From: Clostridiales bacterium
GTDB lineage: Bacteria > Bacillota > Clostridia > Peptostreptococcales > Anaerovoracaceae
Assembly (NCBI GenBank): GCA_022763735.1
Contig: JALEQY010000025.1
Coordinates: 1 to 55,130, forward strand
Length of the DNA: 55,130 nt
Direction: 5' to 3'
The notes under the pieces were generated by a model that saw only the letters and a list, made by a program, of their open reading frames with translations, did no database searches and was not told where the DNA came from. A program made the translations under genes and the position numbers. This document shows positions 1 through 55,130 of the stretch, in pieces. How positions within the stretch are numbered: the stretch's first letter is position 1; every line of letters starts with the position of its first letter.

Positions 1-384
1 TTTTCGAATTTTGATATCAAATATGATTCCCGTGATGGTTCGTACAGATTTTTTGAGATAAATACAAGACAGGGCAGAAGTAATTATTATGTTACGGGTT
101 CGGGATTCAATGTAGCCAGATATTTTGTTGAAGATTACATATATAACACAGAACTGGAATATGATGACAGATTTAGAGAGAATCTCTGGCTTACAGTTCC
201 TGAGAGGGTAGCATTTAAATATGTTAAACAGCCTGAGAATATATCAGAAATGAAAAGACTGATAAGTGAAGGGAAAGTGGTAAATCCTGTTTTCAAACGA
301 GGAGATATGAAATTTATGAGATTTCTACGTATGATGAAGAATCACATAAAACAGTATTCCAATTTTAAGAAATACTATAGATAA
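1..384 (+). CDS. ATP-grasp carboxylate-amine ligase, C-terminal part
   Basis: This reading frame is open from the first base and stops at 382-384, giving the last 127 residues of a protein that starts outside the window. The segment FFEINTRQGRSNYYVTGSG near its start resembles the metal- and ATP-binding end of the ATP-grasp fold in D-aspartate-ligase-like carboxylate-amine ligases (EINxRxGRS). The tail is rich in Lys, Arg and Tyr, as is common in that family. The MurE-like gene begins 49 bases downstream on the same strand. Inference: the pair could add an amino acid to a cell-wall precursor or another carboxylate. The substrate cannot be read from this fragment. Family call fairly sure, function not. 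Confidence 0.6.
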   Translation, partial: FSNFDIKYDSRDGSYRFFEINTRQGRSNYYVTGSGFNVARYFVEDYIYNTELEYDDRFRENLWLTVPERVAFKYVKQPENISEMKRLISEGKVVNPVFKRGDMKFMRFLRMMKNHIKQYSNFKKYYR

Positions 385-433
385 AGCCGAAAAAGGCACA
401 GGCTGATACAGATTGCAGCAGAAAGGGAAAAAT

Positions 434-1969
434 ATGTCGGAAATGAAATCCTATACATTGCAGGAATATGCGGATATTTTAAAAGAAAACAATCTTCTGG
501 TGAAATGTGAGCTTTGTGGCAGGGAAGAACAGAAGGCAGAGAGTCTGACATTCAATTCAAAGGAAGCTGTAAAAGGGACTTTGTTTGTATGTAAAGGAGC
601 CGCATTCAAAGAAGATTATCTGGCAGACGCTTTGAAAAGTGGAGCGATATGCTATATCAGTGAGAAAAAATACCCGACAGATACAGAAATGCCATACATT
701 ATTGTCAGTGATATCAGGAAAGCGATGCCTCTGCTTGCCAACATGTTCTACTGTAATCCGTGGCAGGATCTGAAACTTGTGGGCATAGGCGGAACAAAGG
801 GTAAATCAACATCTGCATATTATATGAAAGCGATTGTCGATGATTATCTGGAAGCAGACGGACGGAAAGAAAGTGCCGTAATTTCAGGTATTGATATTTA
901 CGATGGAAAAGAACTGATAGAATCTCATATTACAACACCGGAATCGATGGAACTGCAGCACTATCTGAGGAACGCTCTTGACTGCGGTATAGAGTATGCA
1001 CAGATGGAAGTATCATCGCAGGCATTGAAATATCACAGAGTCGATGGTATGAGATTTGACGTTGCAGTATTTCTGAATATATCGGAGGATCACATAAGCC
1101 CTATAGAACACGAGGATTATGAAGACTATCTGTCTTCCAAGCTTCTGATGTTCGGGAAGACAGATACAGCAGTTGTCAATATGGATACCGATGACAGGGA
1201 AAGAGTGCTTGAAGCGGCAAAGGATGCAGGAGAAGTGATAACCTTCAGCCTTGAAGATGAAAATGCTGATTATTACGCTCATGACATAAGAAAAGAAAAT
1301 GGAGAGATAAGATTTACGGTACGCTGCAGTGAATTTGAAGAAGAATTTGTACTTACTATGCCGGGTCTTTTTAATATTGAAAATGCAATGGGTGTGATAA
1401 TTGCTGCAGTAAAACTTGGAATCCCGAGACAGTATATTCATTCCGGTTTATACAGGGCAAGATCAAAGGGGAGGATGCAGATGTATTCTTCACAGGATCA
1501 GAAGATAATAGCAATCGTTGATTATGCACATAATAAACTGAGCTTTGAGAAGCTGTTCTCTTCGATGAAGCAGGAGTATCCGGATTATGAAATAGTGGCA
1601 ATATTCGGCTGTCCCGGGAAAAAAGCTCTGCTCAGGAGAAGAGATCTGGGGACAGTTGCAGGCCAGTATGCCAGCAAGGTATATCTGACAGCAGAGGATC
1701 CGGGAGCGGAACCTGTTGAACAGATATCCAGAGATATAGCAAAATACGTTGAGGCTCAGAACTGCTGCTATGAAATGATCGAGGACAGAGGGGAAGCAAT
1801 CAGAGCGGCCATAGAGCCAGTTGAGAAGAAGACATTGCTGCTTGTTACAGGCAAAGGGGAAGAAACACGTCAGAAATACGGAAGTGAATATATTGACTGT
1901 ACATCTGATGTGGAATATGTAAAGCGATATCTTGCGGCATATGACCGCAGAAAAGCAAAGAATGCATAA
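434..1969 (+). CDS. MurE-like Mur ligase family protein
   Basis: A 511-residue ATP-dependent amide ligase of the Mur family, which joins an amino acid to the carboxylate of a (usually UDP-MurNAc-peptide) substrate in the cytoplasm. Visible motifs are a P-loop GGTKGKST (GTNGKTT in classical MurE) around residue 120, MEVSSQAL (MEVSSHAL in MurE), a lysine in SSKLLMFG at the carbamoylated-lysine position, and DYAHN near residue 355. The MurE DNPR amino-acid-selecting motif is replaced by EDPGAEP, so diaminopimelate is unlikely to be the substrate. I chose ATG 434 because GAAAGGG ends 7 bases upstream; an in-frame ATG at 413 has no such site. It is probably a second, specialised MurE working with the upstream ATP-grasp enzyme. 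The family is clear and the role is inferred. Confidence 0.8.
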   Translation: MSEMKSYTLQEYADILKENNLLVKCELCGREEQKAESLTFNSKEAVKGTLFVCKGAAFKEDYLADALKSGAICYISEKKYPTDTEMPYIIVSDIRKAMPLLANMFYCNPWQDLKLVGIGGTKGKSTSAYYMKAIVDDYLEADGRKESAVISGIDIYDGKELIESHITTPESMELQHYLRNALDCGIEYAQMEVSSQALKYHRVDGMRFDVAVFLNISEDHISPIEHEDYEDYLSSKLLMFGKTDTAVVNMDTDDRERVLEAAKDAGEVITFSLEDENADYYAHDIRKENGEIRFTVRCSEFEEEFVLTMPGLFNIENAMGVIIAAVKLGIPRQYIHSGLYRARSKGRMQMYSSQDQKIIAIVDYAHNKLSFEKLFSSMKQEYPDYEIVAIFGCPGKKALLRRRDLGTVAGQYASKVYLTAEDPGAEPVEQISRDIAKYVEAQNCCYEMIEDRGEAIRAAIEPVEKKTLLLVTGKGEETRQKYGSEYIDCTSDVEYVKRYLAAYDRRKAKNA

Positions 1970-2034
1970 TAGTGTTATAAATAATAGAGTCATTGCCGGA
2001 ACACCATCGGGCAGTGGATGAAATGGAGGTTAAT

Positions 2035-3432
2035 GTGGCTGACAGTAATTATTATGATATCATTATCGCGGGAGCTGGAGCGAGCGGTGTGTTCATGTCG
2101 TATGAATTGGCAAAACTGGATGCATCAGCCAGAATTCTGATGATTGATAAAGGTGCTCCACTGGAAAAGAGACTCTGCCCTATTAAAAAAGGGGCGAAAA
2201 ACTGTCTGAAATGTGAGCCATGCCATATTATGAACGGATATGGAGGTGCTGGAACATTATCAGATGGGAAATACAATATAACTACTCAGTTTGGAGGAGA
2301 TCTTCACAATTATGTAGGGCGTGATCAGGCTCTAGGACTTATGGAATATGTTGATGAAGTGCTGTGCAGTATGGGAGGCGCTGATGCCAAACTGTATTCA
2401 ACAGCAAGCTCGGAACTGAAAACAACAGCTCTCAGAAATAATCTGCATCTGCTTGAAGCCAAGGTAAGACATCTTGGCACAGACAGGAATGTAAAAATTC
2501 TTGGAAAAATGTTTGAGCACAGCAGAGAAAAAGTGGAAACAAGATTCTATACAGTGATAGAGGATGTTATTATAGAGGAAGATGGCACGTTTACTGTAAT
2601 AACTGATGATGGCGAGAAACTGACATGCAGGGATCTCGTGCTTGCGACAGGAAGATCAGGTTCAAAATGGATATCCAGTATATGTGACAAGTTCGGCATA
2701 AAACAGGAAAAGAATCGTGTTGATATAGGCGTAAGAGTTGAACTGCCTGCTGAAATATTCAGGCATATCACGGATGATGTGTATGAAAGCAAAATTGTAT
2801 ACAAGACGGATAAATACAATGATATGGTAAGAACATTCTGCATGAACCCGTATGGTGAGGTTGTTGCGGAAAACACTAATGGCATCGTTACGGTGAACGG
2901 ACACAGTTATGCTGATCCTGAGCTCAGAACAGAGAATACCAATTTTGCACTTCTCGTATCAAACAAGTTTACAGAGCCTTTTGAGGACAGCAATGAATAC
3001 GGAGAATCTATAGCAAGACTTTCCAATATGCTGGGAGGGGGAGTGCTTCTGCAGAGGTTTGGAGACCTGGTGAAAGGCAGACGGAGCAGTGCCAGAAGAA
3101 TGGAAAAGTGTTTTACCAGACCTACTCTTCAGGCGACGCCAGGAGATCTGAGCCTTGTGATCCCAAAGCGTCAGCTGGATAATATTATTGAAATGATATA
3201 TGCGCTTGACAAGATAGCACCGGGAACAGCTAATGAAGATACGTTGCTTTATGGAGTTGAGGTCAAGTTTTATAATTCAAAAGTTGAAGTTGATGAAAAT
3301 CTGCAGACCGGAATACCTGGACTCTATGCTCTGGGAGATGGATCGGGAGTGACCCATTCATTGTCTCAGGCCTCTGCAAGCGGAGTGCATGTAGCAAGGA
3401 TACTGGCAGATAAATATGGCAGAAAGGACTGA
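2035..3432 (+). CDS. FAD-dependent oxidoreductase, COG2509 type
   Basis: A flavoprotein of about 465 residues. It opens with a Rossmann dinucleotide-binding motif, GAGASG, followed by a cysteine-rich stretch (CPI, then NCLKCEPC) and GYGGAGTLSDGK, the signature of the uncharacterised FAD-dependent dehydrogenases of COG2509. The end, GLYALGDGSGVTHSLSQA, is the second FAD-binding segment. The start is uncertain: GTG 2035 lies just after a strong GGAGGT (2025-2030), while in-frame ATG 2023 and TTG 1993 are alternatives. The gene lies between the MurE-like ligase and the C-GCAxxG-C-C gene, 6 bases from the latter, so they are likely co-transcribed. No substrate is known for this family; the four clustered cysteines could be redox-active or bind metal. 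Confidence 0.8.
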   Translation: MADSNYYDIIIAGAGASGVFMSYELAKLDASARILMIDKGAPLEKRLCPIKKGAKNCLKCEPCHIMNGYGGAGTLSDGKYNITTQFGGDLHNYVGRDQALGLMEYVDEVLCSMGGADAKLYSTASSELKTTALRNNLHLLEAKVRHLGTDRNVKILGKMFEHSREKVETRFYTVIEDVIIEEDGTFTVITDDGEKLTCRDLVLATGRSGSKWISSICDKFGIKQEKNRVDIGVRVELPAEIFRHITDDVYESKIVYKTDKYNDMVRTFCMNPYGEVVAENTNGIVTVNGHSYADPELRTENTNFALLVSNKFTEPFEDSNEYGESIARLSNMLGGGVLLQRFGDLVKGRRSSARRMEKCFTRPTLQATPGDLSLVIPKRQLDNIIEMIYALDKIAPGTANEDTLLYGVEVKFYNSKVEVDENLQTGIPGLYALGDGSGVTHSLSQASASGVHVARILADKYGRKD

Positions 3433-3438
3433 TGAAAA

Positions 3439-3855
3439 ATGTCGGAAGCAGCAAAAAAAGCAGTAGAAAATCATAAGAAGGGATACAATTGTGCACAGGC
3501 TGTTGCGTGTGCATTCTGCGATCAGCTCGGAAAAGATGAAAAAGAAGTTTTTGAAATCATGGAGGCGTTTGGCTTCGGAATGGGTACTATGGGAACGTGC
3601 GGAGCAGTATCAGCAATGGCGGCTGTTATCGGCATGAAGGAATCCGACGGTTGCCTTGATGCTCCTGCAACAAAGAAAGTATGTTACAAAAAGATGAAAG
3701 AACTTACGGCAAAGTTCCAAGAAATGAACAACTCCATCATCTGCAGAGAAATCAAAGGTGTGGATACAGGCATTGTGCTCAGAAGCTGCGATGGCTGCGT
3801 TGAAGATGCTGCAGGAATTATTGAAGAGTATCTGGCAGAAAGCAAGGAGGATTAA
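3439..3855 (+). CDS. C-GCAxxG-C-C family protein
   Basis: A 138-residue cysteine-rich protein of the C-GCAxxG-C-C family (TIGR01909 type), seen in anaerobes and presumed to bind a metal or act in redox chemistry. The sequence shows NCAQAV near residue 18, then GTCGAVSA, which is the GCAxxG core with Thr-Cys-Gly in place of Gly-Cys-Ala, and later cysteines at IICREI and RSCDGC. All four expected cysteine positions are present. ATG 3439 follows the FAD gene stop by 6 bases and the stop is 3 bases before the next gene, so it is within one operon. It probably partners the flavoprotein upstream. Biochemical function is unknown. Confidence 0.85.
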   Translation: MSEAAKKAVENHKKGYNCAQAVACAFCDQLGKDEKEVFEIMEAFGFGMGTMGTCGAVSAMAAVIGMKESDGCLDAPATKKVCYKKMKELTAKFQEMNNSIICREIKGVDTGIVLRSCDGCVEDAAGIIEEYLAESKED

Positions 3856-3858
3856 TTA

Positions 3859-5595
3859 TTGAACAGTAAGAAGTACAAAGACGTATTATATAAAATGCGT
3901 TATATAAATGATCTGAGAGATCTTATCCGTTCCAGTGCTGAAATGTATGGAGATAAACCGGCCTTTCTGGAAAAAGATGTCGCGGGGGGAGAATACCGTC
4001 CTATTTCATACGTGCAGCTCAGAGAAGACATTGATTCTCTCGGAACAAAGTTTGTTGAAATGGGTCTGAAAGGCAAAAAGATTGCAGTCATTGGAGAGAA
4101 CAGCTACAGATGGGTTGTGACATATCTTGCTGTTACCAATGGAACAGGTGTTATAGTTCCTCTTGATAAAGAGCTTACTGAAATAGAGATCAGAAATCTC
4201 ATAAAAAGAGCAAAACCGGAAGCTATTGTTTTTTCAAACAAACTGGCTAAAAAAGTGATGGAATCTCTGGAAGGTCTCGATGATGGACCATCAGTAAAGA
4301 TATGCATGAAACCTTCAGAGGCTGGTGAAGGGGTTCTTAACTGGGATGAAATCAGATCAGAAGGAAAAACTCTGCTCCTTGGAGGAAACAGAGACTTTAT
4401 TGATGTGGTAATAGACAGAGAGGCAATGTGTGCACTGCTGTTCACATCAGGCACTACAGGCATGGCCAAAGGTGTAATGCTCTCACACAAGAATATCTCA
4501 GCAAATGTCTATAACATGTCAAAATATGTAAAAATCAGAAGCGGAGGAGGTCTTTCTGTGCTTCCGATGCATCATACATATGAACTTACTTGTCATGTCT
4601 TTACAGGTCTGTACCAGGGTATGTACATAGCCATCTGCGAGGGTCTAAGATATATACAGCAGAATCTGAAGGAATCAAAGGCTTCTGTAATGCTTGGAGT
4701 ACCTGCAGTATTTGAAACCATGCACAAGAAGGTATGGAAACAGGCTGAAGCATCAGGTCAGGCAGGCAAAATGAAGGCTATGATGAATCTGGCGCGAAAG
4801 ACAAAGCTGTATAATAATCAGGAGGTTATGCGCAAGATTTTCTCCAAGGTTCATACAAGTCTTGGCAATAATGTATCGCTGTTCATAGCTGGAGGCGCGG
4901 CAATAAATCCTGATGTAATCCGTGATTATGAAGCTCTCGGAATTCCGATGATACAGGGATATGGTATGACTGAAAATGCACCGATTATTGCCGTAAACAG
5001 AGACTATTACAGCAAAGCTGACTCCGTAGGCAAACCGATGCCGGGAACAGAGGTTAAGATAATAGACCAGGATGAGGACGGTATAGGCGAAATTATATGT
5101 CGTGGACCGTCAGTAATGATAGGATATTATGATGATCCGGAAGCAACAGCCGAAGTGCTCAAGGATGGATGGCTATATACAGGGGACTACGGCAGGCTGG
5201 ATGAAGAGGGGTTCCTTTATATATGCGGCAGGAAGAAAAATGTAATAGTAACCAAGAACGGTAAAAACATCTTCCCGGAAGAAATTGAAGCTCTTCTTCT
5301 TGAAAATCCTCTCATTGAAGAAGTTATGGTGTACGGCACTATCGATAAAAAGAATGATGATACAGTAGTAAAGGCTGAAATCTATCCATCATACGATGAA
5401 CTCGAAGCTCGTTTGGGAAGTGTTACCGAAGATGGTATCCAGGATGTTATCAAAGAAGCCATTGAAGAAGTGAATGATAAGATGCCGACATACAAGAGAG
5501 TTAAACGATTCAAGCTCAGGAGTGAAGAATTCGAGAAAACTACGACGAGAAAAATAAGAAGAACAGGCGGTGCTGTAAGAGAAGAGGAAGAATAA
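3859..5595 (+). CDS. AMP-binding long-chain acyl-CoA synthetase family protein
   Basis: A 578-residue adenylate-forming enzyme that activates a carboxylic acid with ATP, usually forming an acyl-CoA. Motifs in order: LFTSGTTGMAKG (phosphate-binding A3) near residue 195, GYGMTE (A5) near residue 370, YTGDYG (A7) near residue 439, and GRKKNVIVTKNGKNI (A8 hinge and catalytic lysine region) near residue 455. The layout matches the long-chain fatty-acid CoA ligase group. The start is TTG 3859, with AAGGAGG 8 bases upstream; the next ATG (3895) lacks such a site. It lies in the MurE-like/racemase cluster, and a deleted paralogue follows. The acid activated is unknown, so FadD is not claimed. Reliable as a family call. 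Confidence 0.85.
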   Translation: MNSKKYKDVLYKMRYINDLRDLIRSSAEMYGDKPAFLEKDVAGGEYRPISYVQLREDIDSLGTKFVEMGLKGKKIAVIGENSYRWVVTYLAVTNGTGVIVPLDKELTEIEIRNLIKRAKPEAIVFSNKLAKKVMESLEGLDDGPSVKICMKPSEAGEGVLNWDEIRSEGKTLLLGGNRDFIDVVIDREAMCALLFTSGTTGMAKGVMLSHKNISANVYNMSKYVKIRSGGGLSVLPMHHTYELTCHVFTGLYQGMYIAICEGLRYIQQNLKESKASVMLGVPAVFETMHKKVWKQAEASGQAGKMKAMMNLARKTKLYNNQEVMRKIFSKVHTSLGNNVSLFIAGGAAINPDVIRDYEALGIPMIQGYGMTENAPIIAVNRDYYSKADSVGKPMPGTEVKIIDQDEDGIGEIICRGPSVMIGYYDDPEATAEVLKDGWLYTGDYGRLDEEGFLYICGRKKNVIVTKNGKNIFPEEIEALLLENPLIEEVMVYGTIDKKNDDTVVKAEIYPSYDELEARLGSVTEDGIQDVIKEAIEEVNDKMPTYKRVKRFKLRSEEFEKTTTRKIRRTGGAVREEEE

Positions 5596-5621
5596 TCAAA
5601 AACTGAACAGGAGGTCCTGAT

Positions 5622-6309
5622 ATGACCAGTGAATACAAAGCGGTTAAGATGAAATGGGCTGAAGGTTTAGCGGCTGGAATTGAAGCGGATCAGCGTCAAT
5701 ATGTAAAATATAAAGAGAGCAGGCCTATCACGGATATCAAGCATATGATAGAAACAAGCGCGGAGCTCTATGGGGATAATACGGCATTCATGCAGAAAGA
5801 CAGAAATGACAGTCCGTATAGAAAAATTACCTACAGGGAGATGCTTGAAGATGTGAACGATCTCGGAACGGCACTTATTGCAAAAGGACTCAAAGGTAAA
5901 AGAATAGCTGTTATTGGTGAAAACTGTTATCAGTGGGCGGTATCATATCTGGCCGCTGTGTGCGGTACAGGCATTGTGGTTCCATACTGGAGACCTGGGG
6001 TATATTGATGATAATGGATATGTCTATATCACAGGGCGCAAAAAGAACGTGATTATTACGAAAAACGGCAAGAATGTTTATCCAGAGGAAATCGAGTATC
6101 TGCTTACAACTATATCGTTTGTGCAGGAGGCTTTTGTTTTTGAGCAGGACAGCAGCGATGCACAGGATACTGTTATAGCGACATCTATCAGAATGGATGA
6201 AGAGGCGCTGGGTGAAATCCTTGGAAGCGAATACAGAAAAACCGATTTTGTAAAGAATACTTCCAATAAACTGGTCAGGTTTGCAGAAGGGAATAAGAAG
6301 GAGGAGTAG
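5622..6309 (+). pseudogene. AMP-binding synthetase paralogue with internal deletions
   Basis: A broken copy of the preceding type of gene. From 5622 (ATG after AGGAGG) about 120 residues match its N-terminus, through GLKGKRIAVIGENCY to GTGIVVP. At about 5981-5986 the sequence jumps to HTGDLGYIDDNG, which matches position 439 of the paralogue, so about 340 codons are missing. The jump also changes frame: the upstream part stops at 6006-6008 and the C-terminal part runs on in another frame to 6309. A further in-frame gap of roughly 35 codons seems to lie before the last 28 residues. Both flanks are otherwise open, so the event is recent, or it is an assembly join between similar neighbours. No functional adenylating enzyme can be made. 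Confidence 0.85.
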
Positions 6310-6318
6310 AATTCAATC

Positions 6319-7413
6319 ATGGTAAAATACAGCAGAAATCCGAAGCTTGTAGTGGATCTCAGCAAATTGAGAAATAATATTTCCAGGATACAGAGAATGT
6401 GCCATGATAAAGGTGTTGAAGTGGCAGGTGTTATTAAAGGGTGTACAGGAATACCTGAGTGTGCTGAACAGTTTGAATATGCAGGCTGCAGTTTTATTGC
6501 ATCGTCCAGGCTTGAACAGCTGGAGCCACTCAAAGCACATGGCATTCAGAATCCTCTGATGATGATAAGGATTCCATCACTCACAGAGGTCCCGGACGTT
6601 ATCAGGATAACTGATATAAGTCTTAACAGTGAACCTGAAGTCCTCGAGGCTCTAAATAAGGAGGCAGGCAGACAGGACAGAAATCATAAGGTGATTCTGA
6701 TGGCTGACCTTGGTGACCTGAGAGAAGGCTTTTGGGATAAAGATGAGATGGTGGAAACTGCTCTCAGAGTTGAATACGAGATGCATAATCTCACTCTCGC
6801 AGGTGTCGGAACAAACCTCGGATGTTATGGAGCAATCGCACCAACACCTGAAAAGCTTCAGGAGCTTGTTGATATAGCAGAAAGAATAGAGTCAGAGATA
6901 GGCAGGGAATTGGAATTTATTTCAGGAGGAGCCACAAGCTCACTTCCTAGGATCATTGAAGATAATCTGCCGCCAAGAGTCAACATGCTCAGAGTAGGTG
7001 AAGGGATATTGCTTGCAAAGGATCTTCAGGATCTGTGGGGATATGATATGAGTTACATGCATAAGGATGTATTTACACTCAGAGCAGAGGTCATCGAAGT
7101 GAAGGATAAACCTACTCATCCTGTGGGTGAAATAATGTTTGACGCTTTTGGCAATAAACCTTCATATGAAGACAGAGGTATCAGGAAACGTGCGCTTATA
7201 GGTCTTGGCAAAGTCGATTATGCATTTCCTGAGGATCTTATTCCAAGAATGAAAGGAATATCAGTGATAGGAGCCTCAAGTGATCATACGATTCTTGATG
7301 TGGAAGATGCCGAGTGTGAAGTGCATGTAGGAGATATAATTGAATTTGACCTGAGCTATTCGACGATGGTTTATGTGACGAATTCAAATAATATCGAGAA
7401 AGTATTTATTTAA
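6319..7413 (+). CDS. Alanine/ornithine racemase family PLP enzyme
   Basis: A 364-residue type III PLP enzyme of the alanine/ornithine racemase family, interconverting L- and D-forms of an amino acid in the cytoplasm. The PLP lysine is expected at K40 in GVIKGCTG, and SGGATSSLP near residue 203 and MLRVGEGIL near residue 225 form the phosphate-binding side of the barrel. It resembles clostridial ornithine racemase more than alanine racemase, and lacks the long C-terminal beta domain of Alr. ATG 6319 has GGAGG 12 bases upstream, right after the pseudogene, and a bidirectional terminator follows. In this cluster it could supply a D-amino acid to the MurE-like or ATP-grasp ligases (inference). 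Substrate unproven. Confidence 0.85.
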   Translation: MVKYSRNPKLVVDLSKLRNNISRIQRMCHDKGVEVAGVIKGCTGIPECAEQFEYAGCSFIASSRLEQLEPLKAHGIQNPLMMIRIPSLTEVPDVIRITDISLNSEPEVLEALNKEAGRQDRNHKVILMADLGDLREGFWDKDEMVETALRVEYEMHNLTLAGVGTNLGCYGAIAPTPEKLQELVDIAERIESEIGRELEFISGGATSSLPRIIEDNLPPRVNMLRVGEGILLAKDLQDLWGYDMSYMHKDVFTLRAEVIEVKDKPTHPVGEIMFDAFGNKPSYEDRGIRKRALIGLGKVDYAFPEDLIPRMKGISVIGASSDHTILDVEDAECEVHVGDIIEFDLSYSTMVYVTNSNNIEKVFI

Positions 7414-7421
7414 GTATGCAT

Positions 7422-7463
7422 AAAAAAAGCGGATATGCACATTGTGTATATACCCGCTTTTTT
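7422..7463. terminator. Bidirectional intrinsic terminator
   Basis: An A-run, a GCGG stem and a complementary CCGC arm followed by TTTTTTT form a symmetrical hairpin between the racemase gene (+) and the HAD phosphatase gene (-), so it can end transcription from both sides. Both genes finish within 10 bases of it. Confidence 0.85.
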
Positions 7464-7469
7464 GAAATT

Positions 7470-8108
7470 CTATAATAGTTCTTCGAAGCTTTCGATATAT
7501 CTGTCGGCAAGGGCTTTGATTTCTTCTTTGTTTTCTTTTTCGCTTTCATCAGCTACTGCTATAACATAGAAGCCTGCTTCTTTAGCGCCGCTGATGGCCA
7601 GTATGCCGTCTTCGAAAACCACTGTCTCCTCTTTAGGTGTTCCGAGGAGCTTGTGTGCATTTTCAAAAACTTCCGGGTCAGCCTTGCCGCCTCCTGATTC
7701 TTCACATGTGACGATATGGAAGAAATAGTCTCTGATCCCGAGACGAGCCAGAATCTCATCGGCGATTTCTTTATCTGTGGAAGTTGCAACGCACATCTGG
7801 ATGCCCTTCTGTTTGAATTTCTCAAGAATAATGGGAACGTATTCTTTGATATCCACACTTGCCAGATAATCTTCACGTATTATTGTGTTAAAGCCTTTTG
7901 CTATTTTTTCTTCCGTAGTTGCGATTCGGTAGGTTTCTTTAAGGTATCTGCAAAGCTCAGGAAGAGTCATGGCTTTTGTCTTATCTCCCAGATCAGATTC
8001 AGGTGTTTTGCGTAAAGAAGTTATATATCTGCTGGCAGCGCCGCGCCACATTTCTGCTGAATCAAGAAGTGTGCCGTCCATATCAAAAATTGCACCGCTG
8101 ATTTTCAT
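7470..8108 (-). CDS. HAD-superfamily hydrolase, phosphoglucomutase-like subgroup
   Basis: A 212-residue HAD phosphatase. The N-terminal motif IFDMDGTLLDS holds the nucleophile and acid/base aspartates, ATSTDK is motif II, K of GGGKADPEVF is motif III, and FEDGILAI is the acidic motif IV. A helical cap between motifs I and II is typical of the beta-phosphoglucomutase/phosphoglycolate phosphatase group. I used ATG 8108 because AAGGAGG lies 9 bases before it, although the frame stays open upstream. It is transcribed alone from its own promoter, divergent from greA, and stops at the bidirectional terminator. Substrate cannot be predicted. Confidence 0.85.
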   Translation of the reverse strand: MKISGAIFDMDGTLLDSAEMWRGAASRYITSLRKTPESDLGDKTKAMTLPELCRYLKETYRIATTEEKIAKGFNTIIREDYLASVDIKEYVPIILEKFKQKGIQMCVATSTDKEIADEILARLGIRDYFFHIVTCEESGGGKADPEVFENAHKLLGTPKEETVVFEDGILAISGAKEAGFYVIAVADESEKENKEEIKALADRYIESFEELL

Positions 8109-8147
8109 AATTAGTGCCTCCTTGTATATAATAGTATATGCATCTTT

Positions 8148-8176
8148 ACAATACCATTGCAGACGGTAAATGTCAA
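8148..8176 (-). promoter_or_regulatory. Sigma-A promoter for the HAD gene
   Basis: On the minus strand TTGACA (8176-8171), a 17-base spacer and TATTGT (8153-8148) form a near-consensus promoter about 40 bases upstream of the HAD start codon. It is back to back with the greA promoter, about 20 bases apart. Confidence 0.75.
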
Positions 8177-8197
8177 TAATGCAAAGGGTTGGAATCA

Positions 8198-8226
8198 TTG
8201 ACAAGAGAGCAGTTTTAAAGTATAAT
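8198..8226 (+). promoter_or_regulatory. Consensus sigma-A promoter for greA-lysS
   Basis: TTGACA (8198-8203), exactly 17 bases, then TATAAT (8221-8226): a perfect housekeeping promoter 40 bases ahead of the greA start codon. It fits strong constitutive expression of greA and the following LysRS gene. Confidence 0.9.
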
Positions 8227-8265
8227 AATTCGATACGACAATTGGTCGAAAGGAGATTTACGAAC

Positions 8266-8751
8266 ATGACTGAAAATATGAATGATGAAATATTATTAAC
8301 CAAGGAGGGCTATGATAAAATCGTAGCCGAACATGAGGAATTAGTATCTGTCAGGAGAGCAGAGGTTGCCGAGAGAATAAAGGAAGCGATCTCATATGGT
8401 GATATCTCTGAAAATGCAGAATATGATTCAGCAAAGAACGAACAGGCTGAACTTGAAGAAAAGATTCATAAACTGGAAACTATGATTCGTAAAGCTAAGA
8501 TCGTTCAGGATGAAGACGTTAAAGGGGATGTCGTAAACGTAGGTCTCAAAGTGAAAGTCAGAGATCTTGATGCCGGTATAGAAGAAGAGTTTGCAATTGT
8601 AGGTGCTACTGAATCAGATCCGTTCAACGGCAAGATATCAAACGAATCTTCAGTGGGAAAAACTCTGATAGGACACAGAAAAGGTGATAAGGTTATAGTT
8701 GAAATTCCTGACGGTATCATAAACTACGAAATTTTAGAAATAATCAAGTAA
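8266..8751 (+). CDS. greA: Transcription elongation factor GreA
   Basis: A 161-residue GreA, which enters the RNA polymerase secondary channel and stimulates cleavage of the transcript in stalled complexes. The N-terminal coiled-coil carries the expected EEKIHKLETMI region and the acidic tip around GDISENAEYDSAKNEQ; the C-terminal FKBP-like domain ends with GDKVIVEIPDG. The length matches the usual 158 or so residues. ATG 8266 was chosen because AGGAG sits 11 bases upstream; the frame opens earlier at 8170 but that part overlaps the promoter. It is followed 17 bases later by the LysRS gene, the greA-lysS pairing common in Firmicutes. Confidence 0.97.
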   Translation: MTENMNDEILLTKEGYDKIVAEHEELVSVRRAEVAERIKEAISYGDISENAEYDSAKNEQAELEEKIHKLETMIRKAKIVQDEDVKGDVVNVGLKVKVRDLDAGIEEEFAIVGATESDPFNGKISNESSVGKTLIGHRKGDKVIVEIPDGIINYEILEIIK

Positions 8752-8768
8752 AAGAGAGAGGTGTTTTT

Positions 8769-10790
8769 ATGCATTGGGCGGAAAAAATAGCAGACCGGAT
8801 AATCAGAAAGAATCCCGATAAAGAAGAATATGTCTGCGCTGCAGGGATAAGCCCTTCAGGCTCTATCCATATCGGCAACTTCAGAGATATTGCAACTAGC
8901 TTGTTTGTTGCCAAGGCACTTATCAAAAAAGGCAAGAAAGCAAGGCTTCTGTTCTCATGGGACGAATATGACAGATTCAGGAAAGTTCCTGCTAATGTCA
9001 AGGCTATTGATCCCGAAAACAAAATGGAACAATATATTGGAAGACCATATACTGACGTACCTAACCCGTTTGATACTGAACATGAGAATTATGCCAAGTA
9101 TTTTGAAGCTGAGTTTATGGAATCCATCAAGAAGTTCGGAATAGAGATGGATTACAAGTATCAGACTGAAATGTACACATCAGGAAAGTACAAGGATGAT
9201 ATCATTGAAGCAATAAAGAAGAGAAAAGAAATCTTTGATATCCTTGACAGCTTCCGTACACAGGATGCAGAGGAAGGCGAAAGAGATGCATATTTCCCTG
9301 TAAGCATTTTCTGTCCTGAATGTGGTAAGGATACAACTAAGATTGTTTCGATTTCCGATGACTGCACTGTTGCAGAATATGAGTGTGAGTGCGGACATAA
9401 AGGCACGTTCAACTTTACATCAGACTTTAACTGCAAGCTTGCCTGGAAGGTTGACTGGCCGATGAGATGGAGATATGAAGGTGTTGACTTCGAACCGGGC
9501 GGTAAGGATCACGCAAGCCCTGGTGGCAGCTATGAGACAAGCAGCGTAATCAGCAGGAAGATATTCAACTGGGAGCCTCCAATGTTCCAGGGATACGAAT
9601 TCATCGGAATCAAAGGCTCAACAGGTAAGATGTCTGGATCTTCAGGTCTTAACCTTACTCCGGAAACTCTGCTCAAAATATATGAGCCGGAAATCATCTT
9701 ATGGCTGTATTCGAAGACAGACCCTAAGAAGGCATTTGATTTCTGCTTTGATGACGGTATCCTTCGCCAGTACTTTGAATTTGACAAGATGTATAACGAC
9801 TATATGAATGGTACGGCAAATGAGCATAACACTTCAGTAATGGAATACAGCCTTGTAGAAGGTCACACCATCAAGACTGTTCCGATGGGATTACTGGTTC
9901 AGCTGGGATCCATTGTAGACTTCAATGTTCCAATGATGGAAACAGTATTCGAGAAGATTGGAACTCCGTACAAATATGAAGAATTCGATACAAGACTTGA
10001 GCTTGCCAAGTACTGGTTGTACCAGTGTGCTCCGGAAACAGCAAATAAGCTGAGAGGCTGGAGAGACTGGGATTTCTATAACACATTTACAGATGATGAG
10101 AAAAAAGAAATCGCTCTCCTCTACGATTTTATCAAAGAGGGAGATTATGATCTGGATTCGCTCAATACCAAGCTTTATGACATTCCTAAGGAAGTGTTCG
10201 GAGCTGATATCGAGAATCTCAAGCAGGTGCAGGGCGAGTTCTTCAAGAAGGTGTACAAGCTCCTTATCAGCAAGGAAAGAGGACCGCGTCTCTATCTGTT
10301 CCTTTATGCTATAGATAAAGAAAGATTCATGCATCTGCTGGACTTCAGCTTCCCTAAGACAGAGGAAGAAGAAGCTCTTGAGAAGGCTGCTCTTGAAGCG
10401 GAAAAGGAACCTGAAGTGGTCAAGGTCTATGGTGAACCTGATGAGGTCAAGCCTATAGTTGAACCTGAAATCACTACTGATCAGTTCTTCGCAATGGACC
10501 TGAGAGTCTGCAAGATTCTGAAGTGTCAGGAAATCAGGAAGGCTCACAGCAACTATAAGCTTACTCTCTTTGACGGAATCAAGGAAAGAGTAATCGTTTC
10601 GAGCATCAAGAATGATTACAAGCCTGAGGAACTGGAAGGCAAGAAGATCATCGTGGTTGCAAATCTGGCACCTGCAAGACTTACAGGTGTTACCAGTGAA
10701 GGTATGCTTCTGGCAGGAACAAATAATGCATGCGGATGTCAGGTCATCTTCGTGGATGATATCGTTCCTGAAGGGACTAGAATCTGCTAA
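8769..10790 (+). CDS. lysK: Class I lysyl-tRNA synthetase with tRNA-binding tail
   Basis: A 673-residue lysine-tRNA ligase of the class I (archaeal/spirochaete) type, unrelated in fold to the common class II LysS. The HIGN motif is in GSIHIGNF near residue 33 and the KMSKS-equivalent is KMSGS at K287. A four-cysteine zinc finger (CPECG, later CECG) lies near residue 180-205. The last 108 residues, from about 566, form an extra tRNA-binding (Trbp111/EMAP-II-like OB-fold) domain, with MDLRVCKIL and VVANLAPARLTG, as found at the end of bacterial MetRS. An acidic Glu-rich linker precedes it. Class I LysRS is normally about 500-550 residues, so this is a fusion. It occupies the usual class II lysS position after greA. 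Confidence 0.93.
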   Translation: MHWAEKIADRIIRKNPDKEEYVCAAGISPSGSIHIGNFRDIATSLFVAKALIKKGKKARLLFSWDEYDRFRKVPANVKAIDPENKMEQYIGRPYTDVPNPFDTEHENYAKYFEAEFMESIKKFGIEMDYKYQTEMYTSGKYKDDIIEAIKKRKEIFDILDSFRTQDAEEGERDAYFPVSIFCPECGKDTTKIVSISDDCTVAEYECECGHKGTFNFTSDFNCKLAWKVDWPMRWRYEGVDFEPGGKDHASPGGSYETSSVISRKIFNWEPPMFQGYEFIGIKGSTGKMSGSSGLNLTPETLLKIYEPEIILWLYSKTDPKKAFDFCFDDGILRQYFEFDKMYNDYMNGTANEHNTSVMEYSLVEGHTIKTVPMGLLVQLGSIVDFNVPMMETVFEKIGTPYKYEEFDTRLELAKYWLYQCAPETANKLRGWRDWDFYNTFTDDEKKEIALLYDFIKEGDYDLDSLNTKLYDIPKEVFGADIENLKQVQGEFFKKVYKLLISKERGPRLYLFLYAIDKERFMHLLDFSFPKTEEEEALEKAALEAEKEPEVVKVYGEPDEVKPIVEPEITTDQFFAMDLRVCKILKCQEIRKAHSNYKLTLFDGIKERVIVSSIKNDYKPEELEGKKIIVVANLAPARLTGVTSEGMLLAGTNNACGCQVIFVDDIVPEGTRIC

Positions 10791-10797
10791 ATATGGG

Positions 10798-10826
10798 TTG
10801 ACAAAGAGTCACACGTATGATAGTTT
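10798..10826 (+). promoter_or_regulatory. Promoter of the first cobalamin riboswitch
   Basis: TTGACA at 10798-10803, a 17-base spacer and TAGTTT at 10821-10826. It starts 8 bases after the LysRS stop codon and no terminator separates them, so LysRS read-through may also enter the riboswitch. Confidence 0.55.
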
Positions 10827-10844
10827 ATAGGTACAATTTAATCA

Positions 10845-11012
10845 CTCCGATGTTCTGCGGCGTCTGCTGCAGCTAAGAGGGAATCCGGTGTGAATCCGGA
10901 GCGGACCCGCCACTGTAATTCAGGAGTTTACGATTATGCCGGTCAGGTAGCCACTGAGAAATCGGGAAGGTGATCGTGAACGATGATTGATAAGTCAGGA
11001 GACCTGCATCAG
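10845..11012 (+). ncRNA. Cobalamin riboswitch 1 (RF00174 type)
   Basis: The core blocks of the B12 aptamer are present in order: AAGAGGGAATCCGGTG, GAATCCGGAGCGG, CCCGCCACTGT, then GCCACTGAGAAATCGGGAAGG and finally the B12 box AAGTCAGGAGACCTGC at about 10991-11006. These match the canonical consensus closely. A terminator hairpin follows at 11074, but the next sequence is not a gene; it is another riboswitch module. Boundaries are approximate. Confidence 0.93.
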
Positions 11013-11073
11013 GAGAATATCAATCCACGGGAAACTGGTTTATTGATGAGAATATGAATTTGTTCAGAAATAC

Positions 11074-11104
11074 GGACTGTACTTGATAGTGCAGTCCTTT
11101 TTTT
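11074..11104 (+). terminator. Terminator after riboswitch 1
   Basis: GGACTGTAC and GTGCAGTCC pair (one G-U) around a TTGATA loop and are followed by seven T residues. It probably is the expression platform of riboswitch 1, yielding a short RNA of about 270 bases when it terminates. Confidence 0.8.
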
Positions 11105-11120
11105 ACAGATATTTCAATAT

Positions 11121-11190
11121 GCCTTTTCATCCGCAGGGACAGATATGTAAAAAAGCTAAGACAACTTATATATCTTCCCTGCTTCCTTTT
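11121..11190 (+). repeat. Hairpin repeat, copy 1
   Basis: A roughly 70-base element nearly identical to 11652-11720. GCAGGGA (11133-11139) pairs with TCCCTGC near its end, an inner GATAT pairs with ATATC, and the 3' side runs into TTCCTTTT. The unpaired middle AAGACAACTT is conserved between copies. It sits just after a riboswitch terminator. It could be a second terminator or an unrecognised structured RNA. The roughly 170 bases that follow, up to the next promoter, hold no gene I can support. Confidence 0.7.
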
Positions 11191-11359
11191 TGTGACACCA
11201 TAATGTTCCTCTTTCAGAGGAGATAAGTAAATAATAAATGCAGTAAGACAGGATATAAAGGTTCAGGTACATGTAATAACATTGATTGTATAAGCTCTGT
11301 ATATTCTGTTTTACTTTAGAGAGGATAATGAGTTTATAGATTGGAGGATGAAAAGACAG

Positions 11360-11388
11360 TTGACATATGAGGGATAATTGAGTAAAAT
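11360..11388 (+). promoter_or_regulatory. Promoter of the second cobalamin riboswitch
   Basis: TTGACA at 11360-11365, a 17-base spacer and TAAAAT at 11383-11388, about 25 bases ahead of the aptamer. Confidence 0.75.
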
Positions 11389-11411
11389 GCAATTATAAAC
11401 TGAATATTGTG

Positions 11412-11590
11412 AGAAATGATATTTTCGGAAGCCGGTGAAATTCCGGCGCTGTGTCTCAGCAACCGTGATATCTACGAACGGATTGGCGAAGCAGAGGTCA
11501 TAACGGACCCTGTCAAAGCAAGTCACTGGAGTATAACTCTGGGAAGGCATCCAAGTAGGATTGATGATTAAGCCGGTAGACCTGTCATTC
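11412..11590 (+). ncRNA. Cobalamin riboswitch 2 (RF00174 type, variant core)
   Basis: The order of blocks is that of a B12 aptamer: GGAAGCCGGTGAAATTCCGG, then CAGCAACCGTGA in place of the usual CGCCACTGT, GTCACTGG, CTGGGAAGGC, GATGATTAAGCC and the B12 box form GGTAGACCTGTC. It is much closer to riboswitch 3 than to riboswitch 1, so 2 and 3 arose by duplication. No gene follows; its terminator is at about 11603-11628. Confidence 0.88.
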
Positions 11591-11602
11591 CTTTAATCGT
11601 AA

Positions 11603-11628
11603 GTCTTCTGAGGTAAGACAGCGCTTTT
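11603..11628 (+). terminator. Terminator after riboswitch 2
   Basis: GTCTT and AAGAC form a short stem around CTGAGGT, with AGCGC and seven T residues after it. A competing pairing of CTGTC in the B12 box with GACAG of this segment is possible. The stem is weak, so the call is moderate. Confidence 0.55.
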
Positions 11629-11651
11629 TTTATTACCCGGATTATTAAAAC

Positions 11652-11720
11652 GCCTTTTCATCCGCAGGGACAGATATGTGTAACGCCAAGACAACTTATA
11701 TATCGTCCCTGCTTCCTTTT
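11652..11720 (+). repeat. Hairpin repeat, copy 2
   Basis: Second copy of the element at 11121-11190. Here the stem is one pair longer (GCAGGGAC with GTCCCTGC) while the loop has changed, so pairing is kept with covariation at one position (C pairs with G here, C faces T in copy 1). The sequence after both copies is also related (AAAT-ATAAATGC), showing that the duplicated unit includes hairpin, promoter region and riboswitch. Confidence 0.7.
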
Positions 11721-11766
11721 ATAAGCCGATATTTTGTCGCAGATAGTATGTAAATCATAAATGCGG

Positions 11767-11795
11767 TTGACAGAATATTGTTAATTATTTAAAAT
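11767..11795 (+). promoter_or_regulatory. Promoter of the third cobalamin riboswitch and B12 operon
   Basis: TTGACA at 11767-11772, 17 bases, TAAAAT at 11790-11795. This is the likely main promoter for the genes from 12144 onward. Confidence 0.8.
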
Positions 11796-11828
11796 GTAAG
11801 TACAAGTGGATACTTTAGGAATTGACAT

Positions 11829-12012
11829 TTTTGGAAGCCGGTGAAAATCCGGCACTGTGTCTCAGCAACCGTGATATCTACGAACGGATTGGCGAAACAG
11901 TGATCGTTACCGATCATGTGAAAGCAGACCACTGGGGTCGTAAACTCCGGGAAGGTGTCCAAGTAGGAAGCAGGATGAATATACATTCAGATGATTAAGT
12001 CGGTAGACCTGT
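11829..12012 (+). ncRNA. Cobalamin riboswitch 3 controlling the B12 uptake operon
   Basis: Same variant core as riboswitch 2: GGAAGCCGGTGAAAATCCGG, CAGCAACCGTGA, ACCACTGG, CCGGGAAGGTG, GATGATTAAGTC and GGTAGACCTGTC. The DUF4430 lipoprotein gene starts 132 bases after it, behind a terminator and a visible antiterminator, which fits B12-triggered premature termination. Confidence 0.9.
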
Positions 12013-12031
12013 CAGTTCATGCATCGTAAGT

Positions 12032-12109
12032 CTTCTGAGGTGGGACCTGTTGTGATTCTTATTAAGTTGTCAGCACATCAGAAGCGGAATATAGTATTCG
12101 GCTTTTTTT
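12032..12109 (+). terminator. Riboswitch 3 expression platform: antiterminator and terminator
   Basis: The terminator is AGC-G-GAATA (12083-12091), loop TAG, TATTC-G-GCT (12095-12103), then T residues to 12109. Upstream, CTTCTGAGGTG (12032-12042) can pair with CACATCAGAAG (12074-12084) at 10 of 11 positions, and this pairing takes up the 5' edge of the terminator. Ligand-bound aptamer would favour the terminator and shut off the B12 uptake genes. Confidence 0.75.
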
Positions 12110-12143
12110 ATTGTTCAGGAAATATTGTGTTGGAGGAAAAGAA

Positions 12144-12782
12144 ATGCGAGGAGACAGCAAAGGCAGAAGGGTTCGGAGGATAATACCGATTGCAGTAATG
12201 ATAATGATAGCAGTACTGACATCTTTTATGATTATATCATGCGGAAGCAATGATACAGCAGGGACAGATACTGCAGCATCTGAAGAAGCGTCTGCAGTAC
12301 AGAATGAGGCAAAAGCTGAAAAGAAAAAAGAAAGTAGTAAACAGTCAGATACAGAGAAACCTCAGGAAAAAGCTGAAACTGAGGGAACAACTGCAAAGGC
12401 TGTTTCAAAGAAAAGTACAAGCAGTGCAGTTAACACAAAAAGCACCACTAAATCGAATAAATCGTCCGCAAAAGAAACAAAAAAATCAACTCAGGCTGCA
12501 AAGGTATGCTATATAAGTATAGAAGGTTACTGCAGCAGTAAGAAGATAACAATGAAAAGCGGAGACACTGTGTACGATATACTTAAGAGATCAGGTGCCA
12601 GCGTAAGTGCCAGAAACAGCGGATACGGAGTATATGTTGAAGGAATTAACGGGAGGTACGAGTTTGACGAAGGTCCTTCCAGCGGGTGGGTATATTATGT
12701 CAATGGCAGTGAGCCAAACACAAGCTGCGGCAATTATAAAGTGAGCAGTGGAGACAATATCGTCTGGGATTATGTTAAATAG
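12144..12782 (+). CDS. DUF4430 (transcobalamin-like) lipoprotein
   Basis: A 212-residue secreted lipoprotein. A basic N-terminus and hydrophobic stretch end at the lipobox IISC (Cys about residue 33), so it is anchored to the outer face of the membrane. Residues about 35-125 are a low-complexity linker rich in Ala, Glu, Lys, Ser and Thr. The C-terminal 90 residues are a DUF4430 domain, the fold of the C-terminal domain of intrinsic factor and transcobalamin; GDTVYDILKRSG and SGWVYYVNG are its hallmarks. ATG 12144 has TGGAGG upstream. It is the first gene behind the cobalamin riboswitch, so it is probably the corrinoid-capturing subunit for the ECF transporter encoded next. Domain call strong; ligand inferred from context. 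Confidence 0.85.
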   Translation: MRGDSKGRRVRRIIPIAVMIMIAVLTSFMIISCGSNDTAGTDTAASEEASAVQNEAKAEKKKESSKQSDTEKPQEKAETEGTTAKAVSKKSTSSAVNTKSTTKSNKSSAKETKKSTQAAKVCYISIEGYCSSKKITMKSGDTVYDILKRSGASVSARNSGYGVYVEGINGRYEFDEGPSSGWVYYVNGSEPNTSCGNYKVSSGDNIVWDYVK

Positions 12783-12807
12783 TATCGGATAATATAGAAC
12801 GGAAAGG

Positions 12808-13704
12808 ATGAAACAAATGCGCAGTGTTTTTTCAACTTATCATCCTGTAATCAACTTCGGTTTTTTCTGTGTAGTCATCGGAACAGGTATTTTTATGAGA
12901 CATCCGGTTTTCCTGACGGCAGCAGTTATTGCAGCACTGACATATTCAGTAATGCTTGGTGGAAAAGGCACACTCAGGTTTGTAATATGCTTCATAATAC
13001 CGATGATTCTGATTTTTACAGTGGTAAATCCGCTTGTCAATTCCAGAGGTGAGACGGTACTGTTTTATACGAAATACAGTCAGGTGACTATGGAAGCAGT
13101 AATTTACGGTCTTCTTGCAGGCTTTATGCTCGCGGCTGTTCTATTATGGTTTTCATGTTATAACAGAATAATGACAAGTGATAAGTTCGTATACCTGTTC
13201 GGCAGAATAATGCCTGCGGTCTCACTGATATTTTCTATGGTTATGAGATTTGTACCGAATTTTAAAATGCAGATTGTAAAAATCTCAGATGCACAGAAAT
13301 GTATAGGAAGGGATGTTTCCAATGGAAACTGGATGCAGAAAGCCAGACACGGAATTAAAATCATGTCCATAATGCTGACATGGGCTCTGGAAAATGCTAT
13401 AGATTCTGCTGATTCCATGAGGTCACGAGGATATGGTCTTAAAAACAGGAGCACTTTTTCTATTTACAGATTTGACAGGAGAGATGCTTCAGCTGCAGTT
13501 TTTCTCTCTGTCATGTCAGTTATTGTTCTGATTGCGGCAGCAGCGGGAAAATGTACAATTGAATTTTATCCGGAGATTGTTATGTCAGATTTTGACCTGA
13601 TGACATCCATAGCATGTGCATCATATATTATGATCTGTTTTTTTCCTGTTGCGGTTGAATTAAAGGAGGTGGCGGTATGGAAACATTCTCGGTCAGGAAT
13701 CTGA
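12808..13704 (+). CDS. ecfT: ECF transporter transmembrane subunit EcfT
   Basis: A 298-residue membrane protein, the scaffold subunit that couples ATP hydrolysis to tilting of the substrate-binding S component. About six hydrophobic segments are visible (for example near residues 13-30, 60-75, 95-115, 235-255, 265-285), and the diagnostic coupling-helix motif appears in ADSMRSRGYG near residue 205 (Ala-Arg-Gly). The gene is 26 bases after the DUF4430 lipoprotein and its end overlaps the following ATPase/S-component fusion gene by 28 bases, so they are translationally linked. It is under cobalamin riboswitch 3. Likely a dedicated (group I) T subunit for B12. Confidence 0.9.
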   Translation: MKQMRSVFSTYHPVINFGFFCVVIGTGIFMRHPVFLTAAVIAALTYSVMLGGKGTLRFVICFIIPMILIFTVVNPLVNSRGETVLFYTKYSQVTMEAVIYGLLAGFMLAAVLLWFSCYNRIMTSDKFVYLFGRIMPAVSLIFSMVMRFVPNFKMQIVKISDAQKCIGRDVSNGNWMQKARHGIKIMSIMLTWALENAIDSADSMRSRGYGLKNRSTFSIYRFDRRDASAAVFLSVMSVIVLIAAAAGKCTIEFYPEIVMSDFDLMTSIACASYIMICFFPVAVELKEVAVWKHSRSGI

Positions 13705-16274
13705 CATTCACATATCCGGGAAAAGTCAGACCGGCACTTTCAGATATCAGTTTTAATGTTAATCCGGGAGAATTCATCGTAATCTGCGGACAGTCGGGAT
13801 CAGGCAAGAGTACATTGCTCAGAAATCTGAAACCTGTACTTGCCCCTCATGGTGAAAAAACAGGAGAAATACTGTTCTGCGGCAGAAATATAGATACACT
13901 TGATCAGGAAATACAGGCTTCAGGGATCGGATATGTTCTGCAGAACCCCGACAGCCAGATAGTTACAGATAAGGTCTGGCATGAACTGGCTTTCGGCCTT
14001 GAGAGCCTTGGGATGGATACGAAGACGATACGTCTGAGAGTTGCGGAAATGGCAAGTTTTTTCGGAATACAGACATGGTTTCACAAGGATGTAAATCATT
14101 TGTCAGGCGGACAGAAACAGCTGCTTAATCTGGCATCTGTAATGGCTATGCAGCCTGATGTCCTGATTCTTGACGAGCCTACATCACAGCTGGATCCTAT
14201 AGCAGCAGGAGATTTTCTGGAGACAGTAAGAAAGATAAACAGGGAGCTTGGCACTACAGTTATACTGACAGAACACAGACTGGAAGATGTCATACCTATG
14301 GCGGACAGAGCAGTGGTTATAGATAATGGCAAAGTGATTGCAGATGATATCCCTGCAAATGTCGGAGCGATTCTTGCACAGCTTGGTCATCCGATGTTTA
14401 TGGCTATGCCGACTCCCTTGCAGGCGTATTCCATTTTATATCAGGAAAATACAGGCCGTGATCTGACGTGTCCTGTAAATGTACGTGAGGGCAGGAACTG
14501 GCTTACAGAACTCCTTGACGGCTGCAGTATCACCAAAACTTCATTGCCGGATGACAATGAAGTCAGTGAATCTCAGGAACCTGTAATCGAGATGAAGGAT
14601 GTATGGTTCAGGTATGAACGTCAGGGTGATGACGTTATCAAGGATCTTTCATTCAAAGTTTATCCGGGGGAACTGTTCTGCATGGTAGGTGGAAACGGAA
14701 CCGGTAAAACAACAACGCTTACTCTGGCAGGCGGTATTAACAGACCTTATCGCGGCACGATAAAAATTAAGGGAACGCCGTTAGATAAATATAAAAAGAA
14801 GGATCTGTTTAGAGGAATTCTGGGAATGCTTCCGCAGAATCCTCAGACTCTTTTTGTGGAGAAGACTGTAAAAGCTGATCTTATAGAAAGTTTTGAAGGA
14901 TCAGATATGACAGATGATCAGAAAGAAGCACGTGTTATGGAGATCGCAGAAGTTGTGAAGATTAATGAACTTCTGGATATGCATCCGTACGATCTGTCTG
15001 GTGGAGAACAGCAGCGTGCGGCTCTGGCGAAAGTGCTTCTTATGAAGCCTGAGATTCTGTTTCTGGATGAGCCTACAAAGGGTCTTGACAATGAGTTCAA
15101 GTTCAGGCTTGCAGGTATACTCAGGGATATTCGCAACAGAGGCGTGACCATAGTCATGGTATCCCATGATATTGAGTTCTGTGGAAGGTATGCTGACAGA
15201 TGTGCAATGTTTTTCGACGGAAAGATAATAACGGTAAATACTCCGAGGAAGTTCTTTTCCGGAAACAGCTTCTACACTACAGCTGCCAACAGAATGTCAA
15301 GGCATGTGTTTGAGAATGCGGTAAATGTGGATGATATCGTTGAGCTTGTCAGGATGAACAAATGTCAGGGAGGAAACGGAGAAAGCAGCAGCGGCTCTGA
15401 TGGTGATACTGGCGTAGGCGGATATGACGGTTTCAGTGCAGAGAAAATACTGCTTAAGGAACACAGAAATACAGTTTCAGTTGATGTTGCAGGAGTCATG
15501 GAAGATAAGCTGGATAAATCGGTTAAAACCGATATATATGATAAAGAAAAAAACGTTCTGAAAACAAAAAGACCGGCTGGTCAGGTGGCTCTGGAACTTG
15601 TAATGGCAGTTCTTGCTGCAGTTACGATATATGTAGGATTCTATGTGTTCGATAACAGGCAGTATGTGGCGGTGTGTATTCTGCTTATAGTGTATGCGAT
15701 GGTTCCTTTTTTTGTCGGTTTTGAACGCAGAAAGCCCAAAGCCAGAGAGATAGTTATTCTTGCGGTGTTGATAGCAGTGGCGACTGCAGGAAGAGCAGCT
15801 TTTTTCATGTTACCTAATTTCAAGCCGGTGCTGGCAATAGTTATAATATCCGGAGCTGCACTTGGCAAGGAAAGCGGATTTCTGGTGGGTGCAATGTCTG
15901 CTTTTGTTTCGAACTTCCTGTTCGGACAGGGCCCGTGGACGCCATGGCAAATGATTGCAATGGCTGTTGTCGGATATCTTGCCGGACTTATTTTCCACAG
16001 ATGTCCGGATAAGTTCAGGAAAACAGGGCTTGTGGTTTTCGGAGCAGTGGCGGCTTTTGTTATATACGGACTTATAGTGGATCTGTGGACGATACTGGTC
16101 ATGACGCCGGATCCTACATGGGAAACGGCGATTATGGTATATTCTGCTGCAGTATATTTCAATCTGATACATGCGGCGGCGACTGTAATATTCCTGCTTC
16201 TTCTTGCGAAACCAATGATCGGGAAGCTGGATAGAGTCAAGCTCAAATACGGTATGAGTGTATTTGAAGCCTGA
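13677..16274 (+). CDS. ECF transporter fusion: EcfA-EcfA'-S component (B12 type)
   Basis: An 865-residue single-chain fusion of two ABC ATPases and a membrane S component. The first ATPase has Walker A GQSGSGKST (about residue 38), signature LSGGQKQ and Walker B LILDEPT; the second has Walker A GGNGTGKTT (about 338), LSGGEQQ and LFLDEPT. A Ser/Gly-rich linker near 570-585 and a charged stretch lead to about six transmembrane helices from residue 635, with LPNFKPVLAIVIISG and GPWTPWQ, which resemble CbrT-like B12 S components. It starts at ATG 13677 after GGAGG, overlapping ecfT. ATPases and substrate-binding subunit are normally separate proteins, so the fusion fixes one S component to its motor. 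Cobalamin as substrate follows from the riboswitch and DUF4430 context. Confidence 0.88.
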   Translation: METFSVRNLTFTYPGKVRPALSDISFNVNPGEFIVICGQSGSGKSTLLRNLKPVLAPHGEKTGEILFCGRNIDTLDQEIQASGIGYVLQNPDSQIVTDKVWHELAFGLESLGMDTKTIRLRVAEMASFFGIQTWFHKDVNHLSGGQKQLLNLASVMAMQPDVLILDEPTSQLDPIAAGDFLETVRKINRELGTTVILTEHRLEDVIPMADRAVVIDNGKVIADDIPANVGAILAQLGHPMFMAMPTPLQAYSILYQENTGRDLTCPVNVREGRNWLTELLDGCSITKTSLPDDNEVSESQEPVIEMKDVWFRYERQGDDVIKDLSFKVYPGELFCMVGGNGTGKTTTLTLAGGINRPYRGTIKIKGTPLDKYKKKDLFRGILGMLPQNPQTLFVEKTVKADLIESFEGSDMTDDQKEARVMEIAEVVKINELLDMHPYDLSGGEQQRAALAKVLLMKPEILFLDEPTKGLDNEFKFRLAGILRDIRNRGVTIVMVSHDIEFCGRYADRCAMFFDGKIITVNTPRKFFSGNSFYTTAANRMSRHVFENAVNVDDIVELVRMNKCQGGNGESSSGSDGDTGVGGYDGFSAEKILLKEHRNTVSVDVAGVMEDKLDKSVKTDIYDKEKNVLKTKRPAGQVALELVMAVLAAVTIYVGFYVFDNRQYVAVCILLIVYAMVPFFVGFERRKPKAREIVILAVLIAVATAGRAAFFMLPNFKPVLAIVIISGAALGKESGFLVGAMSAFVSNFLFGQGPWTPWQMIAMAVVGYLAGLIFHRCPDKFRKTGLVVFGAVAAFVIYGLIVDLWTILVMTPDPTWETAIMVYSAAVYFNLIHAAATVIFLLLLAKPMIGKLDRVKLKYGMSVFEA

Positions 16275-16303
16275 AGTGTTTTGGGAAGAAATTTGTAAAG
16301 GGA

Positions 16304-18376
16304 GTGGTTAAAATCAGACGAAAAACATTATCTTTTGTTATTGTGCTGGCAATGATGCTGACGACAGTGTTCGCAGGAACTGCCGGGGCTTCATACGCAG
16401 CGGAAAACGGGACTGAAGGCGGACTTCTCTGGTACTTCAAAGACAGTACAGGAACAGCAATGACAGGTGTGTCAGCCCCTGCAGCGGATGGAAACTTCGT
16501 TTTTATGGCATCCGGGAATACCTTATATAAATTTGATGCAGCAACTGGTGAAGTGCTGGCGAAAGCGGAACTGTCAGGAAGCGTCGGATACAATAAAATT
16601 GCTCCGACTGTTGCTGATGGGAAAGTATTTGTACCGCTGGGAGCATCGAAACTTGATATTATCGATGAGGAGACAATGGTTTCTCTTGAAAACGTGCAGT
16701 ATGCCGACGCGAAGCTGCAGTCCGGTCATCAGAGTCTTACGCCTGCTGTTTACAGTAAAGAGGACAATGCCGTATATCTGGGGTCATGGCGACCACTGAG
16801 GGCAGATGCTGATTTTCCGGGAGGAACTTATGCCAAGGTTTCACTTGATGACTACACAGTGACGAAAATCACAGATTCGGTTAATCTCGACCTTGATGGT
16901 GATGGTAAAAATGAAAAAACAGGCGGATTCTACTGGGCAGGTGCGTGTGCATATGGTGATTATGTGGTATTCGGTTCTGTTTCAAACGGCACAAACGATG
17001 CCAATACACCATCAGATGGCAATGCAGTACTTTATGCTTATGATAAAATAACCGGTGAAGTGATAACTGAAGTGCTTGAGGATTCAGGCAGTATATGTTC
17101 AACTGTGGTATATAATGGTGGAAAATACTATTTCACCGGCAAAGCAGGAAATCTGTATGAAGCTACAATAGCAGATGGAAAAATTCAGGCTGAAGTGAAA
17201 GCGAAACTTGCAGGTCCGTCAACGTGCACCCCTGAAATTGCTGACGGCAAAGCTTATGTCGGATCATACATATCCAGAACAGAAGGCTGCGTTCAGGCAG
17301 TGAATCTTGACAGCGGAGAAATTACTGAGACATATGAAACTCCTGCAGATGCCAAATACATTATGCTGTCAGGAGATAATATCTACTGTACATATAATGG
17401 TTATCCTGGCGGCATATATGATGTGAAGGCAGGAATAAATTATTTCACGCCGGCGAGCGGCATGCAGAACTATTGTATTTCAGGGATATCTGCAGGAAAT
17501 GACGGTGTGATGTACTACACCAATGACAGCAATCATCTGATGGCTGTCGGAAATTCAGAGAATTTGATTAACGTTCAGTGGGAGTCTGCTGACGGCAGCG
17601 GCAATATTGCGCCCATAAAGTATACCGGATCGGAACAGACGCCTAAATTTACAGTGACATACAAGGGAAAAGTTCTGGGCAATACTGAATACAGAGAGGA
17701 ATTTGCAGACAACAAGTATCCGGGCACGGCAGCACTGACTGTAAGAAGTGAAAGCTATCCCGGAATTGTAATCAAAGAGTTTACAATAAATGAACCTGTT
17801 GTCACTGCTCAGAAAACCGTCACAGCTGAGCTAACACCGGAAAGCGGTTATGATGATGTGACTGTGAAATGGAGTACACAGAAAGTGGAAGGGACAACTG
17901 TCAGGTATAAAGTTGAATACCAGAAGTACGGAGGATCTTGGAATATTGCAGCAAGCAGTGCAAACGGTTCTTCTACGAAAAAAATGAATCTTTCGGATGG
18001 AGTCAGGTATCGCTTTAAAGTCACACCATTCGTAAAGGTAAATGGCAATACGTATTCAGGCGATTCAAAAACGACAGGATATGTATACACTTTAAAAGCT
18101 GTGAAGAAACCTTCGGTGAAAAAATACTCGTCTTCTTATGTAAAAGTAAGCTGGAACAAAGTGAACGGAGTATCAGGGTACAAAGTATACAGATCAAAAT
18201 ATTCAACAAAGAATTTCAAGCTTGTGAAGACAGTGTCATCGTCATATGCTTATGCAAAAATAAAGACCTCGAAAAATGCGAAGTATTATTATAAAGTAAG
18301 ACCGTATAAGAAAATCGGCACAAAATATGTTTACGGTCCATTGTCGTCAGCAAGCAGTTCATTCACATTAAAATAA
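16304..18376 (+). CDS. Secreted PQQ-like beta-propeller protein with Fn3 domains
   Basis: A roughly 690-residue exported protein. A basic start, a hydrophobic core and an Ala-rich cleavage region (ASYAAEN, about residues 25-31) form a signal peptide. Residues about 40-430 hold repeated blades of the type YKFDAATGEVLA, YAYDKITGEVI and AVNLDSGEI, as in PQQ/BamB-like propellers, with an EF-hand-like DLDGDGKNEKTGG near 198. About 505-690 hold two fibronectin type III-like domains. No wall-sorting signal is seen. The start is unsure: GTG 16304 lies inside the AAAGGGAG ribosome site, and the best-spaced codon is ATC 16313. Between the ECF genes and a sortase-anchored DUF4430-like gene, it may be an extracellular part of the corrinoid capture system (inference). 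Confidence 0.75.
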   Translation: MVKIRRKTLSFVIVLAMMLTTVFAGTAGASYAAENGTEGGLLWYFKDSTGTAMTGVSAPAADGNFVFMASGNTLYKFDAATGEVLAKAELSGSVGYNKIAPTVADGKVFVPLGASKLDIIDEETMVSLENVQYADAKLQSGHQSLTPAVYSKEDNAVYLGSWRPLRADADFPGGTYAKVSLDDYTVTKITDSVNLDLDGDGKNEKTGGFYWAGACAYGDYVVFGSVSNGTNDANTPSDGNAVLYAYDKITGEVITEVLEDSGSICSTVVYNGGKYYFTGKAGNLYEATIADGKIQAEVKAKLAGPSTCTPEIADGKAYVGSYISRTEGCVQAVNLDSGEITETYETPADAKYIMLSGDNIYCTYNGYPGGIYDVKAGINYFTPASGMQNYCISGISAGNDGVMYYTNDSNHLMAVGNSENLINVQWESADGSGNIAPIKYTGSEQTPKFTVTYKGKVLGNTEYREEFADNKYPGTAALTVRSESYPGIVIKEFTINEPVVTAQKTVTAELTPESGYDDVTVKWSTQKVEGTTVRYKVEYQKYGGSWNIAASSANGSSTKKMNLSDGVRYRFKVTPFVKVNGNTYSGDSKTTGYVYTLKAVKKPSVKKYSSSYVKVSWNKVNGVSGYKVYRSKYSTKNFKLVKTVSSSYAYAKIKTSKNAKYYYKVRPYKKIGTKYVYGPLSSASSSFTLK

Positions 18377-18390
18377 TAAAGGAGAAAAGT

Positions 18391-19419
18391 ATGAGAAAGA
18401 GAATATCAAGGAAATTTGCAGCAGTTCTGGCCTTATCAATGATATTATCATGCATGATGGTGCCTTCAGCTGTTTTTGGAGGAGAAGCCGTTTCTGCTGA
18501 TATTACTGTCATTGCAAACGGAATTCCGGATAAGGATGATCCGTATGTGATAAGGAATATCAGAGTGTATTCCGATTCTGCTGAAAAGGAAGGTTATACG
18601 GATGAAGGTGGCAATAGCATAGAAACTGTTAAAGACAAGGTTACCTGTATGGATGCACTGGTTGCCCTCCATGAAAAAGTCTATGGAAATGAATTCAAAG
18701 CATCACCGGAAAAATATCTCGGTTTTGAAGAGAGCTCTTATGGCGGTTTAATGGTTGTCAGGATGTTCGGCATTGAGAATCCGGCAATGATGTCATATGT
18801 CAATAATGCCGATTCCGGAGTAAGCATTGACAGTACTGTTCTTGGGGAAGGCGACTTATTCAGACCGTTTATTCTGAAAGATAATGCTGCGTGGTCAGAT
18901 AAGTATCTTTTCTTTGATGAACTTGATTATTCAGCTGAAGAAGGTGAAATGATCAGTATAAATCTTTTTGAGGCTGGATATGATTCAAACTATCAGTCAG
19001 TTGCTTTTCCTCATAAGGGAAGAACGGTGGTTCTGAAATCAGAAGATGGCGAAACTGTAAAATCTGATGAACCTACTGATGAAAATGGCAAGGTGGTATT
19101 CGATAATCTGAAGGCAGGAAAATACGTTGTGTCGGTGGAAGCCTTTTCAGACACTGACTATTTTGCAATGCCGTGGGCAGAAGTTTCTGTTTCTGAAAAA
19201 ACTTCAGATAATCCTTCTGCAATAGAGGATATAGATGAAGATAATGATGGCGGAGAAAAAGCATCCAAGCCGGAAAATAATCAGGAATCAGATGCTGAGA
19301 CCAGAGGAAATGAAGCTTCGCCTGCAACAGGAGACAGTTTCAGTCCGGTTTTGGCCGGGATTATCGCAGTATTAGCTCTTGCAGCAGCTGCAGCAGTTAC
19401 ATTGAGAAAGAGAATATAA
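18391..19419 (+). CDS. Sortase-anchored DUF4430-like surface protein
   Basis: A 342-residue surface protein. The signal peptide covers about residues 1-31. Residues about 35-160 resemble a DUF4430/transcobalamin C-terminal-like domain (TCMDALVALHEKVYG, MMSYVNN, LGEGDLF). Around 205-250 is a small beta domain of Cna-B/carboxypeptidase-regulatory type (DENGKVVFDNLKAGKYVV). An acidic linker precedes SPATGD, then a hydrophobic helix and RKRI: a wall-sorting signal of the (S/P)PxTG type known from Clostridioides difficile sortase. ATG 18391 has GGAG six bases upstream, 14 bases after the propeller gene. It is the last gene before a terminator. It likely binds corrinoid at the wall and hands it to the lipoprotein and ECF transporter (inference). 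Confidence 0.75.
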   Translation: MRKRISRKFAAVLALSMILSCMMVPSAVFGGEAVSADITVIANGIPDKDDPYVIRNIRVYSDSAEKEGYTDEGGNSIETVKDKVTCMDALVALHEKVYGNEFKASPEKYLGFEESSYGGLMVVRMFGIENPAMMSYVNNADSGVSIDSTVLGEGDLFRPFILKDNAAWSDKYLFFDELDYSAEEGEMISINLFEAGYDSNYQSVAFPHKGRTVVLKSEDGETVKSDEPTDENGKVVFDNLKAGKYVVSVEAFSDTDYFAMPWAEVSVSEKTSDNPSAIEDIDEDNDGGEKASKPENNQESDAETRGNEASPATGDSFSPVLAGIIAVLALAAAAAVTLRKRI

Positions 19420-19467
19420 TGTATATGAGGACCTCGGAATTTATCTGATACGGTCAGTTCGAGAAAA

Positions 19468-19506
19468 GCAGTTCAGAATTAAGCATTTAAAACTGAACTG
19501 CTTTTA
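19468..19506 (+). terminator. Terminator of the B12 operon
   Basis: GCAGTTCAG (19468-19476) and CTGAACTGC (19493-19501) pair perfectly and TTTT follows. It closes the operon that starts at the third riboswitch. Confidence 0.8.
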
Positions 19507-19523
19507 TAATAGAAGAAAATAAG

Positions 19524-19551
19524 TTGACAAAAAGTAAAAATATGGTAAAAT
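19524..19551 (+). promoter_or_regulatory. Promoter of the VaFE surface-protein gene
   Basis: TTGACA at 19524-19529, 16 bases, TAAAAT at 19546-19551. The roughly 100-base leader after it shows no riboswitch motif, so the surface protein is controlled separately from the B12 operon. Confidence 0.7.
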
Positions 19552-19649
19552 TAGAAAATAAAGGTGGGGTATATAAATAAGGCATCCGGTGTCAGAGAGA
19601 TCCGGCTTTGCATTAGCAGTGTCAGATGATCGGACAGAAGGAGGCAATT

Positions 19650-22235
19650 ATGTTTAGAGAGAAAAAATCCTTTTATACAAAAGGTGTATTGCTCATGCTG
19701 CTTGTAGTGCTGATGGCTTCTCTGCTGTCAGCCGGGGCAGTGTGTGCGGAGGAGATTCCGGGTGGTGCTGACAGGATAACCATTGAAGGGGCAGATGAAA
19801 AATCAGAACAGGCACTGGAAGATATAAACAGTAACAAAGAAGTGATACTGTTTGCTGATGATGCAGGTACACTGCAGAGCAATGGAACTGCTCAGACAGA
19901 TAAAGTGGTACTGTCCTACAGCAGAATAATACGATATGAAGATTTCTACACCAGAAATTTTCGTGTAACATATGACGGTAAAACAAAAGTTGCGTATTGT
20001 GTTCAGCCAAAGGAAATGCCGCCGGCAGAAGGCACCTGGACAGCCAAGGAGTATAACAGCAGTCTTATGGCGAAAGCACTGTACTATTCGTACGGATATC
20101 CGGGATATGATAAGAAACTGAGGCCTTATCTGTCAAAGAAAGATCTTGATGATGATTATGAGGATGATGATGGTGCTTATGCGCTGTCGCATATGATATT
20201 AAGCTATTTTTACGATAAGCAGAGCATTTCCTCAGATGCTTTTCTGGGTGTAAGCAGCCAGACAAAGAAGGTTGTAATGGCAGCCGCAGAGCTGATCGAA
20301 AACAGCTGGCCTGATGTTCCGGATAATTCGGCATTATCACTCAATATGACAAAAGCGAAAGCTGTCTGGGATAAAGCTTCAGGAAAGCAGAAGACGCCTG
20401 TGTTCAAGCTTAACGGCCATGAGGATAACAGGATTACAGTTACAGTGCCGGATAATGTTACTATGGTCAGAAAGAGCGACGGGCAGGAGAAAAGTTTTTC
20501 GGAAGGGAAAAAAGTTAAGGTGTTTGGGGGAGATTCCTTTTATTTCACAGCACCGGATTCCGTAAGCGGCATCTATAAATCTCCTGAGATGTCTGGCGTG
20601 ATTGCAGATTTTCAGCCATATCTTATAAGCATTACCGGCAAACAGAATATAATTTTCTGTGGAAAAGGAGATGCGGATTCAGTATCATTTTCTATTGAAT
20701 GGGTCAATTTCGGCAAACTGAATCTTGTTAAACTTTCTGAACTTCCGGATATTACAGAAGGCAACAGTAATTATTCTCTTGAAGGGGCCGAGTATGAAAT
20801 ATATGACAGCAAGGGAAAAATATATGATAAGTTAGTTACGGACAAGAAAGGGGAGGCATCTGCGAAACTTCCATATGGATCATATTATATAAAAGAATCA
20901 GGAGCACCTGAGGGATATGCTGCAGACATATCAAAACATGATGTGAATATCAAGTCAGCCCGTACAGATGTGATAGTCAGAGAGAAACCGATGATTGGCA
21001 TTCCGGATATCATTGTGCATAAAAAAGATAAAGAACTGTCAGAAAATGAGAATGAAAAAAAGAATGAAAATGTTTCGTTATATGCGGCAACTCTTGAAAA
21101 TGCACATTATACAATAAAATATTATGATGGCTATTATAATGAGGATACGGATTTTTCAGAACTGAAGCCAGTCAGATCCTGGGTTGTCAGAACTGATAAG
21201 GCCGGCAAGGCTTCGTTGAATAAAGAGAGCCTTGTTTCAGGTGACAAACTGTATGTTAATACCGAAGGAACCGCAGTGCTTCCGCTGGGAACCATAACAA
21301 TACAGGAGACAGAAGCTCCTGCAGGGTATGTAATTGACAGCAGAGTATATGTGAGGCAGATAAAAGGAGACGGAAGAACTCAGATAGTAAATGCTTTCGA
21401 AATGCTTACACATGAGGAACAGATAATAAGAGGTGATCTGAAGTTTTTAAAAAAGGCAGAAGGTGAAGACGGATTTCTTGAAGGGATACCCTTCAGGATA
21501 ACATCAAAATCCACTGGTGAGAGTGCAGTACTTTATACAGATAGAAACGGAATGGCCAGTACAGAAAAGAGCAGTATCAGTATAGGTGCCTGCAGAACCG
21601 TATCGGATTCTGCAGGAGCGCTGCCTTATGATACATATATCATTGATGAAGAAAGATGTGAAAAAAATATCGGGTTGCAGCTGGTGAAAGGTATTGAAGT
21701 TATCGTGGATAAAAACAACAGTGTGGTGGATCTGGGAATAATTACAGATAAAAGGATAAATCTGCATACTTCAGCCTGCGAAAAAAACACCGGAAATAAA
21801 AAAATTCCGGCAGGCAGCAGCGTGACTATACGTGATACTGTGAGATACGACGGACTTGAGATAGGAAAAGAATACGTGCTTAAAGGAAAACTCATGGATA
21901 GAAGCTCCGGTAAAATTCTCATGATGAACGGCCATGATGTGACCGGTACAGCCACATTCACTGCAGCGGCATCGTCCGGAGAAGAATGTGTGGAGTTCAA
22001 ACTGGACAGCAGTAATCTTAAAGGAAAGGAGCTTGTCGTATTTGAATACCTTTATGAATCTGGGGAACTGATTGCTATGCATAATGATCTTGACAGCAGA
22101 GATCAGACTGTTGAAGTGGAATCAGACCGGATCCTGCTTCCAGAAACCGGAGATGAATTTCCGATTATTCTCCTTGCAGGTATAATATTAACAGCAGTAT
22201 CCGGGGCAATGTGCGCTTTGAGAAGGACGAGATAA
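19650..22235 (+). CDS. LPETG-anchored VaFE-repeat surface protein
   Basis: An 861-residue wall-anchored protein. A signal peptide (about 1-35) is followed by a domain with AYCVQPKE near residue 118 and YALSHMILSYFY near 180, laid out like the thioester adhesin domains of Gram-positives, except that the position where the bond-forming Gln is usually found appears as His. Several SpaA/Cna-B-like beta domains follow (GSYYIKESGAPEGYA; ITIQETEAPAGYVI), then one VaFE repeat near 715-835 with VVFEYLYE and NDLDSRDQTV, the type that forms Thr-Gln ester bonds. It ends in LPETGDE, a hydrophobic helix and RRTR. ATG 19650 follows AAGGAGG by 5 bases; ATG 19626 is less likely. Probably an adhesin or pilin-like stalk. 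No sortase gene lies in this window. Confidence 0.82.
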   Translation: MFREKKSFYTKGVLLMLLVVLMASLLSAGAVCAEEIPGGADRITIEGADEKSEQALEDINSNKEVILFADDAGTLQSNGTAQTDKVVLSYSRIIRYEDFYTRNFRVTYDGKTKVAYCVQPKEMPPAEGTWTAKEYNSSLMAKALYYSYGYPGYDKKLRPYLSKKDLDDDYEDDDGAYALSHMILSYFYDKQSISSDAFLGVSSQTKKVVMAAAELIENSWPDVPDNSALSLNMTKAKAVWDKASGKQKTPVFKLNGHEDNRITVTVPDNVTMVRKSDGQEKSFSEGKKVKVFGGDSFYFTAPDSVSGIYKSPEMSGVIADFQPYLISITGKQNIIFCGKGDADSVSFSIEWVNFGKLNLVKLSELPDITEGNSNYSLEGAEYEIYDSKGKIYDKLVTDKKGEASAKLPYGSYYIKESGAPEGYAADISKHDVNIKSARTDVIVREKPMIGIPDIIVHKKDKELSENENEKKNENVSLYAATLENAHYTIKYYDGYYNEDTDFSELKPVRSWVVRTDKAGKASLNKESLVSGDKLYVNTEGTAVLPLGTITIQETEAPAGYVIDSRVYVRQIKGDGRTQIVNAFEMLTHEEQIIRGDLKFLKKAEGEDGFLEGIPFRITSKSTGESAVLYTDRNGMASTEKSSISIGACRTVSDSAGALPYDTYIIDEERCEKNIGLQLVKGIEVIVDKNNSVVDLGIITDKRINLHTSACEKNTGNKKIPAGSSVTIRDTVRYDGLEIGKEYVLKGKLMDRSSGKILMMNGHDVTGTATFTAAASSGEECVEFKLDSSNLKGKELVVFEYLYESGELIAMHNDLDSRDQTVEVESDRILLPETGDEFPIILLAGIILTAVSGAMCALRRTR

Positions 22236-22275
22236 GCCTGATATAAAAGGTGCAAATATTCAGACTTGAAACTTA

Positions 22276-22304
22276 TTGCTATGAAGCCTTTTGAATGGTA
22301 TAAT
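22276..22304 (+). promoter_or_regulatory. Promoter of the EF-G-like gene
   Basis: TTGCTA at 22276-22281, 17 bases, TATAAT at 22299-22304, followed by AGGAGG at about 22331 and the start codon at 22344. Confidence 0.7.
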
Positions 22305-22343
22305 GACAATAAAGTTACAAAAAATAATAGGAGGTCTCAATAG

Positions 22344-24290
22344 ATGAAGGGCTATAAGAGCGAAAACATAAGAAACATTGCACTTGTAGGGCATGGAGGA
22401 TGCGGTAAGACAACTTTTCTTGAAGCTGCTCTGCTGGCAACAGGCGTTATCAACAGACTTGGTAAAGTTGAAGATGGAAATACAGTTTCCGACTATGATA
22501 AAATGGAAATTGAAAAGGGATATTCCATCAGTACTTCACTGGTGCCGGTTGAATACAATAATGTTAAAATCAACTTTGTTGATACACCGGGATTCTTTGA
22601 TTTCGTAGGAGAAGTTAATTCAGCGCTTAGAGCAGTTGAAGCAGCAGCTATAATTGTTGATGCTTCTTCAGGTATCCAGGTGGGTACCGAGAAGGCATGG
22701 AATTCCTGCAAGCAGTTTGGAATCCCTAAGTTTTTCCTTATCAACAAGACAGATAAAGAAAATGTTGATGTTGATGCAACTATAGAAGAACTTAAAGATA
22801 AATTCGGAACATCAGTAGTAACACTGGATGATAAAGACGCTCTTACAGAAGCTATCGCAGAGACTGATGAGGAACTCATGGAAAAATTCTTTGCCGGTGA
22901 AGAATTTACTGATGAAGAATTTAACAAAGGTCTTTCACACGGTATCGGAGCAGGAGAAATAGTACCTGTACTGGCTTGCTCGGCAGTTACAGGAGAAGGT
23001 GTCAAAGAGGCTCTTGAGCAGTTCATAGCGCTTGTTCCTAAGGCAGCGGATCATGAAGCTTATCCTGCTAAAAATGATATTGATGAAGATATCGAGGTTG
23101 CAGTTGATCCTGCAGGAAAGCCTGCAGCCTTTGTTTTCAAGACAATTGCAGATCCGTTCCTCGGTAAGATATCCTTGGCAAAGGTTATATCAGGCACATT
23201 GAAATCAGGTCAGGAAATTTACAATGCCAGAGCAGAAAAGTCAGAAAAACTCGGATCAATGTTCTTCATGAGAGGCAAGACGCAGGAAGAAGCTCCTGTA
23301 GTTGAAGCAGGAGATATTGTAGCAATTGCTAAACTGCAGTTCACAAAAACAGGAGATACACTTTGTGAGAAAGCCAATATAATCAAATTCGAGCCTGTAC
23401 AGTTCCCGTCACCTTCGCTTTACATAGCAGTAGAGCCTGCAAAGAAGGGTGATGATGAAAAGGTAGGAACAGGTCTCCATAAACTGATGGAAGAAGATCC
23501 GTCCTTTGTTCTCGAAAGAAATGTAGAAACACATCAGACTCTTCTCGGAGGGCAGGGCGAGATTCAGCTTAATATAATAACTGCTAAATTAAAGGATAAA
23601 TTCGGTGTGGATGTTGTATCGGTTCCTCAGAAGATTGCTTACAGAGAAACTATCAAGGGCACATCTGATGTTCAGGGTAAACACAAGAAACAGTCAGGCG
23701 GTGCAGGGCAGTACGGAGATGTTCATATCAGATTCTCACCGGCTCAGGAAGAGTTTGAATTCTCAGAAGAACTGTTTGGAGGAGCTATTCCTAAGAACTA
23801 TGTACCTGCTGTTGAAAAGGGACTCAGAGAATCAATGGAAAGGGGTCCTCTCGCAGGGTGCAAGGTAGTAAATATCAAAGCTGTGCTCTATGATGGATCA
23901 TATCATGATGTTGACTCAAATGAAATGGCATTCAAAATTGCTGCATCACTGGCATTCAAGAAGGGTATCGCAGAAGCCAAGCCTTGTCTTCTCGAACCTG
24001 TGATGAAACTTGAAATCGTTGTTCCTGACGATTACATGGGCGATGTTATGGGAGATATGAACAAGAGAAGAGGCAAGATCCTCGGTATGGAACCTGTGTC
24101 AGGCGGCGGACAGAAGCTGATGGCAGAAGCACCGCAGGCTGAACTGTTTGACTATGCTATCGTGCTGAGATCAATGACTCAGGCAAGAGGAAGCTTTACG
24201 ATGGCATTCGAGAGATATGAAGAAGTTCCTGCACAGATTGCACAGAAGATCATTGCAGATCATCAGGCAGAGCAGGAAGCCAATAAATAA
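22344..24290 (+). CDS. Elongation factor G-like GTPase (EF-G paralogue)
   Basis: A 648-residue translational GTPase of the EF-G paralogue group found in many Firmicutes. G1 is GHGGCGKTT (residues 16-24) instead of the AHIDAGKTT of canonical EF-G, G3 is DTPGFFDF, and G4 is NKTD. Domain II, domain III (GGQGEIQL), domain IV and a C-terminal domain V (GDVMGDMNKRRGKILG) are all present, so it is complete although shorter than the 690-700 residues of canonical FusA. The role of this group is not settled: it binds ribosomes but may not be the main translocase. It has its own promoter and terminator, so it stands alone. Confidence 0.9.
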   Translation: MKGYKSENIRNIALVGHGGCGKTTFLEAALLATGVINRLGKVEDGNTVSDYDKMEIEKGYSISTSLVPVEYNNVKINFVDTPGFFDFVGEVNSALRAVEAAAIIVDASSGIQVGTEKAWNSCKQFGIPKFFLINKTDKENVDVDATIEELKDKFGTSVVTLDDKDALTEAIAETDEELMEKFFAGEEFTDEEFNKGLSHGIGAGEIVPVLACSAVTGEGVKEALEQFIALVPKAADHEAYPAKNDIDEDIEVAVDPAGKPAAFVFKTIADPFLGKISLAKVISGTLKSGQEIYNARAEKSEKLGSMFFMRGKTQEEAPVVEAGDIVAIAKLQFTKTGDTLCEKANIIKFEPVQFPSPSLYIAVEPAKKGDDEKVGTGLHKLMEEDPSFVLERNVETHQTLLGGQGEIQLNIITAKLKDKFGVDVVSVPQKIAYRETIKGTSDVQGKHKKQSGGAGQYGDVHIRFSPAQEEFEFSEELFGGAIPKNYVPAVEKGLRESMERGPLAGCKVVNIKAVLYDGSYHDVDSNEMAFKIAASLAFKKGIAEAKPCLLEPVMKLEIVVPDDYMGDVMGDMNKRRGKILGMEPVSGGGQKLMAEAPQAELFDYAIVLRSMTQARGSFTMAFERYEEVPAQIAQKIIADHQAEQEANK

Positions 24291-24305
24291 AACGGAACTC
24301 AATAT

Positions 24306-24340
24306 GGTGGATCGGTTCAGCAGCCGGTCCATCTTTTTTT
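24306..24340 (+). terminator. Terminator between the EF-G-like gene and radA
   Basis: TGGATCGG and CCGGTCCA pair (one G-U) around TTCAGCAG and are followed by ATC and seven T residues. The radA ribosome site (GAAAGGAATT) starts directly after it, so any radA promoter would have to lie inside or before the hairpin. Confidence 0.8.
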
Positions 24341-24352
24341 GAAAGGAATTGT

Positions 24353-25783
24353 ATGGCGAAGAAGAACAGCACGGTGTTCGTATGTCAGGAGTGTGGATAT
24401 GAAAGTCCTAAATGGATGGGACAATGTATCTGTGGTGCATGGAACACGATGGTTGAAGAAAAGGTAATAAACACAGGAAAGGATGATAAAAGAAGACGTA
24501 CATCAGTCGGAGCAGATGGAAATGACATGCGCATATCATCAAAACCTGCAAGAATTTCAGAAATACTGTCCGGCGAAGAAAAGCGTATCGACACAGGTAT
24601 AGGAGAACTGAACCGGGTTCTGGGAGGAGGGCTGGTATCCGGGTCTCTGGTTCTGATTTCCGGTGAGCCGGGAATAGGCAAATCGACAATTATAATTCAG
24701 GCTGCATCCAATATTGCAGCTTCTGGTGGACCTGTATTATATGTATCTGGTGAAGAGTCAGAAGAGCAGATTAAAATGCGTGCTGACAGAGTATGCAGGA
24801 GTTTGCCGGAAAATCTTTTTCTGTTGTCAGAAACAAATATGGAGAATATAAATGAAGTATGCAGACAGCTTAAACCAGCTTTTCTGATAATAGATTCGAT
24901 CCAGACGATGTACAGCAGCGACCTTGATTCAGCTCCGGGCAGTGTATCACAGGTAAGGGCTTGTGGAAATGAGCTGATGCGTATAGGTAAGGTATGGAAT
25001 ATTCCGGTTTTCATAGTTGCTCATGTTACTAAGAGCGGAGAGCTTGCCGGCCCGAGAATACTTGAACATATGGTAGACTGTGTGCTGAGCTTTACGGGTG
25101 ACAGGAGCCATGAAATCAGGATTCTGAGGGCACAGAAAAACAGATTCGGAACAACAAGTGAAATCGGAGCTTTCGAAATGGCGGAAGAGGGGCTTATGGA
25201 AATTGAAAATCTGTCAGGAACCCTTCTTGAAGAGATGGATACAGAAAGCGAAGGAGCTGTGGCGACAGCTGTATATGAAGGAACAAGGCCGCTGGTGCTT
25301 GAGGTCCAGGCACTGACGTCACCGTCAAATATAGGTTTCGCCAGACGTACATCAATTGGCGTGGAAAATTCACGGCTTAATATGATTCTGGCAGTTCTTG
25401 AGAAAAAAATGGGGCTGTCGCTGCTTAATCAGGACGTATACGTCAATATCGTAGGAGGTATCAGACCAGAAGGGACATATACTGACCTTGCGGTTGCACT
25501 TGCTGTGTATTCATCATATTCAGGGAAAACTCTCATAAGCAATACACTGGCATTAGGTGAGATAGGACTTACTGGAGATTTGCGTGCTGTTCAGAACAGC
25601 GAGAAAATAATACGTGAGGCGGCGCATCTGGGGTTTGAGAATGTGATTCTGCCGGTCAGGAATGCAGAAAGACTTCGGAAAGTAATGAAGTCAATAAATG
25701 AAGAGCGATGTGATAATGGACAGCCGGTACTGAAACTTATTGCAATGAAGAATGTTTCAGAAATAGTGAGATTGATTAAATGA
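24353..25783 (+). CDS. radA: DNA repair protein RadA
   Basis: A 476-residue RadA (Sms), a DnaB-like helicase that helps branch migration of recombination intermediates. It has an N-terminal C4 zinc finger (CQECG at residue 10, later CICG), a RecA-type ATPase with Walker A GEPGIGKST near residue 105, the RadA signature KNRFG near residue 262, and a C-terminal Lon-protease-like domain lacking protease function (QDVYVNIVGG near 362). Length is normal (about 455-480). ATG 24353 follows GAAAGGAATTGT. Transcribed alone. Confidence 0.96.
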   Translation: MAKKNSTVFVCQECGYESPKWMGQCICGAWNTMVEEKVINTGKDDKRRRTSVGADGNDMRISSKPARISEILSGEEKRIDTGIGELNRVLGGGLVSGSLVLISGEPGIGKSTIIIQAASNIAASGGPVLYVSGEESEEQIKMRADRVCRSLPENLFLLSETNMENINEVCRQLKPAFLIIDSIQTMYSSDLDSAPGSVSQVRACGNELMRIGKVWNIPVFIVAHVTKSGELAGPRILEHMVDCVLSFTGDRSHEIRILRAQKNRFGTTSEIGAFEMAEEGLMEIENLSGTLLEEMDTESEGAVATAVYEGTRPLVLEVQALTSPSNIGFARRTSIGVENSRLNMILAVLEKKMGLSLLNQDVYVNIVGGIRPEGTYTDLAVALAVYSSYSGKTLISNTLALGEIGLTGDLRAVQNSEKIIREAAHLGFENVILPVRNAERLRKVMKSINEERCDNGQPVLKLIAMKNVSEIVRLIK

Positions 25784-25833
25784 AAAAGGAGCATTGTACT
25801 CAGTGCTGATACTATAATCAGTACTCAATGCTC
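25783..25833 (-). terminator. Terminator of the 46-residue peptide gene
   Basis: On the minus strand GAGCATTG pairs with CAATGCTC, with a second stem inside, and CTTTTTC follows at the radA stop codon. The plus strand lacks a T-run, so it acts mainly for the minus-strand gene. Confidence 0.65.
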
Positions 25834-25863
25834 ACTTTGATCCGGTTATCTTATCATCATTTG

Positions 25864-26004
25864 TCAGTCGCTTAAAATCATTTCAAAGAATTCCTTGAAA
25901 GTTATCGGTTCCTGAAAAGCTTGCTGCATGACATATGCGGCGAGTCCAGCTGTAGATAGTATTATCAGGAATATGAACAGTACAGTACCTATAAATTTTC
26001 TCAT
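25864..26004 (-). CDS. Small single-pass membrane peptide, hypothetical
   Basis: A 46-residue frame starting at ATG 26004 with GAAGGA 8 bases upstream on the minus strand. It begins MRKFIGTVLFIFLIILSTAG: two basic residues, then a roughly 20-residue hydrophobic helix, then a short polar tail ending FEMILSD. It is flanked by an upstream terminator (26029-26060) and a downstream terminator (25783-25833), so it is an isolated unit, or is read by incomplete termination behind the APC permease. No family is recognised. The good ribosome site, start and terminator make it a plausible gene. Confidence 0.6.
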   Translation of the reverse strand: MRKFIGTVLFIFLIILSTAGLAAYVMQQAFQEPITFKEFFEMILSD

Positions 26005-26028
26005 ATAATAATCCTTCTTTTTAAAAAT

Positions 26029-26060
26029 ACGAAAAAGCCGTTATTCAACGGCTTTTTCGT
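26029..26060 (-). terminator. Terminator of the APC permease gene
   Basis: A perfect 14-base-pair stem (arms ACGAAAAAGCCGTT and its complement) around a four-base loop, symmetrical with T-runs on both strands. It lies 15 bases past the permease stop codon. Confidence 0.88.
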
Positions 26061-26075
26061 TTAAATAATTAACAG

Positions 26076-27635
26076 TTATATGATCCATGAAATTACGAAG
26101 AGTAATACGCCGATTATAGCGAAGCAGTAAGCTCCGAATCTCCATCTCTTGTACTGGCTGTCCAGCTTTGCCTTTTCTTCAGCATTAGGTTCAGCTGTAG
26201 CAAGAGCAAGCGCTTCCACATCGAGAGCTTCCTGAGGAATAGGTCTCTTGCGGACATAGAGTACATAGTACAGGATAGCGAGTACATCCCAGACAATATT
26301 GTACCAGATAGCTACAGGATCGTAAGCCAGGATCAGCAGTAATGCGAAGCATACGATGCTGAACCATGCACCAAATGTGCCTGCAGGGCATTTCCAAGGT
26401 CTCTTGAGATCAGGTTCTTTCTTACGCAATGCCAGGAATGACCAGAAACCTATGATGTAGGCCTGAATCTGGTTGTAAGCACACATCATTGCAACGATCT
26501 TGATAGATCCGGTAAGGATGAAGAATACACCGAGGACACCGCAGAGTACTACAGCACGGTGAGGACTCTTGAACTTATTGTGAACCTTACCGAAGTATTT
26601 AGGGAAGTTGCCGTCTTCAGCCATTATGTAAATGTAACGTGCAGGACCTGCAATACAAGGGTTCATAGTGGAGAAGTCTCCGCCCAGTGTAATGCCCAGA
26701 CACAGGATAACCAGAGGAAGTCCCACGATACCTGCATACTGCATAGCTTCCGCATAAGGAGCAGCGGCAGTGTACAGATCAGGAACATGCTGTGCAGGAG
26801 TAAGTGCGCACAGGAACCACTGGAATAAAAGGTTTACAGCCAGTACGCAGAACGGTGAAATCAGCAGTGCTCTAGGAATAGTGATCTGAGGGAACTTAAC
26901 TTCAGAACCCATACCCACGATGGTTTCATATCCGAAGAAGCACCAGAGTACAAGCAGTACGGCCTGTGCAAATGCATTAACACCAGCAGGGATTCCAACA
27001 CCGGCAACCATTTCAGTGATGCCTGAGAAATCAGCTTTTGCAATAACTGTAGCAAACCATACAAGTGAGCATGCCCAAAAGAAGAACATAAAGAAATTCT
27101 GGGTCTTACCATTCATCTCAATACCTCTGTATGAGATAAATGTGAAGAGAATGAACAGTCCGATTGCAGGAAGAACCTTCCAGAGAAATACATCAGTAGG
27201 AACATTTCCTGCAAAATAATCGATCAGTGAATAATCGTTGTTGTCAACAGGAACATTCATGCCAAGCGCATTCAGAAGTCTTACAAAATAGTTTGAGAAT
27301 GCCATGGCTTCTGAAGCACCAATACCTACCTGAGCCAGAGTGTAGTTCCAGCTTTCGAATACTGCTACAGGGTAATTGATGGCTCTCTTTGCAAATGAGT
27401 AGGTACCACCTGCCAGAGGGAGTGCAGCACCCATTTCACCATACATTGCGCATGGGAAAAGAATGAGCACGAAAGCAATTAATGATGCGATAATTACGGT
27501 GCCGCCCATAAGTCCTACGATCTGAGAACCTACTGTAAAAAGTCCTACGCCTATTACAGCACCGGCTGTAATGGTGACACATTCAGCAAGTCCCAAAGAT
27601 CTGTTCAGGGTTTGGGCTTTAACATTGTTTTCCAT
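26076..27635 (-). CDS. APC-superfamily amino acid permease
   Basis: A 519-residue cytoplasmic-membrane transporter with about twelve hydrophobic helices. The first helix carries TAGAVIGVGLFTVGSQI, the unwound Gly-rich substrate-binding segment of the APC superfamily, and GEMGAALPLAGGTYSFAKRA follows as helix 3. Long hydrophobic blocks run to the C-terminus, which ends with a further helix after a charged loop near residue 485-500. ATG 27635 follows AAGGAGG by 8 bases. Downstream is a strong terminator and upstream a small membrane-protein gene on the same strand. It is divergent from an AraC/kinase/aminotransferase set, so it may import an amine or amino acid used by those enzymes (inference). 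Substrate unknown. Confidence 0.88.
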   Translation of the reverse strand: MENNVKAQTLNRSLGLAECVTITAGAVIGVGLFTVGSQIVGLMGGTVIIASLIAFVLILFPCAMYGEMGAALPLAGGTYSFAKRAINYPVAVFESWNYTLAQVGIGASEAMAFSNYFVRLLNALGMNVPVDNNDYSLIDYFAGNVPTDVFLWKVLPAIGLFILFTFISYRGIEMNGKTQNFFMFFFWACSLVWFATVIAKADFSGITEMVAGVGIPAGVNAFAQAVLLVLWCFFGYETIVGMGSEVKFPQITIPRALLISPFCVLAVNLLFQWFLCALTPAQHVPDLYTAAAPYAEAMQYAGIVGLPLVILCLGITLGGDFSTMNPCIAGPARYIYIMAEDGNFPKYFGKVHNKFKSPHRAVVLCGVLGVFFILTGSIKIVAMMCAYNQIQAYIIGFWSFLALRKKEPDLKRPWKCPAGTFGAWFSIVCFALLLILAYDPVAIWYNIVWDVLAILYYVLYVRKRPIPQEALDVEALALATAEPNAEEKAKLDSQYKRWRFGAYCFAIIGVLLFVISWII

Positions 27636-27695
27636 AAACAAAACCTCCTTCAAATAATAAAAATATAAAATGAATATAAATTGAATTGATTTATA

Positions 27696-28049
27696 TTAAT
27701 TTTCATGAATATCAGATGAGGTCTCTGCAGAATTGTCGGCAGCAGAGCGCATTTTGCGATTTCTGTAATAAGGAAACAGAAATACCAGAGTTGCAATATT
27801 AAATGTAAGCCACATCCTTAGACAGAACAGGATCAGCCCGTTATATTCGTTCGGGTCTGCTATTATCAAAGGTCTTACAGCCAGAACTGTCGATACAATA
27901 AAACAGATTGCAGGTAATATAAGACCTGTATAAGGATTGCGGCGTTCACACAGATATTTCTGAAAACTGATTATCAGGTACATTCCGATAAGCGCTGACG
28001 GCAGTATTATTATCATTTTGTCAGGATCCATATTCTGTAGTATCTGCAT
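27696..28049 (-). CDS. Small membrane protein of unknown function
   Basis: A 117-residue protein with three hydrophobic segments (about residues 12-30, 42-62 and 72-92) and a short charged, Ser-rich C-terminal tail. ATG 28049 has ACAGGAG 8 bases upstream. It precedes the APC permease gene on the same strand with a 60-base gap, so the two are probably co-transcribed. I recognise no family. It could be an accessory subunit of the permease. Confidence 0.65.
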   Translation of the reverse strand: MQILQNMDPDKMIIILPSALIGMYLIISFQKYLCERRNPYTGLILPAICFIVSTVLAVRPLIIADPNEYNGLILFCLRMWLTFNIATLVFLFPYYRNRKMRSAADNSAETSSDIHEN

Positions 28050-28075
28050 GATATAACTCCTGTTAACAATAAAGG

Positions 28076-28093
28076 TTGATTCATCAGAATCAA
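28076..28093. promoter_or_regulatory. Inverted repeat, candidate operator
   Basis: TTGATTC and GAATCAA are separated by ATCA in the gap between the divergent permease and AraC transcription units. The perfect 7-base arms suggest a binding site for a dimeric regulator, although AraC proteins usually bind direct repeats. Confidence 0.35.
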
Positions 28094-28167
28094 TAATTTG
28101 ACGATTTTTAAATTTCCATGGTTTATTTTACACGCGGAATTATAATTATACTAGGAAAAAACGGAAG

Positions 28168-28196
28168 TTGACCAGGGAAATATCAGGTGCTATGAT
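28168..28196 (+). promoter_or_regulatory. Promoter of the AraC-kinase-aminotransferase set
   Basis: TTGACC at 28168-28173, 17 bases, TATGAT at 28191-28196, 51 bases before the AraC-type start codon. Confidence 0.65.
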
Positions 28197-28247
28197 AAAA
28201 ATAAGTGAAAATAGCGTTCCGATTTTTACTATTATGGAGAACAGAAC

Positions 28248-29126
28248 ATGTCATTTGTGATAAGCAAGAAGCAGTATCTGGCGCCAAGTGAGCCCAGAAT
28301 TCAATACGAACCGATGCTGTTCAGTGCAGAAGGACTGGATACAAGAAAAATCGACGTCAGGTTCGGGCACCCGCTTTATACTTATGTATCGGAAATTGTT
28401 TATGTCAGATGTGTTGCTGATACAAGCAGGTTGTTCCCTGTAATTCCTGACGGGTGCATGGCACTTGTATTTAACTGCAGAGGTGAAGATGTGAGTGCAT
28501 ATGTATGCGGAACGATAGATGAAGTCAGAAAGATAGAAATAGAACCTGAAGAATATTTTGTTTTTATTCGTTTTCTGCCGGGTGTGGGTTATTCGCTGAT
28601 CAATGAGAATATCGGCCGTATCACCGATAACTCAATGCCGGTGGAGACTGCGGTTACAGGGGGTTCACAGATGCTTTCGATACTTGAGAGAGAAACTCAG
28701 CTGGTTGAAAGAGTAAGGCTGATATCGAAGGTGATCAGAGTGAATCTGATTAATGAGCCTGACAAATATCTGGTCAGGTATTGCACTGAGAAGATTTTCA
28801 GTACTCACGGCAATATTAAAATTGAAGAACTTGCAGAGGAAACAGGGTTTACTGCAAGACATATAGGCAAGATGTTTGAAAAGTGTGTAGGTATATCCCC
28901 CAAGCTTTTTTCACAGATTATGAGACTTCAGATTTCAATGAACAGAATAAGAGAGGATAAGGAGAAACTCCTGGTTGATATTGCAGTGGACAGCGGTTTT
29001 TTTGATCATGCACATATGAACAGGATGTACAGAAAGCTTGTTCATTGTTCATCAGGTGAATTCAGAAAAAATGAATTTGCGAATCTGGATTTCGACAGGA
29101 TAGATGATTACATTTCCGTTAGTTAA
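28248..29126 (+). CDS. AraC-family transcriptional regulator
   Basis: A 292-residue activator-type regulator. The N-terminal 150 residues look like the DUF6597-type ligand domain of AraC proteins (FPVIPDGCMALVFNC and FVFIRFLPG). The C-terminal double helix-turn-helix is at about 185-280, with ARHIGKMFEKCVGISPKLF and ALDSGFFDHAHMNRMYRK-like spacing (here IAVDSGFFDHAHMNRMYRK). ATG 28248 follows GGAG. The kinase gene starts 31 bases after its stop, so they form an operon, and the permease pair runs divergently. It probably controls both sets in response to their substrate. Confidence 0.85.
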   Translation: MSFVISKKQYLAPSEPRIQYEPMLFSAEGLDTRKIDVRFGHPLYTYVSEIVYVRCVADTSRLFPVIPDGCMALVFNCRGEDVSAYVCGTIDEVRKIEIEPEEYFVFIRFLPGVGYSLINENIGRITDNSMPVETAVTGGSQMLSILERETQLVERVRLISKVIRVNLINEPDKYLVRYCTEKIFSTHGNIKIEELAEETGFTARHIGKMFEKCVGISPKLFSQIMRLQISMNRIREDKEKLLVDIAVDSGFFDHAHMNRMYRKLVHCSSGEFRKNEFANLDFDRIDDYISVS

Positions 29127-29157
29127 AAAGTATTTATCAAGAAAGAAGGAAATGATT

Positions 29158-30657
29158 ATGAAAAAGAAAAAATATTATATAGGACTTGATCAGGGAACTA
29201 CAGGTACGACTACATTGCTGCTTGATGAAAAATGGAATATTGTCTCAAGAGGATACAGAGAACACAGGCAGTACTATCCTAAACCGGGATGGGTTGAACA
29301 TGATCCTCTTGAACTGTGGCAGCGAGTTACCGAATCGATGAATATGGCTCTGGAGCTTGCAGGAGCAACGGCCGATCAGATAAAGTGCATAGGTATTGAC
29401 AATCAGGGTGAAACTGTTATGCTTTGGGATAAGGCGACAGGTGCACCTCTTTATAATGCTATTGTATGGCAGGACAGGAGAATGGCCAGATATGCTGATG
29501 AACTGACAAAGGAACATGGAGAGTTGATCAGAGAAAAGACCGGCCTTATGGCAGATTCATATTTCAGCGGACCTAAAATAAAATGGATTATAGATAATGT
29601 TGACGGTGTAAGGGATAAAATAAATCAGGGACGTGTGCTTGCAGGAACCATAGATTCATGGCTGATATGGAAAATGACACATGGCAAGGTTCATGTGACA
29701 GACTGTTCGACAGCATCGAGAACTATGATGTTTAACATACATACAGGCAGATGGGATGAGGATATACTTGATATTCTGGGAATTCCTAAATCAATTCTCC
29801 CTGAAATATGTGACAGTGCCATGATATACGGATATACTGATCCGCTTGATTTCTTCGGAGCCAGAATACCTATATCAGGATCGGTAGTCGATCAGCAGGC
29901 TGCATTGTTCGGACAGGCCTGCTTTTCACAGGGAAATATTAAATGTACTTATGGTACGGGATGTTTTATGCTGATGAATACCGGTGACAAAGCTGTATAT
30001 TCAAAAAACGGACTTCTTACCACTGTGGCATGGAGACTCAACAGGAAGATGTCGTTTGCGCTTGATGGAGGAATATATATTACAGGTGCTGCGACTCAGT
30101 GGCTCAGAGATGGAATAAAAATCATCGATAATGCTGCACAGACAGAAGAAATGGCATATGCGGCCGGAGGTAACGGAGGCGTCTACTTTGTTCCGGCATT
30201 TTCAGGTCTCGCAGCACCTCACTGGGATTCCTATGCCCGAGGAACTATGGTCGGGATAACAGGGGGAACAACCAGAGAGCACATTGTCAGAGCCACCCTT
30301 GAATCAACAGCATATCAGGTTAAAGATAATCTTGATGTAATGAATATGGATTCAGGTATGCCTGTAACAATATTGAGAGCAGATGGAGGAGCTGCGGCAA
30401 ATAATTTCCTGATGCAGTTCCAGGCTGACCTTCTGGGAATACCTGTTGACGTGCCGGTAATAAAAGATACAACAGCACTTGGTGCAGCCCAGCTTGCTGC
30501 TTTGGGTGCGGGTGAGTTTGATTCAATTGAACAGCTTGAAGGAAACTGGAAGCTTGCCAGAAGATATGAGCCGAAGATGAGTATAGACGAAAGGGAAACC
30601 CTGTTGTACAACTGGCACAGAGCTGTGGAAAGAGCCAAGAGCTGGTCGGAGGAATAG
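29158..30657 (+). CDS. FGGY-family kinase, glycerol-kinase-like with altered substrate site
   Basis: A 499-residue sugar/polyol kinase closest to glycerol kinase: GLDQGTTGTTTLLLD at the start, PKPGWVEHDP, AIVWQDRR, and the ATP-side GTGCFMLMNTG. Catalytic Asp is D245 (VDQQAALFGQ), and Tyr135 (DSYFSG) is kept. The glycerol-binding Arg (Arg83 of E. coli GlpK, in NQRET) is Gly84 here (DNQGET), though the next Glu is kept. Substrate is therefore probably not glycerol. ATG 29158 follows AGAAGGA by 7 bases; the frame opens earlier inside the AraC gene. No glycerol facilitator or GlpD is adjacent; an aminotransferase gene follows instead. An amino-polyol or other polyol substrate is possible. Confidence 0.82.
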   Translation: MKKKKYYIGLDQGTTGTTTLLLDEKWNIVSRGYREHRQYYPKPGWVEHDPLELWQRVTESMNMALELAGATADQIKCIGIDNQGETVMLWDKATGAPLYNAIVWQDRRMARYADELTKEHGELIREKTGLMADSYFSGPKIKWIIDNVDGVRDKINQGRVLAGTIDSWLIWKMTHGKVHVTDCSTASRTMMFNIHTGRWDEDILDILGIPKSILPEICDSAMIYGYTDPLDFFGARIPISGSVVDQQAALFGQACFSQGNIKCTYGTGCFMLMNTGDKAVYSKNGLLTTVAWRLNRKMSFALDGGIYITGAATQWLRDGIKIIDNAAQTEEMAYAAGGNGGVYFVPAFSGLAAPHWDSYARGTMVGITGGTTREHIVRATLESTAYQVKDNLDVMNMDSGMPVTILRADGGAAANNFLMQFQADLLGIPVDVPVIKDTTALGAAQLAALGAGEFDSIEQLEGNWKLARRYEPKMSIDERETLLYNWHRAVERAKSWSEE

Positions 30658-30723
30658 CGAAAAACAGCACATATACTGTTTCGAGATAAATATAGTGAAT
30701 AAACCTGAAAGGAAGTAAAGAAG

Positions 30724-31815
30724 ATGAGCGCACCAAAATTATTCAGTCCGGGACCTGTAATGGTCAAAGAAAATGTACGAGAAGCTCTGGCACATTATGA
30801 TATCTGCCATAGAGGGCCGGAATTTGAGGAACTGTTTGCCAGAGCAACAGCTAAAATCAATAAACTGTTCAAAGCGGATGATTCATACAGATCAGTTATA
30901 ATTTCAGGTTCAGGAACATCCTCTAATGAGACTGTTCTTTCTTCTATTTTCAAAGAAGGCGAGAAAGTAATGCTGATCAGAAATGGCGTGTTCGGCGAAA
31001 GACTGCTTGAAATAATCAATAAATATGAAATCCCGCTTGTAGACTGTGAATTTCCGTGGGGAGAATATCCGTCAGTGGAAAAAATTGAAGAAATGCTGTC
31101 AGCAAATCCGGATGTCAAAGTCGTTGCCATGGTTTTCCATGAGACGTCGACAGGTATGATTAATCCGGTAAAGGCTGTCGGTGAAATTGCTGACAGGTAT
31201 AACAAATGGTTTTTCGTTGACTGTGTTTCAGCAGCTGCCGGAGAACTTATCGATATTGCTGATATGAAAATAACATTTGCCACTTCTGTTGGAGGAAAAT
31301 GTCTGGGTGCATATCCGGGATCTGCTTATATTTGCGGTAAGAAAGCAGCATTTGAGACTCTGACTCCGGAAATGGGAAGAAATGTATATCTTAACCTTGC
31401 TAAGCATTATGATGCAGCGGAGAAAAAGAATCAGACACCGAATACTCCTAATGTAAACCTGTTCTGGGCTCTGGATGCTGCTCTTGACAATGCGCTGGCT
31501 GACGGCGGTGTTGAGGCAAGAGTTGCAAGATATAAGGAGTGTGCATGTATATTGAGAAAAGGTATGAAGGATATGGGACTTAAGCTTCTTCTGGATGATG
31601 AATCCAGAATGGCAAATACTGTAACTTCTGTATTCCTGCCTGAAGGCAAAGATCTTAAACAGTTCCTCGCTGATATGGAATCCAGAGGATATGTTGTTTA
31701 CAGCGGCAAGGGCAAATACGAAGAAATGGGAATGTTCCAGGTTGCAAACATGGGAGAAATATACCCTGCCGACTGTGAGGAATTCCTCAAGGTTCTTGCT
31801 GAATGCATCAGATAA
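30724..31815 (+). CDS. Class V aminotransferase, PhnW/alanine-glyoxylate type
   Basis: A 363-residue fold-type I PLP enzyme that moves an amino group between an amine and a keto acid. LFSPGPVMV at the start, DICHRGPEFE near residue 20, ISGSGTSSNE near 60, FVDCVSAAAGEL near 160 and the PLP lysine K192 in SVGGKCLGAYPG mark the 2-aminoethylphosphonate:pyruvate / serine-glyoxylate aminotransferase group. No phosphonoacetaldehyde hydrolase or phosphonate transporter is nearby, so PhnW activity is not supported by context. It is the last gene of the AraC-kinase set, 66 bases after the kinase with AGGAAG before ATG 30724, and a strong terminator follows. It probably acts on the kinase product or the permease cargo (inference). 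Confidence 0.82.
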   Translation: MSAPKLFSPGPVMVKENVREALAHYDICHRGPEFEELFARATAKINKLFKADDSYRSVIISGSGTSSNETVLSSIFKEGEKVMLIRNGVFGERLLEIINKYEIPLVDCEFPWGEYPSVEKIEEMLSANPDVKVVAMVFHETSTGMINPVKAVGEIADRYNKWFFVDCVSAAAGELIDIADMKITFATSVGGKCLGAYPGSAYICGKKAAFETLTPEMGRNVYLNLAKHYDAAEKKNQTPNTPNVNLFWALDAALDNALADGGVEARVARYKECACILRKGMKDMGLKLLLDDESRMANTVTSVFLPEGKDLKQFLADMESRGYVVYSGKGKYEEMGMFQVANMGEIYPADCEEFLKVLAECIR

Positions 31816-31858
31816 AACAAGCTATGAGAACACACTTATCATAGATACCAACCCAAAG

Positions 31859-31909
31859 AAAAAGAACTGTCGTTTCGACCGCAGATTGTCGAAATACAGT
31901 TCTTTTTTA
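31859..31909. terminator. Bidirectional terminator after the aminotransferase gene
   Basis: AAGAACTGT pairs with ACAGTTCTT, and GTTTCGAC with GTCGAAAT inside it, followed by TTTTTT. The convergent PHP phosphatase gene ends 33 bases further on, and the A-run on the left lets it serve both strands. Confidence 0.85.
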
Positions 31910-31941
31910 CCGTTAATTAAAAAGTATAATGATGGTAACAG

Positions 31942-32766
31942 TTACAGGTTCAGAAATTCCGGCTTTCTCTGACGGAAAATACAGTGATATCTGAATCCCA
32001 GTGATTTTGCAAACTCTACCGCATCGTTGAAATTAAGCTGGTAATGTACCGGATTATGGGCATCAGATCCCAATGTCAGAATTTCTCCGCCCAGCTCTCT
32101 GTATCTTCTGAGAATGGATTCTCTGGGAAGCCATGTTCCGGTTCCGTATTTAAAACTTGAAGTGTTGATTTCTATTCCTTTGCCGTTACTGATCATAAGC
32201 CTGAGAATTTCATCAATGATATCAGCAACAGGATTGTAATCATATAGTTTACCGATGTATCTGTCCAGGATACTGAAGTGACCGACGATATCGTAGTTGT
32301 TAAACTGTTTGAGACAGCCATACATATAAGTGTAGAAATCCTCCACCATCGCAGGACCGTCAACATCTGTAAAATCATATGTATACAGATCTTTATCTCT
32401 ATGACAGTGAAATGATCCGATTATGACATCATAAGGATAGTCGTTTATTACTTTATCTGCTGCATCAAACTGCCCCTCCATGATACCTACTTCAAGACCG
32501 ATAAGAATTTCCATGATGTCGCGGTATTTCTCTTTTGCATATGAAAGAGTCTGCTGATATTTTCTGAAGTCGATAGTAAACGGAAATTCGGGATCAGGAT
32601 ATCCGGGATCATAATGATCAGTTACAGCAAGTGTTTTGATTCCTTTTGATACAGCACCATCAAGCATTTCATCTACAGTAGAGTCACAGTCATCTGAAAA
32701 TCCGGTGTGTGTATGAAAATCGGTTGTAAGCACGCAGGTGCCAGAATTGATATTTGTTGTGTCCAT
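31942..32766 (-). CDS. PHP-family phosphatase, histidinol-phosphatase-like
   Basis: A 274-residue metal-dependent phosphoesterase of the PHP superfamily. Metal ligands are visible as DFHTHTGFSDD near residue 16, VTDHYDP near 48, GLEVGIMEG near 90, IIGSFHCHRD near 115, VGHFSILDR near 160 and LGSDAHNP near 235. The order matches HisK-type histidinol-phosphate phosphatase, but no histidine biosynthesis gene is near. ATG 32766 follows AAAGGAATT. It is only 3 bases after the histidine kinase gene, so it is in the two-component operon and may be a general phosphatase. Confidence 0.82.
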   Translation of the reverse strand: MDTTNINSGTCVLTTDFHTHTGFSDDCDSTVDEMLDGAVSKGIKTLAVTDHYDPGYPDPEFPFTIDFRKYQQTLSYAKEKYRDIMEILIGLEVGIMEGQFDAADKVINDYPYDVIIGSFHCHRDKDLYTYDFTDVDGPAMVEDFYTYMYGCLKQFNNYDIVGHFSILDRYIGKLYDYNPVADIIDEILRLMISNGKGIEINTSSFKYGTGTWLPRESILRRYRELGGEILTLGSDAHNPVHYQLNFNDAVEFAKSLGFRYHCIFRQRKPEFLNL

Positions 32767-32769
32767 TGT

Positions 32770-34254
32770 TTAATTCCTTTTGTCCAGTATAAGTTTATTG
32801 TTAAATGTAATATTGTTCTGTTTATCTTTCTCCACTTTAACGAACGGCAGTTCAAACCAGAAAGAAGTTCCTTCCCCGACAGTACTGTCAACACCGAAAT
32901 CAACTTTGTGGAGGGTCAGTATTTCTTTGACTATAGAAAGTCCAAGGCCAGAACCTTCAGCGGCGCGTACCATGTTGGAACTTGATCTGTAATATCTTTC
33001 CCATACATGACTGAGTTCATCAGGAGCTATTCCCACTCCGTGATCTTCAACCTTGCATAGTACTGACCGACCTCTGCGCCTGAGTGAGATATTGATAAAC
33101 TTATCATCTCCACAGAATTTGATTGCGTTGGTTACAAGATTGGAAAGCACCTGTTTGATCTTTTCCTCATCACCGTTTACGATGAAATTGGCATTACAGT
33201 CAAAATGAAAAGAAAAACCTTCGGTATCCTCCATAAGTCTGTATGTGTTGATTATACTTCCTGCGGCCTCCGTAATACTGAAATCTTTTTTGTCAATAGT
33301 CAGCTTGCCTGACTGCATTCTTGATATTGTAAGAAGGTCTTCAACAAGTGAATTAAGCCTGTCAGCCTCATCTATGATAACCTGCAGGTGCTGCTCTCTT
33401 TTTACAGGATTGTCCCCTGAAAGATCACGTATCATCTCGGCATATGATTTTATCATTGTAAGAGGTGTGCGCAGATCATGAGAGACATTGGCAATGAGAT
33501 CTTTCTGCAGCATATCGGATTTTTCGAGTTCAATTGAAGCGTTCGTAAGAGTATCCGCCAGATTTATTATTTCGGTGTAATGCCCTCCCCTGAATACAAT
33601 GCCGTATTCTCCATGTGCGAGTCTTTCTGCCGAATTTGTAATCTTTCGAATAGGGCGTGTGATTCTGGTTGAAAGATAGAAAGAAATAAGGCATGCTACA
33701 ATCAGTGATATGATAGTAACGTACACCAGCTGGTTTGTCAGTATTTTAACTGTTGATGAAACCGGCCACAGCGGAGAGAAAATATATATCAGCAGCGGTG
33801 TTTTGTCTTTCGCTTTCATCACATTGCCGCATACCAGAACGTCCTTCGATGAATCCATGCTTTTGATTTTAAGATATGCATATGACCTGTTGTTTTCGAG
33901 CATATAGTTATTGACTGTGTCAATCTGATCCGCGTAATACTGTGCATCAGTGTCATTTCCGGCTGGCTTGAAGTACATAGTGCTGCCGTCTGATGATACA
34001 ATATAGATAAACATATCATTTGAACTTGAAATATCCTCGACTTTTTCCAGGAAACTCTCGTCACTCTTTGTCTCGTAAGCAGTCTGAATACTTTTGGCAA
34101 CGTTCTTTGTCTGTTCGCCTTTCATGGTTGCATAAAAGCTGTTAAGGAAAAGAACCTGAAGCAGCCATAGAAGCAGCATGAGAAATCCGGCAAACAGAAT
34201 AAAATACAGCCAGGTTTTGAATTTAATACTTCTGTAGTCAGGTTTAAGCTTCAA
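32770..34254 (-). CDS. Sensor histidine kinase
   Basis: A 494-residue membrane kinase. A first helix lies at about 12-37, an extracytoplasmic sensing loop of about 130 residues follows (38-168), and a second helix at about 172-198. HAMP, then the phosphorylation site H259 in NVSHDLRTPLT, and a HATPase domain with NLVTNAIKFC, VEDHGVGIAPDE and EGSGLGLSIV. It resembles PhoR/VicK-like kinases of Firmicutes. Its start overlaps the end of the response regulator gene by 11 bases, so the two are coupled. Signal unknown. Confidence 0.92.
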   Translation of the reverse strand: MKLKPDYRSIKFKTWLYFILFAGFLMLLLWLLQVLFLNSFYATMKGEQTKNVAKSIQTAYETKSDESFLEKVEDISSSNDMFIYIVSSDGSTMYFKPAGNDTDAQYYADQIDTVNNYMLENNRSYAYLKIKSMDSSKDVLVCGNVMKAKDKTPLLIYIFSPLWPVSSTVKILTNQLVYVTIISLIVACLISFYLSTRITRPIRKITNSAERLAHGEYGIVFRGGHYTEIINLADTLTNASIELEKSDMLQKDLIANVSHDLRTPLTMIKSYAEMIRDLSGDNPVKREQHLQVIIDEADRLNSLVEDLLTISRMQSGKLTIDKKDFSITEAAGSIINTYRLMEDTEGFSFHFDCNANFIVNGDEEKIKQVLSNLVTNAIKFCGDDKFINISLRRRGRSVLCKVEDHGVGIAPDELSHVWERYYRSSSNMVRAAEGSGLGLSIVKEILTLHKVDFGVDSTVGEGTSFWFELPFVKVEKDKQNNITFNNKLILDKRN

Positions 34255-34915
34255 ATTTATAACCTACCCCTCTTAACGTTACAATGAAATCTCTGTATTT
34301 ACCCAGATTGTTTCTTAGGTTCTTGATATGTGTGTCAATGGTCCTGTCGTCACCGAAAAAGTCATATCCCCATATATCTGAGAGCAGTTTATCTCTGGAA
34401 AGAGCTATATTTTTGTTTTCAACAAGATAGAAAAGAAGGTCGTATTCCTTAGGAGTAAGTTCGACTTTTTCTCCATCCACTGTTACTGTTCTGGCAGGAA
34501 TATTGATTTCAAGTCCGTCAAATTTCATCACTTTTTCAACAGGTTTCTCCGAAGTGCTGTTCCTTGAGAGTACTGCGTTTACCCTTGCCATAAGTTCTTT
34601 GGGACTGAAAGGCTTAACAACATAATCATCTATACCCAGTTCAAAGCCAAACAATTTATCATACTCTTCGCTTCGGGCGGAAAGCATGATAATAGGGATA
34701 TCCTTGATTTTTTTTATTTCTTTACAGGCAGAGAATCCATCAAGTTTGGGCATCATGATATCCATGATAATAAGATCATAATCATTTAATTTGCAAAGTC
34801 CGACAGCAGACATCCCATCTGCCGCTTCTGTAATTTCATGCCCGTTGAACTCTGAATATTCTCTAATGACTTCTCTGATTTTCTGCTCGTCATCTGCAAC
34901 TAAAATCTTCGCCAT
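34244..34915 (-). CDS. OmpR-family response regulator
   Basis: A 223-residue transcription regulator with a receiver domain (DDE acidic pocket at residues 8-10, phospho-acceptor D52 in IIMDIMMPKLDG, K of VVKPFSPKE near 102) and a C-terminal winged helix (LTPKEYDLLFYL near 152, DRTIDTHIKNLRNNLG near 195). ATG 34915 has an AAGGAGG site. It is the first gene of the operon RR-kinase-PHP phosphatase. An extended minus-10 (TGCTATAAT, minus strand at about 35008-35016) lies about 93 bases upstream. Partner is the adjacent kinase; target genes unknown. Confidence 0.93.
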   Translation of the reverse strand: MAKILVADDEQKIREVIREYSEFNGHEITEAADGMSAVGLCKLNDYDLIIMDIMMPKLDGFSACKEIKKIKDIPIIMLSARSEEYDKLFGFELGIDDYVVKPFSPKELMARVNAVLSRNSTSEKPVEKVMKFDGLEINIPARTVTVDGEKVELTPKEYDLLFYLVENKNIALSRDKLLSDIWGYDFFGDDRTIDTHIKNLRNNLGKYRDFIVTLRGVGYKFEA

Positions 34916-35023
34916 GAAAAACCTCCTTCAGTTGTGATTTTGCCTTCAAGATTAGAATAAAATCAAATTGTGTTCTGTTTATGAAGGTTATGTAATGATT
35001 AGTCCATATTATAGCACAATTGG

Positions 35024-35052
35024 TTGGCGAGGTACAGAAGTTGTGATATAAT
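35024..35052 (+). promoter_or_regulatory. Promoter of the PIN/TRAM protein gene
   Basis: TTGGCG at 35024-35029, 17 bases, TATAAT at 35047-35052. It overlaps the spacer region of the minus-strand promoter for the response regulator, so the two transcription units may compete. Confidence 0.65.
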
Positions 35053-35122
35053 TACAGTGCGTATGGTCGGAAATATTTGGGGGATGCGGTCATACTGCAG
35101 AATATATGAAGGAGGGAAAAAT

Positions 35123-36238
35123 GTGCTTAGAAAACTTCTGAGAACTGTATTGACGGTTGCAGGTTCAGTAGTGGGATATGGTGTGTTTCTGCTTACGAAA
35201 TTTTTTGTGAGTTTGTCCGGACATGAAGAATGGGTGGATTTTTCAGGTATACAGGAAATTTGCGTAGCACTTTTGTTTGCACTTATTTTCGGTTTGTTAT
35301 TTTTCAGACTCACACCGACTTTCAGGAAGCAGGGCAACAAGGTTGCACAGAATATTGAATCTGATCTTCAGAAGATGTCTACAAACGACATAGTGCTGGG
35401 AACAATAGGTCTGATAGCAGGGCTTATAATCGCATTTCTGATAAGTCAGATCTACGTGGGTATTAAGATACCATATGTTGATGTGATACTGAATGTCATA
35501 ACGTATCTGTTACTGGGTTATCTGGGTATCGTGATAGCGACAAGAAAAGGCAAAGACATCAGAAATTCATGGCTGGCGGCGAGAAAAATATCATCTGTCG
35601 GCGGAGTAAGAGGAGGCAGACAGAAGAATTCTGCCACGCCTAAGATTTTTGACACCAGTGTGATTATTGACGGTAGGATATCAGATATAATGAAAACGGG
35701 ATTCATAGAAGGTCCTGTTGTGATTCCAGAATTCGTGCTTGTCGAGCTGAGACATATTGCTGATTCGTCAGATGCACTTAAACGCAATCGCGGGAGGAGA
35801 GGACTTGACATTCTGAATAAGATACAGAGTGACTATGGTATAGAGATATATAACACTGCAGAAGAGAAGGCACTCGATGAGATACCTGAAGTTGATGTTA
35901 AGCTGCTGAAGCTTGCACAGATAATGAATGGCAAGGTGGTAACGAATGATTTTAATCTGAATAAGGTTGCTGCAATCAAGGGCGTTGAGGTACTCAATAT
36001 CAATGAACTTGCCAACACTCTCAAACCGGTTGTACTGCCGGGAGAAGAAATGATACTTTCGCTTGTCAAGGAAGGCAAGGAGAATAATCAGGCCGTCGCA
36101 TATCTGGATGACGGAACTATGATCGTGGTCGAAGAAGGTAAAAAATTTATCGGACAGACAATAAAAGTCGTGGTTACAAGTGTACTTCAGACTTCAGCGG
36201 GAAGGATGATCTTTGCCAGACCTGCTGGAAACAGATAG
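35123..36238 (+). CDS. PIN/TRAM domain membrane protein (YacL-like)
   Basis: A 371-residue protein of the YacL type. Four hydrophobic helices occupy about residues 5-125. A PIN nuclease-like domain follows with acidic residues in [13 protein letters not shown] near 175, [10 protein letters not shown] near 203 and [12 protein letters not shown] near 272, and a C-terminal TRAM domain from about 305. The role is unclear, with RNA or DNA binding likely. GTG 35123 follows AAGGAGGG by 7 bases, although the frame opens earlier. It is at the head of an operon with ispDF, as in many Firmicutes where yacL sits beside ispD and ispF. Confidence 0.9.
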
Positions 36239-36248
36239 GGGTCAGATT

Positions 36249-37394
36249 ATGTACAATAATAAAAAGGTCGCTGTTATCATTGCAGCCGCCGGCAAAGGAA
36301 CTCGTATAGGAGGCCCGGTTCCCAAGCAGTATCTTAAGATAGGCGGGGAGCCGGTCATACTCAGAACGTTAAAGGCTTTTCAGAAAATAGAAGAAATAGA
36401 TTATATTTTTATTGTAACAAATGAGCAGTATGTTGAACATTGCATGAAGATCGCTTCAGATAATGGTATAAGTAAGGTGGATGCTGTTGTTAAAGGTGGT
36501 ATGCAGCGTCAGGATTCTGTGTATAATGCTCTTCAGGAGCTTAACAGGAAACGCCCCGGGATAGCCTATGTGCTGATCCATGATGGGGCGCGTCCTTTTG
36601 TAAGCGGAGATGTGATACGAAATGTTATCAGAGCTACTGCAGATAAAGATGCTGCTGTCGCATGTGTTGCAATGAAAAACAGTGTCAGAGAGATTGACGG
36701 CGAATCAAGCAGAAGTGTTGACAGAAGTCATTTTTTTTCTGTTCAGACACCTCAGGGGTTCAGGAAATCAATACTGATAGAAGCATATGACAAGGCATTG
36801 TGCGAGGGGTATTACGGAACCGATGATGCAAGCCTTGTAGAGCGTGCCGGATATGAAGTTGAGATTGTAGATGGGGATTATCAGAATATAAAAATAACAA
36901 CCAAAGAAGATTTACCAATGGAAAATAGAGTAGGAACAGGATTTGATGTGCACAGATTTGAACAGGGAAGAGAACTGGTACTGGGTGGAGTGAAGCTTCC
37001 GCACGACAGAGGACTTGCAGGACACTCGGATGCCGATGTGCTTGTGCATGCATTGATGGATGCACTGCTGGGGGCTGCCGCCCTTGGAGATATAGGCAGA
37101 CATTTCCCTGATACTGATGAAAAATATAGAGGAATATCAAGCATGGTGCTGCTTGCGGAGGTTAAGGCGCTGCTGGCGGAGAATTTTTATTCTATAGGGA
37201 ATGTGGATGTCACAGTAATAGCTCAGAAGCCGAAAATAAGTCCGTTTATCGATGAAATGAGAGAGAATATAGCTGAAGTGCTGGATATTGAGAAAAGCAG
37301 GGTGAATGTAAAGGGGACAACAACAGAGAAACTGGGATTTGCAGGTCGTGAAGAAGGCATTGCTGCTGAGGCGGTGTGCTCAATATACAGGTAA
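36249..37394 (+). CDS. ispDF: Bifunctional IspD-IspF, MEP isoprenoid pathway
   Basis: A 381-residue fusion of two steps of the MEP pathway. Residues about 1-225 are IspD (4-diphosphocytidyl-2C-methyl-D-erythritol synthase) with [20 protein letters not shown]; residues about 228-381 are IspF (2C-methyl-D-erythritol 2,4-cyclodiphosphate synthase) with [28 protein letters not shown] and [19 protein letters not shown] 36249 follows GGGGTC; the upstream frame overlaps the preceding gene. The two activities are separate proteins in many bacteria and fused in others, without IspE here. It is 10 bases after the PIN/TRAM gene and 13 before proS. Confidence 0.96.
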
Positions 37395-37407
37395 GGAGAG
37401 GTAACAG

Positions 37408-39138
37408 ATGAAATTATCAAAGATGCATTTAAAAACATTGAGAGAGGTTCCCAATGAAGCGGAGATACCTAGTCACATTCTGCTTCTGAGAACAGGTATG
37501 ATAAGAAAGCTCGTATCGGGCGTGTATGGGTTCATGCCGCTTGGATGGAGATCGGTTAGAAAAATAGAAGATATAATAAGGGAAGAGATGGATGCCGCCG
37601 GTGGACAGGAAATTCATATGTCAGCTGTTCAGCCGGCAGAACTGTGGGAAGAATCAGGAAGATGGTTTGCATACGGACCTGAGCTCTGGAGACTTAAGGA
37701 CAGAAACGGGAGAGAATTCTGTCTTGGGCCTACACATGAGGAAATTTTTACAGACATAATAAGAAATGATGTTTCTTCATACAGACAGCTGCCGCTTAAC
37801 CTGTATCAGATACAGACTAAGTACAGAGATGAAGCGCGTCCGAGATTCGGACTCATGCGAAGCAGGGAATTTATCATGAAGGATGCATATTCCTTTGACA
37901 GAGATTACGAGGGTCTTGACAAGAGTTATGATGAGATGTATGCAGCTTATGAGAAGATATTCACAAGATGCGGACTCACCTTCAGACCTGTTGAGGCAGA
38001 TACAGGCGCTATCGGCGGAAGCAATTCACATGAATTCACTGCGTTATCAGAGGTCGGAGAAAGTGAAATTGCATATTGTGAGAAATGCTCTATGGCTGCA
38101 ACAACAGAAAGAGCCGAATGTGTAGATGCACCGGCTCAGGACGATGTTGAAGTGCTTCAGATGGAGGAGGTATATACTCCTGAAACAAAGACAATAGAGG
38201 ATGTGGCAAACTTTCTGGGAATCAGGCAGGACCAGACAATAAAAGCACTTCTCTTTGTAACCTATGATAACGAAGGAAAAGAAAACGGTTATGTTGCTGC
38301 TTTCGTAAGAGGTGACAGAGAACTTAACATGACCAAGCTTGTCAATGCACTCGACATTCCTGAGCATGCTATCGAATTTGCAGATGAAGAGAAAATGGCA
38401 GCCGCTACAGGCTGTGTAGGAGGTTTTACAGGTCCTACAAAGCTTCATGACTGTAAAATCGTTGTTGACAGTGAGCTGCCCGGACTTAAGAATCTCTGTG
38501 CAGGAGCCTGCAAAGAAAATTATCATCTTATCAATGTAAACTATGGCAGAGACTATGAAGGTGATATTGTTACCGATATCAAGGTGCTTGCTGAAGGCGA
38601 CCCTTGTCCGGTATGCGGTGCACCGGTCAAGCATGCCAGAGGAATAGAAGTAGGGCAGGTGTTCAAGCTTGGAACAAAATACAGTGAATCAATGGGAGCA
38701 TACTATAAGGATGAGAATATGAAGGATCATCCTATAGTTATGGGCTGTTACGGAATAGGCGTTACAAGAACACTAGCTGCTGTAGTAGAGCAGAATCATG
38801 ATGAAAACGGTATCATCTGGCCGATGTCAGTAGCACCTTATCATGTGATAATAACAGTAATGAAGCCTGATGATGAAATACAGGCGAAGGTTGCAGATGA
38901 AATATATAATGAGCTTATGAAATCGGGAGCAGAAGTTATGCTTGATGACAGAAAAGAACGTCCTGGTGTAAAATTCAAAGACGCCGACCTCCTGGGAATT
39001 CCTATCAGAATAACGGTAGGAAGAGGTGCAGCTGATGGTATGGTTGAATATAAGCTGAGAAGAGATGCGGATAAGGTGGAAATATCTGCAGCGGAGAGTA
39101 TTGAACGTGCCCTCAGCACAATCAATGAAGAAAAATAA
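37408..39138 (+). CDS. proS: Prolyl-tRNA synthetase, bacterial type
   Basis: A 576-residue class II aminoacyl-tRNA synthetase of the bacterial long form. Motif 2-like FCLGPTHEE near residue 110, RDEARPRFGLMRSREF near 140 and motif 3 GIGVTRTLAAV near 447 are visible. Residues about 225-380 are the inserted YbaK-like editing domain with ACKENY near the end, which clears misacylated Ala-tRNAPro. An anticodon-binding domain forms the C-terminus. ATG 37408 has AAGGAGAGG 8 bases upstream. It is in the ispDF operon, followed 5 bases later by the first chrA gene. Confidence 0.97.
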   Translation: MKLSKMHLKTLREVPNEAEIPSHILLLRTGMIRKLVSGVYGFMPLGWRSVRKIEDIIREEMDAAGGQEIHMSAVQPAELWEESGRWFAYGPELWRLKDRNGREFCLGPTHEEIFTDIIRNDVSSYRQLPLNLYQIQTKYRDEARPRFGLMRSREFIMKDAYSFDRDYEGLDKSYDEMYAAYEKIFTRCGLTFRPVEADTGAIGGSNSHEFTALSEVGESEIAYCEKCSMAATTERAECVDAPAQDDVEVLQMEEVYTPETKTIEDVANFLGIRQDQTIKALLFVTYDNEGKENGYVAAFVRGDRELNMTKLVNALDIPEHAIEFADEEKMAAATGCVGGFTGPTKLHDCKIVVDSELPGLKNLCAGACKENYHLINVNYGRDYEGDIVTDIKVLAEGDPCPVCGAPVKHARGIEVGQVFKLGTKYSESMGAYYKDENMKDHPIVMGCYGIGVTRTLAAVVEQNHDENGIIWPMSVAPYHVIITVMKPDDEIQAKVADEIYNELMKSGAEVMLDDRKERPGVKFKDADLLGIPIRITVGRGAADGMVEYKLRRDADKVEISAAESIERALSTINEEK

Positions 39139-39143
39139 AACTG

Positions 39144-39761
39144 ATGAGAACAAAACACAGTAAAAAACTGAACAGCCTGAAGAAATATGCGAGTCTGTAC
39201 TGGGAGTTTTTTAAGATAGGTATGTTTACTGTTGGCGGTGGCGCGGCGATGATCCCTCAGATACAGCAGGTGGCTGTAAGGGATAAAGGGTGGATGACAG
39301 AAGATGAAATGCTTGACTGCATTGCGGTGTGTCAGGCTTTACCAGGTGTCATAGCTATTAACAGCGGAACCTATATCGGCAGGAAAATAGGTGGAATACG
39401 TGGCTCAATAGCAGCCACTACCGGTGTAATCACACCATCATTTATAATCATTGTGATGGCAGTAACTGTACTTGGAGCCATAGGCGAAAACCAGTATGTT
39501 GTTGGAGCCTTTACGGGTGTTAAGGCTGCAGTATGCGGTCTGATACTTGTTACAGCAGTAAGACTCGGGAAGCAGTCATTGAAATCGGCGTTTCAATGGA
39601 TACTCGCTGTTGCAGCATTTATCGTTATAGGTATATTAGGCGTAAATGCGATCTGGGCTCTTATTGCAGGAGCTGTCCTCGGAATAATATACAGCGGCAT
39701 ATCCGTCACAACTGTAAATAAGGACATCGAAGACAGTGAGTCTGAGGAGGTGGATAAATGA
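39144..39761 (+). CDS. chrA: Chromate transporter half-subunit, first
   Basis: A 205-residue membrane protein of the CHR family (short form), with the FTVGGGAAMIPQIQ motif near residue 28, GVIAINSG near 67 and several hydrophobic helices. Short CHR proteins act as pairs in which each gives half of the transporter, moving chromate or similar anions across the membrane. ATG 39144 is 5 bases past proS but lacks a good ribosome site, suggesting coupling to proS translation. Its stop overlaps the start of the second half gene (ATGA at 39758-39761). Real substrate in this anaerobe is unknown. Confidence 0.88.
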   Translation: MRTKHSKKLNSLKKYASLYWEFFKIGMFTVGGGAAMIPQIQQVAVRDKGWMTEDEMLDCIAVCQALPGVIAINSGTYIGRKIGGIRGSIAATTGVITPSFIIIVMAVTVLGAIGENQYVVGAFTGVKAAVCGLILVTAVRLGKQSLKSAFQWILAVAAFIVIGILGVNAIWALIAGAVLGIIYSGISVTTVNKDIEDSESEEVDK

Positions 39762-40327
39762 TATATGTATATCTTTTTACCATGTTCTTCAGGATAGGTG
39801 CTTTTGGATTCGGAGGCGGACTTGCCATGCTGCCTCTTATTTTTCAGAGTGTGCAGGAATTTGGTGTTATGTCTCAGCAGGACTTTTCGGATCTGGTTGC
39901 GCTTTCTCAGGTGACACCAGGACCGATAGCAGTAAATGCGGCAACTTTTGTCGGGTATAATTATGCAGGACTGGCTGGTGCTCTGATGGCTACACTGGGA
40001 GTTTCACTGCCATCCTTTATAATGATACTGATTGTATGCAGATTTATTGAGAGGTTTTATGACAGCAAAGGCATTCAGGGAGCTTTCTTTGGCATCAGAC
40101 CTGTTACTGTAGGACTGATAGGAGCAGCAGTGATTTATGTCAGTGAGGATGTTCTGGTTAAAGGAGCATTGATTGCTTCAGAGCTTTTCAGTGAAGGTAT
40201 CGACTATATCAATATAATCCCGATAATAATTTTTGCTGTGACGATAGTTCTTGTGGGAGCTTTCAAAATGAAACCTGTGAAGGTAATGATAATAATGGGT
40301 ATAGCAGGAGCTTTATTATGTGGATAG
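39758..40327 (+). CDS. chrA: Chromate transporter half-subunit, second
   Basis: A 189-residue CHR-family partner of the preceding gene. FGFGGGLAMLPLI near residue 15, SQVTPGPIAVNAATFVGY near 50 and SLPSFIMILIV near 87 are conserved family segments, and about five hydrophobic helices follow. ATG 39758 overlaps the stop of the first half and follows GAGGAGG. The Nudix gene overlaps its end by 10 bases. The two halves together make one transporter. Confidence 0.88.
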   Translation: MIYVYLFTMFFRIGAFGFGGGLAMLPLIFQSVQEFGVMSQQDFSDLVALSQVTPGPIAVNAATFVGYNYAGLAGALMATLGVSLPSFIMILIVCRFIERFYDSKGIQGAFFGIRPVTVGLIGAAVIYVSEDVLVKGALIASELFSEGIDYINIIPIIIFAVTIVLVGAFKMKPVKVMIIMGIAGALLCG

Positions 40328-40776
40328 GCGGAGTAAGAGTTGTAATACTTGATAAAGAAAACAGAATACTGATGGTGAAACAGCATCATGACGAAAAAGA
40401 TATATGGATGGTTCCCGGAGGCGGCATAGAAGAAGGTGAAAGCTCTATGGCTGCAGCGGTTCGTGAAATGAAGGAAGAAACAGGACTGGATGTTGAAATA
40501 GACAGACTGATCTGGCATACAGAAGAAGTTTCAGCAAGAGGACAGCGCTTTGTGAATTTTTTCATGGGAAGGATTAAAGGCGGTGAGCTGACATTAGGTG
40601 CAGATCCCGAATTTGATAATGAACATCAGGTGCTGAGAGAAGTCAGATTTATGTCAAGAGAAGAAATAGAGCAGGTTGAACATCTGTATCCGGAGTATCT
40701 CAGAGATGAATTCTGGAGGTTTCTCGATGAAGATTATCTGGGATATAATGCCTTCAAAGTGCGTGAAAAACAATAG
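40318..40776 (+). CDS. Nudix hydrolase
   Basis: A 152-residue Nudix pyrophosphohydrolase. The Nudix box is complete from GGGIEEGESS to REMKEETGL at about residues 39-61, with the catalytic Glu residues in REMKEE. Such enzymes hydrolyse nucleoside diphosphates linked to another group. The start overlaps the chrA stop, so translation is probably coupled. It converges on the PocR-AraC gene with only 14 bases between the stop codons and no clear terminator. Substrate unknown. Confidence 0.9.
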   Translation: MWIGGVRVVILDKENRILMVKQHHDEKDIWMVPGGGIEEGESSMAAAVREMKEETGLDVEIDRLIWHTEEVSARGQRFVNFFMGRIKGGELTLGADPEFDNEHQVLREVRFMSREEIEQVEHLYPEYLRDEFWRFLDEDYLGYNAFKVREKQ

Positions 40777-40790
40777 TAATATTGAAATCA

Positions 40791-42044
40791 TCAGACCCTG
40801 TGAGAGTTTCTGTACTGTCGCGGGGTCTCATTATATTTGGCGCTGAATAATCTGGCAAAGTGACTCATACCCCTGAATCCGCATGACAATGATATTTCTG
40901 TAATACTGCTGTTAGTACCCGAGAGCAGTTCTGCAGCTCGCTTCAGTTTGAGATCATTGATATAATCTATGATCGAGATGTGCATTTCCTTTTTAAAAAG
41001 GGTGGACAGATAGGTATTGTTCACATGGATTGCATCGGCTGTCCTGCTGAGATTGATTTCTTTCGTGTAATTATTGTGTATATATTCAATGGCTTCGGCT
41101 ATGATTTCTGAATCACCCGTATAGCTGTTGCCGTTGCTGAAGCTTCTGGCTGTCAGATCGGCGATTCTGATTGCAGCCTTGGATAATTCTGTGAAAGATG
41201 AAGCGTTGTTTATGGTTTCAAGGTGATCCATGTTTTCATGATCAGATGTTGTATTCATCAGTTTTGCAAATAATGTGAGAAGTCTCAGTTTAAGTACTGA
41301 CAGGTTGCCTCCTTCGAAAACTGCCAGTTCACCAAGATATTCAGAAAACAGTTTTCTGCTTGACTCACAGCTGCCGGTTTTTATTGCTCTGATAAGGTTC
41401 TGTTCCAGAGAAAGTGGATACTGCATCTGGATACGATCCTTTTTTATTTCTATGATTTTGGCTCCTGCACTGACATCTTCATTGACAGAACTGACTGCGC
41501 CAGATTCATTTTCATGCTGAAAAGCCGACATGAAAGCATCAGAGAAAAGCCTGGAAAGATATGTTACTTCCTGAGGGGTATACATTTTCATTCCGTCAAT
41601 TATAGTCAGGAGCAGCGGAAGATCGGTCAGTTCCTTTGATACATTATTATAAAACTGAGATATAGTATTGGATCTGTTTTTGCCCATAAGTATAGGACCC
41701 GCATTAAAGTACCCGACAAGTTCATTTTCATATATGAGGGAATAACACATACTGGTCAGTCCCGTATTGCAGATATATATGTATACTTCCCCGAGCTGAT
41801 GTGCTGTCTTCATAGCGGATCTGAGATTAAAAAAACAGCTGCATTCGGGATCATTGTATTCTTTGTTGGACAGACATACCTTTTTGTCGTGATTGACTTC
41901 CCATAATATCACACATTCGGGTGAAAAGAAGGTAACAGGGACATCTGTTATCAGAGAAAAAGAAATCAGAGAATCCTCAATTGCCTGCATGAGTTTATTT
42001 AGTTTTTTATTGTGTGATCCCACTATGTTAGCAAGCTTGTCCAT
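40791..42044 (-). CDS. AraC-family regulator with PocR sensory domain
   Basis: A 417-residue regulator. Residues about 15-165 look like a PocR domain (a PAS-like ligand pocket with Cys and His; CSCFFNLRSAMKTAHQLGEVY here), the domain that senses 1,2-propanediol-like compounds in pdu/cob control. The C-terminal 100 residues are an AraC helix-turn-helix pair, with FRGMSHFARLFSAKYNETP at the end. ATG 42044 is the first good start, but no ribosome site precedes it and TATAAT ends 4 bases upstream, suggesting a leaderless or near-leaderless mRNA. No pdu, eut or cob target genes are in this window, so its regulon is elsewhere. Confidence 0.8.
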   Translation of the reverse strand: MDKLANIVGSHNKKLNKLMQAIEDSLISFSLITDVPVTFFSPECVILWEVNHDKKVCLSNKEYNDPECSCFFNLRSAMKTAHQLGEVYIYICNTGLTSMCYSLIYENELVGYFNAGPILMGKNRSNTISQFYNNVSKELTDLPLLLTIIDGMKMYTPQEVTYLSRLFSDAFMSAFQHENESGAVSSVNEDVSAGAKIIEIKKDRIQMQYPLSLEQNLIRAIKTGSCESSRKLFSEYLGELAVFEGGNLSVLKLRLLTLFAKLMNTTSDHENMDHLETINNASSFTELSKAAIRIADLTARSFSNGNSYTGDSEIIAEAIEYIHNNYTKEINLSRTADAIHVNNTYLSTLFKKEMHISIIDYINDLKLKRAAELLSGTNSSITEISLSCGFRGMSHFARLFSAKYNETPRQYRNSHRV

Positions 42045-42243
42045 AAATATTATAATAAAAAATATAAAAATATTTGAAATAACTGTCGTATATGGTTTGA
42101 TTTTAACATATATGATATAAAAATCAATAAAATATATTTTTATTGACAAAAAAACTGTTAGAAAAGGGAGAATGGTAGCAGTATTATAAATATATAAATG
42201 AAATTACAAATTATTTTCCAAAAACACAACTTATTAACGAAAT

Positions 42244-42346
42244 GCCCGGCAGTGCCGGGTGTTTTGTTATTATGTAGGAAATATCGTTTGGATATTTCCG
42301 GAATATCAACAAAGCCCACTTCTCCGATAGAATCAGCGAAGCTGAC
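42244..42346. other. Cluster of three inverted repeats in a gene-free gap
   Basis: The gap 42045-42459 has no supported gene. It holds CCCGGC-AGT-GCCGGG with a T-rich tail (42245-42270, terminator-like), then GGAAATATC and GATATTTCC around five bases (42277-42299), then AACAAAG and CTTTGTT about 31 bases apart (42310-42345). They may be remnants of a lost gene's terminator or of a small mobile element. A TATACT at 42419-42424 may be the minus-10 for the cyclophilin gene. Confidence 0.4.
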
Positions 42347-42459
42347 TTTGTTATATCAGAAAATGACTGAAATTATTAAAATGGCTCATAGTATCTGTTT
42401 TTTTAACATGATAAATGATATACTACTTAGAAACAGTGAAAATTCAGGAGGAAAACAGA

Positions 42460-42942
42460 ATGAAATATGTAAAAATCGAAATGGAAAACGGCGATATTAT
42501 GAAAGGTGAACTTTATCCTGAAATAGCGCCTAAAACTGTAGAAAATTTTATTAAGCTTGTAGAGGACGGCTTTTACGACGGCCTTATTTTTCACAGAGTA
42601 ATCCCGGGATTTATGATCCAGGGAGGATGTCCTGAGGGTACAGGAATGGGCGGTCCGGGATGGACGATTGAAGGTGAGTTTACAGCCAACGGTTTTACGA
42701 ACGATCTGAAGCACGACAGGGGAGTTTTGTCAATGGCAAGAGCTATGAACCCCAATTCTGCAGGATCACAGTTCTTCATCATGGTTGCACCTGCTCCGCA
42801 TCTTGATGGACAGTATGCAGCCTTCGGTAAAATAATCGAAGGCATGGAAGCTGCGGATAACATTGTAAAGCAGCCTAGAAATATGATGGATAAGCCGAAT
42901 GAACCGCAGGTAATGAAGAAAGTAACAATAATCGAAGAATAA
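42460..42942 (+). CDS. Cyclophilin-type peptidylprolyl isomerase
   Basis: A 160-residue cytoplasmic cyclophilin catalysing cis-trans isomerisation of Xaa-Pro bonds. Motifs include FHRVIPGFMIQGG near residue 46, SAGSQFFI near 101 and YAAFGKIIEGME near 122, with the active-site Arg in the first. It has no signal peptide. ATG 42460 follows AGGAGG by 6 bases; an ORF start at 42415 lacks a site. Its stop codon directly abuts a truncated ammonium-transporter frame in the same phase, so a deletion ended right at this gene. The gene itself is intact. Confidence 0.95.
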   Translation: MKYVKIEMENGDIMKGELYPEIAPKTVENFIKLVEDGFYDGLIFHRVIPGFMIQGGCPEGTGMGGPGWTIEGEFTANGFTNDLKHDRGVLSMARAMNPNSAGSQFFIMVAPAPHLDGQYAAFGKIIEGMEAADNIVKQPRNMMDKPNEPQVMKKVTIIEE

Positions 42943-44268
42943 GTTTACAATCAGGGAGCAGCAGGATGTGTAAGTGCCGGAATTATTTATCCTGTATTCG
43001 GGCACTGGGTCTGGGGAAGTATGATTACGGGTTCACGATCATGGCTCCAAAATCTTGGATTCATGGATTTCGCAGGTGCCAGTGTGGTACATATGACTGC
43101 CGGATTTATTGCGCTTGCCGGACTTACAGTTGTTGGTCCGAGAGCTAAAACTAATACGGGCAAATCAAATATCCCTCTGGCTGTGCTGGGAGTATTTATA
43201 TTATGGTTCGGCTGGTTCGGTTTTAATGGAGCATGTATATCTCCGGAGGATCCGGGGCTTGCGAAGGTGTTTGTCAATACAACAATGGCAGCCGGTTGCG
43301 GGACTTTAGGAGCTCTGATGCTCAACTTCTTCCTGCACAGGAAAGGTGGATACCTGCTGTCGCTTTTCAACGGTGTGCTGGGAGGCCTTGTGGCAGTAAC
43401 GGCTGTATCGGCTTACTGCTCACCTCCTGCAGCAATGCTGCTGGGGCTGATAGCAGGTGTTCTGTCAGATCTTGCATCATCACTTCTGATAAAAGCAGCC
43501 ATAGATGATATAGTAAACGTTGTGCCTGTGCACCTGATAGGCGGAATAACAGGATGTGTTCTGCTGCCGTTTATGATAGATTCGTCATATATTCAGGCAG
43601 GAGGAAGACTTGAACAGTTTGGAGTGCAGCTGACAGGTGTTGCCGTGAATTGTCTGTGGGCCTTTGGTATCGCTTATCTGCTCTTCAGGGTGCTTGACCG
43701 TATCATGGGTCTGCGCGTGACAGCAGAGGAAGAGAAAAAGGGGCTGAATATAGTAGAGTTCAGTGATATCTATTCATGGCAGAATTATATCGAAATTTCA
43801 GCATATGAATCTGAGATAAACGATAAAAACAGGCTGCTCAGAAAACAGGCGAGGCTTCTTGCCGTAACTGAAGAGCAGGAAAAGAATAAACTTGCAAGGG
43901 ATCTTCACGATGGTGTAGGGCAAAGTCTGTCCGCACTGAAAATGATTCTTGGGATGGGGCAGAAACAGGCCGAAAAAAGCGGGGCTTCCGGACTGGCACA
44001 GACAGCTGAGAAAGCATCAGCACTTGCAGATCTTTCAATAAAGGAAATGCGTAATGTTCTCAATAATTTAAAACCGCAAATACTGCAGCGTGACGGGCTT
44101 CAGGCAGGTTTAGCAGAAATGACCGGAAATCTTGATACCATCGGAGAGTTTGACTGCAGGCTGGTGATAGAAGATCCCATACCGTCTTTTGATGATGCTG
44201 AAGAACTGAATATATACAGACTTGTACAGGAAGCCCTGAATAATGTCGTAAAGCACGCAGAAGAGTGA
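42943..44268 (+). pseudogene. Truncated ammonium-transporter/histidine-kinase fusion
   Basis: The frame is open from the codon after the cyclophilin stop. It encodes the second half of an Amt ammonium transporter (IIYPVFGHWVWG, then FMDFAGASVVH, WFGWFGFNGA, HLIGGITGCVL), about 250 residues, then a coiled linker and a NarL-type histidine kinase with phospho-acceptor RDLHDGVGQSLS and the N-box LVQEALNNVVKHA. The first Amt helices are missing, with no usable start before ATG 43021, and the ATPase domain stops just after the N-box at a TGA (44266-44268). Amt-kinase fusions are known as ammonium sensors. Because both ends are cut, this copy cannot be a working sensor. An intact Amt is 540 bases downstream. 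Confidence 0.85.
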
Positions 44269-44638
44269 GGAAATGCTCGCAGAAGCTTTCAGAAGCGGAT
44301 GCAGTGGATATGCTCTTAAAGAGAATGCTTTTGATGAGCTTGCTACAGCGATAAGGAAGGTTTCAGATGGCGATATATATGTTTCCGATGCGATGGTGCC
44401 TATGATGCTTCACTGTTTTCTTTCAGGTGAGAAAGAAAACAGTGAATTGTCAGACCGTGAACGTGAGATTCTGAAGCTGCTGGCAGAGGGATTCAATAAC
44501 AGAGAAATTGCGGATATGCTGGCAATATCAGTTAAAACTGTAGAAACACATAGAGCAAACATAATGAAAAAACATAATTTTAAAAATATCACCGAACTGG
44601 TTCTGTTTGCGGTGAGAAATCATATTGTTGAAGCATAA
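44261..44638 (+). pseudogene. Truncated NarL-family response regulator
   Basis: Immediately after the kinase stop, a different frame gives EEMLAEAFRSGCSGYALKE, which is the last part of a receiver domain, then a complete LuxR-type helix-turn-helix (LSDREREILKLLAEGF, VSVKTVETHRAN-like ISVKTVETHRAN). The phospho-acceptor Asp and the first 70-80 residues are missing. The join with the kinase at about 44258-44266 shows that one deletion removed the end of the kinase and the start of this gene. A short protein from ATG 44273 could still be made, so residual DNA binding is possible, but normal phosphorylation control is lost. Confidence 0.8.
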
Positions 44639-44690
44639 ACAGGCTGATGATGTGTTCAGCCGGATATTGTGAATGAAGTATTATCGGGGA

Positions 44691-44748
44691 CCCTGAATGT
44701 TTCTGAGGTAAAATACGGTTTTTCCTCAGAAACTTTCAGGGTTTTCCT
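44691..44748 (+). terminator. Terminator after the regulator remnant
   Basis: CCCTGAA and TTTCTGAGG pair with CCTCAGAAA and TTCAGGG across one internal mismatch, and TTTT follows. The hairpin lies between the remnant and the intact amt gene. Confidence 0.85.
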
Positions 44749-44810
44749 GTATTTATAAAGAATTGCCGGTTCTCTATAATATAAGAAAAAGAGAAAAGGA
44801 GTTGGTTTTT

Positions 44811-46025
44811 ATGATCAATACTGGAGATACTGCGTTTATGATAATATGTGCAGCACTTGTATGCCTCATGACACCAGGTCTGGCATTCTTTTACGGCGGA
44901 CTTGTATCTCGAAAAAATGTACTGACTATCATGATGCAGAGCTTTATATCTATGGGCGTTGTCACAATCCTGTGGTTCTTTATCGGATTCTCACTTACCT
45001 TCGGACCGGATATCCACGGTATAATAGGCGGTCTGAAGTATGTATGTCTCAGTGGTGTAGGTATGGAAGCAAATCCGGACTACGGGGAAACGATTCCTTT
45101 TCTCTCATTTTTCAGCTATCAGCAGATGTTTGCTATTCTGACACCTGCATTGATTACGGGAGCCTTTGCAGACAGAGTGAATTTCAAAAGCTATCTGGTA
45201 TTCCTGGTTTTCTGGAGCATTCTGATATATGTGCCGCTCGCACACTGGGTATGGGGCGGTGGATTCCTCCAGCAGCTTGGAGTTGTGGATTTTGCAGGTG
45301 GTATAGTTGTACATGCCAGTGCAGGTCTTGCAGCTCTTGCGTCGGTATTCTTTGTGGGAAAGAAAAATATTGACAGCAAAGTGGATACTGAACCTCATAA
45401 TGTCACTCATGTAGCGCTTGGAACTGCTCTTCTGTGGTTTGGCTGGTTCGGATTCAATGCCGGTGGAGCCCTTGGAGCAAATGCTTTAGCATCCACAGCT
45501 TTTATCAATACTGATATCGCGGCTTCAATGGCAATGGTAACCTGGCTTGTGATCTCGTGGATCAGAGAAAAGACACCGAGCTTTGTAGGTGTTCTTACTG
45601 GTGCAGTAGCTGGACTTGCTACGATTACACCAGGGGCAGGATTTGTCAGACCTTGGGCAGCTGTTATTATTGGACTGGTTGCAGGCATTGTGTGCTATTT
45701 CGCAGTTCAGCTCCGGAAGAAGCTCGACTGGGATGATGCTCTTGATGTATGGGGTGTGCATGGTGTCGGCGGTATAAACGGTACTGTGCTTCTTGGAGTG
45801 TTTGCATCGGAATCCGTAAACGGAATCAGCGGTCTGATTGAAGGTGATGTACATCAGTTTGGCATACAGGTATTCGGAACTGTATTTGCCTCAGTATATG
45901 CTTTCGTGATCACAATGATTATACTGAAAGTGGTTAACAAGTTCATGCCTGTACGTGTAAGCCAGGAAGAAGAGAGACTGGGGCTGGATGCTTCACTTCA
46001 TCATGAAGAGGCATATCATATATAA
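44811..46025 (+). CDS. amtB: Ammonium transporter Amt
   Basis: A 404-residue ammonium channel with 11 expected membrane helices. MTPGLAFFYGGL near residue 25, FLSFFSYQQMFAI near 98, AHWVWGGGFLQQLGVVDFAGG near 145, WFGWFGFNAG near 205 and WGVHGVGGINGT near 317, with the paired His of the pore in the DFAGG/HGVGG regions, are all present. It is complete and shares strong similarity with the truncated Amt half at 42943. ATG 44811 follows AAAAGGAG. TATAAT at 44774-44779 may be its minus-10. No glnK gene is beside it. It probably was regulated by the now-broken sensor pair upstream (inference). Confidence 0.95.
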   Translation: MINTGDTAFMIICAALVCLMTPGLAFFYGGLVSRKNVLTIMMQSFISMGVVTILWFFIGFSLTFGPDIHGIIGGLKYVCLSGVGMEANPDYGETIPFLSFFSYQQMFAILTPALITGAFADRVNFKSYLVFLVFWSILIYVPLAHWVWGGGFLQQLGVVDFAGGIVVHASAGLAALASVFFVGKKNIDSKVDTEPHNVTHVALGTALLWFGWFGFNAGGALGANALASTAFINTDIAASMAMVTWLVISWIREKTPSFVGVLTGAVAGLATITPGAGFVRPWAAVIIGLVAGIVCYFAVQLRKKLDWDDALDVWGVHGVGGINGTVLLGVFASESVNGISGLIEGDVHQFGIQVFGTVFASVYAFVITMIILKVVNKFMPVRVSQEEERLGLDASLHHEEAYHI

Positions 46026-46060
46026 AACTGAAAGCTTCAATGACTAGATATATTCCAATC

Positions 46061-46106
46061 AAAGACAGGCGGTCGGACGAACAGTTCCGGCCTTCTGTCT
46101 TTTTTT
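46061..46106 (+). terminator. Terminator of the ammonium transporter gene
   Basis: AAAGACAG, GG and CGGA pair with TCCG, CC and CTGTCTTT across small internal bulges, and a T-run follows the stem. Confidence 0.82.
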
Positions 46107-46194
46107 GGAGATTCTGCAATGATGTGATTTTGTATATCAAAACAAAATAGTGTTATGATTTTGTTGATTAAATATAAAAAATAACGAAAAACTG

Positions 46195-46223
46195 TTGACA
46201 CGCATATTCAATAATGTTAATAT
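46195..46223 (+). promoter_or_regulatory. Promoter of the T-box/trpB2 unit
   Basis: TTGACA at 46195-46200, 17 bases, TAATAT at 46218-46223, placing the start about 20 bases ahead of the T-box stem I. Confidence 0.75.
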
Positions 46224-46239
46224 AACACCATATTAATTT

Positions 46240-46569
46240 AATACATTAAACCGAAGACGAGGAAGTAAAACTGAGGTACGGTTTCACAGAGAGCCCGGGA
46301 TGGTGTGATCCGGGTAAATGCAGTTTCAGAAAATGGGCCTCCGAGGGCAATGCGAAAGGCTTATCCCATGCACAGTGACAGCAATATACGGTCAGCCGTG
46401 ATCGGGATTGATGCTCAGTAGCTGAGACGTGACGCCGACGTGACGGGCGAAGAGTGTGATGGCACTCTGCAGAGAGAATGTGACGTGCACATAATATGCA
46501 TTTTACATTAAACAAGGTGGTACCGCAGGCAGACGCTTGTCCTTGAGAGAGGATAAGCGTTATTTTTTT
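46240..46569 (+). ncRNA. T-box riboswitch, probably tryptophan-specific
   Basis: The signature AAGGTGGTACCGC lies at 46514-46526. The AGAGAG element with its CCCGGGATGGTG stem (46287 onward) marks stem I. The specifier loop reads AAAATGGGCC, putting codon TGG (Trp) at 46334-46336. A terminator follows: ACGCTTGTCCT pairs with AGGATAAGCGT (46533-46560) and a T-run ends at 46569. Uncharged tRNA-Trp should pair with the specifier and the TGG antiterminator bulge, allowing read-through into the TrpB2 gene. Start and exact specifier are my reading, not computed. Confidence 0.88.
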
Positions 46570-46643
46570 GAAAACATGCAGACCCCTTAAGAAGCTTTGC
46601 AGAGACTCCTGAATGAATGCAAAGAAAGTGAGGAAAAAACAAA

Positions 46644-48026
46644 ATGACAACTGAAACAAACAAGATCCCTTATAAAATTTATCTGGAAGAGCATGAAATG
46701 CCGAAGCAGTGGTACAATGTACGTGCTGATATGAAGAACAAACCGGCTCCTCTCGCTAACCCGGGAACAGGAGAGCCGATGACGGCGGAAGAGCTTGAAG
46801 CGGTTTTCTGCAAGGAACTCGTAAAGCAGGAACTGGACGATACAACTCCGTATATAGATATACCGCAGGAGATACAGGACTTTTATAAAATGTACAGACC
46901 TTCACCGCTGGTAAGGGCATACTGTCTGGAAGAAAAGCTTCAGACTCCTGCAAAGATATACTACAAGTTCGAAGGAAACAACACAAGCGGAAGCCACAAG
47001 CTAAATTCAGCTATCGCACAGGCATATTATGCGAAGGAACAGGGGCTTAAAGGCGTGACCACTGAGACCGGTGCAGGACAGTGGGGTACGGCGCTTTCCA
47101 TGGCGTGTTCGTATTTCGGACTTGACTGCAATGTATATATGGTAAAGGTTTCATATGAACAGAAACCGTTCAGAAGAGAGGTTATGAGGACTTACGGTGC
47201 CAAAGTGACACCTTCACCGTCAGAGACCACAGCTATAGGAAGAAAAATTCTTGAAGAGCATCCGGGGACCACAGGAAGCCTGGGATGTGCCATTTCGGAG
47301 GCTGTTGAAGCGGCAACATCACAGGAAGGTTACAGATATGTTCTTGGTAGTGTGCTGTCACAGGTCCTTCTCCATCAGTCAGTAGTAGGCCTTGAAACCA
47401 AGACAGCCCTTGATAAATACAATATCAAGCCTGATATTATCATAGGATGTGCAGGAGGCGGTTCAAACCTCGGTGGACTTATTTCACCGTTTATGGGTGA
47501 GAAACTCAGAGGTGAAAATGATTATCAGTTTATTGCTGTTGAACCTGCATCATGCCCGAGCCTCACAAGAGGTAAATATGCTTACGACTTCTGTGATACC
47601 GGTAAAGTATGTCCTCTCCAGAAAATGTATACTCTGGGCAGCGGATTCATCCCTTCGCCAAACCATGCCGGCGGTCTTAGATATCATGGTATGAGCGGCA
47701 TTGTGTCGCAGCTTTATGCTGACGGACTTATGGAAGCAAGAGCTGTGGAGCAGACAGAAGTATTTGCTGCTGCCGTTGAATTCGCAAGAGTTGAAGGTAT
47801 TCTGCCTGCACCGGAAAGCAGCCATGCAATCAAGGTTGCCATCGACGAGGCTAAGAAATGCAAGGAAACAGGAGAAGAAAAGACAATCGTATTCGGGCTC
47901 ACAGGCACAGGATACTTTGATATGTATGCATACGAAAGCTTCAATAACGGAACAATGACTGACTATATACCTACAGATGCGGATCTGGCCGCAGGGTTCG
48001 CATCACTGCCGAAGATTGAAAAATAA
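46644..48026 (+). CDS. trpB: Tryptophan synthase beta-like TrpB2
   Basis: A 460-residue PLP enzyme of the TrpB2 group (longer than the 390-400 residue TrpB1), joining indole and serine to make tryptophan. PLP lysine is K119 in NNTSGSHKLN, with ETGAGQWG near 140, GCAGGGSNLGG near 272 and a family-specific LRYHGMSGIVSQLY near 345. No trpA or other trp gene is present, so it must work alone, possibly salvaging free indole. It sits behind a Trp-type T-box, so it is made when tryptophan-tRNA is uncharged. ATG 46644 follows GTGAGGA. Serine-deaminase side activity is known for TrpB2 but not indicated here. Confidence 0.92.
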   Translation: MTTETNKIPYKIYLEEHEMPKQWYNVRADMKNKPAPLANPGTGEPMTAEELEAVFCKELVKQELDDTTPYIDIPQEIQDFYKMYRPSPLVRAYCLEEKLQTPAKIYYKFEGNNTSGSHKLNSAIAQAYYAKEQGLKGVTTETGAGQWGTALSMACSYFGLDCNVYMVKVSYEQKPFRREVMRTYGAKVTPSPSETTAIGRKILEEHPGTTGSLGCAISEAVEAATSQEGYRYVLGSVLSQVLLHQSVVGLETKTALDKYNIKPDIIIGCAGGGSNLGGLISPFMGEKLRGENDYQFIAVEPASCPSLTRGKYAYDFCDTGKVCPLQKMYTLGSGFIPSPNHAGGLRYHGMSGIVSQLYADGLMEARAVEQTEVFAAAVEFARVEGILPAPESSHAIKVAIDEAKKCKETGEEKTIVFGLTGTGYFDMYAYESFNNGTMTDYIPTDADLAAGFASLPKIEK

Positions 48027-48073
48027 ATATTATTCTGTTGAGAGAGTGCGCTTAGATTAATGATTTGTCTGTA

Positions 48074-48116
48074 AAGGCACGGCACATTAACATTTTTAAT
48101 GTGCTGTGCCTTTTTC
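48074..48116 (+). terminator. Terminator of trpB2
   Basis: GGCACGGCACATTAA pairs with TTAATGTGCTGTGCC (one G-U) around a short loop and five T residues follow. Confidence 0.9.
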
Positions 48117-48210
48117 GCTATGCATTTTATGCAATAAATGATATACTTATTAAATGGCATGGTCTGATGATATGTAGCAAATAATATTAAGGAATGAGGT
48201 GCAGACAGAG

Positions 48211-49656
48211 ATGTCTATCGTATCACAGCTGATCCTAAGTCTGATATTTGCCAATATTGTTGCGGCAATAGCTGCTATTATACTGGAGAGACGTAATCCT
48301 GCGGCTTCAGCTGCCTGGGTTACGGTTATATTCATGCTGCCGGTAGCAGGGATAGTTTTATTTTTTCTGCTGTCACAGAATATATCAGCAAGAAAGCTTT
48401 ATAATCTTTCGGAATTTGAGGAGATGAAGATCGATTCCAGCCTCGAAAATCAGATAAATGAAATAAAAAACGGCACGTACAGGTTCTCTACAGAAGAAGG
48501 AAAACTGTGGCAGGATATGATACATCTCAATCAGCTTTATGGCAGGGCGTATTACTCGCAGAACAACAGCGTGGAGTTTATTACTGACGGCAGACAGATG
48601 TTCGATACAATGATGCAAGATATCATGAGTGCACGAGAGACTATTAATATTATGTTTTTTATTGTCAAAAATGATGAAACCGGCAGACAGTTTATCGATG
48701 CTCTCACGCAAAAAGCACGCGAGGGAGTTGAGGTAAGGCTGCTGCTTGATTCGATGGGCAGCAGACAGATAAACGACAGGGTACTTCGGGATTTCCTGGA
48801 TGCTGGAGGAAAGAGAGCGTACTTTTTCCCCAGAAAACTCAATCTGGTAAATTTTGATTTCAACTACAGAAATCACAGGAAGCTGGCAGTCATAGACGGC
48901 ATTATCGGATATACCGGAGGGTTCAATATCGCAAGAGAGTATCTGGGTCTGAAGAAAAAGTTCGGATACTGGAGAGACACTCATATAAGGATTACGGGAC
49001 AGAGTGTTCAGGATATAAACGCCAGATTCATTCTTGACTGGAGGACGGCGTCAAAAGAGAAAATCGTTCTGTCGGAAGCATTCTACAGCGGCGTGATAAG
49101 TGAAGGTAATACGGGTATACAGATCGTATCAAGCGGACCCGACTCTGTGAAAGAAGAAGTGAAACGATCTCTGATGAAAATGATAACTTCAGCTGAACGA
49201 AGCATCTATGTGCAGACACCATATTTTGTACCTGATGACAGTATCCTTGAATCGCTTAAGATGGCGGCTCAATGCGGCGTTGATGTCAGGGTTATGATAC
49301 CTTGCATACCTGATCACCCTCTTGTTTACTGGGCAACATATTCTTATGCCGGTGAACTGGTGAAGTCAGGAGGAAGGGTGTTCATATATGAGAATGGTTT
49401 TCTGCATTCCAAGACTATGGTCGTTGATGGTGAAGTCGGTACAGTCGGATCAGCGAATTTTGACAGAAGAAGTTTCTCGCTTAACTTTGAGAGCAACGCA
49501 TTCATTTATGATAAGAAAGAAGCTCAGACCATGGAAAGAATTTTTTGTGAAGATCTGAAGGAATGCAGAGAACTGACGATATCTCTGTATGAAAACAGAA
49601 GCAGGACGATAAAGGTAAAAGAGGTTGCGGCAAGGCTGCTTTCGGATTTGCTATAA
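48211..49656 (+). CDS. cls: Cardiolipin synthase
   Basis: A 481-residue phospholipase-D family enzyme that joins two phosphatidylglycerols to form cardiolipin in the membrane. Two N-terminal helices (about 4-25 and 35-55) precede the two HKD motifs: HRKLAVIDG near residue 225 and HSKTMVVDG near 400, the second followed by GSANFDRRSF. ATG 48211 was preferred; GTG 48199, with AAGGA five bases upstream, is an alternative. The M50 protease gene begins 19 bases after its stop, and PcrA and LigA genes follow on the same strand. Confidence 0.94.
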   Translation: MSIVSQLILSLIFANIVAAIAAIILERRNPAASAAWVTVIFMLPVAGIVLFFLLSQNISARKLYNLSEFEEMKIDSSLENQINEIKNGTYRFSTEEGKLWQDMIHLNQLYGRAYYSQNNSVEFITDGRQMFDTMMQDIMSARETINIMFFIVKNDETGRQFIDALTQKAREGVEVRLLLDSMGSRQINDRVLRDFLDAGGKRAYFFPRKLNLVNFDFNYRNHRKLAVIDGIIGYTGGFNIAREYLGLKKKFGYWRDTHIRITGQSVQDINARFILDWRTASKEKIVLSEAFYSGVISEGNTGIQIVSSGPDSVKEEVKRSLMKMITSAERSIYVQTPYFVPDDSILESLKMAAQCGVDVRVMIPCIPDHPLVYWATYSYAGELVKSGGRVFIYENGFLHSKTMVVDGEVGTVGSANFDRRSFSLNFESNAFIYDKKEAQTMERIFCEDLKECRELTISLYENRSRTIKVKEVAARLLSDLL

Positions 49657-49675
49657 AAAACAGGAGGTAAGAGAT

Positions 49676-50395
49676 TTGAGACGTAATATTGATGTTTCTT
49701 TTTTGATTCTGATAGTAATACTGGCATTCAATTCGCTGAGGAGGGGCGCTTTTGATGATCCTGCAGGATGGCTCATGAATATTCTTATGCTGCTTCCGGC
49801 GATAATAATAGGGCTGTCGTTTCATGAGTATGCCCATGCGGTTACAGCATACAAAATGGGAGATCCTACACCTAAGATGCAGGGCAGGGTTACCATAAAT
49901 CCGATGGCACATATTGACTGGCTTGGTTTCGCAGCGCTTGTTTTCTGCGGATTCGGATGGGGAGTGCCTGTTGAGATAAATCCTGCAAATTTCAGAAACA
50001 GACGTAAGGGCGAGCTTCTGGTGTCTCTGGCAGGTGTGGCGATGAACCTTCTTATTGCCGTTATTTTTGCTGTTGTAGCCAAACTGCTCGTGGTATTCCT
50101 GGGATATTCTTTCCTGTCAGGCAGCTTCGGCAGTATTCTGTGGACTATGATCATGTATATTATTCAGATTAATCTGGTGCTGATGATCTTCAATCTGATA
50201 CCGTGTCCTCCGCTGGATGGATTTTCAGTCATATCAGAAATATTCAATATCAAGCATACAGGGTTTTACTGGACCTTATACAGATACGGAGACTGGATAC
50301 TGATAGCTCTGATCATATTCGGAATAACCGGCATGATAATTTCACCATGTGTGGATTTCTTCTTTGAACTGCTTCAGAGATTTATTTTACTTTAA
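49676..50395 (+). CDS. Site-2-protease-like M50 metallopeptidase
   Basis: A 239-residue membrane metalloprotease with the zinc motif HEYAH in LSFHEYAHAV near residue 47 and the third metal ligand in NLIPCPPLDGF near 175. Four or five hydrophobic helices are visible. It matches the rhomboid-length YwhC/Rip-like group in Firmicutes, which lacks a PDZ domain. The start is TTG 49676 with CAGGAGGT 8 bases upstream. It is 17 bases before the PcrA gene. Substrate unknown. Confidence 0.88.
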   Translation: MRRNIDVSFLILIVILAFNSLRRGAFDDPAGWLMNILMLLPAIIIGLSFHEYAHAVTAYKMGDPTPKMQGRVTINPMAHIDWLGFAALVFCGFGWGVPVEINPANFRNRRKGELLVSLAGVAMNLLIAVIFAVVAKLLVVFLGYSFLSGSFGSILWTMIMYIIQINLVLMIFNLIPCPPLDGFSVISEIFNIKHTGFYWTLYRYGDWILIALIIFGITGMIISPCVDFFFELLQRFILL

Positions 50396-50412
50396 TTAAG
50401 GATACTGCAACC

Positions 50413-52614
50413 ATGAACTATTTAGATAAGCTTAACAGAGAACAGAGAGAAGCGGCCATGTGTACAGAAGGGCCGCTCCTTATTTTGGCAGGAGCCGGAA
50501 GCGGCAAAACAAGCACTATGACCCACAGGATCGCATATATGATCAGGGAAAAAGGCATAGAACCGTATAATATTCTTGCCGTGACCTTTACAAACAAAGC
50601 TGCCGGAGAAATGAGAGAACGTGTTGAAGCTCTTGTGGGTGAGGGCCTCAATATGTGGATACTTACGTTCCACTCGGCATGTCTGAGAATACTGAGAAGC
50701 CATGCCGATGTCCTCGGATATGGCAGAGATTTTACGGTATATGATCCTACAGATCAGAAGACCCTGGTGAAGAATATAATCAAGGAACTGGGAATTGACG
50801 GTAAAAAGTTTACCCCTGCATATTTCCTTGGTATCATAAGCAAATGCAAGGAACAGAAATTATCTCCGGAGGACTACTCCGGAATAAACGGAGATGATAT
50901 AAAAACCAGACAGATATGCAGTGTATATGAACGGTATCAGAAAACCCTTAAGAAGAACAATGCCATGGATTTTGACGATCTGCTGCTTAATGCTGTCAGA
51001 TTGTTTGAACAGGATGAAGCTGTACTGCTCAAATATCAGAGGCGTTTCAGATATATTATGGTTGATGAATATCAGGATACAAATCAGATACAGTACACTT
51101 TCATAAAAATGCTTGCGCAGGCGCATGATAATATATGTGTGGTTGGCGACGATGACCAGTGCATCTATCAGTGGAGAGGCGCGGACATCAGAAATATACT
51201 GGAATTCGAAAAGGATTTTAAAAATGCGAAAGTGATAAAGCTTGAGCAGAATTACAGATCCACTGCCAATATACTTGATGCGGCTCATTCTGTAATATGT
51301 CATAACAGAGATCGTAAGCCCAAGAAGCTGTGGACAGATCAGGACAAAGGAAACAAGCTGATATATCACAGAGCTGATGATGAAAGAGAAGAAGCCTATT
51401 TCATCGCCGGGGAGATAAACAGGCTGAAGGGTCCGGACAGAAGATACAATGATTTTGCAGTGCTTTACAGGACGAATGCACAATCCAGAACTTTTGAAGA
51501 AGCACTTTCCAGAAGAGGTATTCCCTACAGAGTTCTGGGGGGGCTGAGATATTATGACAGGAAAGAGATAAAGGATATGCTGTGTTATCTCAGGCTGGTA
51601 CAGAATCAGTCTGATGATCTGGCTCTTACAAGAATAATAAATGAGCCAAAAAGGGGAGTAGGAGGCAAGACAGTTGATAAACTTCAGACGCTGGCTGCTG
51701 TAAGAAATGAAAGTCTGTTCAGCACGCTGCTTGACGATTCTGTGATATCATCACTTTCTGCCAGAGCATCTGCCGGAATTGCTGAGCTTTCACTACTGAT
51801 TTCTTCATATGCCGAAGAAAAGGATAATCTGAAAATATCAGATATATACGATGGACTGCTGGTAAAATCAGGGTATCTAAGAGCGCTGGAGGAACAGAAC
51901 ACTCTGGAGGCTGAGAGCAGGATCGAGAATCTGATGGAATTCAAATCAGTAATTTATACATATGAGGAGGAAGAACACGACATAACTCTGGCCGAATTTA
52001 TGGAAAGGATCGCTCTTATGGCTGATGTTGATAATCATGATACTGATGAAGATGCAGTTGTCCTCATGACTATGCACAGTGCTAAAGGGCTGGAATTCCC
52101 GTTTGTGTTCATGCCGGGCATGGAGGATGGTCTTTTCCCGGGATGGAGGGCATTCGATTCTCCTGATGGGCTTGAAGAGGAAAGAAGACTCTGTTATGTG
52201 GGTATCACCCGTGCCAAAGAAAGATTATGGCTTACCAGCGCGCAGCAGCGTACCCTTTACGGTAAAACGGATTATACAAGGGAATCCCAGTTCCTTAGAG
52301 AGCTTGATAAAAAACTTATTGAAGGAGATGCAGTGTTTGAGAAGAAGAGCAGAGCCGACAGCAGAAAGGATTTTACAGACGGTGCATCGGATGCACAGCC
52401 TTTCAGGCCTTTTGATCAGCTGAAATATGCGAGAATGCAGACCAGAAAGAATGTGCAGGAGGCGGCAGACATTTTTGCTGCAGGTGACAGAGTGACGCAC
52501 CCTAAATTCGGTGAAGGACGCGTTATTTCCTTCAATGGCAGTGTGATAGAAGTGGAATTCGAGTCGGGGAGAAAAAAACTCGCCGCCGGAATTGCACCTA
52601 TAAAAAAGATATAA
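50413..52614 (+). CDS. pcrA: ATP-dependent DNA helicase PcrA/UvrD
   Basis: A 733-residue superfamily 1A helicase for nucleotide excision repair and removal of roadblocks. Walker A AGAGSGKTSTM near residue 28, motif Ia TFTNKAAGEM, Walker B VDEYQDTNQ near 216, motif III GDDDQCIYQWRGA, and motif VI VGITRAKERLWLT near 600 are all present. The C-terminal 60 residues include a typical PcrA Tudor-like segment (VTHPKFGEGRVISF). LigA follows 23 bases later; pcrA-ligA pairing is common in Firmicutes. Confidence 0.96.
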   Translation: MNYLDKLNREQREAAMCTEGPLLILAGAGSGKTSTMTHRIAYMIREKGIEPYNILAVTFTNKAAGEMRERVEALVGEGLNMWILTFHSACLRILRSHADVLGYGRDFTVYDPTDQKTLVKNIIKELGIDGKKFTPAYFLGIISKCKEQKLSPEDYSGINGDDIKTRQICSVYERYQKTLKKNNAMDFDDLLLNAVRLFEQDEAVLLKYQRRFRYIMVDEYQDTNQIQYTFIKMLAQAHDNICVVGDDDQCIYQWRGADIRNILEFEKDFKNAKVIKLEQNYRSTANILDAAHSVICHNRDRKPKKLWTDQDKGNKLIYHRADDEREEAYFIAGEINRLKGPDRRYNDFAVLYRTNAQSRTFEEALSRRGIPYRVLGGLRYYDRKEIKDMLCYLRLVQNQSDDLALTRIINEPKRGVGGKTVDKLQTLAAVRNESLFSTLLDDSVISSLSARASAGIAELSLLISSYAEEKDNLKISDIYDGLLVKSGYLRALEEQNTLEAESRIENLMEFKSVIYTYEEEEHDITLAEFMERIALMADVDNHDTDEDAVVLMTMHSAKGLEFPFVFMPGMEDGLFPGWRAFDSPDGLEEERRLCYVGITRAKERLWLTSAQQRTLYGKTDYTRESQFLRELDKKLIEGDAVFEKKSRADSRKDFTDGASDAQPFRPFDQLKYARMQTRKNVQEAADIFAAGDRVTHPKFGEGRVISFNGSVIEVEFESGRKKLAAGIAPIKKI

Positions 52615-52637
52615 ATAAACCGGAGAGGTGCTTTGGT

Positions 52638-54602
52638 ATGAATGATAAGCGCAGGCTTATGGAAGAAAAAGCCGCTTTTCTCAACAGAGCGGCAGAAGTA
52701 TATTATCAGGGAGAAGGAGAGCTTATCTCCAATCAGGAGTATGACAGGATTTATGATGAGCTTGAAACCCTGGAGAAAGAAACAGGAATAGTGCTGTCAA
52801 ACAGCCCGACTGCAAGAGTCGGGTATGAAGTTATCAGCGGTCTTCCTAAAGAGCGGCATCCTTCACCGATGTTGTCTCTGGACAAGACTAAAGATGTCGG
52901 AGAACTCAGAGCGTGGCTGGGAGATAAAACAGGACTTCTGTCATGGAAGCTGGACGGGCTTACGATTGTGCTGACATACAGGGATGGCAGGCTTGAGAAA
53001 GCTGTTACAAGAGGAGACGGAATAACAGGAGAAGTAATAACCAACAATGCGAAAGTATTTGACAATATACCGCTGGTCATCCCTGAGAAGAGCGAAGTCG
53101 TAGTTAGAGGTGAAGCTGTCATAAGCTACGATGATTTCGAGGAGATAAACAGGACTTTTGAGGATGCGGATGCAAGATATAAAAATCCGAGAAATCTCTG
53201 CAGTGGGACAGTGAGGCAGCTGAATAACGAGATAACGGCACAGAGACATGTGAAGTTCTACGCCTTTTCGCTGGCAAAGGGCGGGCCTGCTGATTTCAGG
53301 AATGAGCAGTTAAGATGGCTGGCTGATCAGGGATTTGATACTGTGGAATATGTAAAGGTGGACGCTGAGAATATAGAAGAATCTGTCAGAGGTTTTGAAG
53401 AGCGTATTGTAGATTTTTCACTGCCGTCTGACGGACTGGTGCTGATATTTGATGATATTGAATATGGCAGAGGACTGGGCGCAACAGCCAAATTCCCCAG
53501 AGATTCCATAGCATTCAAATGGAAGGATGAGACAAGAGAAACGCGACTCGGCAGGATCATATGGAATGTATCGAGAACCGGATCTATAAATCCTATAGCA
53601 GTTTTCGATCCGGTGGAGCTTGAAGGCACTACTGTGAGCAGAGCATCAGTGCATAATCTCAGTATCGTTAAGGATCTGAAGCTTGGTGAAGGAGATGTTA
53701 TAACAGTTTACAAAGCAAATATGATAATTCCGCAGATAGCAGAGAATCTGACAAAAAGCGGGACGGCAGTCCCTCCTGAAGAATGCCCTGTGTGCGGCAG
53801 CAGCACAGTAATAAAAGATGATAATGGTGTAGAGACTCTGCACTGTCCTAATCCGGACTGCCCGGCGAAGAGGATAAAAGCATTCACTCATTTTGTCAGC
53901 AGAAATGCTATGAACATAGAAGGATTGTCTGAAGCTACTCTTGAGAAATTCGTCGATGAAGGTATCGTCAGAGAGTTTGCTGATCTTTTCAGGCTTGAGG
54001 AACATCGCGATTTTATTGTGAACATGGAGGGATTCGGAGTGAAATCCTTTGACAATCTGGTTGCTGCAGCGGAGAAGGCTTCGGTAACTACTCCGGCAAG
54101 GCTGCTTTTCAGCCTCGGCATCCCGAATATAGGGGCTGCCAATGCGAAAATGATAGCCAGAGAGTGCAGGAATAAGTGGGATAAGATACAGAATATTACC
54201 GAGGAGGAGCTTGCTGCTATTGACGGCATCGGTGATATTATGGCCAGAGGATATGTGGGCTTTTTTAAGAATGATGTCAATATAAACACCGTGAATTCTC
54301 TGATGGAGGTTCTGACTATTGACGAAAGTTTCGAAGATAACTCCGAAGGTGTTTTGTCGGGATTGATTTTTGTGATAACCGGCAAGGTTCATCATTTTGA
54401 AAACAGAGATGCTGTCAAAGCTACGGTTGAAGCTGCTGGAGGTAAAACCGCATCATCGGTAAGTGCCAGGACGGATTTTCTGATAAACAATGATATTAAT
54501 TCCGCGTCATCAAAGAATAAGAAGGCGAAGGAGCTTGATATACCTATAATAACAGAAGAAGAATTCTTGAAAATGCTTGAGGGAGGAAACAGCAATGCTT
54601 AA
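52638..54602 (+). CDS. ligA: NAD-dependent DNA ligase LigA
   Basis: A 654-residue NAD+-dependent ligase sealing nicks during replication and repair. The adenylation lysine is K104 in SWKLDGL (the usual motif is KxDG). An OB-fold follows, then a zinc finger with CPVCG and CPNPDC near 405-425, four helix-hairpin-helix motifs (IDGIGDIM near 530), and a C-terminal BRCT domain (LSGLIFVITGKV near 575). Length is close to the usual 660-670. ATG 52638 follows GAGAGGTG. The stop overlaps the next gene's start by 8 bases. Confidence 0.96.
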   Translation: MNDKRRLMEEKAAFLNRAAEVYYQGEGELISNQEYDRIYDELETLEKETGIVLSNSPTARVGYEVISGLPKERHPSPMLSLDKTKDVGELRAWLGDKTGLLSWKLDGLTIVLTYRDGRLEKAVTRGDGITGEVITNNAKVFDNIPLVIPEKSEVVVRGEAVISYDDFEEINRTFEDADARYKNPRNLCSGTVRQLNNEITAQRHVKFYAFSLAKGGPADFRNEQLRWLADQGFDTVEYVKVDAENIEESVRGFEERIVDFSLPSDGLVLIFDDIEYGRGLGATAKFPRDSIAFKWKDETRETRLGRIIWNVSRTGSINPIAVFDPVELEGTTVSRASVHNLSIVKDLKLGEGDVITVYKANMIIPQIAENLTKSGTAVPPEECPVCGSSTVIKDDNGVETLHCPNPDCPAKRIKAFTHFVSRNAMNIEGLSEATLEKFVDEGIVREFADLFRLEEHRDFIVNMEGFGVKSFDNLVAAAEKASVTTPARLLFSLGIPNIGAANAKMIARECRNKWDKIQNITEEELAAIDGIGDIMARGYVGFFKNDVNINTVNSLMEVLTIDESFEDNSEGVLSGLIFVITGKVHHFENRDAVKATVEAAGGKTASSVSARTDFLINNDINSASSKNKKAKELDIPIITEEEFLKMLEGGNSNA

Positions 54603-55130
54603 AGCAGGAAAACTTGACAGCGATCTGTTGAAATCGCTGGTGTTCAACAAAATAACATACAGAAGCGATGAGGTTAAGGTTAGACCGGGCATAGGCGAGG
54701 ATTGTGCAGTTATGGATTTCGGTCAGTATGAATGCGTTATGTCTACTGACCCTATTTCGTCTGCTGTTAGCGATATCGGAAGACTTGCAATACATATTAC
54801 ATGCAATGATATAGCTTCAAATGGTGTTCAGCCTCTCGGAATAATGCTCGCTGTAATGCTTCCAGAGGGAACCACTGAGGATGATGTGGAGCATATCATG
54901 GGACAGGCAGCTGAAACGGCAGGTGAACTGAAGGTTGAAATCATCGGAGGACATACAGAAATCACACCGGCTGTAAAACAGCCCGTAATAGTCTCCACAG
55001 CCATAGGAAAAACACCGGAAGGAACGTCCCAGAGCGGTGATAATATGACAGAAGGCGATTATATTATGATAACAAAATCTGTGGGACTTGAAGGAACCGG
55101 AATAATTGCATCCGATTATGGAGATAAACT
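54595..55130 (+). CDS. AIR-synthase-related protein, N-terminal part
   Basis: The first 178 residues of a protein that runs past the window end. ATG 54595 overlaps the ligA stop and has GGGAGG about 8 bases upstream. GIGEDCAVMDF near residue 32, STDPISSAVSDIGRLAIH near 50, NDIASNGVQPLG near 70 and IIGGHTEITPAV near 120 are the ATP/Mg binding features of the PurM/ThiL/HypE (AIR synthase-like) fold. Missing the C-terminus I cannot separate HypE, SelD-like or ThiL roles. Translationally coupled to ligA. Confidence 0.8.
   Translation, partial: MLKAGKLDSDLLKSLVFNKITYRSDEVKVRPGIGEDCAVMDFGQYECVMSTDPISSAVSDIGRLAIHITCNDIASNGVQPLGIMLAVMLPEGTTEDDVEHIMGQAAETAGELKVEIIGGHTEITPAVKQPVIVSTAIGKTPEGTSQSGDNMTEGDYIMITKSVGLEGTGIIASDYGDK

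Follow-up and report, generated by a model that had tools for sequence, protein, structure and literature searches.

A tandem cobalamin riboswitch array in an Anaerovoracaceae genome and a repeated element that may yield base-pairing RNAs

Our analysis of a 55,130-nt stretch of Clostridiales DNA (contig JALEQY010000025.1, hereafter the window) points to an array of three B12-repressed units, namely P1-RS1-T1-E, P2-RS2-E and P3-RS3-T3-operon, of which the RNAs made from the repeated element E would act in trans, a reading whose chances we put at about even. Directly visible in the DNA are the aptamers, the promoter-like sites, two copies of E, the duplication that relates modules 2 and 3, and the complementarity of E to ribosome-binding regions. 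Together these suggest, short of proof, that modules 1 and 2 serve as small RNAs, switching off genes of B12-dependent amino-acid fermentation when B12 is short. More broadly, and with confidence slightly short of even, we propose that E typifies a family of B12-riboswitch-controlled base-pairing RNAs in Anaerovoracaceae, which would mask ribosome-binding sites in the mRNAs for corrinoid methyl transfer and for the fermentation of lysine and ornithine; the array would then be a dosage device with two E-RNA units and one uptake unit.

An Rfam search of the window at gathering scores recovered exactly three matches, all to RF00174 and all on the forward strand (Table 1; gathering score 31.5 bits), and a permissive threshold returned the same three. 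This bears out a preliminary description of the same DNA, made from the letters alone, which had recognized three tandem cobalamin riboswitches, no supported gene between the first and the third, and a gene only after the last. The layout is that of a tandem array, with at least two complete aptamers of one class, one gene downstream and none between: the three open reading frames of at least 60 aa inside 10,833–12,030 are all antisense, 65–79 aa long and devoid of Pfam matches, and the DUF4430 gene lies downstream of module 3, its likely start being, by reading, the ATG at 12,144. A 75-nt element, E, comes after module 1 and again after module 2, and the DUF4430/ECF operon after module 3. That genes once lay between the modules, as was also suggested, found no backing: no remnant was detected in the gap or by Pfam, a comparison of 11,191–11,400 with the loci collected by then gave nothing significant (best E-value 0.068), and in a relative (G031) module 1 and E directly precede a DUF4430 gene, which is followed by a CbiQ-type gene. 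Two features go beyond the earlier account, namely the spacer repeat E (copy B is a 91% copy of copy A) and the presence of two aptamer subtypes.

Table 1. Features of the cobalamin riboswitch array and the adjoining operon (window coordinates).
Feature	Position	Strand	Evidence
Promoter P1: TTGACA-N17-TAGTTT, TG preceding -10	10798..10826	+	9/12; layout recurs in G031 and G029 (by reading)
Module 1 cobalamin riboswitch aptamer, ordinary subtype	10833..11025	+	RF00174, 113.3 bits; 82% over 313 nt to G031
Module 1 P13 hairpin, loop CGGG complementary to L5 CCCG	11020..11046	+	sequence and fold; putative kissing loop
Module 1 intrinsic terminator	11074..11104	+	terminator scan
Element E copy A: GCCUUUUCAUCC + hairpin + U-rich tail	11121..11196	+	repeat, hairpin; R1 71.4 bits; 6 U in first 8 tail nt
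Promoter P2: TTGACA-N17-TAAAAT	11360..11388	+	11/12
Module 2 cobalamin riboswitch aptamer, subtype 2	11400..11603	+	RF00174, 51.9 bits; alignment
Module 2 P13 hairpin, loop CUGAGGU complementary to L5 GUCUCA; U-run 11625-11631	11603..11619	+	weak as terminator
Element E copy B	11652..11726	+	repeat, hairpin; R1 62.2 bits; 6 U in first 8 tail nt
Promoter P3: TTGACA-N17-TAAAAT	11767..11795	+	11/12
Module 3 cobalamin riboswitch aptamer, subtype 2; Rfam match overlaps P3	11787..12030	+	RF00174, 43.6 bits
Module 3 P13 hairpin, loop CUGAGGU	12030..12046	+	alignment
Probable module 3 terminator: one stem mismatch, U-run	12081..12109	+	fold; absent from scan output
DUF4430 gene, lipoprotein-like start	12144..12782	+	PF14478, E-value 2.6e-19
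Probable ECF T component	12808..13704	+	no family match; same-place gene in G031 matches CbiQ, PF02361
ECF transporter: two ATPase domains fused to S component	13677..16274	+	domain matches

The DUF4430 protein is a candidate corrinoid binder, and the top relative of the ECF protein is found in JAUNDC010000021.1 (76%). The upstream neighbor of the array (8769–10,790) is a class-I archaeal-type lysyl-tRNA synthetase with a MetG-like C-terminal tRNA-binding domain, and the ECF genes are followed, at 16,304–22,235, by large surface-type proteins that carry fn3, SpaA, thioester and T-Q ester bond domains.

The preliminary description had further assigned each module its own promoter and terminator, and this survives in part. 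P2 and P3 are near-perfect; P1 combines a perfect -35 with a weak -10. The promoter scan returned 10 promoter-like sites versus 4.4 in shuffles; sites matching at least 11/12 number four on the forward and two on the reverse strand of the whole window, and of 1000 mononucleotide-shuffled versions of the region 0.1% contain two or more. As for terminators, that of module 1 is canonical and that of module 3 imperfect (a mismatched hairpin with a U-run), but that of module 2 is unconvincing, comprising a 5-bp hairpin (−3.1 kcal/mol) 5 nt before the U-run. An expression platform of its own is thus clear in module 1, plausible in module 3 and weak in module 2. The terminator scan reported the module 1 site alone, with a shuffle mean of 0.9, and the count by itself proves nothing. 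A long-range helix beside the module 2 U-run appeared in one fold and was dropped, as it was not seen to be kept across the subtype alignment. At six loci of relatives (L128–L133; the next gene is confirmed as CbiD in three) a promoter-like sequence, TTGACG-N17-TAGATT or the like, separates E from the next gene, whose transcription may then start there and bypass the riboswitch.

Modules 2 and 3, a duplicated pair, represent a divergent subtype, here termed subtype 2, and module 1 is an ordinary aptamer; the subtypes differ in the L5/L13 pair, the B12 box and the P6–P7 region. The L5 and L13 loops are complementary in all three modules, and both are invariant among 12 subtype-2 sequences, hence no covariation is seen there. 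A kissing-loop role for this pair is described, in the part of the source available, for the P. megaterium metE corrinoid riboswitch, where L5–L13 is coupled to P13 and a terminator, as may be so here; the L5 consensus there is UCCCG, whereas subtype 2 has GUCUCA with CUGAGGU (PMC10653944). Between modules 2 and 3 the identity is 12/12 in the promoter hexamers, 8/17 in the promoter spacer, 59/61 in the core and 23/35 in P6–7, which folds into a hairpin in both. Among 41 consensus pairs, 28 are unchanged, 9 are kept with one side changed, none is changed on both sides and 4 are broken in at least one copy.

Module 1 together with E copy A is 80.6% identical over 402 nt to its counterpart in G031. 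Since module 1 and E stand there directly before a DUF4430 gene, modules 2 and 3 look inserted; the simplest history would be the insertion of a subtype-2 unit followed by its duplication, with loss in G031 as the alternative. In relatives, subtype 2 precedes CbiD (Pfam-confirmed in L128, L130 and L133) and other genes. On conservation of the array in relatives, a point raised in the preliminary description, a one-mismatch pattern found no second genome with two subtype-2 cores within 1.5 kb among the 49 genomes of the genus. Other same-strand RF00174 pairs closer than about 1.9 kb were absent from 41 genus genomes except G022, under strict filters that lose weak matches. G022 itself carries tandem cassettes (L136, G022:C4:49000-59000, 5408–7661), in which three B12 riboswitches of type 1 are spaced by about 1031 nt and have DUF4430 and zf-like genes between them. 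Another locus (L137, G000:C124:5000-20000) is a mirror-image contig with two divergent aptamer pairs of equal score and mirrored open reading frames around a CbiK-like gene (below the NCBIfam cut-off) and a permease; this layout is either an assembly artefact or a recent inverted duplication.

Element E has no Rfam match at either copy up to an E-value of 5. Its conserved strand, CCUUUUCAUCC, is kept almost letter for letter, with the variants UUUUCAUCU present in three genomes (G002, G017 and, at the C31 locus, G029). Among the loci collected at that stage, 21 of 22 distinct strings of the form G[CT]CTTTTCATCCGC have a same-strand B12 box whose start is 64–185 nt upstream. The hairpin stem is 92.2% paired, falling to 32–52% when slid, and 15 cells of the stem alignment are changed on both sides versus 5.4 in shuffles (0/500); in this alignment, A1, one row (L126) is poorly aligned. 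Stem pairs with change on both sides (4 vs 2.5, reached by 31/500 shuffles) and pair types (11 vs 9.6, reached by 106/500) are not significant. A plain intrinsic terminator everywhere was rejected as a description of E: the 8 nt that follow the stem contain just 3 U in 6 of 26 copies, against 6 in the window copies. This count omits two doubtful copies (L228, L229) and two partial reverse rows.

A model of E built from 20 copies (R1; its E-values are rough) was searched against draft assemblies and found E in 35 of 349 genomes of the family at an E-value of at most 1e-4, 27 of them among the 49 of the genus. Most matches (35/38) lie 3' of a same-strand B12 aptamer, with the aptamer upstream of E in G065 assigned through its B12 box and subtype-2 core. 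The distance from aptamer to E is 31–181 nt in 33 cases and 587 nt in one, beyond a tandem repeat, and is slightly overestimated where the aptamer match ends early. The matches not counted are those in G450 and G514 and one hairpin read in reverse; the first two were rejected as E, having no same-strand aptamer just upstream, and that in G514 looks coding. A weaker match (19.9 bits) does follow the G450 aptamer. Among 247 genomes of the order, all matches outside the family had E-values of at least 2.6e-4, and of ten loci from this search scanned for aptamers three had one, all within the family. Two species of another genus (G247 and G373) have E between two B12 riboswitches. A literature search for the letters of E found none, though absence from the open literature is no proof; a search on Anaerovoracaceae with riboswitches yielded nothing related, judged by title, and E was not found in the available portions of work on riboswitches with aminomutases.

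Some individual E loci have further peculiarities. In L223 (G495:C48, about 1550–2060) some six copies of an 83-nt tandem repeat separate the B12 riboswitch from E, and this repeat contains GTTGCCTTTTTGCC, which resembles the start of E. In L052 and L125 the complement of the E strand stands directly 5' of E (GGATGAAAA or AGATGAAAA, matching the E variant), possibly forming a second hairpin in this subset.

The preliminary description had proposed to look for complementarity between the short RNAs and mRNAs. The conserved E strand is indeed exactly complementary to sites before B12-linked genes, but 18 of the 27 genus genomes with E have no target of the exact form. The complement, GGATGAAAAGG, occurs at six exact places in the organism's own genome. 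Two are E itself, one is found 8 nt upstream of the gene for an MttB-type methyltransferase, itself preceded by a CobW-like gene, one lies 7 nt before a KDD/sigma-54 regulator, and the remaining two are away from gene starts. Across the genus, GGATGAAAAGG followed by ATG within 2–12 nt gave 70 rows in 31 of the 49 genomes, and the reversed control 6. These comprise 67 distinct contexts, 45 of which fall within same-strand open reading frames of at least 100 aa and 6 of which are E read backwards. The other 16 precede KDD/sigma-54 regulators (4; G000, G001, G003, G031), Ord (2; G016, G031), PrdR-like sigma-54 regulators (3; G007, G008, G064), MttB (1; G000), YjeF-MazG genes (3; G020, G021, G069) and other genes (2; L269, L316), with one lacking a nearby start (L311). 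Thus, 10 of the 16 stand before a KDD/sigma-54 regulator, Ord, a PrdR-like regulator or MttB. Ord denotes 2,4-diaminopentanoate dehydrogenase (NCBIfam match above the cut-off; the KDD match is below it), L261, L309, L288, L283 and L289 were identified by similarity, and relatives of the PrdR-like regulator adjoin Ord in G016 and G031. Two further contexts, which the rule had placed inside open reading frames owing to an in-frame upstream start, are counted by our judgement: a site 8 nt before lysine 2,3-aminomutase (G020, with the same context in G069) and one 12 nt before a fifth KDD regulator (G010).

AdoCbl-dependent aminomutases take part in the fermentation of lysine and of ornithine, and MttB has a corrinoid protein as its partner; the sites therefore mark a coherent B12-linked set. 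Before the 16 target starts examined, the perfect complement to E spans 11–15 nt and lies 7–12 nt upstream in 11, 1 nt in 3, and 55 and 91 nt in the other two. In the KDD leaders of G000, G010 and G031 the 11-mer is common and the surroundings are little alike. The 11-mer also resembles a ribosome-binding site, so that such positions are favored, and it codes for common residues. The sites were gathered by exact search for the complement, and the tally hence covers site-bearing genes alone. E is carried by 9 of the 12 target-site genomes versus 27 of 49 overall, a co-occurrence that is not decisive; the other three (G001, G007, G020) have no R1 match at 1e-4. As MttB was found in only 1 of the 49 genomes, its site is not checkable in the others. 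Beside these sites, we observed that the YjeF_N-MazG fusion genes (L279, L288, L296) have a 14–15-nt exact complement to E, and the frame just upstream of them has an end similar to that of the zf-like gene that L227 carries behind a B12 riboswitch and E. In L135 (G029:C96, about 4475), a B12 riboswitch and E precede a gene that resembles, by reading, lysine 2,3-aminomutase; this kamA-like gene has no site.

With sufficient corrinoid, each unit of the proposed array would stop early, so that no E is made and the uptake operon stays off. Under corrinoid scarcity, units 1 and 2 would read through to E and may terminate there, by means of its hairpin and U-rich tail; the E RNA would pair through CCUUUUCAUCC with mRNAs of B12-linked fermentation, hiding their start sites; in the organism's own genome the predicted targets are the KDD/sigma-54 regulator and the MttB-type methyltransferase. 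Unit 3 would turn the corrinoid-uptake operon on in cis, polymerases passing E would add to its transcription, and two E units would give a higher RNA dose. The preliminary description had raised B12-responsive RNAs from modules 1 and 2 acting in trans; the complementary sites lend this more weight, with the change that the active part would be the E portion of the read-through, low-B12 form.

Against this reading, several relatives have E close before a gene, which would suit a cis element, and the target search relied on exact matching and so covers those KDD, KamA and Ord genes that bear the site. The site-less kamA-like gene in G029, the three target-site genomes with no R1 match at 1e-4 and the 18 E-bearing genomes with no target of the exact form count on the same side. 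A purely cis-acting array, in which three attenuated promoters in series feed the uptake operon and E is merely part of the leader, strikes us as rather unlikely, though it has precedent: 26 tandem AdoCbl doublets and a tandem pair with an internal promoter are described in the available part of a survey (PMC9481103), and in genus g43 a riboswitch-E-riboswitch pair precedes the next gene. We modelled the output with a read-through of 0.8 or 0.05 and equal promoters, purely as an illustration. A promoter per module gives a maximum of 1.95, a 37-fold range and an effective Hill coefficient of 1.05, compared to 0.80, 16-fold and 1.00 for one unit, and 0.51, 4093-fold and 1.24 for one promoter with three switches in series; letting module 1 bind 30 times tighter gives a Hill coefficient of 0.78. 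The higher induced level (1.95 vs 0.80) favors the cis array, and the steep dose response that the preliminary description had considered is not expected in this model with a promoter per module. A cis array, however, leaves unexplained both the nearly letter-for-letter conservation of the E strand and the coherent set of complementary sites.

That E and the GGATGAAAAGG sites are instead some other signal (cis structure, processing or protein binding) with incidental complementarity appears improbable. The complement of the E strand directly upstream of E in L052 and L125 would fit it, as would the facts that the sites were found by searching for that complement and resemble ribosome-binding sites; but chance would hardly place an exact 11-nt match in front of several genes that are unrelated yet belong to linked pathways, and the sole cis pairing tried, between the E strand and its own aptamer core, was discarded as not significant, being the best duplex in 16 of 25 leaders yet equalled by 17 of 200 12-mer shuffles. 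It is unlikely, too, that the subtypes sense different corrinoids or concentrations and so widen the range, which would be compatible with the other readings: their differences in the L5/L13 pair, B12 box and P6–P7 region speak for it, but corrinoid riboswitches are described as broadly sensitive in the accessible portion of PMC9600662. Very improbable is that modules 1 and 2 are duplication left-overs and module 3 alone matters. Module 2 does lack a canonical terminator, and none of the other genomes among the 49 shares the subtype-2 pair, but modules 2 and 3 have retained their promoter hexamers and cores, and the module 1 terminator is canonical.

Riboswitch RNAs with non-coding outputs are already known; what is new here is a B12 array with putative base-pairing E units. 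The following comparisons draw on the parts of PMC8079631 and PMC9481103 that were available. In Listeria, a B12 riboswitch controls the non-coding RNAs Rli55 and AspocR (PMC8079631), and, as is proposed here, the long form, produced when B12 is absent, holds B12-related catabolism in the off state. Rli55, however, sequesters EutV via ANTAR elements and AspocR acts on pocR, whereas here we propose pairing with the ribosome-binding sites of several distant mRNAs (PMC8079631). The riboswitch RNA SreA base-pairs in trans with prfA mRNA and blocks translation, as is proposed here, but its ligand is SAM and its short terminated form acts, in contrast to a low-ligand read-through form acting through the separate element E (PMC8079631). 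As with SreA, a conserved strand is complementary to mRNAs near the start codon, this having been established by exact search among site-bearing genes only. The tandem (pseudo-cooperative) AdoCbl riboswitches similarly line up complete B12 riboswitches ahead of a single gene; that survey names doublets and, in the part available, no triplets, whereas here there are three, of two subtypes and with a promoter each (PMC9481103). Desulfobacca acetoxidans has three AdoCbl switches in clusters separated by ORFs, and the C. botulinum adenine/T-box(Tyr) tandem likewise has a promoter between its two regulatory RNAs but responds to different ligands, as opposed to one ligand class and three units here (PMC9481103).

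If the proposal is true, a corrinoid-short cell would stop making pathways beyond its means to run. One vitamin signal would then have two opposite outputs, with uptake turned on and B12-dependent catabolism turned off, by RNA alone through base pairing. This would also explain the retention of switches that lead to no gene, and the E motif and its predicted targets are open to covariation and reporter tests.
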